The notes under the pieces were generated by a model that saw nothing but the letters and a program-made list of their open reading frames with translations, was not told the DNA's origin and ran no database searches. Position numbers and translations under genes: made by a program. Positions 1 to 38,412 of a stretch of DNA of 38,412 bases are shown piece by piece; position 1 is the first letter of the stretch; each line of letters begins with the position of its first letter. The stretch covers positions 147,476 to 185,887 of the forward strand of contig KQ959277.1 of the NCBI GenBank assembly GCA_001552775.1, read 5' to 3'. The stretch is from Bacteroidales bacterium KA00251. Lineage in GTDB: Bacteria > Bacteroidota > Bacteroidia > Bacteroidales > Porphyromonadaceae.

Positions 1-63
1 CCAGCCTCAGAAGAGAGCTAGTCACCCAAAGAGTTGTTTCTCTGAAGTGAGAGAGGTGCTATG

Positions 64-258
64 TCATAGCACGCAAAGCAGTATTACGGCTAGTACAACA
101 ATCCAAAAGAGGTAGCGTAGAAGCGTAAATGTGATTTGCAGAACGGTACGAACGATAAATCGTAGTACCACAAAGCCAATTAGTATCAATAGAGCTGTTA
201 CGACCTGTGCTGTGACTAACTTAGAGAGTAAGTACACTCCACCCGATAGGATACCCAT
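64..258 (-). CDS. small hydrophobic membrane protein
   Basis: I do not recognise a named family. The protein is about 64 residues and almost entirely hydrophobic, with two likely membrane-spanning stretches separated by a short arginine-containing turn (RFIVRT). I chose the ATG at 258; a TTG seven codons upstream is also open and neither has a clear ribosome binding site. It lies downstream of, and in the same direction as, the DUF1896 gene, so the two probably belong to the same mobile-element remnant. Small membrane proteins like this are common cargo in Bacteroidetes integrative elements, but no function can be inferred. Confidence 0.45.
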   Translation of the reverse strand: MGILSGGVYLLSKLVTAQVVTALLILIGFVVLRFIVRTVLQITFTLLRYLFWIVVLAVILLCVL

Positions 259-303
259 AAGTAAGGAATTTCTTGTCAAATAGGTTTTGTATTGCCCTGT
301 TCC

Positions 304-609
304 CTAAGGGTATCTGAGAAAGTCATTTGGGGATAGGGGAGGGTAGGGTTGTCCCTTTTCAAACTCATTCTTCAAGACGGACACAAGCGTATTGTATTTG
401 GAGAAATGCAGGTCACGATATAGTACGTCACTCGCCATACTCTCCGCTTCGGGATAGGAGAATCCTTTTTCCACAGCATCACAGTAGGTAGTAAGAGTTT
501 CATCAGCTCGTGTCTTGATGAATGGTTTGTCTTCCACCTTTTCAGGGAAATGCTCACTAAGGTAGCTCTCTAGCTTTAGGCGGAAGTAGGATAGTTCTTT
601 CTTATTCAT
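304..609 (-). CDS. DUF1896 family protein of Bacteroidetes mobile elements
   Basis: The protein begins MNKKELSYFRLKLESYLSEH and contains the pattern DLHFSKYNTLVSVLKNEFE, both characteristic of the DUF1896 family, which is almost confined to integrative and conjugative elements of Bacteroidetes. The function of the family is unknown. I place the start at the ATG at 609, because family members begin with MNKKELSYFR; an in-frame ATG at 618 and further upstream codons are open but would add a poorly conserved lysine-rich leader. The gene lies 45 bp upstream of the small membrane protein and next to an integrase remnant, which marks this left edge as the remains of an element older than the one that starts near 1 kb. 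Confidence 0.8.
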   Translation of the reverse strand: MNKKELSYFRLKLESYLSEHFPEKVEDKPFIKTRADETLTTYCDAVEKGFSYPEAESMASDVLYRDLHFSKYNTLVSVLKNEFEKGQPYPPLSPNDFLRYP

Positions 610-652
610 TGTCTTCATCTTCTTATTTGGTTTTAATGGTTGCACTTATTGC

Positions 653-870
653 TAGCTATTCTCCCCGATACCCATAGCCGTATTGAACTTGCCTAGCTTG
701 TCAGCAAACTGCTCCATGTCATGTTCAATCTTCTTATTGGTGATACGGGCATAGATTTGCGCTGTTTGATTATTGTTATGCCCCAGTATTTTAGAGACAC
801 TTTCCATAGGAACGCCCTTACTGAGACAGAGAGTAGCAAAGGGATGCCGAGCTAGGTGGCAAATACAAGC
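653..870 (-). pseudogene. C-terminal remnant of a tyrosine integrase
   Basis: Read on the minus strand this stretch encodes HLARHPFATL, then KILGHNNNQTAQIYARI, then a tail ending MGIGENS and a TAG at 653-655. These are the HxxR box, the LGH box and the nucleophilic tyrosine region of Bacteroidetes tyrosine recombinases. A TAG stop at 871-873 closes the frame immediately upstream, and no N-terminal domain or first arginine box is visible beyond it. So only the last third of an integrase is left. Its 5' part was probably lost when the neighbouring element inserted or by deletion. It is unrelated in sequence to the two intact recombinases that follow. Confidence 0.85.
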
Positions 871-873
871 CTA

Positions 874-1124
874 AGCAGGCGTAAGAGGAACATAGGTGGA
901 AATATGGTAACCAGTTGTGAATTAGCTGTTTTTCTATATTCTGCGACAGATGTTGATAGGTAAAACAGTATGGGATATTGAGACCTTTCAGTTACCAATT
1001 ATACCGTTATCCTGTTGTTTCCTGAACAAACAGAGGTAACGATTATCGGAAGACTTTTCCTCATTTGGTTTCTTCCTGTCTGTTTATCAATATTTTGCGT
1101 ATCAGAGAACGCTTTGATAACGGG
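874..1124. other. junction between old remnant and incoming element, no gene seen
   Basis: About 250 bases between the integrase stub and the first intact recombinase contain no convincing coding sequence on either strand. The left attachment site of the second element should be here, because the recombinase genes read inward from it, but I could not identify a direct repeat with any right-hand sequence by eye. Confidence 0.5.
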
Positions 1125-1132
1125 TAATTTTG
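1125..1132 (+). promoter_or_regulatory. candidate -7 box of the recombinase operon
   Basis: TAATTTTG matches the Bacteroidetes -7 consensus TAnnTTTG and lies about 18 bases before the recombinase start at 1151. No good -33 TTTG is present at the usual spacing, so this is tentative. Confidence 0.35.
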
Positions 1133-1150
1133 CCCATAAAGTTAAAGCGT

Positions 1151-2380
1151 ATGAAGATAGAGAAATTCAAGGTGTTGCTCTACCTGAAAAAGAGCAGACC
1201 CGACAAGTCGGGCAAAGCGCCCATTATGGGACGTATCACCGTCAATCGTTCGATAGTGCAATTCAGTTGCAAAATCTCCTGCACATCCGACCTGTGTAAT
1301 CCTCGTGAAAGCCGTCTGAAAGGTAAGAGCAATGAAGCCGTAGAGGTTAATGCCAAATTGGACAAACTGTTGCTTTCCATCCATGCTGCATTCGACACCT
1401 TGGTAGAACGCAAGGCGGATTTTGATGCAGAAGCCGTCAAGAGTCTGTTTCAGGGAAGCCTCGAAACACAGGTAACATTGCTTGGAATGACGGATGTGGT
1501 CTGTGAAGATTTGAGGAAGCGTATCGGGATAGACCGAGCAAAGGGAACCTACCCTGCCTATATTTATACCCGAAGAACCTTGGCAGAGTTCATCGAAAAG
1601 GAGTTTTGCACCAAAGACGTCGCTTTCGGTCAGATAACGGAACAGTTCATTCATGACTATCAGAGCTTCATCTTGGACGAGAAAGGGCTTGCCATAGATA
1701 CCTGCCGGCACTATTTGGCTATCGTCAAGAAAATATGCCGTAAAGCCTACAAGGACGGTTATGCCGACAGATGTTTTTTCGCTCATTTCAGTCTCCCCAA
1801 ACAAAAGGAGAAGACACCAAAAGCCCTAAGCCGGGAATTCTTCGAGAAAATCCGGGACTTGGTCATTCCCGAACACCGCACTTCCCATATCTTGGCAAGG
1901 GATATCTTCCTTTTCGCCTGCTGTACAGGGACAGCCTACACCGATGCAGTTTCCGTTACGCGTGACAATCTGTTCACGGATGACAATGGCGAGCTGTGGC
2001 TTAAATACTGCCGCAAGAAAAACGAGCTTCGTGCCTGTGTCAAGCTGCTGCCCGAAGCCCTTGACCTGATAGAGAAGTACCGGGATGATGCTCGTCCGAC
2101 CCTCTTTCCAATGCTGTACCATCCCAACCTTCGCCGTCTGATAAAAAGCCTTGCGGTTCTTGCGGGCATTAAGGAAGACCTGACCTACCATGCCGGCAGG
2201 CACTCATTCGCATCGCTGATTACCTTGGAAGCCGGCGTTCCTATCGAGACCATCTGCAAGATGCTGGGACACTCCAACCTCCAGACCACACAGGTATATG
2301 CAAAGGTCACGCCCAAGAAACTCTTCGAGGATATGGACAAATATATCGAAGTGACAAAAGATTTGAAACTTGTATTATAA
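1151..2380 (+). CDS. tyrosine recombinase (integrase) 1 of a tandem pair
   Basis: This 409-residue protein is a phage-type tyrosine recombinase of the Bacteroidetes transposon kind. An arm-binding-like beta region (MKIEKFKVLLYLKKS) is followed by a SAM-like core-binding domain around residues 115-220 and a catalytic domain to the C-terminus. The catalytic boxes visible are YHAGRHSFASL (HxxR), KMLGHSNLQTTQVYAKV (LGH and the tyrosine nucleophile). The usual first arginine after the TG pair is absent (CCTGTAYTDAVSV), as is known for IntDOT-type enzymes. I chose the ATG at 1151 rather than 1130 because the family starts at MKIEKFK. It lies 25 bp before a second recombinase, so the two are probably cotranscribed and may act together. 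Confidence 0.93.
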   Translation: MKIEKFKVLLYLKKSRPDKSGKAPIMGRITVNRSIVQFSCKISCTSDLCNPRESRLKGKSNEAVEVNAKLDKLLLSIHAAFDTLVERKADFDAEAVKSLFQGSLETQVTLLGMTDVVCEDLRKRIGIDRAKGTYPAYIYTRRTLAEFIEKEFCTKDVAFGQITEQFIHDYQSFILDEKGLAIDTCRHYLAIVKKICRKAYKDGYADRCFFAHFSLPKQKEKTPKALSREFFEKIRDLVIPEHRTSHILARDIFLFACCTGTAYTDAVSVTRDNLFTDDNGELWLKYCRKKNELRACVKLLPEALDLIEKYRDDARPTLFPMLYHPNLRRLIKSLAVLAGIKEDLTYHAGRHSFASLITLEAGVPIETICKMLGHSNLQTTQVYAKVTPKKLFEDMDKYIEVTKDLKLVL

Positions 2381-2405
2381 GACCCCATAGATAATAACTG
2401 AATTT

Positions 2406-3593
2406 ATGCGTAGCACATTTTCTTTACTACTCTATATCAATCGCAACAAGGTACGTGTGGATGGCACAACTTCCGTACGTTGCCGAATCTCCATCGACGG
2501 GAAAAGCACGACGATAACCACGGGTATTACTTGCAATCCCAAACAATGGAATGCAAAAAAAGCAGAGACCGCGGACGTGCGGACGAACAACCGCCTGAAA
2601 GAGTTTCGAAAGTATGCGGAGCGGCTCTATGATGAAATGCTCAAAGAGCAGGGTGTGGTCAGTGCCGAACTATTGAAAAACAGGATAGCAGGTCAGGCGG
2701 TCATTCCTACCCATCTGCTCCAAATGGGAGAAAGGGAACGGGAACGCCTTGCCGTCCGTTCCAAGGAAATCGACTCCACTTCGACCTACAGGAGTTCTCG
2801 GTATTACCAGAGCTATATCCGTGAGTTCTTGGACTCGAAAGGCAAGGCGGACATCACCGAGGAATTCGGACGGGAATATAAGGTCTACCTGAAGCGGTAC
2901 AAGAACTTCGGGGCATCGCAGACCAACCATTGCCTTTGTTGGCTGAACAGACTGATATATCTTGCCGTAGACCATGAGATTATCCGTGCCAATCCTTTGG
3001 AAGAGTTGGAGTATGAGAAGAAACCGCCCTCCAAACGAATGCACATCAGCAAAGCGGAACTCAAACAACTGCTAGAACTGAAACTGCCCGCCAATGACCC
3101 ATTGAAGGAATTGGCTCGCAGGGCTTTTATCTTCTCCTGTTTTACGGGACTTGCCTATGTCGATACCCAACTGCTGTATCCACACCATATCGGGCGGACT
3201 GCCGACGATAGAAGATACATTCGCATCAACCGTAAGAAGACGAAAGTGGAGTCATTTATCCCTCTGCATCCGATAGCGGAGCAGATACTTGATTTGTACA
3301 ATACGACCGATGACACGCAGCCGATCTTCCCTTTGCCAAGCAGAGACATGATGTGGTTTGAGATACACGAACTGGGCGTCATTATCGGACGCAAAGAGAA
3401 TCTGTCCTACCATCAAGCCCGGCACAGTTTCGGATCGTTCTTGATTTCCGAGGGGATTTGTACGGAGAGCATTGCCAAGATGATGGGACATGCCTCCATC
3501 ACCAGCACGCAGACCTATGCGAAGATTTCAGAGAAGAAGATTGCAGAGGATATGGATAAGTTAATCGAAAGAAGAAAAAACAATGAATATTGA
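2406..3593 (+). CDS. tyrosine recombinase (integrase) 2 of a tandem pair
   Basis: The 395-residue protein has the same architecture as its upstream neighbour but is clearly a diverged paralogue, not a copy. The N-terminal strand region FSLLLYINRNKVRVDGTTSV resembles the common Bacteroidetes integrase arm domain. The catalytic boxes are YHQARHSFGSF, KMMGHASITSTQTYAKI and a first box CFTGLAYVD, again lacking the first arginine. Paired recombinases at the end of an element occur in several Bacteroidetes transposons, where both may be required for recombination. The next gene starts only 6 bp after its stop, so these three genes form one operon. Confidence 0.93.
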   Translation: MRSTFSLLLYINRNKVRVDGTTSVRCRISIDGKSTTITTGITCNPKQWNAKKAETADVRTNNRLKEFRKYAERLYDEMLKEQGVVSAELLKNRIAGQAVIPTHLLQMGERERERLAVRSKEIDSTSTYRSSRYYQSYIREFLDSKGKADITEEFGREYKVYLKRYKNFGASQTNHCLCWLNRLIYLAVDHEIIRANPLEELEYEKKPPSKRMHISKAELKQLLELKLPANDPLKELARRAFIFSCFTGLAYVDTQLLYPHHIGRTADDRRYIRINRKKTKVESFIPLHPIAEQILDLYNTTDDTQPIFPLPSRDMMWFEIHELGVIIGRKENLSYHQARHSFGSFLISEGICTESIAKMMGHASITSTQTYAKISEKKIAEDMDKLIERRKNNEY

Positions 3594-3599
3594 ATTACT

Positions 3600-3962
3600 A
3601 TGAAAAGAGAATTCATAACCATTGAGGAGAATGGGAACGTACACGTTCCTACGACTTCCATTTGGATGTCGGCTTGCGAAATAGCCGATTTATTCGGCGT
3701 ATTCTCCAGCAAAGTAAACAGCCACATCAAGTCTATCTTCAAAGAAGGATTACTCAGAGAAGATGAGGTGATGCAAACGCTATTGTCTAAGGGTGGTGCA
3801 GTGGATTTATATAATATTGAAATGATAACGATGCTGTCATTTCGTTTTGCTTCTCCACAAGCCAAAAGTTTCCGTAAATGGATAATCAGAAGACTGACCG
3901 AAAAGAAGAGAACAAGTCCTCCGCTACTTGTGTGTTATGGCAAAGGTGGATGGTACAGTTGA
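3600..3962 (+). CDS. small element-associated protein with RhuM/KilA-like N-terminal domain
   Basis: The protein starts MKREFITIEENGNVHVPTTSIWMSACEIADLFGVF, which looks like a winged-helix or helix-turn-helix type domain (segment SACEIADLFGVFSSKVNSHIKSIFKEG) of the kind found at the N-terminus of RhuM and BRO/KilA-related proteins. Proteins with this start are recurrently encoded directly behind recombinases in Bacteroidetes elements. It is only 120 residues and the last about 20 residues are low in family character (PPLLVCYGKGGWYS), so it could be a naturally short form or a truncated one. A DNA-binding or excision-directionality role is a guess. It closes the recombinase operon and is followed by a terminator. 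Confidence 0.7.
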   Translation: MKREFITIEENGNVHVPTTSIWMSACEIADLFGVFSSKVNSHIKSIFKEGLLREDEVMQTLLSKGGAVDLYNIEMITMLSFRFASPQAKSFRKWIIRRLTEKKRTSPPLLVCYGKGGWYS

Positions 3963-3967
3963 ATAAG

Positions 3968-4012
3968 AGAACAGGCAGTAAGATAAATGCGTCTTACTAC
4001 CTGTTCTTTTTT
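3968..4012. terminator. bidirectional Rho-independent terminator
   Basis: AGAACAGG (3968-3975) pairs with CCTGTTCT (4000-4007) and, after one mismatch, AGTAAGA (3977-3983) pairs with TCTTACT (3992-3998). A run of T follows on the plus strand. It separates the recombinase operon from the convergent ABC-transporter operon. Confidence 0.85.
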
Positions 4013-4019
4013 AGCGATC

Positions 4020-5717
4020 TTACTGCATCAACAGCAGTTTGCAGTACATTCCGTCTTTTGCTGCAAGTTCTGAATGCGTCCCGTTCTCTACAATGCGACC
4101 CTTGTCCATCACGATAATCTGATTAGCATTGCGAATGGTTTGCAGGTGATGGGCTATGACCAAAACTGTACGATTTCGGATAAGGGCGGACATCGCCTGT
4201 TGTATCTTATATTCATTGACAGGATCGACATTGCTCGTTATCTCGTCCAAAAGAATGATGGGAGCATCTTTTAGGAACGCACGGGCGATTGAAAGCCTTT
4301 GTTTCTGCCCTCCAGATAGTCCCAAACCGTTTTCTCCGATTTTTGTTTCATAACCTTCCGGCAGACTGACGATAAAATCGTGTATCATCGCCCGTCGTGC
4401 AGCTTCCTCGATTTCTTCCTGCGTAGCATTGCGGTTGCCCACTTTGATATTATTGGCAATGGTATCTGAAAAGAGAATAACATTCTGCATCACTACACTG
4501 ATTTTACCGAGTAGATAATCATAGTCCATTTCTCGAATGTCTATACCACCGATACGAATACTGCCGGTCTGCGGTTCCCAGAAACGGAGTAACAGGTTGG
4601 TAATGGTTGTTTTACCAGAACCTGACGAGCCAACAAGTGCCGTTACCGTTCCTTCGGGAACATGGAACGTGAGATCTTTCATCTCAAAACCTTCCTTCTC
4701 ATAATGGAAACCAACTTTGTCAAAGGAAAGATTGAAATGGGTTGCTGTTTTCGGCTGTTCAGGATTGGTGATAACAGGGGCATTCAACAAATGGGAAATG
4801 CGTCCGTAGCTGTCCTTTACCTTGATGTAATTCAGCCAATGACTTTCTATATTGACAAAAGGCTTGTAGAATTCTTTTGAGACGATGATAAACATTAAAT
4901 AAGCGAAAAGAGAAAGTTCACCTTGCTGTGTCCACCAAAGACCGATTGTAGCCATCAGAGCGAAAGCCAATTCTATCAAAAAAGTGTATCTACCCACACT
5001 TACAGCAGCCAAACGGGAAATATTCTTACTGCTTTCTCCAAATTCACTGACAGAGTGGTCGAGTCTGTCACGGAACATTCCTTTTCCTCCAAACACTTTC
5101 AAAACTGGGATGCCCTTGACATATTCAACAAAGAGGCTAACCATATCCGCCAGATTATCCTGTGATTCCTCTTGTGCTTTCATTCCCGAGCGAATACCCC
5201 GATACAGAGAAAATAGGGCAATGGGGAGAATGGCTACCATCGTCAATCCCATGCGCCAATCCACACAGAACAGCCCGATGCCAAGTATCAGCGCCACAAT
5301 GAAATCGGCGGACATTCGCGTCCAAAGATGCCCCACCACCATCTCCATATTATCAACGTCTTTGTGAATGACTGTACTTATCTCTCCCAGACGCTCATTG
5401 GTATAGAAACCGAGTGAGAACATTTTCAATTTCAATATGATTTTCTCGCGGATACGTTCCACAAGATCAAATCCGGCAAAATGCTTACTCATATCGGCAA
5501 TGGCATTGGATATGGTTTTCAAGACCAGCAGACCACCCAGTACCCATGCTACCGAAATGAAAGAGATGCTTTCTCCTTGTATATGACGGTCGATGAGAAA
5601 CAAGACTGTGAGCATTATCGCCGTGCCACAAAGGGCATAAACCACGAAAAACAGTGCGGAGATAATTAGATGCCGCACTCCGCTAGCGGTCAATTCATTC
5701 AGTATATTGCGTACCAT
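4020..5717 (-). CDS. ABC transporter, fused permease-ATPase, second of a pair
   Basis: About 565 residues: an N-terminal six-helix ABC membrane domain of the exporter fold, then a nucleotide-binding domain. The ATPase motifs are complete: Walker A VGSSGSGKTT, Q-loop region VMQNVILF, signature LSGGQKQR, Walker B IILLDEITSNVD and H-loop VIAHHLQT. I chose the ATG at 5717 (MVRNILNEL) because a strong GAGGAGG site sits just ahead of it and it follows the upstream gene's stop by two bases; a longer frame to 5747 would overlap. Paired fused half-transporters beside a TonB receptor and an AraC regulator resemble the YbtP/YbtQ siderophore importers, so I infer ferric-siderophore or related import as a heterodimer with the upstream product. 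The family also contains exporters, and direction cannot be read from sequence. Confidence 0.88.
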   Translation of the reverse strand: MVRNILNELTASGVRHLIISALFFVVYALCGTAIMLTVLFLIDRHIQGESISFISVAWVLGGLLVLKTISNAIADMSKHFAGFDLVERIREKIILKLKMFSLGFYTNERLGEISTVIHKDVDNMEMVVGHLWTRMSADFIVALILGIGLFCVDWRMGLTMVAILPIALFSLYRGIRSGMKAQEESQDNLADMVSLFVEYVKGIPVLKVFGGKGMFRDRLDHSVSEFGESSKNISRLAAVSVGRYTFLIELAFALMATIGLWWTQQGELSLFAYLMFIIVSKEFYKPFVNIESHWLNYIKVKDSYGRISHLLNAPVITNPEQPKTATHFNLSFDKVGFHYEKEGFEMKDLTFHVPEGTVTALVGSSGSGKTTITNLLLRFWEPQTGSIRIGGIDIREMDYDYLLGKISVVMQNVILFSDTIANNIKVGNRNATQEEIEEAARRAMIHDFIVSLPEGYETKIGENGLGLSGGQKQRLSIARAFLKDAPIILLDEITSNVDPVNEYKIQQAMSALIRNRTVLVIAHHLQTIRNANQIIVMDKGRIVENGTHSELAAKDGMYCKLLLMQ

Positions 5718-5719
5718 TC

Positions 5720-7465
5720 TTATTCCTCCTCTTCTTTTAATTGCCATTTACTTACTTGTTCTTGCGTTTCCGTCATATTGCGGTACAGAGAACAGTCTTT
5801 CATCAGTTCTTGGTGTGTTCCTTTTGACACAACCTGTCCTTTGTCCATGACAACAATACGCTCCATATCCTGAATGGTATTGAGACGGTGAGCAATGGTA
5901 ATGACGGTCTTGTTGCGCTGCAATTCTTCAAGAGCTTCTTGGATTAATTTCTCATTCTCTCCGTCCAATGCGGCAGTGGCTTCATCGAGAATAACTATTG
6001 GAGAGTCTTTGAGCAACATTCGGGCGATGGAAATACGCTGTTTTTCTCCGCCAGAGAATTTTACGCCGGCTTCGCCTGCCAGCGTATCATAACCATTCGG
6101 CAAGCCCATGATAAAATCATGAATACGAGCACGCTCTGCTGCCATTTCCACTTCCTTTTGTGTGGCGGTAGGTTTTCCTATACGAATATTGTCCCGAATA
6201 GTTGTGTTAAAGAGAAAAACCTCCTGCTGTACCATCGAAAAATAATCTGCGATATTACGTTCGGAGAGTTCCGTAATATTCTCTCCTCCCAGTCGGATAG
6301 TCCCTGTTTGAGGGTACCAGAACCCCATCATCAAACTTGCCAGCGTGGTTTTTCCCGACCCAGACTCGCCGACGATAGCAGTATGGCTTCCTCTCGGAAA
6401 TTGAAGACATACATCTTTCAACGCATTGTCTTTCTTGTTTGGATAGGAGAATGTAACATGCTCGAAACAAACATCCGTCTGTGTCGTATCTGTTTTCTTG
6501 TCCGCAGTTTCCTTTGTCTGTACCTCTGTAATGGACTGTACTTTTGCCAACGACTGACCATAGATGATTCGGAAATGTTGGAATGTAGCCAACTTAGCAA
6601 AGGAGGACGAGAACAATCCGCCCAATATCAAGGCAAGGATAAAACGAGCTACAGTTAATTCGCCCAAACTCATCATCCATAGTCCAATTAGAGTCATTAC
6701 CACGATACCACCTTCCAAGAACATCGTTATCAATGTCATGGGAACGGTAACGCTAAACATGCTCCGCTTTACCCAACGGATGTAGTCGCGCATACCATCA
6801 AGTACCCGTTTCGTTCTGTTCTCCTCGTTACTGAAGGCTTTGATTACCGATATGGTAGCCACATATTCCAAAAGGTCTTCCGACATTTTTTGCGTACTTT
6901 CCATAAAGTGTTGAAAGCTCCTTCCCCAAAGTGTTTTGACAGCCATTTGCAGAAGAAATGCTACAGGCAAAAGAGAAATGAGCGACAGCCCCAAACGCCA
7001 GTCTAACACCATAATGATTACCCAGAGTAAGGCTGGAAAAAGCGTAGCCGAAAGGATTTCGGGTAATCCATGTGCTAAATAAATTTCAATTTGTTCCACA
7101 TCGTGGTTAATAATATTCACCAAGTCACCAACTTTCCGTTCTTGAAAGAAACCGAGCGGCAAGCGTTGCAGATGACTTATGATACGCAACCTCAATCGTG
7201 TAAGGACATTGTAAGCCGACCGGTGTGCCCGCCAAATTGAGGTTCCATAGAATACGCCTCTAAGCATTGCCAACAGTATCATTATTCCTCCAATACTCCA
7301 AACTATTATGGGAGAGAATGTACTATTCATCAACTTGTCAACCGCCCACACTACAAGCAGTATAGGGAGTGTGCCTAAAATAAGGTGCAATATAACCACA
7401 GCATTGGAGAGCAGGCTACGGCTCTCCCGTTCCTCATCAAGATGTCTGACTTTTTGTTTATCCAT
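5720..7465 (-). CDS. ABC transporter, fused permease-ATPase, first of a pair
   Basis: About 581 residues with the same layout as its partner: membrane domain of about 330 residues, then an ATPase with Walker A VGESGSGKTT, signature FSGGEKQR (a relaxed version of LSGGQ), Walker B IVILDEATAALD and H-loop TIAHRLNT. All catalytic residues appear intact, so both sites of the predicted heterodimer could hydrolyse ATP. The start at 7465 (MDKQKVRHL) is preferred; the frame is open 15 codons further but that would run into the promoter. The promoter lies in the divergent region with the TonB receptor gene and carries the shared box described at 7494-7528, linking this operon to the receptor and the AraC regulator. 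Confidence 0.9.
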   Translation of the reverse strand: MDKQKVRHLDEERESRSLLSNAVVILHLILGTLPILLVVWAVDKLMNSTFSPIIVWSIGGIMILLAMLRGVFYGTSIWRAHRSAYNVLTRLRLRIISHLQRLPLGFFQERKVGDLVNIINHDVEQIEIYLAHGLPEILSATLFPALLWVIIMVLDWRLGLSLISLLPVAFLLQMAVKTLWGRSFQHFMESTQKMSEDLLEYVATISVIKAFSNEENRTKRVLDGMRDYIRWVKRSMFSVTVPMTLITMFLEGGIVVMTLIGLWMMSLGELTVARFILALILGGLFSSSFAKLATFQHFRIIYGQSLAKVQSITEVQTKETADKKTDTTQTDVCFEHVTFSYPNKKDNALKDVCLQFPRGSHTAIVGESGSGKTTLASLMMGFWYPQTGTIRLGGENITELSERNIADYFSMVQQEVFLFNTTIRDNIRIGKPTATQKEVEMAAERARIHDFIMGLPNGYDTLAGEAGVKFSGGEKQRISIARMLLKDSPIVILDEATAALDGENEKLIQEALEELQRNKTVITIAHRLNTIQDMERIVVMDKGQVVSKGTHQELMKDCSLYRNMTETQEQVSKWQLKEEEE

Positions 7466-7493
7466 ATATGTGTCGTTTTGATTTTTTCTGCTG

Positions 7494-7528
7494 CAAAAGT
7501 ACGGCAACAAACAGGGATAAAATAACCC
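7494..7528 (-). promoter_or_regulatory. promoter of the ABC operon with GGGTTATTT box
   Basis: On the minus strand the box GGGTTATTT (7528 down to 7520) is followed after exactly 18 nt by TACTTTTG (7501-7494), a match to the Bacteroidetes -7 element. The box stands where the -33 element should be. The surrounding bases form an imperfect inverted repeat, AGGGATAAAATAACCC at 7513-7528. The same arrangement occurs at two other promoters of this island, so I infer an activator site, most simply for the AraC protein encoded at 11379. Confidence 0.65.
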
Positions 7529-7603
7529 CGATAAGCATTACACTGCCCTAAAACAACAATTTGCTCGCATATAAACACAACAGGGGTATAAGCGTGTATA
7601 ATA

Positions 7604-7638
7604 GGGTTATTTATTTGCTAGGAAGGTAAGTACCTTTG
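7604..7638 (+). promoter_or_regulatory. promoter of the TonB receptor operon with GGGTTATTT box
   Basis: GGGTTATTT (7604-7612), 18 nt, then the -7 element TACCTTTG (7631-7638), 26 bases before the receptor start codon. The spacing is identical to that of the divergent ABC promoter. The intergenic region between the two start codons is about 200 bp and holds both promoters and additional CCC/GGG half-sites such as CCCTAAAACAA at 7546-7556. Confidence 0.65.
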
Positions 7639-7664
7639 CACAGAATCTCACAAACAAATATGAT

Positions 7665-10040
7665 ATGTCAATCAGCTCAATAGTCCATTTATACAAAAGA
7701 ATGCTCATTGTCGGCTTTCTATCGTTGTGCTCTTTTCCTATGTTTGCACAACTGCAACCAATAGAAATAAAAGTTATTGATGCAGAAAATGGGAACAGTA
7801 TAGAATTTGCCGCCGTACAATGGAAAGGTTTGAATGCTCCAACGTACACGAATGGTACGACTACAAACAGGAAAGGTATTGCAAAACTAAATGCATCAAG
7901 TAATCAAAAACTTATGCTTATGGTAAGTTATGTCGGTTATCAGACCATTACCGATACGATTACTGCAAATGGGAAGCGTTATACCATAAGACTACTCCCG
8001 GAATCAACAGAGCTAGCAAATGTAGTCGTAGTAGGAAAAACAAGAGCACAAATACTCAGAGAGTCGCCTGAAGCAATTTCTGTAATAAATGCAAAAGAAC
8101 TTCAAGGCAGATCTATTTCGTTAGAAACCGTTTTGAATAAAACCATAGGTTTGAAAGTTGGGCAGACTGGCGGTTTGGGAAGCAGTTCGAGAATTATTGT
8201 TCATGGATTGGAAGGAAACCGCATTCAAATCTTATGGGACGGAATACCAATGAGTACTTCTGACGGGGCTTTTTCTCTTGATGAAATTCCGATAGACATT
8301 ATAGAAAGAATAGAAGTCTATAAGAGTATCATACCCGCTCGTTTCGGATGTGATGGATTGGGGGGAGCCGTCAACATCGTTACTAAAGAGTTTAGTACGG
8401 ATTATTTAGATACCTCGTATGAATTCGGATCTTACCAAACACACAAAGGAAGTGTCTTCTCTCGCAAGAATTTTCCAAAGAGTGGCATTCTACTCGGTGC
8501 GGGAGGTTATTATACATCTGCAAAGAATGACTACTCTTTCAGAGTTCCCGAGAGAGAAAATCTGTTGGTAAGACGTGACCATGACCATTTTCGTTCGTAT
8601 ATGTTGAAGGGAAAAATTGCTTTCACGAAACTTTGGTTCAATGAGATTAGTACCGAGTTCGGGTATTACAATCGTTTCAATGAAATCCAAGGTATCTTAA
8701 AAAACATACAACATGCCGAAAACCAATCAGGAATGTTTATGTTGGAAAACAAATTGATAAAAAGCGGAATGCTGAACGACCGCCTTAACTTTGAGTCCCA
8801 TTTCTCCCTTTCACATACCACAAACAATTTTGTGGATACGGCACGAGTTAATCACGATTTCGAGGGAAACATATATCCGAGTCCGAATGGACAGGGAGAA
8901 ACAGGGGATGTTCCTCACAACTTGAATGACAAAGGATTGGAAATCAATGAACGTATCAATTTTGATTACAAGTTGTCCGCCAATCACAGTTTGAATCTGA
9001 ACACACTTATTAACTACGCCAGAAGACAACCGAGCGACAACATTGCAAGTCAGTATGCTGGTTTTGTTATCGGAGGATTTCCCAGCAAAAAGACCAGTGT
9101 CATTTCGGGGTTGACTTGGGAGTCAAAACTCTTTGATAAGAAACTGACGAATATGCTCTCCGCAAAGTATTTCCACCTCCATTCCGAGATAGAAGATTTG
9201 ACTTCATACGAGATGATTGAGGCTCCGAAGAAAAAGAACAATACGACTTCACAAATAGGCTGGATAGAGGCAATAAAATACGAGCCCTTCAGAGGTTTTC
9301 ACTTGAAAGCATCTTACCAGCGGGCAATACGCCTTCCCAATTCACAAGAACTATTCGGTGATGGTATCATCACCTTTCCTGCAGCCGGATTGAGACCAGA
9401 GAAAAGCCACAACTTCAATCTGGGGTTCTTAATAGACAAAAATGATGTCCTCGGATTATCGCGATTGCAGTTTGAAGTGAACAGCTTTTATATGCAGGTA
9501 AGCGATATGATAAAACTGATGAAACAACACAGGGCAGCCGGATATGTAAACGCAGAAAAGGTACATATTAAAGGTATAGAAACCGAAATAAAATTGGACA
9601 TATCGCCAACGGTCTATGCCTACGGGAACGTAACTTATCAGGACGTCCGCGATGTTTTGGACTATTTGCCCGGCACCCAAGCCCCTAATCCGACAAAAGG
9701 ATTGCGACTGCCGAATATTCCCTACCTGTTTGCCAACTTCGGAGCGGAATACCACAGCGACCGATTGTTCAAAAATTGGTATGTCAAGGCATTCTGGGAC
9801 GGGAAGTTCACGGAAGAGTTCTTCTACTTTTGGGAACTTACTGAATTGCAGAAACGACGTATTCCTCGCAGTTTCGTCAATGATATTGGTCTGCTATTGA
9901 CCTACAAGAACAAATATTCCATCGCTTTGGAATGCCACAACCTGATGAATAAAGAAGTGTGGGACCAGTTCCGCCAACCGTTGGCAGGACGGACACTTTA
10001 CCTCAAATTCAGATATGTCTTCTCAAAAGGAATTTTCTAA
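7665..10040 (+). CDS. TonB-dependent outer-membrane receptor
   Basis: The 791-residue protein has a signal peptide (hydrophobic LIVGFLSLCSFPMFAQ), a carboxypeptidase-like regulatory domain (about residues 35-110, including SYVGYQTI), a plug domain with LPESTELANVVVVGKTRAQI, GGLGSSSRIIVHGLEGNRIQILWDG and GGAVNIVTKEF, and a long beta-barrel ending in the aromatic residues of KFRYVFSKGIF. This is the class that imports ferric siderophores, haem or cobalamin across the outer membrane using TonB energy. There is no SusD-like partner; instead a lipoprotein gene follows 18 bp later. With the divergent ABC pair and the AraC regulator I infer siderophore-type iron uptake; haem or another metal chelate remains possible. 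Confidence 0.92.
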   Translation: MSISSIVHLYKRMLIVGFLSLCSFPMFAQLQPIEIKVIDAENGNSIEFAAVQWKGLNAPTYTNGTTTNRKGIAKLNASSNQKLMLMVSYVGYQTITDTITANGKRYTIRLLPESTELANVVVVGKTRAQILRESPEAISVINAKELQGRSISLETVLNKTIGLKVGQTGGLGSSSRIIVHGLEGNRIQILWDGIPMSTSDGAFSLDEIPIDIIERIEVYKSIIPARFGCDGLGGAVNIVTKEFSTDYLDTSYEFGSYQTHKGSVFSRKNFPKSGILLGAGGYYTSAKNDYSFRVPERENLLVRRDHDHFRSYMLKGKIAFTKLWFNEISTEFGYYNRFNEIQGILKNIQHAENQSGMFMLENKLIKSGMLNDRLNFESHFSLSHTTNNFVDTARVNHDFEGNIYPSPNGQGETGDVPHNLNDKGLEINERINFDYKLSANHSLNLNTLINYARRQPSDNIASQYAGFVIGGFPSKKTSVISGLTWESKLFDKKLTNMLSAKYFHLHSEIEDLTSYEMIEAPKKKNNTTSQIGWIEAIKYEPFRGFHLKASYQRAIRLPNSQELFGDGIITFPAAGLRPEKSHNFNLGFLIDKNDVLGLSRLQFEVNSFYMQVSDMIKLMKQHRAAGYVNAEKVHIKGIETEIKLDISPTVYAYGNVTYQDVRDVLDYLPGTQAPNPTKGLRLPNIPYLFANFGAEYHSDRLFKNWYVKAFWDGKFTEEFFYFWELTELQKRRIPRSFVNDIGLLLTYKNKYSIALECHNLMNKEVWDQFRQPLAGRTLYLKFRYVFSKGIF

Positions 10041-10058
10041 TCTAACAAATATAAAAAG

Positions 10059-11240
10059 ATGAATACAACAATTTTTAATCGTATAGCTTTTTCTGCTATG
10101 CTGGTCGGCTTCATAGGGCTGACATCTTGTAACAAAAATGATGAACCTACGCCTACTCCTCAAGAGGTTCAGCAACATTTCACCTTTGTGCATTATGTGG
10201 ACAAAAGTGCTTATGTAGGGACATTCGGTGATTTGACACCTCAAGCCACCGACAACAAGAAAGCATTCGAATTTGGCTTTGGGTGTTATCTCTTCGCAAA
10301 AGGAAACACGGTACTTGTGCCCGAAGGGAAATTCGGAGATAAGGTACACAAGTTTACAAGAGGGGCGCACGGCGAGCTGCAAAAAGCAGGTACGATAACT
10401 TTTGAACAGATGGCTCAACCCGGAGAAATCAACTTCATCGACGAACAGCGGGCATACGTTGCTTTGCACGGCAGGGGCAAGATTGCGCTAATCAATACCG
10501 CCACGTTACAAAAAGAAGATGAAATCGATATCTCGCCTTATGCCGTTCAGGACAATAATCCCGATCCCGGTTGCAACGTCATTCGAGACGGAAAGATGTA
10601 CGTAGCCCTCAACCAGCTCAACTCTTTCATCACCTCCGTACCGGGGACGGGTGCAGAGGTGGCTGTTATTGACCTTAAAACGAAAAAGACCGAAATCATC
10701 AAAGACAGTCGCACAAGTGTTGTCGGATTGTTCCGCCATTCAGACGCATTCATAGACGAGCGGGGCGACATCTACTTTTACAGTGCGGGCAACAACTTCA
10801 ACGTTGCCAATAAGGAAGGTTTCCTGCGTATCCGCAAAGGAAGCGACCAATGGGACACCGACTACCTGTTCAACCTGTCAAAGACAACCATAAAAGGGAT
10901 TGGCAAAACGGGACAGTATATGATTAAGTCTTACTATGCGGGCAATGGCATTGTATATAGTTGCTTGAAAGTAACGGACACTGAATTCGGAATACTCAAG
11001 AAAGACTTTCAACCCGTGAAAATCGACATTTGGAACAAAACCATCGAAAAACTCGATTTGCCGATGACCGACAGCAATGGCTCTTTTGCCATAACTCGCT
11101 ACAAGGATTTCATCGTCTTCGGAATGACCTGCAATAACGGCACAGGCTACTACACCTACAATACAAAGACGGGCGAATGCTCGCAAACACCCGTTGTTAC
11201 TTCCGTGGGAGTACCTTCAAGTTTAGTCGCGTTTGAGTAA
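10059..11240 (+). CDS. surface-type lipoprotein, DUF4374-like beta-propeller (XusB-like)
   Basis: The 393-residue protein has a lipoprotein signal with the lipobox LTSC (cysteine 24), followed by NKNDE, an acidic stretch compatible with export to the cell surface in Bacteroidetes. The body has repeated short beta-strand units (for example INFIDEQRAYVALHGRGKIALINTATL, IRDGKMYVALNQL, AEVAVIDLKTKKTEII) typical of a beta-propeller. I assign it to the DUF4374-type family found beside TonB receptors. From memory, XusB of Bacteroides thetaiotaomicron, which captures ferric enterobactin at the surface, belongs here, but I could not check this. It is cotranscribed with the receptor and ends at a strong terminator, so I infer that it hands substrate to the receptor. 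Confidence 0.78.
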   Translation: MNTTIFNRIAFSAMLVGFIGLTSCNKNDEPTPTPQEVQQHFTFVHYVDKSAYVGTFGDLTPQATDNKKAFEFGFGCYLFAKGNTVLVPEGKFGDKVHKFTRGAHGELQKAGTITFEQMAQPGEINFIDEQRAYVALHGRGKIALINTATLQKEDEIDISPYAVQDNNPDPGCNVIRDGKMYVALNQLNSFITSVPGTGAEVAVIDLKTKKTEIIKDSRTSVVGLFRHSDAFIDERGDIYFYSAGNNFNVANKEGFLRIRKGSDQWDTDYLFNLSKTTIKGIGKTGQYMIKSYYAGNGIVYSCLKVTDTEFGILKKDFQPVKIDIWNKTIEKLDLPMTDSNGSFAITRYKDFIVFGMTCNNGTGYYTYNTKTGECSQTPVVTSVGVPSSLVAFE

Positions 11241-11250
11241 ATCCATATCG

Positions 11251-11287
11251 CAAGAGTATTCCCTCAAACAGGAATACTCTTGTTTTT
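11251..11287 (+). terminator. Rho-independent terminator after the receptor-lipoprotein operon
   Basis: CAAGAGTATTCC (11251-11262) pairs perfectly with GGAATACTCTTG (11271-11282), followed by five T. It ends the TonB receptor and lipoprotein transcript and separates it from the AraC gene. Confidence 0.92.
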
Positions 11288-11303
11288 ATAGAGCATGTGA
11301 TTC

Positions 11304-11347
11304 AACAAGGATAAAAGTATAAGAAAATCTTCTTTTTTATCCTTGTT
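11304..11347. promoter_or_regulatory. 13-bp inverted repeat upstream of the AraC gene
   Basis: AACAAGGATAAAA (11304-11316) and TTTTATCCTTGTT (11335-11347) are perfect reverse complements separated by 18 nt. The repeat lies just before the AraC start codon and has no T-run, so an operator is more likely than a terminator. The half-site AAGGATAAAA resembles AGGGATAAAA in the ABC promoter, which suggests autoregulation. Confidence 0.55.
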
Positions 11348-11378
11348 TATTTGTAAATTTACGGAAAGGTATAATGAT

Positions 11379-12359
11379 ATGACCATAGAATTTTGTGCAA
11401 TCAATAAGCCAGAAGACTGGATCGAGATGGTTGCCGAGCAATTCGGCACATCGGTAACGAATGATGGGTTTACCGTTCCGCCCTCAGTGGGCAACGGCTT
11501 TTTCAAGCAATACTATCCGTTGCCATGGCTCACATTGACCTATATCAGTTTCATGTCGTATGAACCGATGACAATGGTGCGTCGCTCGGTGGAAAACTCG
11601 AAATGGATTCCCGTGATGTTCTACATCAACGAGCATAAACATGAACAGATTATCGGCACAAGCACAAAAACGGTCGGGGTGGACACGCTTGACGGTATCT
11701 TTATGCCTTCAAGCAATATCCCTACGGAGTGGACTTTCGCTCCTAAACGACAGTATGAAAACATCACACTGACTTTCAACAAGGATTGGATAGAGCAAAT
11801 GGATACGGCTTGCGAAACCTATATCGGTCGGTTGTTCCAGTCGGACAAATCTTTTTATCTCTTCGAAACTATCACACCTGCGATGCAACAAGTATCGTAT
11901 AGCATCAAGGCGATAGCCAAAAGCAATGCACCTTTCTCTCCCCTCCATCTGCACGGAAAGGCAATAGAACTGCTGACAATATTCCTTGAAAAACTCGAAA
12001 AGCGTTCGGAAGTAAAATCTCTTTCCAACTTAAATTTGAACGATGTGGAGGCTGTCTTCCGTGTCCGTCGTCAGATTTTACAAAGTTTGAACAACGTACC
12101 GAGCATTCCCGAACTGGCACGTGAAGTAGCAATGAGCAGTTCAAAACTACAAAAATGCTTCAAACAGGTCATAGGCAAGGCGATTGCCGAATATGCCCTA
12201 TCCGAAAAGATGGAATGGGCGAAACGACTACTCTCAACTCGTCTCTATTCGGTATCCGAAGTGGGCTATAAAATCGGATATGCCAATCTCAGCCACTTCA
12301 CGGAGGCTTTCCGCAAATATCACAGGATAAATCCCAAGCAATACCTTGACTCTTTGTAA
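11379..12359 (+). CDS. AraC-family transcriptional regulator
   Basis: The 326-residue protein ends in a complete AraC/XylS DNA-binding domain: first helix-turn-helix around SIPELAREVAMSSSKLQKCFKQVIG and second around SVSEVGYKIGYANLSHFTEAFRKYHRINPKQY. The N-terminal about 220 residues resemble the sensory part of PchR/YbtA-like regulators that respond to siderophores, but this similarity is by context rather than by a motif I can name. I chose the ATG at 11379, preceded by GGAAAGG, over an open frame to 11343 that would run through the inverted repeat. It follows the receptor and lipoprotein genes and is the obvious regulator of the divergent ABC and receptor operons. Confidence 0.9.
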   Translation: MTIEFCAINKPEDWIEMVAEQFGTSVTNDGFTVPPSVGNGFFKQYYPLPWLTLTYISFMSYEPMTMVRRSVENSKWIPVMFYINEHKHEQIIGTSTKTVGVDTLDGIFMPSSNIPTEWTFAPKRQYENITLTFNKDWIEQMDTACETYIGRLFQSDKSFYLFETITPAMQQVSYSIKAIAKSNAPFSPLHLHGKAIELLTIFLEKLEKRSEVKSLSNLNLNDVEAVFRVRRQILQSLNNVPSIPELAREVAMSSSKLQKCFKQVIGKAIAEYALSEKMEWAKRLLSTRLYSVSEVGYKIGYANLSHFTEAFRKYHRINPKQYLDSL

Positions 12360-12393
12360 GTTTTACACAATAGGGATATTACTTATCGTTTAA

Positions 12394-12428
12394 GGGTTAT
12401 TTTACCCTAAGCAATCTTCCGAACTTTG
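12394..12428 (+). promoter_or_regulatory. third GGGTTATTT promoter, upstream of the 77-aa gene
   Basis: GGGTTATTT (12394-12402), 18 nt, then GAACTTTG (12421-12428), which matches the -7 element except for its first base. The box is inside a near-perfect inverted repeat AGGGT-TATTTT-ACCCT (12393-12408). Spacing is the same as in the two other promoters of the island. Confidence 0.55.
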
Positions 12429-12448
12429 CCTGAAAATCATCAGGCAAT

Positions 12449-12682
12449 ATGAAAAGACTTATCAAAAAAGAATCCTTTGAGATGCTATCCTCCAGTAAAA
12501 GCATGGAAGCAACCGACGACCTTATCAGAGAAATTATAAAGTTGGGGGATAGTGAAGAAAATCTTGTTTCATTGTTTCGCACATTGAACTTTACTCGATT
12601 CCATTTAAGAGGTATGGTTGAAAAAATAGGTATAACAACCGAAATGGGGAAAAAATGTATCGGAACTGCTCTGTGTTATTGA
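12449..12682 (+). CDS. small hypothetical protein in the AraC regulon
   Basis: I do not recognise this 77-residue protein. It is soluble-looking, with a charged N-terminus (MKRLIKKESFEMLSSSKSME) and a predicted helical middle (ATDDLIREIIKLGDSEENLVSLFRTLNF). No signal peptide or membrane helix is seen. Its interest is its position: it starts 20 bases after a promoter that carries the same box and spacing as the transporter and receptor promoters, so it is probably expressed with them. The following rteC fragment is in another frame and seems unrelated. Confidence 0.5.
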   Translation: MKRLIKKESFEMLSSSKSMEATDDLIREIIKLGDSEENLVSLFRTLNFTRFHLRGMVEKIGITTEMGKKCIGTALCY

Positions 12683-12710
12683 CACAGAGTTGCTATTGTT
12701 GAGGATGCGA

Positions 12711-13031
12711 ATGCAGGGGCTTCTTCCTGCTTTGCCAGTCAGACCTGCGAAGAAACTCCGTTGGACAGGCAGGGCAACAGACTTGGTCGAACTACTCTAT
12801 GCACTCGATACCTATGGCTGTATTAACGATGGTGAAATTGGTATAGAAGAATTGGCAGATGCCTTTTCTGAAATCTTGGGTGTAGAAATCAAGAACTGCT
12901 ACAACGTCTATATGAACATGAAACACCGCAAGGATGACAGTCGCACCTATTTCCTTGATGACCTCCGAGTGAAAATGAACAAACGAATGGTTGAGAGTGA
13001 CCTGAAAGGCGGAAAATACAAGAAACGATAA
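12711..13031 (+). pseudogene. rteC: C-terminal fragment of the conjugation regulator RteC
   Basis: The fragment contains LRWTGRATDLVELLYALDTYGCINDGEIGIEELADAFSEILGV and MNMKHRKDDSRTYFLDDLRVKMNKRMVESD, the conserved C-terminal module of RteC, the regulator that activates excision genes of CTnDOT-type transposons. Full RteC is about 280-300 residues; only about 107 remain, so about two thirds are missing from the N-terminus. The ATG at 12711 has a GAGG six bases upstream and might allow expression of the stub. I read it as a deletion scar rather than a working regulator. It is followed by a strong terminator. Confidence 0.8.
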
Positions 13032-13048
13032 ATGCATTCAAATGCTTA

Positions 13049-13085
13049 ATCAGGCTTCCCGAAATGAGAGGGAAGCCTGATTTTT
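13049..13085. terminator. bidirectional Rho-independent terminator
   Basis: ATCAGGCTTCCC (13049-13060) pairs perfectly with GGGAAGCCTGAT (13070-13081), followed by TTTT. It sits between the convergent rteC fragment and the mobA-type gene. Confidence 0.92.
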
Positions 13086-13118
13086 GTTCATTAAGGAATA
13101 ATAATGCACAGTAAAAGG

Positions 13119-13601
13119 CTATTGCCGATGTTGCCATTTCTCCTGAAACTCACGGGTGAGTTGTACGATTTCACCTCCAATTATTGCCAATTCAAACGTC
13201 ATTTTCTCCAACTTGGCAAGCATCGCAAAGGCTTTTTTCTCAGTAAAGTTGCTCTTCAAAGCGACAACTGTCTGGTTGTAATTCACTCCGACACTGCGAA
13301 ATTGTCCGTACAAAGTCGTCAGTTTTTGATAATAGTTAAGCAAGGAACGATCTACTTTTATCACTCGGAAAGTCTCGTTAAAGACCCTTGCCTTGATGAA
13401 TAGTGACAGACTTGGCACACCGCTTTCCTCTTTCATCGTGAGGAAATGAGCGTATTCCGTCGGCGTGAAATTGACCGAACACGCTTTTCTGTCTTCTCTT
13501 TGGAGCGTGCGCTCCGAATTTTCTTCATTTTCATTTCTTACTTTGGATTTTAGTGTTTCACGGCGTAACCGGCATTCAGAATGTGGCATTCTCTCCTCCA
13601 A
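13119..13601 (-). CDS. mobA: MobA-type relaxosome accessory protein
   Basis: The 160-residue protein has a basic N-terminus and the pattern KACSVNFTPTEYAHFLTMKEESGVPSLSLFIKARVFNETFRVIKVD, typical of the ribbon-helix-helix-like MobA/MobC proteins that help a relaxase at the origin of transfer in CTnDOT-type elements. The C-terminal part (YYQKLTTLYGQFRSVGVNYNQTVVALK) matches the family as well. In intact elements the relaxase gene mobB follows directly; here the strand runs straight into a terminator and the rteC fragment, so the relaxase is missing. The protein looks complete and could still act with a relaxase supplied by another element. Confidence 0.8.
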   Translation of the reverse strand: MEERMPHSECRLRRETLKSKVRNENEENSERTLQREDRKACSVNFTPTEYAHFLTMKEESGVPSLSLFIKARVFNETFRVIKVDRSLLNYYQKLTTLYGQFRSVGVNYNQTVVALKSNFTEKKAFAMLAKLEKMTFELAIIGGEIVQLTREFQEKWQHRQ

Positions 13602-14243
13602 GAAAAAACGACTTCGGAGTTTTTTTCAGCTCTCTGCAAGAGCAAGGGTTTTGAGTTACCGAAATAATTTCGGGTAACGCAAGACATACCTTGCTATTTG
13701 CTCCGACGCAAATAAATCCGCCTCGAAAGGCGGTGTTTTATCTTCTCGAAATGTATGTTTTCAAAGCCATGAAATACCAGCTTATCGCTTGCTGCAAAGT
13801 TACTAAGCGTGTGCCTAAATCTCTTACCTCATACAAAGCCACAACTATCCAAATCGAAGCCATAAGTGCGCACAAAAGAAAACCACGCTGATTACAGCAT
13901 CACCGAGCCATATATTTGCACTGTCGAATATGTCGGTGAGGGTATGTGTCTTCGATAACATCACGTTTCGATGAGCGGTGTAGACAGGGGTGTATATCAA
14001 AGGACATATCCTTATTTCTCTCATCCGAACGTGGGAATGTGCGAAAGCAGATACAATCGAACGATTGTATTGATGGACACTAATCAATATCTCCACAGAA
14101 AGGATATGAACGAAAGGATGTACCTCTACCAGTACAATCCGATTATTGGGCATATCATTGATAGCGGACATATTCATCTTCATCGGTAAATATACCGACA
14201 ACGAAATGGACAGTGAATTGTATGACAATAAAATTAAGTAAGT
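13602..14243. other. intergenic region with hairpins, candidate origin of transfer
   Basis: No convincing gene is seen in these 640 bases. Immediately upstream of mobA there are three short hairpins: CTCC/GGAG near 13595-13620, GTTACC-GAAAT/ATTTCGGGTAAC (13655-13678) and CCGCCT-CGAA-AGGCGG (13718-13733). In Bacteroidetes elements the oriT lies next to the mob genes, so 13602-13745 is a candidate. A TATATTTG -7-like box is at 13911-13918. In intact CTnDOT-like elements a ParA-like traA gene would be in the right part; I see no trace of it. Confidence 0.4.
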
Positions 14244-14672
14244 ATGAAAGAAAATCAAAACGGCAAGGTAGATCCCGTTGCCATCCGAGAACTTATTTCA
14301 CAGGGTATTCCTATGAAAAGAAAAGAGAGTGAGATGAAACGCTTTCAATCAGAAGAGCAGTGTATAGAATCAGAACGTCCAAATGACGAACCAATATCAA
14401 AGGATTTTTCAAGAGTTCCAAGAAGAGAAAGGAGAAAGTCCGATAAGAGCGATTATGAGTCGCTTTTCATTTGTCGCAACACTTTGAAAGATCGCAAGAC
14501 CATCTATATTGCCAAAGAGCTGCAAGACACATTGGCTGAGATTGTCATGTCTATGAGGAATAGGGATATGACCATCGGTATCTATGTGGAGAACATCATC
14601 CTTCATCATCTTGAGACCTACAAGGATGAAATCAACAAATTAGCTGAGATAAAATTTAGAAAGCTGTTGTAA
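14244..14672 (+). CDS. DUF3408 family protein (TraB-type) of conjugative transposons
   Basis: The 142-residue protein has a charged, disordered N-terminus and a conserved C-terminal module (YESLFICRNTLKDRKTIYIAKELQDTLAEIVMSMRNRDMTIGIYVENIILHHLETYKDEINKL), which is the DUF3408 family, annotated as TraB in CTnDOT-like elements. The second half looks like a ribbon-helix-helix DNA-binding fold. Its length is normal and the gene seems complete, but its usual neighbours traA and traC onward are absent. It is therefore the last intact member of a deleted transfer operon. Confidence 0.75.
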   Translation: MKENQNGKVDPVAIRELISQGIPMKRKESEMKRFQSEEQCIESERPNDEPISKDFSRVPRRERRKSDKSDYESLFICRNTLKDRKTIYIAKELQDTLAEIVMSMRNRDMTIGIYVENIILHHLETYKDEINKLAEIKFRKLL

Positions 14673-14694
14673 ATACCTATCTTCAGATGTTTTA

Positions 14695-14874
14695 AATGGA
14701 ACTGTTCTTCTCCTTGCCGTCTTGTCCTACAACATCGGGACGGGCAGGCTGCTCGGATACGGCAAGCATCCCAAGAGCCGATTGCTACAGAAGATAGAGT
14801 CGGGCGACAGGATTATGCTCCGCAAGGGGCGTTTTCTTGCCGTTTTATTCGCCCTCCTCGCTATTAATGAGTAA
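14695..14874 (+). pseudogene. fragment of element-borne lysozyme gene
   Basis: In one frame this stretch reads TVLLLAVLSYNIGTGRLLGYGKHPKSRLLQKIESGDR, which matches the family 24 phage-type lysozyme encoded near the end of the tra operon in CTnDOT-like elements (pattern YNxGTGRLL...KSRLLxKIExGD). It has no start codon or N-terminal catalytic part, and the tail after the match does not look like lysozyme. Its base composition is richer in G and C than the gene that follows. It marks the right border of a large deletion that removed the tra genes between DUF3408 and the lysozyme. Confidence 0.7.
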
Positions 14875-14879
14875 CTTTG
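14872..14879 (+). promoter_or_regulatory. candidate -7 box for the PHP-ATPase gene
   Basis: TAACTTTG overlaps the stop codon of the lysozyme fragment and lies 28 bases before the start at 14908. No clear -33 box is seen. Confidence 0.45.
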
Positions 14880-14907
14880 CGAAAAGTAATCTTAATTTAG
14901 AAAAATC

Positions 14908-17484
14908 ATGAACAGAGGATCGGAATGGCGTATTTGGGACTTGCATTTTCATACTCCCTCATCTTATGACTATAAAGATAATAGTGTAAAAAATCAGGAT
15001 ATTATAAATATCTTGAGTGAAAACAATGTTTCTGTTGTTGCGATAACAGACCATCACGTTATTGATATAGAGCGAATACAAGATTTACAAAGATTGGGGA
15101 AAGAAAAAAATATCGTAGTTCTTCCTGGAATTGAATTCTGTTCAGAACTTGGAGGCTCTGAAGCAATACATTTTATAGGAATTTTTCCAGAGACAGCTAA
15201 CCTGAATACAATATGGACGAAAATTCAGGGACAGTGTAATCTGACACCAGAAGAAATTGATTCAAAAGGACAAGAGCGAATTGTGTGCTCTTTTGAAAAA
15301 ACAAGTTCTCTGATAATAGAATTAGGAGGCCTTGTTACAATACACGCTGGTAAGAAATCTAACTCTATAGAGGGCATAAAAAATAATTTGCTTGTAAAAC
15401 AAGAATTTAAACAGCAATTATTATCAACCTATCATCCTCTTTTGGAGGTCGGGAAAATCGAAGATGTAGAAAGCTACAAATCTCATGTGTTTCCTAATAT
15501 ACAATTTTCTTTACCTATTATTATGTGTTCAGATAATCATAATATTCGAGAATACACCACAAAAGAAAAACTGTGGATTAAAGCTGCAACAACATTTGAA
15601 GGGCTAAAACAGATCTTATTTGAACCTGAGGATAGAGTAAGGATTCAGACGACAAAACCTGATGAGAAGAATATTTATCAAGTAATTGATAGCATAACTT
15701 TAGATGAGAATGAATTTTGGCATGGAAATATCTTTCTTAATCCTAATTTAAATACGATTGTAGGAGGACGTTCGACAGGAAAATCTTCCTTACTCAAAGC
15801 TATTGCTGCTAAGCATGGAAATAAAGAAGTTGAAGAAAATGACTTTATCAGACAACACCTTAATGGCATATCTATTCGATGGCAGGATGGAAATGATCAA
15901 CTTGGCCGTGAAATAGAATATTTTCGACAAAGTTATATGCATGATATTGCTTTTGATTCAGAAAAGACAAATAGGATAGTTGATAACATTATAAAAGACA
16001 AAGATGAAGCGGGCTTATTGAAAGCTTACAATGAGCATCTTTCTGAAATTTCTAAAAAAATATCAGAGGACGTTTTTTCTGTCTTCCAAATGCAAAATGA
16101 TATAGTTTCTGTAACAAAGTCTTTGTCTGAAAAAGGGAACAAAGATGGTGTCGTAAAACAGTTAAATCTATTAAAGTCAAAAGCAACTGATTTACAAAAG
16201 GGAAGTGAATTGTCGCCAGAAGAAAGGATGTCCTTTGATGCGTACTTACATCAAATCCAAGAAAAAAAGAAACAAATAGCTGAAGCAGACAATGATTTAG
16301 GATTACTGAATAACATGAAGAATGTCACTCCTTTTGAACCTACTTTCAAGGACAAGTGGCAATTTAATCAATTATCATTTCCATTGAATCAGTATGATAT
16401 TGATCGACTGTACGATGATTTGAAGGTACAGACTGAGACAGAATGGGGTAACATTGTTCAACAGTTCATCGAAAAGACCTCAAAAGCAAAAGAACAAATA
16501 AGTACAGATATTCAAACCATAATGGCTTATGATGTCTATAAGAAAGGGATACAATCTTTTGAAGGCAATAAGGAATTGAAGGATATTAATGGCAAAATAA
16601 TTGAAGAAGAGAAAAACCTTGAAATTATTAATGGGTTGCAAAGTAGGCTTGAGCATATAAGAAAGTTGCGTAATTCTCTTATTCAAAAAATGATTGACGC
16701 TCATTGTTCTTATAAAATGATGGCAAGAGAAATATGTAATACATTAGAGATTTCCTATGATGGACTTGATATTTCTGTCAGTCTAACATTTCACAAGAAA
16801 GAGTTACAGGAATTCTTAGAAAGTAGGCTTAACCTACGTGGGAATGAACGTCAAGAATACTTGAAAACGTTACTAAACAGATACGATGACGATAATAAAT
16901 CATGCAGCATAGATTTCCTGAAAAATCTTCTTTTAGAGAATATCTTACTAAAGAATGGATATGAAGCTTTAAATGTTGCAATTGAATTTTTCACTCGTAA
17001 TTGGTATAGTCTTGATTATAGCTTAACCTATCAGGGAGATGCGTTTGTAAACATGTCGGAAGGAAAACAGGCTTTTGTTATTCTAAAATTACTCTTAGAT
17101 TTTAGTGATAAGAAATGTCCAATACTTATAGACCAACCAGAGGACAGCCTTGATAATCGTGCAATTTATCATGAATTAGTAGCATACATCAAACGGAAAA
17201 AGAAAGAACGACAAATAATATTGGTGACGCACAATTCCAATGTTGTGGTAAGTGCAGACGCAGAAAATGTAATTGTAGCTAATCAAGAAGGTGCGGATAC
17301 ACCTAATTTAGGAGGTCTAAAATTTCAATATATCAACGGAGCTTTGGAAGACACCAAGCAAAGAGACGAAAATGCTGAGCATATATTATCTTCACAAGGT
17401 ATCCGTGAACACATATGTGATATTTTGGAAGGAGGGCGTATTGCTTTTGAGAAACGTGAACAAAAATATGGCTTTAGAAGATAG
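14908..17484 (+). CDS. PHP-domain plus SMC/AAA-like ATPase, TrlF-like, putative defence protein
   Basis: The 858-residue protein has two parts. Residues 1-240 are a PHP metallo-phosphoesterase domain with its metal ligands visible: HFH (13, 15), DHH (48-50), GIE (76), H88, TIHAG (146) and SDNH (209, 211). From about 270 it is an ATPase of the SMC/ABC type: Walker A GGRSTGKSS (286-294), a long coiled-coil-like middle, a signature-like MSEGKQAFV, Walker B CPILIDQPEDSLDN and a switch region ILVTHNSNVV. I believe this matches what databases call the TrlF family. PHP plus SMC-like ATPases are frequent in defence islands; an ATP-gated nuclease or phosphatase is the likely activity. All active-site residues look intact. 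The gene is AT-rich compared with the element backbone and stands alone. Confidence 0.85.
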   Translation: MNRGSEWRIWDLHFHTPSSYDYKDNSVKNQDIINILSENNVSVVAITDHHVIDIERIQDLQRLGKEKNIVVLPGIEFCSELGGSEAIHFIGIFPETANLNTIWTKIQGQCNLTPEEIDSKGQERIVCSFEKTSSLIIELGGLVTIHAGKKSNSIEGIKNNLLVKQEFKQQLLSTYHPLLEVGKIEDVESYKSHVFPNIQFSLPIIMCSDNHNIREYTTKEKLWIKAATTFEGLKQILFEPEDRVRIQTTKPDEKNIYQVIDSITLDENEFWHGNIFLNPNLNTIVGGRSTGKSSLLKAIAAKHGNKEVEENDFIRQHLNGISIRWQDGNDQLGREIEYFRQSYMHDIAFDSEKTNRIVDNIIKDKDEAGLLKAYNEHLSEISKKISEDVFSVFQMQNDIVSVTKSLSEKGNKDGVVKQLNLLKSKATDLQKGSELSPEERMSFDAYLHQIQEKKKQIAEADNDLGLLNNMKNVTPFEPTFKDKWQFNQLSFPLNQYDIDRLYDDLKVQTETEWGNIVQQFIEKTSKAKEQISTDIQTIMAYDVYKKGIQSFEGNKELKDINGKIIEEEKNLEIINGLQSRLEHIRKLRNSLIQKMIDAHCSYKMMAREICNTLEISYDGLDISVSLTFHKKELQEFLESRLNLRGNERQEYLKTLLNRYDDDNKSCSIDFLKNLLLENILLKNGYEALNVAIEFFTRNWYSLDYSLTYQGDAFVNMSEGKQAFVILKLLLDFSDKKCPILIDQPEDSLDNRAIYHELVAYIKRKKKERQIILVTHNSNVVVSADAENVIVANQEGADTPNLGGLKFQYINGALEDTKQRDENAEHILSSQGIREHICDILEGGRIAFEKREQKYGFRR

Positions 17485-17507
17485 AACAATATTTGGGTGG
17501 GCTTTTT

Positions 17508-17636
17508 GTTACTTTTGAGCCGTCTCAACTCACTGTCAAAAGTAACGAGGTGTTTTTCATTGGGGTTTCTTTACTCCTTTCTTTATCCGCTTAGACTCAC
17601 GAAAGAAAGGAGCGGTCGGCAAATCTGCCGACCGCT
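17508..17636. repeat. three consecutive inverted repeats downstream of the PHP-ATPase gene
   Basis: GTTACTTTTGA (17508-17518) pairs with TCAAAAGTAAC (17536-17546). CTCCTTTCTTT (17574-17584) pairs with AAAGAAAGGAG (17602-17612). AGCGGTCGGC (17611-17620) pairs with GCCGACCGCT (17627-17636). The last can serve as terminator for the minus-strand pseudogene whose stop lies beside it, and the first as a weak terminator for the PHP-ATPase gene. Confidence 0.7.
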
Positions 17637-17858
17637 TTACTCCGTCTGCTTTTCTTGAACGATTATCCGTTCCGTCCTTACTTCGGGGTGCATGGAGAAA
17701 GCCCAATTGATTTCTTCATCGGCAGGGTGCTGTGAATATTCCCACCCATTACCAATCCGCAATTCTGAATGACCTTTTGCCGTGCGTCTTCTCTGCTTTC
17801 GGCAACTACCTCAAACACTCCCTCAAAAATGTACTGCGTCCGTACTCTGTAAACTCAT
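17637..17858 (-). pseudogene. small mobile-element protein broken by two frameshifts
   Basis: On the minus strand one frame reads VYRVRTQYIFEGVFEVVAES, continues EDARQKVIQNCGLVMGGNIHSTLP and then goes out of frame. The next frame continues seamlessly with DEEINWAFSMHPEVRTERII to a TAA at 17637-17639. The ATG at 17858 is also one step out of frame with the first part. The join GGNIHSTLP|DEE...W.F.MHP is the usual ending of a short protein of unknown function common in Bacteroidetes elements. So a protein of about 75 residues has been inactivated by two small indels, unless they are sequencing errors. Confidence 0.65.
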
Positions 17859-17870
17859 GTCTGAGCGTAT

Positions 17871-18080
17871 TTAAGAAATGAGTAACCAAAGTATTGTCCC
17901 GATGATGAGGACATAAGTCAGAATGTACACTGCGATAGTCAGAGCGATGGTAGGGAGTAACCGAATGAGGAATTTTCCTGCACATATCCCTGCCAGCCAA
18001 AGCCAAACGCTTCCGCCACAAAGGAGAGAGCCTGCAAGTGCAAGTGCCACCCAAATTGATATTTTGTATCTCAGTTTCAT
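17871..18080 (-). CDS. small membrane protein of a mobile element
   Basis: The 69-residue protein is MKLRYKISIWVALALAGSLL followed by a glycine-rich turn and two more hydrophobic stretches, so two to three membrane helices. I do not recognise a named family. It reads in the same direction as, and 12 bases upstream of, the broken small gene at 17637-17858; the pair probably belongs to one backbone module of the element. Confidence 0.5.
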   Translation of the reverse strand: MKLRYKISIWVALALAGSLLCGGSVWLWLAGICAGKFLIRLLPTIALTIAVYILTYVLIIGTILWLLIS

Positions 18081-18573
18081 CTTGTCTGATTTTTTTTTGA
18101 TTTTATGCGGATTCCAGAGGTGAGGGAGTTGAGTTTCAACTTTTTCTTTTTCCCTGCTTTTCGCATATCCGACATTTTTTTATGCGTTTTTCCGTCGGGT
18201 CGGTCGTTTTCGTTTCAGGGGCGTAAAAAGGTAGGGCTTAGGACAAACAAGGTTTTACGGCGAGAATACTACCTGCAATGAAATGGAAGTGTGGAGATTG
18301 TCGTCTAAACGGCTTACCGCCCCGACCTTTTTTGTCCGTAGAAGCCCGGAACTACCTTTGCCGCTGACAACGAACAATCGATCCCGACATGATACACAGG
18401 CATAAGTGGAGGATGTGCAGGTAGAGAAGCAGAGCGAAAACAAAAAACGCAGTCTTTACAAGGACTGCATATCATCATAAGATTAGAATACACGGAAAAC
18501 AAAAAGCCATCCCAAATGGACGGCTCTACGTAAAAAATAAGCGAGAAAATTCTTTTTTCTCACGATATACCCT
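18081..18573. other. region without recognisable gene
   Basis: Short frames exist on both strands but none resembles a known protein or has a ribosome binding site. The part 18120-18500 is richer in G and C than its right-hand neighbour and looks like leftover element backbone. I see no RNA gene or repeat in it. Confidence 0.4.
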
Positions 18574-18581
18574 TATCTTTG
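18574..18581 (+). promoter_or_regulatory. candidate -7 box for the HNH gene
   Basis: TATCTTTG matches the Bacteroidetes -7 consensus. It would give a leader of about 160 nt before the HNH start codon; the leader itself shows no motif I recognise. Confidence 0.4.
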
Positions 18582-18745
18582 CAATAAGTTATTTGAGTTA
18601 TGCAAGGAGTGGTATATCACTGCTGAAGAATGGTAGCCAAATCATTTCTGCTATATTCATAACTCATAAGGCTGTTTATAGCTCATTATGCAGATTTATT
18701 ATGAGATAGATTCCCTATTTCCAATATATATTCAATTAAAGTATA

Positions 18746-19425
18746 ATGAAATCACGAATAGCTATACCACAGTTGGCAAAAGTAAGAGCCATACTTCAGA
18801 AAGAAATAGGATCAGTTTGTCCTTTTTGTCAAAATGACGATGTTGGACATTTTGAGATTCATCATATAGATGAGAATCCTACACACAACGAAATGGGGAA
18901 TTTACTTTTGCTTTGTCCTACTTGTCATTCAAAGATTACCAAAGGCGATATTACAAGTATTGATGTGTACAAAAAGAAACTTTCGCTTTTAACCGCTCCG
19001 ATATCAAACAAAAGCAATTCTGGGAAAATTGTAAACTTTAATAATAATGTGGAAAATGCCATTGTCGGAGACAATAATAATATCTCAATAAATCAGACGA
19101 AGAAAACGGTAAAACAAAAATATCCAAAAGGCTGTATAGGTTTTGATACGATAAAAGCAAACTATTTCGGACATCTAATTAAACGATATAATGAATATAA
19201 AGAGTATGAGGTGGGAAAAGAAAATATGAATTATGCAGCATTTTCCTCTCATCTAAAAAACGATACAAAATAGGTCCTACAAGGACTCTCTATAATTTAC
19301 CAATTGAGAAATTTGAGGAATTAACAGTATATATTCAAACTAGAATAGACAAAACAACACTTGCTAAAATGAAAGGGCGAGGACATAAAAACTACTCAAC
19401 ATTCTCAGAATATGCAAATGAATAG
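18746..19425 (+). pseudogene. HNH endonuclease interrupted by a frameshift in an A tract
   Basis: The first frame (18746-19273) encodes 175 residues with a zinc-finger HNH nuclease module: CPFC (25-28), IHHIDENPTHNEMGNLLLLC and CPTCHSKIT (57-65), where H39/H40, N52 and H61 would form the active site. A beta-rich stretch VNFNNNVENAIVGDNNNISINQ follows. At AFSSHLK the frame ends a few codons later, but the frame one base over continues KKRYKIGPTRTLYNLP and then TRIDKTTLAKMKGRGHKNYS to a TAG at 19423-19425. One missing A in the six-A run near 19254-19259 explains this. So it is a frameshifted gene, a sequencing error or a slippage site. The nuclease module lies before the shift. Confidence 0.75.
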
Positions 19426-19631
19426 GTTCGTAAATGAGTTGCATTTGGTGTAATTTTTGTACATGTATGGTAATGTGTAAACTTGGAACTTTGTGTTCTA
19501 TACCATATGGTAGAGAGTAAAGTTAAGCTTTAAAGCATTGTGTCCAGTCAAAGATAGGCTCTTAATTATTATCTATCGAAATTCATTACTCACATTCTTT
19601 TGTGTACTTTTAAGTCGATTATAAATACATA

Positions 19632-20612
19632 ATGAAACAACACTATATCCCAAGATGCTATCTGAAGAGATTTTCTGATAACGACAAGAGTATTTTTACT
19701 TACGATAAGATTCAATCAAAGGTATATCCAGCCAGTATGATGGCTGTCTGTTGTGAAGATGATATGTACTCTATTTCAGATTCATATGTCGAAAAGAATA
19801 ACAAGGTATCTGGGAATAATCTCAATAGATTGTCGATAGAGCATGACCATTTTGCCAATTTAATAGAGCCAAACCTCGCTCAACTTTTACAATCTATAGA
19901 TGTCATAAAGGACGAATGGATTTCGGGCAAGGAACAATACCACTTACAGTTTGAAGAGAAAAGAGAACTAGCATTGCATCTTGTTACTCAATTTTTTCGA
20001 CATCCTCTATTAAAAGATTCAACCGTTGACAACTATCTCAGGATGGAGAGAGCAAGAATAGACATGGTGAAATATTTTCTTGCCAAAGAAAAAGGAGAGG
20101 AATCCATTAATAATCTGGAAACAAACATAGAATGTGAAGCATCAGTTCTCCATGCACAGTTAACCTATTTAGATAATGAGACTATTATGGATTTTGCTAA
20201 TGCGATTGCAAATAATATATGGATGTTTCTCGTAAGTGAAAATGGTGATTTCTATACAAGTGATTTTCCAATTGTTGTTGAGCCTCATGTAAAAAATGCA
20301 CTTCCGATGTATATGGGACTTGCTCAATATGGAGGAGAGCTGACATTCCCATTGTCACCGACTCTAATGATAGTAGTTCTTGACAGAGTGTATTTTAAAG
20401 AGAAGGAGGAGTATGATTGCACATTCTCAATTGCAACTGATAAAGAAATCAGGCGCCAAAACATGTTAAGATACTTCTATGCTAAACGACATGTTTTTAG
20501 TGCTAAGAAGGACTTTAAACTTATTGATATGATATATAAATTAAAAGGTCATCATATTTTCGTCAACTCTAATTTCAATTCTAAAATTGTAAGTGGACTA
20601 GGGAAATATTGA
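19632..20612 (+). CDS. DUF4238 family protein, first gene of a two-gene nuclease operon
   Basis: The 326-residue protein starts MKQHYIPRCYLKRFSDND, the hallmark start of the DUF4238 family (HYxPxxYLxxF). Further family-like stretches are WMFLVSENGDFYTSDFPIVV and FPLSPTLMIVVLD. The family is of unknown function, widely scattered in bacteria and often in variable regions. No membrane segment or signal peptide is seen. The next gene starts 6 bases after its stop, so they are cotranscribed and probably translationally coupled. In this setting I infer a defence-related role for the pair, DUF4238 being the sensor, effector or antitoxin partner; the sequence does not say which. Confidence 0.75.
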   Translation: MKQHYIPRCYLKRFSDNDKSIFTYDKIQSKVYPASMMAVCCEDDMYSISDSYVEKNNKVSGNNLNRLSIEHDHFANLIEPNLAQLLQSIDVIKDEWISGKEQYHLQFEEKRELALHLVTQFFRHPLLKDSTVDNYLRMERARIDMVKYFLAKEKGEESINNLETNIECEASVLHAQLTYLDNETIMDFANAIANNIWMFLVSENGDFYTSDFPIVVEPHVKNALPMYMGLAQYGGELTFPLSPTLMIVVLDRVYFKEKEEYDCTFSIATDKEIRRQNMLRYFYAKRHVFSAKKDFKLIDMIYKLKGHHIFVNSNFNSKIVSGLGKY

Positions 20613-20618
20613 TACTTT

Positions 20619-22550
20619 ATGGCAAATACTCATATGGGTAGAAAAAGAAAACACACAAAGAAGAAAAGACATTCCCCTAAGGCTAAGAAGAAAAAGACAG
20701 TAGTTAGGCAATGTGCTAATACTTCAAATCCATTTGAATTGCAAATGCGTGCTATGGGCAAGTATCTGCTTAAAGTATTTAAAGATAAAGATGCTATTAA
20801 AACAGCTCTAAGGGAGCATATTGAGATAGTTGAGGGTTATTTTAGAAAATACGATTCAGTTCAGCTACTAGGAAGCATTGGATTATACCTGTTAGACAAC
20901 CTGCCGAACATTGAAAAGCACTTTATAGCTCAGATGAATGGCACAGATATGCGTCTGGATGAAAATGCAGAGGTGATAGCAGAATATGCTATGAATTTTG
21001 GACTTGCATTACCCAATGATGGGAAAGATTCTCCCTCAGATAAAGTCATAAAGGATTTGAGAGATAGACTTAAGACTTTGTTTGTAGCTTATTTGTTTCT
21101 TGATATGCCATTAGGTGATGAGTCTGCTCAATTTGTTGATTGGATGATTCATCTGGATACTATAGCTGTTCGTGGTGATGGATATCAAATTCATGTATAT
21201 GAGGTATTTAAAGAAATGTTCTGCCCACATACTCCTTTCTATCAACAGCAATTTGGCTATAGTATTGAACAGTTATTTGATTTTTTTATGGATTTGGAGA
21301 ATAGAGTTATATGCAAGATATCTAGTCAAGATAATATCTATGGTGCAACAAAAATGTATGACCGCTGGAAAAAATGGGAAGAAGATACTTTTGTCCCTAT
21401 TGGAGATGAAGCCACATTAAAGAATAAAGATTTCTCAAAAGGTATGTTGGGTGCGTTCTTTGAAGCAAACCCAGATGTACAGCATACGGAAGATGGCATG
21501 CAATTCCTTATGTATCAACCAGATGATTATAGAGGATCTGATATGATATTTTGGGTCTATCCTCAAAACGAGGTGGAGACAAGAATCCTAGATTCTCTTT
21601 CTATGAAATTTGGTGATAATTCTGCTTTTCTTGTAGAAAGCGAATTCAAAGGCAGTATTATGAATGGTCATAGTATTTTTGAGAAGCCGTTCGTTAAAGT
21701 TGGTGATAAATATTATTGCTTTACTCCTATGATTCCTCATAGAAATCTGTTCTTGATTGCAGAAAAGCTTATGATGCGCAATGAAGCCTATTACCAGAAG
21801 AAATTCCAGCAGAACACGAATCCAATTAGCCGAGACGTTTATATTGAGAGTAAAGTAAAGTCTGTCATGGAATCATTTTTGTCCAACGTCACATTCTATT
21901 CTTCCGTACACTACAATATAATAGAAGAAGATGGTCAAAAAAAGAAACCAGAACTTGATATCCTTGGTATCTCAGATAAAGCTATCTATATCATAGAAGT
22001 TAAAGCACATGAACTTTCTTATAAGGATAGAATTGGTTTAAAAGGGTCAAAAGATAAATTCAAGGCATCTGTTGCTGAGGCATGTAAACAATGCTGTAGA
22101 GCTGCGGATTTTGTTTCTAATACTACAAAACCAGAATTTGGCACACAAGAGGGAAGTGTTGTGATTGATAAGAAGAAACCAATATATAAAATAGCTGTAA
22201 CTTTTCAATATTTTTCTTCATTGTTAGGGCAGATGGATAAGCTTGTGACTGCTGGTTTAATGGAGAAGCGTTTCCGTAATACATGGGCTGTTTCATTGTT
22301 TGACTTGATGGTTATTGCTGACTTTCTTGAATCAGAAGAGGAGTTTTTATCTTATCTTGATATGCGAAAAATAATTAATACAAACCATAGTACCTTCCAT
22401 GATGAACTTGATTTGTTGGGGCAGTTCCTAAATGAAAATCTTGCTAATAAGGTAAAACCCAACAAGCCTATGACGATTATTGGTGGCTCTGATGATATTG
22501 ATGAGGAATATGCTAAAGACTTCTATCTTCCTATGAACATTCAGGGCTGA
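20619..22550 (+). CDS. large protein with C-terminal PD-(D/E)xK nuclease domain
   Basis: The 643-residue protein begins with a very basic segment (GRKRKHTKKKRHSPKAKKKK), followed by a mostly helical region of about 370 residues that I do not recognise. A nuclease core lies at residues 405-500: E410 (YIESKVKSVMESF), then PELD with D447, then IIEVKAH with E460 and K462, the canonical PD-(D/E)xK triad spacing. After it comes ACKQCCRAADFV, a typical helix of this fold. The protein is encoded directly after the DUF4238 gene. The TGA stop lies inside a 16-bp inverted repeat arm (22543-22558), so the C-terminus may have been altered by a repeat insertion. The likely activity is DNA cleavage. Confidence 0.75.
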   Translation: MANTHMGRKRKHTKKKRHSPKAKKKKTVVRQCANTSNPFELQMRAMGKYLLKVFKDKDAIKTALREHIEIVEGYFRKYDSVQLLGSIGLYLLDNLPNIEKHFIAQMNGTDMRLDENAEVIAEYAMNFGLALPNDGKDSPSDKVIKDLRDRLKTLFVAYLFLDMPLGDESAQFVDWMIHLDTIAVRGDGYQIHVYEVFKEMFCPHTPFYQQQFGYSIEQLFDFFMDLENRVICKISSQDNIYGATKMYDRWKKWEEDTFVPIGDEATLKNKDFSKGMLGAFFEANPDVQHTEDGMQFLMYQPDDYRGSDMIFWVYPQNEVETRILDSLSMKFGDNSAFLVESEFKGSIMNGHSIFEKPFVKVGDKYYCFTPMIPHRNLFLIAEKLMMRNEAYYQKKFQQNTNPISRDVYIESKVKSVMESFLSNVTFYSSVHYNIIEEDGQKKKPELDILGISDKAIYIIEVKAHELSYKDRIGLKGSKDKFKASVAEACKQCCRAADFVSNTTKPEFGTQEGSVVIDKKKPIYKIAVTFQYFSSLLGQMDKLVTAGLMEKRFRNTWAVSLFDLMVIADFLESEEEFLSYLDMRKIINTNHSTFHDELDLLGQFLNENLANKVKPNKPMTIIGGSDDIDEEYAKDFYLPMNIQG

Positions 22551-22570
22551 CGCATTATAATTGCTCTGTC

Positions 22571-22618
22571 AGGAGCTACACATAGCGACCAGCGAGGAGT
22601 AGATGAACTCATTATATA
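22571..22618 (+). repeat. dispersed motif copy 1
   Basis: Begins AGGAGCTACACATAGCGACC and continues with AGCGAGGAGTAGATGAACTC. It is nearly the same as the copy at 25011-25053. Confidence 0.6.
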
Positions 22619-22831
22619 ATAATATAGTGTATCAGCTCTGCCCTCTAACTTCTGCCCTCTAACTTCTAATTAACGGGGGATTAATCCGATTCCCTCTTTT
22701 CTCGAATATCCACGTGGAAATCCTTTTTCCCCGACACGGCGTCGTTTTGATATATAGTCAGTTCTAAATTATTGTAGCGAATCGGCGTCGATTTTTCCCA
22801 GCCAAGGATGTTGCTTCATAATCTCTCAGTC

Positions 22832-22888
22832 AGGAGCTACACACTGGCTACAAGCAAGGGGTAGAGAGGTCAATGAGCTCATTATAAC
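22832..22888 (+). repeat. dispersed motif copy 2
   Basis: Begins AGGAGCTACACACTGGCTAC and continues AAGCAAGGGGTAGAGAG, then AATGAGCTCATTATAAC. It is more diverged than copies 1 and 3 and lies against the right arm of the 16-bp inverted repeat. Confidence 0.55.
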
Positions 22889-22904
22889 ATAATGCGTCAG
22901 CCCT

Positions 22905-23242
22905 ATATAAAAAGAAGAGCCAACACCTCAGGTTCTTACTGCAAACACAGTATATAGCCTATAATTAAAGGCAGGCTGAGTGAATTAGCTCTTTCTTGTC
23001 GCAAAGGTAGAAACAATATCTGAGATGAGCTGATAGCCATGAGAAAGAAATCTAAAGAGTGCACATTCCAGTGTCAAGTGCAACACAGTTACAAACTGTA
23101 GGGAAAAACTTCATAGGGAGTCTTATAGCCTAGTTTTTTTGCGTGGTCGTCTTCTCTTCCTCCGAGATGAAATAGTTGAAATGCTTCGCAGAAAATAAGA
23201 TGAGTAATCATCTACTGTCAAAAAACTGTTCATCCTTCACCT
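22905..23242. other. intergenic region without recognisable gene
   Basis: No open frame of note. A minus-strand -7-like box (TACCTTTG, 23002-23009) has no gene behind it, which suggests that the gene it served was lost. Confidence 0.4.
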
Positions 23243-23274
23243 TTTGTCGCAAAAAATACTATATTTGCGACAAA
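23243..23274 (+). promoter_or_regulatory. palindromic operator overlapping a -7 box
   Basis: TTTGTCGCAAA (23243-23253) and TTTGCGACAAA (23264-23274) are perfect reverse complements. The -7 element TATATTTG (23260-23267) overlaps the right arm, so a repressor bound here would block transcription. This is the arrangement of an autoregulated toxin-antitoxin or phage-type promoter. Confidence 0.65.
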
Positions 23275-23291
23275 TAAATGTGCGAAATAGA

Positions 23292-23597
23292 ATGGATAGT
23301 ATTATCTCGGAAGAGCTTCGAATAGGTGTTGAGAAATGCGGATTGAACAATCTATGTCAAGTTATCCCTGAACCAGATGGTGAAGGAGACGAGACTTATC
23401 CAGAACCAAGGAAAATACATATTGTCTATGACTCACTCTTTCAAAAAATCCCCTATCTGGAAGGTGTGGTACTCTTAGAGATTGGTGCACGCTCACTATT
23501 TGAGCCAACCCAACCAGCCGAAGTCAAAAGTTTAGTCTCAAGTCAGTTTGAGCAAATAAATACAAGCGTTGTATCACCAATCATCACTACCATTTGA
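23292..23597 (+). pseudogene. fragment of an AbiEii-type nucleotidyltransferase toxin
   Basis: About 101 residues remain. The segment VLLEIGARSLFEPTQPAEVKSLVSSQF with the preceding RKIHIVYDSLFQKI matches the middle of AbiEii/AbiGii nucleotidyltransferase toxins, which modify tRNA and act with an AbiEi antitoxin in abortive infection. The N-terminal catalytic GS...D motif and the C-terminal helical domain are missing, and no AbiEi gene is adjacent. The ATG at 23292 is the best start; the frame also opens upstream inside the operator. I read it as an inactive stub. Confidence 0.65.
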
Positions 23598-23668
23598 AAT
23601 TCTATTGGAACGACTAAAGGAATTAGAAGATAGATTTCATGTATAAATGGATACTCTAAAGAAGCGTT

Positions 23669-24409
23669 ATGTACAGTTATTATTCAAAGAATTTAGACGA
23701 ATTAGTTGCATTAGTGATGCAAAATCAAGCAGAGAAGGTAATTGCTCTAATTGAGTCTGGCAAATTTAATAAGAGCCTTTTAGGGGATATTGGCTGTTGT
23801 GAACACCCCTTGCCATTGTATAAATTGTCCCTATGCAATATGATCTTGCTTGATTCTGACGGATGGAGAAGTGATTTCTTGCCTATAGTAGAGCGAAATA
23901 GACAGAACTGTAGGCTGTTATTAAATTACTGGGAGAAGAGGTGGAGCTATCCTATTGACATGCCAATGGATTTTGGAACATATCAATACGAATGTGCTCA
24001 TTTTAAAGATTGGGATATGGATGAATTGCTTGATGGTGATATTAATGAGCTAATGGCAATGGGATATGATGAGAATGAAGTAGAACTATGCTATGCTGTA
24101 TTGACCTACAAAGCAGATCTGATTCAAAAACAGATAGCCTTGGGGACGAATCCAGATGTTTATATCTCAGCCTCTCTCGCTCCAGGCAAGGGAGAACCTT
24201 GTGATGGTGAAAGCTACAATGCTTTAGATTGTTGTAATACATTCTATTGTGATGCTTTTAATTGTCACGGATTAGATGTTTTTTGGAGTGATCCAGAGGT
24301 TAAGGAAGTTCAGGCACGAGATGTATATTTGCTTTTAGAAGCGGCAGCTTATCAAGATCTAGAAGAGAGGTTGGAAAAACTAAAATATAGAGCAATAGAT
24401 AATTGTTGA
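23669..24409 (+). CDS. hypothetical cytoplasmic protein
   Basis: I do not recognise this 246-residue protein. It is acidic and soluble-looking, with helical segments such as LDELVALVMQNQAEKVIALIESGKF and ELCYAVLTYKADLIQKQIALGTNPDVY that are spaced and shaped like ankyrin-type repeats, and a cysteine-rich stretch (CCNTFYCDAFNCHG). Immunity proteins of polymorphic toxins often look like this, but no toxin gene is next to it. The start at 23669 has no strong ribosome binding site. It is followed by a long hairpin at 24447-24478. Confidence 0.5.
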   Translation: MYSYYSKNLDELVALVMQNQAEKVIALIESGKFNKSLLGDIGCCEHPLPLYKLSLCNMILLDSDGWRSDFLPIVERNRQNCRLLLNYWEKRWSYPIDMPMDFGTYQYECAHFKDWDMDELLDGDINELMAMGYDENEVELCYAVLTYKADLIQKQIALGTNPDVYISASLAPGKGEPCDGESYNALDCCNTFYCDAFNCHGLDVFWSDPEVKEVQARDVYLLLEAAAYQDLEERLEKLKYRAIDNC

Positions 24410-24446
24410 ATGCAGTCCATTTTATCTGTGGATTTAATCATCAAAA

Positions 24447-24478
24447 TGCACATAATCACTTATGTATGATTATGTGCA
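24447..24478. repeat. 12-bp perfect hairpin after the hypothetical gene
   Basis: TGCACATAATCA (24447-24458) pairs with TGATTATGTGCA (24467-24478) across 8 nt. There is no T-run, so termination is doubtful; a binding site or transcript-end structure is possible. Confidence 0.55.
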
Positions 24479-24533
24479 GATTCAATAATTAGATACTGAT
24501 TAACAGAGCGGTATGTATCGCTTTAATTGTCAA

Positions 24534-24567
24534 AATGGGGCTGTGGATCTTCTCTGCTAGCCCCATT
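24534..24567 (-). terminator. terminator of the relaxase-like fragment
   Basis: AATGGGGCT (24534-24542) pairs with AGCCCCATT (24559-24567). On the minus strand the stem is followed by TTTG, and it begins just after the stop codon of the fragment at 24570. Confidence 0.6.
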
Positions 24568-24569
24568 CT

Positions 24570-24971
24570 TTATATCTTCCACTTGGGTTTAGAGAAAACG
24601 ACTTTGCTCATAATGCCTTTGTCCTCTGGTAGTTTATCTGAACTGTTATGGTTCGGAGCAAAAGAATTGCTTCGAGTTATTGATGAAGATGTAGAAATCT
24701 TTTGATAGCCATTGGCGAAAGAGTGCTTATCGTTGTGTGTTTCCATTGAAAGACTACTTTCAGTGTGTGGCTTCTCTTGCTGTAACTCCTGACTATTATT
24801 CTCCTTCTGTTCGTCCTCCTCTTCCTCTGATGGTGGAGCAATAGAAAGGGCTATCTTACGGTCAAGTTCTGAGGCCTTTGCCTTGAGAAAGCGTAGTTCA
24901 TCCTCCTTTTTCCAGGCACCATTGGCAATGGCTTTATAGACATCCGCAATTTCCAGTAGTAAGTGCAACAC
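24570..24971 (-). pseudogene. probable C-terminal fragment of a mobilisation relaxase
   Basis: The reading frame gives LLEIADVYKAIANGAWKKEDELRFLKAKASELDRKIALSIAPP, then a low-complexity acidic and polar tail to KPKWKI. The first part looks like the helical end of Bacteroidetes relaxases, which have just such a segment before a disordered tail; this identification is moderate only. The frame starts at a GTG created by the loop of a 17-bp inverted repeat (24945-24994), and the conserved relaxase domain is absent upstream. So the gene has been cut at the inverted repeat. Confidence 0.45.
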
Positions 24972-24994
24972 GAAGCGTACTACTGGAAATTGCG
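24945..24994. repeat. 17-bp perfect inverted repeat at a gene breakpoint
   Basis: CGCAATTTCCAGTAGTA (24945-24961) is the exact reverse complement of TACTACTGGAAATTGCG (24978-24994), with a 16-nt loop. Both arms encode the same LLLEIA segment of the relaxase-like frame, so one arm is an inverted duplication of coding sequence. Confidence 0.7.
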
Positions 24995-25010
24995 ATAATT
25001 GCTCTTTTGG

Positions 25011-25068
25011 GAGCTACACATAGCGACAAGCGAGGAATAGATGAGCTCATTGTATATGATGCGTCAGA
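25011..25068 (+). repeat. dispersed motif copy 3
   Basis: Begins GGAGCTACACATAGCGACAA, then GCGAGGAATAGATGAGCTC and ends near GATGCGTCAG. It is the closest relative of copy 1. It lies just right of the 17-bp inverted repeat, so the same kind of repeat is found next to two disrupted genes. Confidence 0.6.
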
Positions 25069-25206
25069 TCCTGCAAGTCTAGCTTAATCCAAATAGTAGA
25101 TCGCGGTTTGCCCCCCGCTAGAGACTCTAGATAGACATTGAAAAGCATAAAACCATTGAAGTTGCTGAGTCAAATATTCCGACCAGTGATTTTCTTTTGT
25201 GCAAAA

Positions 25207-25246
25207 AAAGGGTGTAAACCACGTAATACGTTGATTTACACCCTTT
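25207..25246 (-). terminator. Rho-independent terminator of tRNA-Ser
   Basis: AAAGGGTGTAAA (25207-25218) pairs with TTTACACCCTTT (25235-25246), with a T-run on the minus strand. It begins 4 bases after the tRNA 3' end. Confidence 0.88.
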
Positions 25247-25250
25247 GTTG

Positions 25251-25337
25251 CGGAAGCGGGGGGATTCGAACCCCCGGTACAGTAACCCGTACGACAGTTT
25301 AGCAAACTGTTGGTTTCAGCCACTCACCCACACTTCC
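25251..25337 (-). tRNA. tRNA-Ser(GCU)
   Basis: On the minus strand the acceptor arms are GGAAGTG and CGCTTCC with discriminator G, the D-arm region is GGGTGAGTGGCTGAAACC, the anticodon arm is ACAGT-TTGCTAA-ACTGT with anticodon GCT, a long variable arm follows, and the T arm is CCGGGGGTTCGAATCCCCC. It is 87 nt, a class II serine tRNA reading AGC/AGU. The CCA end is not encoded. Mobile DNA lies directly on its 3' side, the usual side for integration. A -7 box TACCTTTG is at 25370-25363 on the minus strand. Confidence 0.95.
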
Positions 25338-25362
25338 TCACACTCTTGTGCTGTTTCTTTTG

Positions 25363-25370
25363 CAAAGGTA
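25363..25370 (-). promoter_or_regulatory. -7 box of tRNA-Ser
   Basis: TACCTTTG on the minus strand, 25 bases upstream of the mature tRNA 5' end. Confidence 0.55.
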
Positions 25371-25487
25371 ATACATTCTTTTCAAAGTACCATCATTTCT
25401 CTCTTTTTTGAGGTAAGAAAGGTCCTCTTTCCTTTCCACATGCATTGTGTTCCAAGGTTGGACGCCAATTAGATGATAGTAATTTTG

Positions 25488-25495
25488 TAACTTTG
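25488..25495 (+). promoter_or_regulatory. candidate -7 box of the sugar transferase gene
   Basis: TAACTTTG on the plus strand. It implies a leader of about 260 nt before the start at 25760. Confidence 0.45.
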
Positions 25496-25501
25496 CAATT
25501 A

Positions 25502-25755
25502 AGTTTATTCCCCTTAGCAGATTGTGCTTAAAAGAAGGGGATTCAAGCATAAGGAAAGATTTTCTTATACACTATAAAAGAAAGAGAGAAAATCCCTCTT
25601 TTAGGGGAGGACATTGGAGCACTTCCGTGGCTTCCGTTTAGGGAGCATTATGAGGAGCGCCTGGTTGCTTAGCCCTATAAGAAGAGAAGATGCTTCTCTA
25701 TGCTTAACGGACGATAATAAAAAGAGATAGAGATATACAACCCACCTAGTCACCT
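25502..25755 (+). other. long structured leader upstream of the sugar transferase
   Basis: No coding frame is seen. Several hairpins can form: CCCCTT/AAGGGG near 25511-25541, TAGGG/CCCTA (25639-25643 and 25673-25677) and AGAGAAG-ATG-CTTCTCT (25683-25699). It could be a regulatory 5' untranslated region of the polysaccharide locus; no known riboswitch class is recognised and no UpxY-type antiterminator gene is present. Confidence 0.35.
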
Positions 25756-25759
25756 TGTA

Positions 25760-26419
25760 ATGAAAAGATTTTGGGACTTGTTGCTTTCGTTTATTGCATT
25801 GCTATTGCTTTCGCCAGTATTCCTTATTACGGCTCTGCTTATTGTGATTGACTCCAAGGGACCTGTTTTCTTTTGTCCCCTCAGAGTTGGACGCTACAAT
25901 CGCGACTTCAAGCTTTACAAGTTTCGTACAATGCAGGTGGAAAACTCAACTGTAAAGTCTAATCTTACTTTGGGGGATAGCGATCCAAGGATTACCCGTA
26001 TTGGAAAGTTTCTCCGCAAGACAAAAATTGATGAACTTCCCCAGCTCTTTAATGTGCTAAAAGGAGATATAAGCTTGGTAGGACCACGTCCGATTATGAG
26101 AGAGTTTGTGGAGATGGACTATGAAGCTTATAAGCCTATATTAGCGATCCGTCCTGGGATTACGAGCAATGCTTCCATCTTTTTCCGTAATGAAGGTAAA
26201 GTCCTTTCCCAAAAAGCAGATCCAGAGGAGTATCATCGGGTAGTGATCATGCCAAAAAAGATAGCGCTGAATCTCCGCTATGTCTATCATCGTACCTTGT
26301 GGTCGGATTTTCGTATCCTACTGCTTACGCTGTATTGTACCCTTACTGATAAAAACTACCAATCTACCTGGTTGCTTAAAGAACCTCTTATTGATGACGA
26401 AGGAGACTTTTTTAAATGA
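25760..26419 (+). CDS. initiating sugar-phosphate transferase (undecaprenyl-phosphate)
   Basis: The 219-residue protein is a bacterial sugar transferase of the WbaP/PglC type, which loads the first sugar-1-phosphate onto undecaprenyl phosphate at the inner membrane. It has one N-terminal membrane hairpin (LLLSFIALLLLSPVFLITALLIV), then the family blocks KGPVFFCPLRVGRYNRDFKLYKFRTM, TKIDELPQLFNVLKGDISLVGPRP and the arginine/glycine-rich RPGITSNASI. It is the short form without the extra membrane domain. It starts a polysaccharide locus; the sugar that it transfers is not readable from sequence. Confidence 0.92.
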   Translation: MKRFWDLLLSFIALLLLSPVFLITALLIVIDSKGPVFFCPLRVGRYNRDFKLYKFRTMQVENSTVKSNLTLGDSDPRITRIGKFLRKTKIDELPQLFNVLKGDISLVGPRPIMREFVEMDYEAYKPILAIRPGITSNASIFFRNEGKVLSQKADPEEYHRVVIMPKKIALNLRYVYHRTLWSDFRILLLTLYCTLTDKNYQSTWLLKEPLIDDEGDFFK

Positions 26420-26720
26420 GTTTTCTCTTTGTTGATGCTGCCTTCTGACGAGAGTTGGAAGGCTTTTCCTTTTTTTTGCGCATAAACTTCTAGTCCTCGC
26501 CGTAAGCAGAGCTTTAAAAGGTCTAAGGATTTTCCGCTTCAAACGTGTCTCTTTATAGTCTTGTGGCTTTATTCTTTAGGGATACTACATCCTTTTGCAA
26601 AGCTGAGGTGGGGAAGTGTCCTTTTTCTGTACAAAAAGTATTTTCCCTTTCGATAAATAAATGGTTACCTTTGTAACGTATACTGTACCAAGTAGCAGTA
26701 TACATTGTCGGTATAAGAAA
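26420..26720. other. intergenic region with terminator and rmlA promoter
   Basis: GCCTTC (26440-26445) pairs with GAAGGC (26458-26463), followed by a T-rich run, a weak terminator for the sugar transferase gene. TACCTTTG (26666-26673) is the rmlA -7 box. GTATACTG (26678-26685) and CAGTATAC (26696-26703) form an inverted repeat in the leader. Nothing else is seen. Confidence 0.5.
26666..26673 (+). promoter_or_regulatory. -7 box of rmlA
   Basis: TACCTTTG, 48 bases before the rmlA start, followed by an 8-bp inverted repeat at 26678-26703 in the leader. Confidence 0.55.
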
Positions 26721-27599
26721 ATGAAAGGTATTGTATTAGCGGGTGGAAGTGGTACGAGACTCTTCCCCATAACCAAGGGTGTTAGCAAGCAATTGCTACC
26801 AATCTTTGACAAGCCGATGGTTTACTATCCGCTGAGTGTCCTTATGGAGGCTGGTATAAGAGAGGTGCTAGTGATTACTACTCCTGATGATGCAGCTAGC
26901 TTTAAGCGATTATTAGGAGATGGATCGGACTTTGGTCTCCAACTTAGCTATGCCGAGCAGGCTCATCCCAATGGTTTAGCAGAGGCTTTCCTAATCGGTA
27001 AAGACTTTGTGGGCCAAGAATCTGTTTGTCTTGTACTAGGGGATAATATCTTTTATGGGGCGGGGCTATGCGAATGGCTTGAACAGGCAAAATTACGTGC
27101 TGAAAGCGAAGGATGTGCTACCGTCTTTGGCTATCGAGTAAGCGACCCGACACGCTATGGTGTGGCAGAGGTAGATCCTACCACACAAAGGGTTTTGAGT
27201 ATTGAAGAAAAACCTCAAAAGCCCAAGAGTAACTATGCTGTCACAGGGCTTTACTTTTATCCCAATGAAGTGCTTCATGTAGCACGTGATATTCAACCCT
27301 CGGCTCGAGGAGAGCTTGAGATTACCTCTGTAAATACACGTTTTTTGGAGATGGGGGCTCTTCGGCTGGAGGTCTTTCCTCCAGGATATGCCTGGCTAGA
27401 TACGGGTACCTATGACTCACTGAGCGAAGCTTCTACTTTTGTGGAGGTGATCCAAAAGCGTCAAGGAGTGAAGATTGCTTGCCTTGAGGAAATTGGGTAT
27501 AGAAAGGGCTGGCTCTCTAGAGAGAAACTTATGGAGGAGGCTCATCGCATGGCAACCAATGAGTATGGAAAGTACCTGCAAAAAGTAGCTCAAGGGTAG
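26721..27599 (+). CDS. rmlA: glucose-1-phosphate thymidylyltransferase
   Basis: The 292-residue enzyme joins dTTP and glucose-1-phosphate to form dTDP-glucose. The nucleotide-binding signature [42 protein letters not shown] is at the start, with [44 protein letters not shown] and [10 protein letters not shown] further on. The ATG at 26721 is chosen because the family starts at MKGIVLAGG; the frame opens 20 codons earlier, through the leader repeat. It leads an operon with rmlB 20 bp downstream. rmlC and rmlD, needed for dTDP-rhamnose, are not in the window. Confidence 0.96.
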
Positions 27600-27619
27600 T
27601 GTAGTGGCGCTAAAGCTAG

Positions 27620-28729
27620 ATGTTGAGAAGCGAAACGATGGAAAGGAAGCAGAAGGAAACTTGTAAAAGTATACTTATCACAGGAGGAGCAGGCTTTATC
27701 GGCTCTCATCTCGTAAAATATCTTGTTAGGCAGCACCCAGATATGCAGGTCGCCTGTCTTGATGCACTTACCTATGCAGGCAATGTGGCGAATCTAGGCG
27801 ACGTATGGGAGGAATCTTCTTTCCACTTTGTGGTGGGAGATGTTACAGACTTTAAGACGATCAAGGAGATTCTCTCACTCTACCAGGTGGAAGGGATTAT
27901 CCATCTAGCCGCAGAGAGTCATGTAGATCGCTCTATAGTGGATCCTTTTCTCTTTGCACGCACCAATGTAATGGGTACGCTTACACTCTTAGAGGCTTTT
28001 CGTGAGCATCTTGCAACAACAAATAGGAAAGGACGCTTTTACCAAGTGTCTACGGATGAAGTGTATGGCTCTCTTGCCTCCGAGGAGTCTCCTTTTGTAG
28101 AGTCGACTCCTTATGCTCCTCGTAGTCCATATTCTGCAGCAAAGGCTTCTGCCGATCACTTTGTACGGGCATACCATGAGACTTATGGAATGGATGTCGT
28201 ACTCAGTAGCTGCTCCAATAACTTTGGTCCCAATCAATTTCCAGAAAAGCTTCTTCCTCTATTCATTCAGAATATTCTACATAGGCGAGCTTTGCCTGTT
28301 TATGGAAAGGGTGAAAATGTACGTGATTGGCTTTATGTGGAAAATCATGTAGAAGCAATTGAGAAAGTGTTTTTTGCAGGAAGAAGTGGTGAAACTTACA
28401 ATATAGGTGGACACAACGAGTGGCGAAATATCGATCTTATTCACTTGCTGATTGAAATTGTAGATGAAAAGTTGGGACGTCCTAAAGGAGCCTCGCTATC
28501 GCTGATTAGTTTTGTGCAAGATCGCCTTGGACACGACCTTCGCTATGCTATAGACCCCTCTAAGATTAGGCAAGAGCTAGGCTGGACTCCACACTATCCT
28601 TTTAGAGAAGCATTGGAGGATACAGTCGATTGGTACCTCGGCCATCCTGAGTGGCTAGAGGATATTTTTACAGGAAATTATAGAAAACAAAATGAAGCCG
28701 TGCGAAAAAAGAATAATTTTATAGCCTAA
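27620..28729 (+). CDS. rmlB: dTDP-glucose 4,6-dehydratase
   Basis: The 369-residue short-chain dehydrogenase/reductase-type enzyme converts dTDP-glucose to dTDP-4-keto-6-deoxyglucose using NAD. It shows the Rossmann motif ITGGAGFIGSH, the LAAESHVDRSI segment, YQVSTDEVYG, and the catalytic YSAAK of RSPYSAAKASADH, then SNNFGPNQFPEKLLPL. It may start at 27620 or at the ATG at 27638; the family core begins at SILITGGAGF. Without rmlC/rmlD here, the 4-keto intermediate could be made into rhamnose by genes elsewhere or into another 6-deoxy sugar. Confidence 0.95.
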   Translation: MLRSETMERKQKETCKSILITGGAGFIGSHLVKYLVRQHPDMQVACLDALTYAGNVANLGDVWEESSFHFVVGDVTDFKTIKEILSLYQVEGIIHLAAESHVDRSIVDPFLFARTNVMGTLTLLEAFREHLATTNRKGRFYQVSTDEVYGSLASEESPFVESTPYAPRSPYSAAKASADHFVRAYHETYGMDVVLSSCSNNFGPNQFPEKLLPLFIQNILHRRALPVYGKGENVRDWLYVENHVEAIEKVFFAGRSGETYNIGGHNEWRNIDLIHLLIEIVDEKLGRPKGASLSLISFVQDRLGHDLRYAIDPSKIRQELGWTPHYPFREALEDTVDWYLGHPEWLEDIFTGNYRKQNEAVRKKNNFIA

Positions 28730-28758
28730 TCTCAACACCGTTTTCATACCCAATAAAA

Positions 28759-29790
28759 ATGGTAATTCACACCATGCACGAAATGATTTTTTCTGATTCA
28801 CTTTTTACATCGCAAGTCAACGTCTCGTGTCTCTTCTCTTCTCAGGAAGTGCAGGGACTAACTGGACATGCCCCTGAGGAAGAGCATGTCCATCTGTGCG
28901 AACCTAGCCGTGAACTACAATGTAGTAAGACTTCTGCGGAAGACTTTTCCGTGCTGATGTCGGTTTATTACAAAGAGTCTCCCACTTTTTTTCGAGCTAG
29001 TCTCAAAAGTCTCTACGAGCAAACGCTTCCTCTTAGTGAGTTGATTGTCGTTTGCGATGGTCCACTGACTAAAGAGCTTGATGAAGTGCTTAGCGATTAT
29101 CAAAAGCTTTTTAAGGAGCGGATGAAAGTAGTACGACTGGAAAAAAATGGAGGATTGGGAAATGCACTTAATATAGGTATGGAGCATTGCTCTTACGGAT
29201 TGGTGGCTCGTATGGATAGCGACGATATAGCCTTTCCAGAACGCTTCGAAAAGCAGATTGGCTTTATGTCGGAGCACCCGGAGGTGGATGTTTTGAGTAG
29301 TACCCTTGCTGAGTTTAATAAGGATTGTAGTGAAGTGTATAGCCTTCGTGTACTCCCAGAGGAGCATGAAGCATTGAAGCGTTTTGCAAAGTGGCGTAGC
29401 CCCGCCAATCATCCTTCGGTGGTTTTTCGTAAAGAGAAAGTGATAGAGGCGGGAGGCTACCAGCATTTCTATCTTTTTGAAGATTACTATCTGTGGGTAA
29501 GAATGCTGATGAAGGGAGCACATTTTCACTCTCTTTCGGAGCCATTGCTATACTTTAGAATGAATAAAGAGGCTTTTACGCGAAGAAAAGGAAAACCCTA
29601 TATTCAGAGCGAATACAAGTTGCAAAAAGCTTTTCTCAACATGGGATTCATTACGCGATTGCAGTATATCCGCAATGTAATTTTTCGGACGTTGCCTCGT
29701 CTTCTTCCCACAAAGTGGCTGATGCAATTTTACCATAGGTTTCTCCGAAACTCCAAGTCGCTTCAAGAGAAGCAATCTCTTCCCATTTGA
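28759..29790 (+). CDS. family 2 glycosyltransferase
   Basis: The 343-residue protein has a GT-A fold glycosyltransferase domain that begins at FSVLMSVYYKESPTFFRASL (about residue 64), with ARMDSDDIAFPERFEKQ providing the metal-binding DxD. ASANHPSVVF-type and FEDYYLWVRM segments follow, as in AmsE-like capsule enzymes. The C-terminal part is basic and probably membrane-associated. The first about 60 residues do not look like glycosyltransferase; a start nearer 28900 is possible but no good ATG with a ribosome site is seen. It probably adds a sugar made from dTDP- or GDP-activated precursors from neighbouring genes. Confidence 0.88.
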   Translation: MVIHTMHEMIFSDSLFTSQVNVSCLFSSQEVQGLTGHAPEEEHVHLCEPSRELQCSKTSAEDFSVLMSVYYKESPTFFRASLKSLYEQTLPLSELIVVCDGPLTKELDEVLSDYQKLFKERMKVVRLEKNGGLGNALNIGMEHCSYGLVARMDSDDIAFPERFEKQIGFMSEHPEVDVLSSTLAEFNKDCSEVYSLRVLPEEHEALKRFAKWRSPANHPSVVFRKEKVIEAGGYQHFYLFEDYYLWVRMLMKGAHFHSLSEPLLYFRMNKEAFTRRKGKPYIQSEYKLQKAFLNMGFITRLQYIRNVIFRTLPRLLPTKWLMQFYHRFLRNSKSLQEKQSLPI

Positions 29791-30052
29791 GAAAAGAGCT
29801 TAGAAGTATTCTTTTTAGAAGTATGTAAACTAGGGAGAATGCCCAAATTCTTTAAGCCGGTGAATCTTCTATCTGGCTTTACCTCTATACTCTTATTCTG
29901 GTAGGGGTGATTTTTTAGGCGAAGACAGAGGTCGTTTCCTGCTTTCTGGCTTTTTCTCTGTCTCACGAGATAATACTATCAATGACTGGGCTCGCTCTTC
30001 TATGCGATCGGCACAAAATAGCTATCTTTGAAGCAAGATAGAAAGATGTAGC
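29791..30052. other. intergenic region with the second operon promoter
   Basis: No gene seen. TATCTTTG (30023-30030) is a -7 box inside the small inverted repeat CTATCTT/AAGATAG (30022-30041), 23 bases before the FHA gene. Confidence 0.45.
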
Positions 30053-30607
30053 ATGAAGTTTATAGTATGTCCATTTTGTAAAATTCGTATCAGTGAAGCA
30101 GATTTTCCTGCTTCGCGAAGGGGTAAGCAACGTGTCGTAATGCTTTGCCCCTCGTGCAAGCGTCGTCTTGCTTTTACCATAAGACGCGAAGAGGAAGATG
30201 AAAAAGATCTTCTCACAGAAGAAGAGGCTTTGGAGCAACGTATAACTACGAATGCTACTCTTGAAGTGGTGGAAAATAGGTTCGCTTTTTCCACGCAGTT
30301 TCCCCTTTTTGAGGGGGCTAATAGGGTAGGTAGATACAATGATAAGTATACGCCTCTAGAGGTAGCTATTCACTCGACAGATCCTAGTATGGATAGGATC
30401 CATTGCACGATTTATGCGGAAACTACACCCGATGGCGAGCTACATGTTTTTGTAATGGACGAAAACAGCCTCACAGGTACTTTTGTAAATACGAGGGAAG
30501 TGGAGCAGGGAGAAAAATGTGAGTTGCACCACGGAGATGTGATTACATTGGGTGCTACCTCAATTCTTTTTTCGCAGCCCTCTTCCCAAATGAATACGAC
30601 ACGATGA
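30053..30607 (+). CDS. zinc-ribbon and FHA-domain protein
   Basis: The 184-residue protein has an N-terminal zinc ribbon (CPFC at 6-9 and CPSC at 32-35), an acidic linker and a C-terminal forkhead-associated domain: VGRY (92-95), SMDRIHCTI (112-120), [11 protein letters not shown] (137-147) and [13 protein letters not shown] domains bind phosphothreonine peptides, so it is probably a reader of a protein-kinase signal. It has no kinase or other effector domain. Its stop overlaps the gmd start by 4 bases (ATGA), so the two are translationally coupled, which ties a phospho-signal reader to GDP-fucose synthesis. The function is not known. Confidence 0.85.
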
Positions 30608-31776
30608 GCAAAATGGATTGTTGTAAGGGGAAGAAAGCCTTAATCACAGGGGTCACTGGTCAAGATGGAGCTCTTCTCAGCGAATACCTCTTATCACTTG
30701 GATATGAAGTGCATGGTCTGAAGCGTAGAGCTTCACAATTCAATACGGATAGAGTAGACCACCTCTATCAAGATCCTCATATGGCAGGAAGAAAGTTTTA
30801 TCTTCACTATGCGGACCTCACTGATAGTCTCAATATCACAAGTCTTCTGCAAGAGATTGCTCCCGATGAAATCTATAATTTAGCGGCACAGAGTCACGTA
30901 AAAGTAAGCTTTGAAATGCCTCTTTACACCTCAGATGTGGTGGGACAAGGGGCATTGAGACTGCTAGAAGCTATTCGCCTCCTTGGTATGGAGAAGAGGG
31001 TACGCTATTATCAAGCCTCCACGAGTGAACTCTTTGGCAAGGTACAAGAGATACCTCAGAATGAGAAAACTCCTTTTTACCCGAGAAGTCCCTATGCTGT
31101 GGCAAAGCTTTATGCCTATTGGATTACGGTCAACTATCGAGAAGCTTATGGTCTCCACGCAAGCAATGGGATTCTATTCAATCATGAAAGTCCCCTTAGA
31201 GGGGAGACCTTTGTTACTAGGAAGGTAACTATAGCGGCTTCAAAAATAGCTTTTGGATTGCAGGACAGGCTGTATTTGGGCAATCTTTCAGCTCGTCGAG
31301 ACTGGGGGCACGCCAAGGACTATGTTCGTTCTATGCACCTTATCTTGCAACAAGAAACTCCCGATGATTATGTGATTGCTACTGGACACTCTACCTCAGT
31401 AAGAGATTTTGCCACAAAAGCTTTTGCTTCTCTGGGATTACAGCTAGAATATCTTGGTCAAGGTCTTGACGAAGTGGGGGTGCTGTCTGCAGTTGATAAG
31501 GAGCGGTTTGCCATGATGATTGGCGAAAAGTATTTGTCTGCTATAGAGCGTAGAGTAGGAGACACCTTGATCGCTGTAGATCCTGCATACTTCCGCCCAG
31601 CAGAAGTAGAGGAATTGCTAGGAGATCCTACCAAAGCCAAGAGAGAGCTTGGCTGGGAACCACATTATACCCTTGAGGATCTTATCCAAGAGATGATAGC
31701 AAGTGACGTAAAGACTATGAAAAAGAATGCCTACCTCAAAGAGGGAGGTTATGAGATCTACAGCAATTTTGAATAG
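30604..31776 (+). CDS. gmd: GDP-mannose 4,6-dehydratase
   Basis: The 390-residue enzyme converts GDP-mannose to GDP-4-keto-6-deoxymannose, the first step to GDP-L-fucose. Motifs: nucleotide-binding [63 protein letters not shown], and the catalytic YAVAK of [13 protein letters not shown], then [20 protein letters not shown], which is specific to Gmd. The start at 30604 overlaps the end of the FHA gene; the family core starts at [12 protein letters not shown]. Confidence 0.97.
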
Positions 31777-31787
31777 ACAGTAGAGAA

Positions 31788-32879
31788 ATGGAAAAGAATG
31801 CTAAAATCTTTGTAGCAGGACATCGAGGACTTGTAGGCTCAGCTATTCTTACTAAGCTACATGAGGCAGGATATACCTGCTTAATTACTCGTAGTCATAG
31901 TGAGCTCGACCTTACCAACCAGCAGGCGACACAAGATTTTTTCGATGCCGAAGAGCCTGAATATGTGTTTCTAGCGGCTGCTTTTGTCGGTGGTATCCTT
32001 GCCAATTCACACTATCGAGCAGACTTTATTTTCAATAACCTTGCCATACAGCAAAATGTGATAGGGGAGAGCTTTCGCCATGGAGTGAAAAAGCTTCTCT
32101 TCTTAGGTAGTAGTTGCATTTATCCTAGACTTGCACCGCAACCTATACGTGAAGACGCTCTCCTTACAGGACCACTTGAAGAAACGAATGAGCCTTATGC
32201 TATTGCTAAAATAGCCGGTATAAAAATGTGTGAAAGTTTCAACGAGCAATATGATACCGAATATCTTTCGGTAATGCCTACCAATCTTTATGGTCCTAAC
32301 GACAATTTTGACCTTCAGCGAAGTCACCTTTTGCCAGCTATTCTTCGAAAAATGCACTTAGCCAAAATGGTAGGCGATGGAAATTTTGATGCCATACGAA
32401 GAGATCTTAGCCAGCATCCCATTGAAAATCTTGAAGTGATCAATCCTTCAGATCAGCAGATTCGCGAAGGACTTGCCTATTTTGGTATTACACCTGAACG
32501 ACTTACTCTATGGGGTACAGGTACGCCACGTCGGGAAATGATGTGGAGTCTAGACATGGCAGAAGCCTCTCTTTTCGTTATGGAGCAGGTCTCAAAAGAA
32601 ATGCTTGCAGGTGGGCACTCCGCAATCTCTCTTGCCAATAGTCACCTCAATGTGGGTACTGGAGTTGAACACACGATCGCTGAGATCGCAGAAATGGTAA
32701 AAAGGGAGGTGGGCTATGAAGGAGAGATCGCTTTTGATCATGAGAAGCCCGATGGTACTCCTCGTAAATTACTTGATGTAAGCAGAATAAATGCTCTAGG
32801 GTGGAAAGCTCACACCTCTCTAGAGGAGGGAATCAAGAAGTACTACGAGTGGTATCTCTCCTCCCCTTGCTACAATTAG
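31788..32879 (+). CDS. fcl: GDP-L-fucose synthase
   Basis: The 363-residue epimerase/reductase makes GDP-L-fucose from the gmd product with NADPH. It has FVAGHRGLVGSAI, LAAAFVGGILANS, FLGSSCIYPRLAPQPI and the catalytic Y of NEPYAIAKIAGIK, and MPTNLYGPNDNFD, all characteristic of Fcl. It starts 11 bp after gmd, so the pathway pair is in one transcript. The product can feed fucosylation of surface polysaccharide or glycoproteins, a known feature of Bacteroidales. Confidence 0.97.
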   Translation: MEKNAKIFVAGHRGLVGSAILTKLHEAGYTCLITRSHSELDLTNQQATQDFFDAEEPEYVFLAAAFVGGILANSHYRADFIFNNLAIQQNVIGESFRHGVKKLLFLGSSCIYPRLAPQPIREDALLTGPLEETNEPYAIAKIAGIKMCESFNEQYDTEYLSVMPTNLYGPNDNFDLQRSHLLPAILRKMHLAKMVGDGNFDAIRRDLSQHPIENLEVINPSDQQIREGLAYFGITPERLTLWGTGTPRREMMWSLDMAEASLFVMEQVSKEMLAGGHSAISLANSHLNVGTGVEHTIAEIAEMVKREVGYEGEIAFDHEKPDGTPRKLLDVSRINALGWKAHTSLEEGIKKYYEWYLSSPCYN

Positions 32880-32891
32880 AAAGATGTGCCT

Positions 32892-34190
32892 ATGACGAAA
32901 GAATTGCAAGATAGGTGTCTCGAGTTGATACGGAAAGAAGTGGTACCAGCTACAGGGTGTACTGAACCTGTAGCCGTAGCTCTTGCGGCTGCAAGAGCCT
33001 CTAAGCAACTCTCCTCAGAGGCTACGGTGGTGGATATCTACCTTAGTGCGAATATGCTGAAAAATGCTATGGGAGTGGGTATCCCTGGAACTGGTATGAT
33101 AGGACTACCTATAGCCGTAGCTCTTGGCCTAATCCTAGCAAATCCAGAGAAGGAACTGTCTGTATTAGATACTTTCACAAAAGAAGAACTGGCAAGAGCA
33201 AAAGAAATTGTAGACAGTAAGCGGATCCGAATCCAACACAAGCTTGGGAATGTAGATAAACTCTACATAGAGGTAAACCTTGAAGATGCAGTGGACAACA
33301 AGGTGTCTGTGATCATAGAGGGGGACCATCGTAATATATGCTTTGTACAGCACAACGACAATATAATAGTTGACAATAGAAAAAAAACAAAGAGACAAGA
33401 GCTGTCTACCTCTGCTGAAGAAGACGAACTAGCCCTCAATTTTGACTTAGTCTATCGCTTTGCTACAGAAACCCCACTAGAGCGAATTGAGTTTATTACA
33501 CAAGCTGTGGAGCTCAACCGTACCATTGCAGAGTACTCTTTAAACTCAAGTTTAGGACATGAGGTGGGACGAGTAATCAAGAGTGAAGAGGGGCGTCGCT
33601 TTATGGGTGATACTGTCTTTACAGATATGCTTATTTATACAGGTGCCGCATGTGATGCTCGTATGGATGGAGCTCCTTTGGCTGTGATGAGCAATTCGGG
33701 CAGTGGTAATCAGGGTATCACCGCAACACTCCCCGTGTGGGCCTTTGCCCATAGAGAAGACTCCTCTTTTGAGGCTACTGTAAGAGCTCTTACATTGAGT
33801 AGCCTCATGGTGATTTACATCAAGCAAAAGCTAGGGAGGCTCTCTGCTCTATGTGGATGTGTAGTAGCTGCTACTGGGTCTAGCTGTGGAATAACTTATT
33901 TAATGGGGGGAACAAAGCTACAGATCACTTATGCAATTAAAAATATGGTGGGCAATATTACTGGGATGCTCTGCGATGGAGCCAAGCCTAGCTGTAGTAT
34001 GAAAGTGTCAAGCGGTGTATCCTCTGCCATGCTTTCGGCTCTTCTTGCCATGAAGAACCAAGTGGTTACAGCACAAGAAGGAATTGTAGACAACGACGTA
34101 GACAAGACCATCGACAACCTCACTGCTATAGGACGAGAAAGTATGAATGAAACCGACAAACTGGTGCTCGAGATAATGACTACAAAATAG
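32892..34190 (+). CDS. cyuA: L-cysteine desulfidase family protein (CyuA / UPF0597)
   Basis: The 432-residue protein belongs to the UPF0597/CyuA family, whose characterised members break L-cysteine into pyruvate, ammonia and sulfide with an iron-sulfur cluster. The conserved segments PATGCTEPVAVALAAA, MGVGIPGTGMIGLPIA, SNSGSGNQGITATLPV, CGCVVAATGSSCGITYLMGG and MLCDGAKPSCSMKV are all present, with cysteines that could hold the cluster. The ATG at 32892 is preferred over the GTG two codons before. It follows fcl by 12 bp in the same transcript, although it has no obvious link to sugars. Serine or another amino-acid substrate is possible. Confidence 0.85.
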   Translation: MTKELQDRCLELIRKEVVPATGCTEPVAVALAAARASKQLSSEATVVDIYLSANMLKNAMGVGIPGTGMIGLPIAVALGLILANPEKELSVLDTFTKEELARAKEIVDSKRIRIQHKLGNVDKLYIEVNLEDAVDNKVSVIIEGDHRNICFVQHNDNIIVDNRKKTKRQELSTSAEEDELALNFDLVYRFATETPLERIEFITQAVELNRTIAEYSLNSSLGHEVGRVIKSEEGRRFMGDTVFTDMLIYTGAACDARMDGAPLAVMSNSGSGNQGITATLPVWAFAHREDSSFEATVRALTLSSLMVIYIKQKLGRLSALCGCVVAATGSSCGITYLMGGTKLQITYAIKNMVGNITGMLCDGAKPSCSMKVSSGVSSAMLSALLAMKNQVVTAQEGIVDNDVDKTIDNLTAIGRESMNETDKLVLEIMTTK

Positions 34191-34241
34191 GCCTAGTCCC
34201 TCTAAGAAAAACGCAAATAGTTACATTCTAATAAAGTTGCA

Positions 34242-35954
34242 ATGATACAGCAAAAGAATAGTCTCAATCCAACGATACAGAAGAGTTCTCTCTCTCTCTC
34301 CACTTTTATTCGCCAGATGCTTCGTGGGTGGCCATGGTTTTTAGTGGCCTTTATACTTTTTGTCCTTATTTCTCTTTGGATTTCATCCAATCTCCAACTA
34401 GGAGTGGCCGAGTATAAAATGACAATCATGAGCCGCTATAAAGATCTTAGTAAAGAGATAAGGACCAATAATGGCGACAAAGACTATATTTGGGATAAGG
34501 AGCCTCCCTATTCTGTAGAGCAACTTTATGGTTTTTTGCTTTCTTCTGATATTATATACAAAGCAGGAAAGCAAGTGGGATTTGATGTGGATTACTCACA
34601 AAGGAAAAGGCTTCGCACCTACGATGTATACAACAACCTACCTTTCAAACTTTTTTTTCTTGATGCCTATGACAATGACACCTTCACGCTCACTGCTCAC
34701 TGGGGAAAGGAAGGTGTACACTTGTCGCAATTGAATGGTATCTTTAGAGGAGCCCCTATCTCTGCATACTATTCTTTTTCTAGTACGATAGCCTTAGGAG
34801 ATACTATTGATTCCCCAATCGGTAGAATTGTATGTAAAGAGCAGCCCGTATCGGAAAAGTATCCTCCCACATCACTTGATCTTGCTCGTCCTATTATAGT
34901 GAAAAAAATAGACGCCAATCGAGCTCTGACTCTCTTTGACAAAGATATGGACTTGAAGCGATCTGAAGAAAAATCGCTTACTGTATTTATGTCGGTAGCT
35001 GGTAGTGCTAGAAGAGTAATAGAGGTGATGGAGGCAATGATAGAGGTATGCGATGAACAGGTAAAAAGCGAATTGATGGAAGATCTTGAAGAGCAAAGTC
35101 GTTTTCTCAAGGAGTCTCTTCGCCATATTGATACAATCGCTTTGCCTTTGGAAGCTAAAAATAAAGAACGTGCTATGATTGCTGAAAGTCTCATGCGAAA
35201 CGAAACTAATAGGAGTGCGCTTGACCTCAAGAAAGTAATCACCGTAACCGATCCTCCAGTGGCTCGTCCTGCAAGCTCTGCTACGGGATATTTTAGAATT
35301 ATACTTTTTGTCCTACTAATGACTGTCGCGCTGCTTGGGGTTTACTATACGCGGATCATGAAAAAAAGCCTTTTTAGCAGAGAGCAGATGCCTCTAATTT
35401 TGCAAAGAAAACTCTTTGGACCTTTTCATTATAAACCCAAACAAAGTGAAAGTACATTTGAAAAGAGCGTGCTTTCTATTGATCCGTTACGGATAGCCTA
35501 CGAAGGAGCTACAAGCCTCTTCGTATCTTCATGCGACAAGCCTCGAGAAATGCTTTGGCTCACCTCCCTTTTGGCCACCAATTTCTCTCGATCTGGTAGA
35601 CGAGTTGTACGCTTGCATTATCATACAGAAGGAAATAATCCTCCCAAAGGATGCCAAAGTATTGTCGTAAAATCGGGCTACATAGGGGGAGATGCCTTTT
35701 GGAAAGATCTTTCAACTCTGCGAGAAAGCTTTGGAAGAGAAAGTCTTATCGTAATCTCGGCGGACTGCGACTTGCAGCGTCAACTTCTTCCGTTCTTTAG
35801 CGACATCCTCTTTGTGGTCGTGCGAGAAAAGAGCTCCACGAAATGGATCAATGAGTTTGCTTCTTTGGTAGAAGATCGAATGCATACAGATGTCGAGTGT
35901 CATATAGCCACTGCTTGGGTAGATCTTTCTCTCTTTACAAGCACAAGAAAATAA
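34242..35954 (+). CDS. Wzz/Wzc-like polysaccharide chain-length protein with degenerate kinase domain
   Basis: The 570-residue protein has a membrane helix near residues 31-49, a periplasmic region with coiled coils (about 230-330) and a second helix near 350-369, the topology of polysaccharide co-polymerases. The cytoplasmic C-terminus from about 400 has the outline of a bacterial tyrosine-kinase fold (SSCDKPREMLWLTSLLATNFSRSGRRVVRL) but no Walker A lysine motif and no tyrosine cluster, so it is unlikely to phosphorylate. I infer a role in length control of a capsule or O-antigen-like polymer. No polymerase or flippase is in the window, so these would be elsewhere. Confidence 0.75.
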   Translation: MIQQKNSLNPTIQKSSLSLSTFIRQMLRGWPWFLVAFILFVLISLWISSNLQLGVAEYKMTIMSRYKDLSKEIRTNNGDKDYIWDKEPPYSVEQLYGFLLSSDIIYKAGKQVGFDVDYSQRKRLRTYDVYNNLPFKLFFLDAYDNDTFTLTAHWGKEGVHLSQLNGIFRGAPISAYYSFSSTIALGDTIDSPIGRIVCKEQPVSEKYPPTSLDLARPIIVKKIDANRALTLFDKDMDLKRSEEKSLTVFMSVAGSARRVIEVMEAMIEVCDEQVKSELMEDLEEQSRFLKESLRHIDTIALPLEAKNKERAMIAESLMRNETNRSALDLKKVITVTDPPVARPASSATGYFRIILFVLLMTVALLGVYYTRIMKKSLFSREQMPLILQRKLFGPFHYKPKQSESTFEKSVLSIDPLRIAYEGATSLFVSSCDKPREMLWLTSLLATNFSRSGRRVVRLHYHTEGNNPPKGCQSIVVKSGYIGGDAFWKDLSTLRESFGRESLIVISADCDLQRQLLPFFSDILFVVVREKSSTKWINEFASLVEDRMHTDVECHIATAWVDLSLFTSTRK

Positions 35955-35979
35955 TCCATGCCACGAGAGGCTCAATGCT

Positions 35980-37158
35980 ATGGCAATCATTAGAAGTATC
36001 CTTGATACAGACCTCTATAAGCTAACTACGAGCTACGCTTATTTCCATCTCTTCCCTCATGCAATGGGAAACTTTCGGTTTATTGACCGACAAAACCTTT
36101 CCTACCCGAAAGGCTTTGACAAGTTGCTCCAAGACGAGATAGAGGCAATGTCTCACCTCGCTCTAAAGGAGTCTGAGGCTAGTTTTATTTCTAGCCAGAT
36201 GCCCTATATTCCGCCTACCTATATTGACTTCTTGCGTGGCTTTCGATTTAATCCCCAAGAGATCTCTATTCAACTCAGTAGCGAAGGTCATCTCTCCATT
36301 GAAGCCACAGGCCCTCTTTATCGTGTAACTCTATGGGAAACTCCAATTCTTGCACTTGTCAGCGAGCTTTACTATAAAGCTGTGGGTGCGGTGTACGATC
36401 CGATTTACCTTGCAAAGGTTACAGAGGAGAAAGCAGTTGCCTTATTGGAGCATGGGCTTTCAGTCTCTCTTTTTGGTATGAGAAGGCGATTTAGCTATGA
36501 GGTGGAGGACTTTGTAACAAAGTGTCTAAAGGAAAAAGCAAAAACTGCTCTTTATGGCACGAGCAACGTACACTTTGCTCAAAAGTATCATTTGAAAGTA
36601 TCGGGCACGCATCCTCATGAGTGGATCCAATTCCATGGAGCTATGTATGGCTACAAGATGGCCAACTATATGTCAATGGAGGATTGGATCGCTGTCTATG
36701 ATGGGGACTTGGGAACCGTGCTCACCGACACTTATACGACCGATGTTTTTCTTCGTAATTTTAGCAAAAAACATGCTCACTTATATTCTAGTCTGAGGCA
36801 TGATAGTGGAGATCCTTTCATGTATATTGATAAGGTGATTCAGCGCTATAAGGAGTTGAGGGTTGACCCCAAAACGAAGTTTATTATATTTAGTGATAGC
36901 CTTGATGTGAATAAGGCTCTCGAAATAAAGCAAGCTTGTGAGGGTAAAATCGCTTGTTCTTTTGGCATAGGTACTCACCTTACCAATGATACCAATAGTG
37001 GATATCCTCCTTGCAATATTGTGATGAAATTGTGGCGGTGCAAGATGACTCCCAAAGAGAATTGGACAAACTGTGTGAAGCTCTCTGATGATGTGGGAAA
37101 AAATACTGGAGATCTTGAAGAAATACGACTTGCAAAAGAAACTCTTGCGCTTGCCTAG
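35980..37158 (+). CDS. pncB: nicotinate phosphoribosyltransferase
   Basis: The 392-residue enzyme converts nicotinate and PRPP to nicotinate mononucleotide. Family features include SILDTDLYKLTTSYAYFHLFP, FRFIDRQ, SLFGMRRRFS, SGTHPHEWIQFHGAMYGY and HDSGDP, FSDSLD and FGIGTHLTND, with the active-site histidine in the GTHPHEW segment. It starts 25 bp after the chain-length gene and 17 bp before nadD, so salvage of niacin to NAD is encoded as a pair. Confidence 0.96.
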   Translation: MAIIRSILDTDLYKLTTSYAYFHLFPHAMGNFRFIDRQNLSYPKGFDKLLQDEIEAMSHLALKESEASFISSQMPYIPPTYIDFLRGFRFNPQEISIQLSSEGHLSIEATGPLYRVTLWETPILALVSELYYKAVGAVYDPIYLAKVTEEKAVALLEHGLSVSLFGMRRRFSYEVEDFVTKCLKEKAKTALYGTSNVHFAQKYHLKVSGTHPHEWIQFHGAMYGYKMANYMSMEDWIAVYDGDLGTVLTDTYTTDVFLRNFSKKHAHLYSSLRHDSGDPFMYIDKVIQRYKELRVDPKTKFIIFSDSLDVNKALEIKQACEGKIACSFGIGTHLTNDTNSGYPPCNIVMKLWRCKMTPKENWTNCVKLSDDVGKNTGDLEEIRLAKETLALA

Positions 37159-37175
37159 CTCTACTTGTTCACTCT

Positions 37176-37775
37176 ATGACTCCTCAAAATAAAAAGCGGA
37201 TTGCTCTTTTTGGTGGCACTTTCGATCCTCTTCATATAGGACATATGGCACTTGCCAACATAGTTTATTACAGCTCTCCCTTACCGCTTGAAGGAGTCTG
37301 TCTAGTGCCTACGATTCAGAATCCCCTCAAAAAAGAGGGAGAAAGTTTGCTATCCTTTGATTTCCGTTGTCAGATGATAAAGAGTGCTATAAGTAGGGAT
37401 CGCCGATTTTTCTATAGTCGCTTGGAGGAGCAGCTTCCTTCTCCCCACTATACTTACGACCTATTGGAGGCTTTTACGCGCCGTCACCCCGATATTACTT
37501 TTGTCCTTCTTATTGGTTCTGACAACTGGCTCAATATTTCCAAGTGGTACAGATATAAAGAACTCATTGAGCAGTATGAAATACTCATTTACCCTCGACG
37601 AGGATACGACATCAATGAAGATACTCTTCCCTCTAATGTCTATTTTCTAAAGGGACTTCCTCTCATTGAGATTTGCTCCACAGCTATAAGAGAGGGTGTA
37701 AAAAGAGGAGAAGACCTTCGCTTTTTAATCCCTACACCAGAGCTTTTTCCTCTTTTGAGAAGAGAAGTTCGTTAG
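37176..37775 (+). CDS. nadD: nicotinate-nucleotide adenylyltransferase
   Basis: The 199-residue enzyme adenylylates nicotinate mononucleotide to deamido-NAD. It has the nucleotidyltransferase signature GGTFDPLHIGHMALAN and the variant STAIREGV at the C-terminus for the usual ISSTxIR. It follows pncB and completes two successive steps of NAD synthesis. Confidence 0.96.
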   Translation: MTPQNKKRIALFGGTFDPLHIGHMALANIVYYSSPLPLEGVCLVPTIQNPLKKEGESLLSFDFRCQMIKSAISRDRRFFYSRLEEQLPSPHYTYDLLEAFTRRHPDITFVLLIGSDNWLNISKWYRYKELIEQYEILIYPRRGYDINEDTLPSNVYFLKGLPLIEICSTAIREGVKRGEDLRFLIPTPELFPLLRREVR

Positions 37776-37803
37776 TTTCTTTCTCCATACAATTACTCAA
37801 TTT

Positions 37804-38208
37804 ATGAAAGTGCAAGAAAAAAACGAATCCCATGCAGTTCTTCTTCTCACATATCGTTCTAGCCAGGAGGCTGAAGAGGTACTTGCTCTACTAAAGGAGA
37901 ATGGAATACCAGCCTTTGTGGAATCTTACTACAGTAACCTAATTTTAGGATCAGTCATTGACGTAGGAGGAGCTAGACTTATGGTCGACAGTAGATGGGC
38001 TAAAGAAGCGGTAGACCTCTTGAATCAAAATGGACTTGAAGTACCCCATCCAGAAAAGAGTACGGCCGGAAAGATAAGTTCCTTTGCAGATAAAAGTGCT
38101 CTCTTGAAAAAGGTTAAAAAGAAATATAGACTCCCGTTACTGCTAGTTTGTGGAATTATCCTCATTTTATTGCTCGTTGTTTTTTCTTACCTTTTCTTCT
38201 TTAGTTAA
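37804..38208 (+). CDS. DUF2007-domain membrane protein
   Basis: The 134-residue protein starts with a DUF2007-type fold (VLLLTYRSSQEAEEVLALLKENGIPAFVES, GGARLMVDSRWAKEAVDLL), thought to be a small sensory or interaction module, and ends with one hydrophobic helix (LPLLLVCGIILILLLVVFSYLFFF). It is probably anchored in the inner membrane with the domain in the cytoplasm. Substrate and role are unknown. It is the last gene before a strong terminator. Confidence 0.8.
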   Translation: MKVQEKNESHAVLLLTYRSSQEAEEVLALLKENGIPAFVESYYSNLILGSVIDVGGARLMVDSRWAKEAVDLLNQNGLEVPHPEKSTAGKISSFADKSALLKKVKKKYRLPLLLVCGIILILLLVVFSYLFFFS

Positions 38209-38280
38209 TTGCAATCCAATATAGATGCATTTCTAGTGGAGAATGTAGCTATAAATTCAACGATCGTATTCTTCCCCTAA

Positions 38281-38317
38281 AAAAATGGAGCTACTCGCTT
38301 TGAGTAGCTCCATTTTT
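38281..38317 (+). terminator. Rho-independent terminator of the gmd-to-DUF2007 operon
   Basis: AAAAATGGAGCTACTC (38281-38296) pairs perfectly with GAGTAGCTCCATTTTT (38302-38317). It works in both directions. Confidence 0.93.
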
Positions 38318-38360
38318 GATTAAAATGATATATATAGATGGTCTATATAAAAGTCTAGTT

Positions 38361-38412
38361 GAGACTGTTGCATAAAGACGAATCGCTGTGTTGCTTTCGG
38401 GATTCGGCTTTG
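38361..38412. mobile_element. possible terminal edge of an insertion sequence
   Basis: The sequence GAGACTGTTGCATAAAG at 38361-38377 resembles terminal repeats of IS5-like elements known in Porphyromonas (GAGACTGTTGCAAAA type). No transposase is in the window because it ends here, so this rests on the end motif alone. Confidence 0.4.

What the first reader, a model, noticed from the sequence alone, without database searches (positions are those of the whole stretch)
7494..12428. Three promoters share GGGTTATTT exactly 18 nt before a -7 box: a predicted AraC regulon
GGGTTATTT-N18-TAnnTTTG is found before the ABC operon (7528-7494, minus), before the TonB receptor (7604-7638) and, with one mismatch in the -7 box, before a 77-aa gene (12394-12428). 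The box replaces the -33 element, as expected for a class II activator. The AraC gene lies within the same island. This gives a testable operator for a mobile metal-uptake cassette and adds an unknown small gene to it.
Basis: partly seen in the sequence, partly recalled or inferred. Interest (0 to 1): 0.75.

Follow-up and report, generated by a model that had tools for sequence, protein, structure and literature searches.

The report
AraC operator controls mobile siderophore-uptake island
A mobile DNA island in mouth bacteria carries genes that look built to steal other microbes' iron carriers, apparently switched on through one conserved DNA address read by the island's own regulator, and in some copies that switch has slid in front of a gene that may control the island's own movement.

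Summary
In detail: GGGTTATTT-N18-TAnnTTTG occurs three times in the window with at most one mismatch, against 0.01 expected. Relatives keep it: 26/26 ABC promoters, 25/25 receptor promoters and 29/35 regions after araC, window included. The box is the promoter-proximal half of a direct repeat with a 21-nt period and lies where the -33 element should be. Beside distant AraC homologues (28-46% identity), some in other orders and before other genes, the bipartite operator adjoins araC in 9 of 10 loci. The AraC-regulon reading is well supported by sequence; binding is untested.

The small gene needs correcting. The 77-aa ORF is the 5' part of an rteC-like element regulator whose selected frame moves +1 at a conserved purine run. 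In other islands the same promoter drives barrel-MMPL-LolA genes; in the window these are deleted and the operator-promoter abuts the rteC-like gene. The cargo resembles XusAB plus a YbtPQ-like ABC importer, so siderophore uptake fits better than metal uptake in general. Boldest reading: siderophore control of island excision.

The parts
7520..7528 (-). proximal operator half-site GGGTTATTT of the ABC operon; -7 box TACTTTTG at 7494-7501
   Evidence: site present in 26/26 ABC promoters examined, window included
7541..7549 (-). distal half-site of the ABC operator, 21 nt upstream (weakest of the three: offset 21 scores 5.10, offset 20 scores 4.95)
   Evidence: direct-repeat offset analysis
7583..7591 (+). 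distal half-site GGGGTATAA of the receptor operator
7604..7638 (+). proximal half-site GGGTTATTT plus -7 box TACCTTTG of the receptor operon
   Evidence: 25/25 receptor promoters examined, window included
12373..12381 (+). distal half-site GGGATATTA of the third operator
12394..12428 (+). proximal half-site GGGTTATTT plus -7 box GAACTTTG of the third promoter
   Evidence: 29/35 post-araC regions, window included
4020..5747 (-). ABC half-transporter 2 (exporter fold; best half-transporter PDB match YbtP 6p6i_A)
5720..7465 (-). ABC half-transporter 1 (best half-transporter PDB match YbtQ 6p6i_B / 8vsi_B)
   Evidence: start codon inferred
7665..10040 (+). TonB-dependent receptor (CarbopepD_reg_2 + Plug + barrel)
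10059..11240 (+). XusB-like lipoprotein, 18 nt behind the receptor gene
   Evidence: PDB 9hqe XusB, E 3.2e-9
11343..12359 (+). AraC-family regulator (HTH_18); first ATG at 11379
12449..12682 (+). the '77-aa gene': frame-A 5' segment of an rteC-like gene (codons up to the run; the last codons are out of the selected frame)
12646..12655 (+). conserved purine run GGGGAAAAAA at which the selected reading frame changes by +1
12656..13031 (+). frame-B 3' segment of the rteC-like gene (RteC C-terminal domain, PF09357 positions 134-219; ORF listed from TTG 12690)
1130..3593 (+). two tyrosine recombinase genes at the left end of the island

Best explanation
The three sites are operators of the island's AraC-family protein. 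Each operator is a direct repeat, GG(G)N(T/C)AT.. - 21-nt period - GGGTTATTT, and the proximal half-site lies where the -33 element should be, 18 nt before the sigma-ABfr -7 box. A dimer bound there would recruit RNA polymerase (class II activation), probably when an imported ferric siderophore or an iron-related signal acts on the N-terminal domain. It would switch on the YbtPQ-like ABC importer, the TonB receptor + XusB-like lipoprotein, and a third operon. In fuller islands the third operon is barrel-MMPL-LolA-like; in the window it was deleted and the operator-promoter now abuts an rteC-like gene read in two frames (the '77-aa gene' plus the RteC C-terminal domain). Shown by sequence: operator conservation, repeat spacing, linkage to araC, the deletion, the frame change. 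Inferred: binding, activation, ligand, transcription starts, and translation across the frame change.
For: 3 matches against 0.01 expected. Site kept in 26/26, 25/25 and 29/35. Among distinct sequences the box and -7 vary least (mean pairwise difference 0.07-0.12 and 0.00-0.14) against 0.25-0.45 in the spacer and 0.39-0.50 in the 5' flank (sites were chosen by box/-7 score, so this is partly selected). The upstream repeat was not used in that choice; offset 21 is the best of offsets 9-41 in each promoter type separately. Beside distant AraC homologues the operator adjoins araC in 9 of 10 loci, with 0-14 of 3000 shuffles as good, before different genes (barrel x3, ABC, receptor-type x2, others); the upstream side is negative in 8 of 8 controls. 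By inspection no TTTG lies at the -33 distance.
Against: No binding, expression or start-site data. Close relatives are recently transferred islands, so not independent. 6 of 35 post-araC regions lack the site (L014, L021, L035, L039, L043, L046); L039 and L043 have it on the divergent side, so two sides were tried for them. The distal half-site is less conserved (0.08-0.26) and for the ABC promoter offset 21 barely beats 20 (5.10 against 4.95). No convincing operator was found before araC itself (the L040 row there is an artefact of a partial gene). The third promoter's -7 box mostly begins GA, not TA, and may be weak. L046 (Brevibacillus, 34% over 132 aa) has none; L125 is modest (14/3000). 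A relaxed pattern gives 9 places in the own genome against 3 for the control pattern; one extra (L076) is intergenic, about 100 nt before a 466-aa ORF, without the distal half-site.
Confidence: 0.85

Rival explanations
1. The box is a site for another factor (for example an iron repressor of the Fur/DtxR type or a host regulator) and AraC is only a neighbour.
For: Related iron loci in Bacteroidota are strongly iron-regulated and carry other regulators: TetR-linked ABC-ABC-MMPL-LolA operons (passages of PMC10434189). Overlap with -33 would also suit a repressor.
Against: The same bipartite site lies beside araC in unrelated genomes and in front of different genes. A 21-nt direct repeat is typical of AraC half-sites (recalled), not of a palindromic Fur box. 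In the own genome the strict pattern gives only these three sites and one inside a gene.
Confidence: 0.1
2. The conservation only reflects recent horizontal spread of one island plus the general promoter consensus; there is no operator.
For: Many islands are 79-98% identical in the regulator, and the -7 box is a general Bacteroidota feature (PMC7366714 passages).
Against: Spacers and flanks diverge while the box and its spacing do not. Distant loci with AraC at 28-46% keep it, with 0-14 of 3000 shuffles as good.
Confidence: 0.04
3. The 77-aa ORF is an independent small gene of the siderophore regulon.
For: It has its own start codon 20 nt after the -7 box, and its TGA is at the same codon in 17 of 19 loci that hold it (not L017, L018).
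Against: After the purine run its frame shows 41 synonymous to 401 non-synonymous pairwise codon differences, against 350:124 in the frame of the RteC domain. In islands with the full operon it lies about 4.7 kb from the operator, in L013 behind a terminator-like inverted repeat. Its N-domain profile, with distant split members, aligns with the N-domain of single-ORF short RteC proteins (hhalign probability 96.8, E 2.3e-10); with the close family alone it does not (4%).
Confidence: 0.12
4. The rteC-like gene is a frame-broken pseudogene, not a two-frame gene.
For: No fused product is shown. The RteC part is missing or interrupted in 2 of 19 loci that hold the 77-aa ORF (L017, L020), and L027-L030 keep only a piece of it without the ORF.
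Against: The frame change sits at the same purine run in the 16 distinct sequences compared, with purifying selection on both sides. More distant split homologues have A7, A8 or G9 tracts at the matching place.
Confidence: 0.3

Closest known systems
Yersiniabactin regulator YbtA with ybtPQ and fyuA/psn
   Same: AraC-type activator on a mobile island next to an exporter-fold ABC pair (closest half-transporter PDB entries are YbtP/YbtQ) and a TonB receptor. YbtA is needed for the ybtP promoter and is a candidate siderophore sensor (PMC10865836, passages).
   Different: No siderophore synthesis genes were recognised among the window proteins scanned. Different phylum, promoter type (sigma-ABfr) and operator (YbtA's own sites not compared here). 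Sensing untested.
Xus xenosiderophore system of Bacteroides (XusA/XusB)
   Same: TonB receptor followed by a lipoprotein matching XusB (9hqe, E 3.2e-9).
   Different: The XusB match covers residues 200-369 only, with no DUF4374 Pfam hit at 0.001; no PepSY protein among those scanned. The main text of PMC13142918 has 0 occurrences of AraC or ABC (find).
TetR-linked ABC-ABC-MMPL-LolA loci of Prevotella intermedia and Porphyromonas gingivalis
   Same: The same gene kinds as the fuller islands, some next to a site-specific integrase, raised 40- to 223-fold (P. intermedia) or 13- to 136-fold (P. gingivalis) in iron depletion (PMC10434189 passages).
   Different: TetR/AcrR instead of AraC; no operator described in the passages seen. 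Sequence kinship to the window's proteins was not tested.
CTnDOT regulator RteC
   Same: The downstream ORF is an RteC C-terminal domain (PF09357 134-219). RteC controls excision and transfer genes of CTnDOT (PMC1976400 passages).
   Different: N-terminal domain different and short; encoded in two frames; made in CTnDOT only with tetracycline through RteA/RteB, here possibly under AraC.

Membership tests
AraC/XylS activator with class II operator | C-terminal AraC-type helix-turn-helix domain | tested here: met
   PF12833 E 8.4e-18
AraC/XylS activator with class II operator | two direct half-sites about two helical turns apart | tested here: met
   offset 21 is the best of 33 offsets in all three promoter types, narrowly for ABC; that AraC itself uses 21 bp is recalled
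AraC/XylS activator with class II operator | proximal half-site overlaps the upstream core promoter element | tested here: met
   box ends 18 nt before the -7 box; by inspection no TTTG at -33 distance (consensus)
AraC/XylS activator with class II operator | binds DNA and activates | not testable with these tools
   needs footprinting or reporters; structure prediction never ran
YbtA-type siderophore regulon | AraC + TonB receptor + exporter-fold ABC pair in one island | tested here: met
YbtA-type siderophore regulon | siderophore biosynthesis genes under the same regulator | tested here: not met
   none recognised among the window proteins scanned; not every ORF of the window was scanned
YbtA-type siderophore regulon | siderophore as co-effector | not testable with these tools
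   inference only
XusAB xenosiderophore uptake | XusB-family (DUF4374) lipoprotein behind a TonB receptor | tested here: inconclusive
   XusB PDB match E 3.2e-9 but no Pfam hit at 0.001
RteC family | PF09357 over its full length | tested here: not met
   positions 134-219 of 219 only; C-terminal domain only
Programmed frameshift gene | conserved slip-prone run with purifying selection in frame A before and frame B after it | tested here: met
Programmed frameshift gene | fused product made | not testable with these tools
   needs a reporter or mass spectrometry

The most novel reading that the evidence does not exclude
The cargo's siderophore-responsive AraC switch has taken over the island's own mobility regulator. 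By deletion of the barrel-MMPL-LolA genes the AraC operator-promoter was fused to an rteC-like excision regulator, itself made through a conserved frame change at a purine run, so that foreign siderophore or iron starvation would trigger both uptake and movement of the island, as tetracycline does for CTnDOT.
Probability: 0.25. Interest if true: 0.82.

Novelty: new variant of a known kind. Interest (0 to 1): 0.62.

Why it matters
It gives a precise operator for an AraC subfamily found in several families and more than one order of Bacteroidota. That makes the regulon of a mobile, probably xenosiderophore-stealing island testable by footprinting, and lets targets be predicted in other genomes. 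It also shows how deletions within an island can put a mobility-regulator homologue next to a cargo promoter, and it exposes a family of split rteC-like genes with homopolymer runs at the domain border, a candidate for frame switching in the control of mobile elements.

Tried and rejected
Rejected: box as a chance match; box as part of a known riboswitch (Rfam at gathering score found only one tRNA in the window); AraC autoregulation (no convincing site before araC); slippage at the 77-aa ORF's TGA itself (codon evidence puts the change upstream, at the purine run). Further regulon members in the own genome: of the hits beyond the three sites, L003/L073, L072 and L075 lie inside ORFs, L071 in the 3' end of an ORF on the other strand, L074 across ORF ends; L076 is intergenic, about 100 nt before a 466-aa ORF, lacks the distal half-site, and is not excluded. 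A search for ABC relatives without AraC as a control gave only three genomes, one the own, and was of no use. A structure of the AraC protein was wanted but never obtained.

Dropped rows: L045 left out of the receptor count because its receptor hit is a fragment counted with the distant loci; one search used 17 sequences, 16 distinct (L013 and L016 alike), and left out L024, L031 and L032 (near copies of L025 and L033) and L017 (frame B diverges after the run).

Not found in print: neither this operator nor an rteC frameshift appeared in the result listings (titles and abstract starts; held open-access library only).
Full report
OBSERVATION. The three sites exist as described. With at most one mismatch the pattern GGGTTATTT-N18-TAnnTTTG has three matches in the window and a shuffled expectation of 0.01. 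At three mismatches it is not specific (1.87 expected), and the 9-mer alone is at chance level with one mismatch. In the own genome the full pattern with at most one mismatch gives one more place, inside an ORF. A relaxed pattern gives nine places against three for its reversed control; one of the extras, L076, is intergenic but lacks the distal half-site.

GENES. The window holds an island with two tyrosine recombinases (1130-3593), an ABC half-transporter pair (7465-4020, minus), a TonB-dependent receptor (7665-10040), a lipoprotein (10059-11240), an AraC-family regulator (11343-12359), the 77-aa ORF and an RteC C-terminal ORF. Both ABC proteins have YbtP/YbtQ as their best half-transporter match among the 60 best solved structures shown, although full-length eukaryotic ABCB proteins score higher. 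The lipoprotein matches XusB (E 3.2e-9). The receptor matches TonB_sider_MxcH below its cut-off and PDB 9gbc. This points to uptake of foreign siderophores; the ligand is unknown.

RELATIVES. A scan with a regulator alignment gave 35 loci, most from named genomes of Prevotella-like genera, Porphyromonas, Bacteroides, Alloprevotella and Tannerella, some from metagenome assemblies. With the window included and only loci that hold the needed stretch counted, the box, the 18-nt spacing and the -7 box are present at 26 of 26 ABC promoters (13-15 of 15 positions), 25 of 25 receptor promoters (14-15) and 29 of 35 regions after araC (12 or more). The six misses are L014, L021, L035, L039, L043 and L046.

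REPEAT. A second copy of the box lies upstream. Comparing box columns with every upstream offset from 9 to 41, offset 21 is best for the receptor (6.00, next 4.89), the third promoter (6.12, next 4.41) and, narrowly, the ABC promoter (5.10, next 4.95 at 20). Over 60 sites, positions -20 G, -19 G and -16 A are 57, 56 and 60 of 60; the matching box positions +1, +2 and +5 are 60, 59 and 60. The distal half-site as a whole is less conserved than the box. By inspection no TTTG sits at the -33 distance, and the box occupies that place. The consensus TTTG / TAnnTTTG is described in PMC7366714 (passages).

INDEPENDENT TEST. For ten loci with distant regulators I scored 300-nt regions on 19 positions. 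Identity to the window's regulator is 37-46% for L008, L039 and L041-L045, 33% (241 aa) for L126, 28% for L125 and 34% over 132 aa for L046. Beside araC the operator scores 15-19 of 19 in L008, L041, L042, L044, L045, L125 and L126 on the downstream side, and 17 in L039 and L043 on the divergent side, where their downstream side is negative; 0 to 14 of 3000 shuffles do as well. L046 is negative; it matches only the DNA-binding third of the protein. The upstream side is negative in eight of eight controls. L125 and L126 were fetched after the motif was fixed; the others had been seen before. Scored over the whole locus, L125 is not significant (68 of 200 shuffles as good) and L126 marginal (3 of 200). 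Targets differ: DUF1302-type barrel genes (L008, L041, L044), an ABC pair (L039), TonB-receptor-type genes (L043, L045), unknown or seemingly unrelated genes (L042, L125, L126). What these loci share is the regulator.

THIRD PROMOTER. In L013, L016, L019, L023, L024, L025 and L026 the third promoter is followed by a DUF1302-type barrel, an MMPL/RND transporter and a LolA-like protein (L026's contig ends inside the last gene and L019's MMPL gene is in two frames). L041 and L044, with distant regulators, have the same order, and L008 begins it, so it is likely ancestral. L012 keeps only the start of the barrel and the end of LolA. In the window, L015, L017, L018, L020, L022 and L040 the promoter is joined directly to the ATG of the 77-aa ORF, with the barrel's leader (GCCTG..CAGGC) retained with small changes. 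In L031-L034 and L036 the ORF starts about 155 nt beyond a weaker site (12 of 15). In L027 the deletion runs from the barrel into RteC (L028-L030 alike by tblastn), and in L038 the promoter is followed by DNA that reads like purB (named by recall). The window's arrangement is thus a promoter fusion by deletion. In two of these seven islands (L017, L020) RteC is missing or broken, so there the promoter cannot serve it.

THE 77-AA ORF. In 17 of 19 loci that hold it, it is followed at a fixed +1 frame offset by an RteC C-terminal domain. Among 16 distinct sequences, pairwise codon differences between the purine run and the TGA are 350 synonymous to 124 non-synonymous in the RteC frame and 41 to 401 in the 77-aa frame; variation peaks at third positions of the RteC frame there (permutation p 0.011) and of the 77-aa frame before the run. 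These pairs are related, so the counts are not independent events. L018 has TGG in place of TGA. More distant split homologues carry A7 (L066), A8 (L056, L081, L085) or G9 (L084) tracts at the matching place, L085 with the other shift, the rest +1, while L096-L099 (L054 is the place of L099) are single ORFs. Profile comparison links the split and single-ORF N-domains (hhalign 96.8%, E 2.3e-10) when the distant split members are included; with the close family alone it does not (4%). Whether the run causes ribosomal or transcriptional slippage, or phase variation, is open.

FUNCTION. Gene sets of the same kind (ABC-ABC-MMPL-LolA) are among strongly iron-starvation-induced loci of P. intermedia and P. 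gingivalis, with TetR regulators, and the xenosiderophore locus BT2063-65 is raised 489- to 676-fold in B. thetaiotaomicron (PMC10434189 passages). CTnDOT RteC controls excision and transfer genes and is made only with tetracycline (PMC1976400 passages). By analogy the window's fusion could tie island movement to the AraC signal; this is inference.

VERDICT. The operator and regulon are well supported by comparative sequence. The small-gene part of the finding is corrected. The link to mobility is a plausible, untested proposal.

Noticed in passing
window 14908-17484: TrlF-family AAA-like ATPase above its NCBIfam cut-off, also similar to the anti-phage protein Ppl below cut-off: the island may carry a defence gene as well.
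   Followed up: no
L084 1710-1718: A run of nine G at the same domain border of an rteC-like gene where the window has GGGGAAAAAA; looks like a phase-variable tract.
   Followed up: partly
window 12428-12445: Short inverted repeat GCCTGAAAATCATCAGGC right after the third -7 box, kept with small changes in most of the sequences printed, before both barrel and 77-aa ORF; possibly a 5'-terminal mRNA hairpin.
   Followed up: no
L038 about 9990-10400: In Tannerella forsythia ATCC 43037 the third operator-promoter is left at the island edge pointing towards DNA that reads like purB (gene named by recall).
   Followed up: no
   Followed up: no
window 25250-25337: tRNA-Ser gene between the island genes and the polysaccharide genes; a possible attachment site, not tested.
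   Followed up: no
window 18746-22550: HNH endonuclease, DUF4238 protein and a 643-aa protein without Pfam match lie together; function unknown.
   Followed up: no
own genome C18:91727-91760 (L076): Intergenic weak match GGATATTC-N18-TACCTTTG about 100 nt before a 466-aa ORF, without the distal half-site; a possible but unlikely further target.
   Followed up: partly
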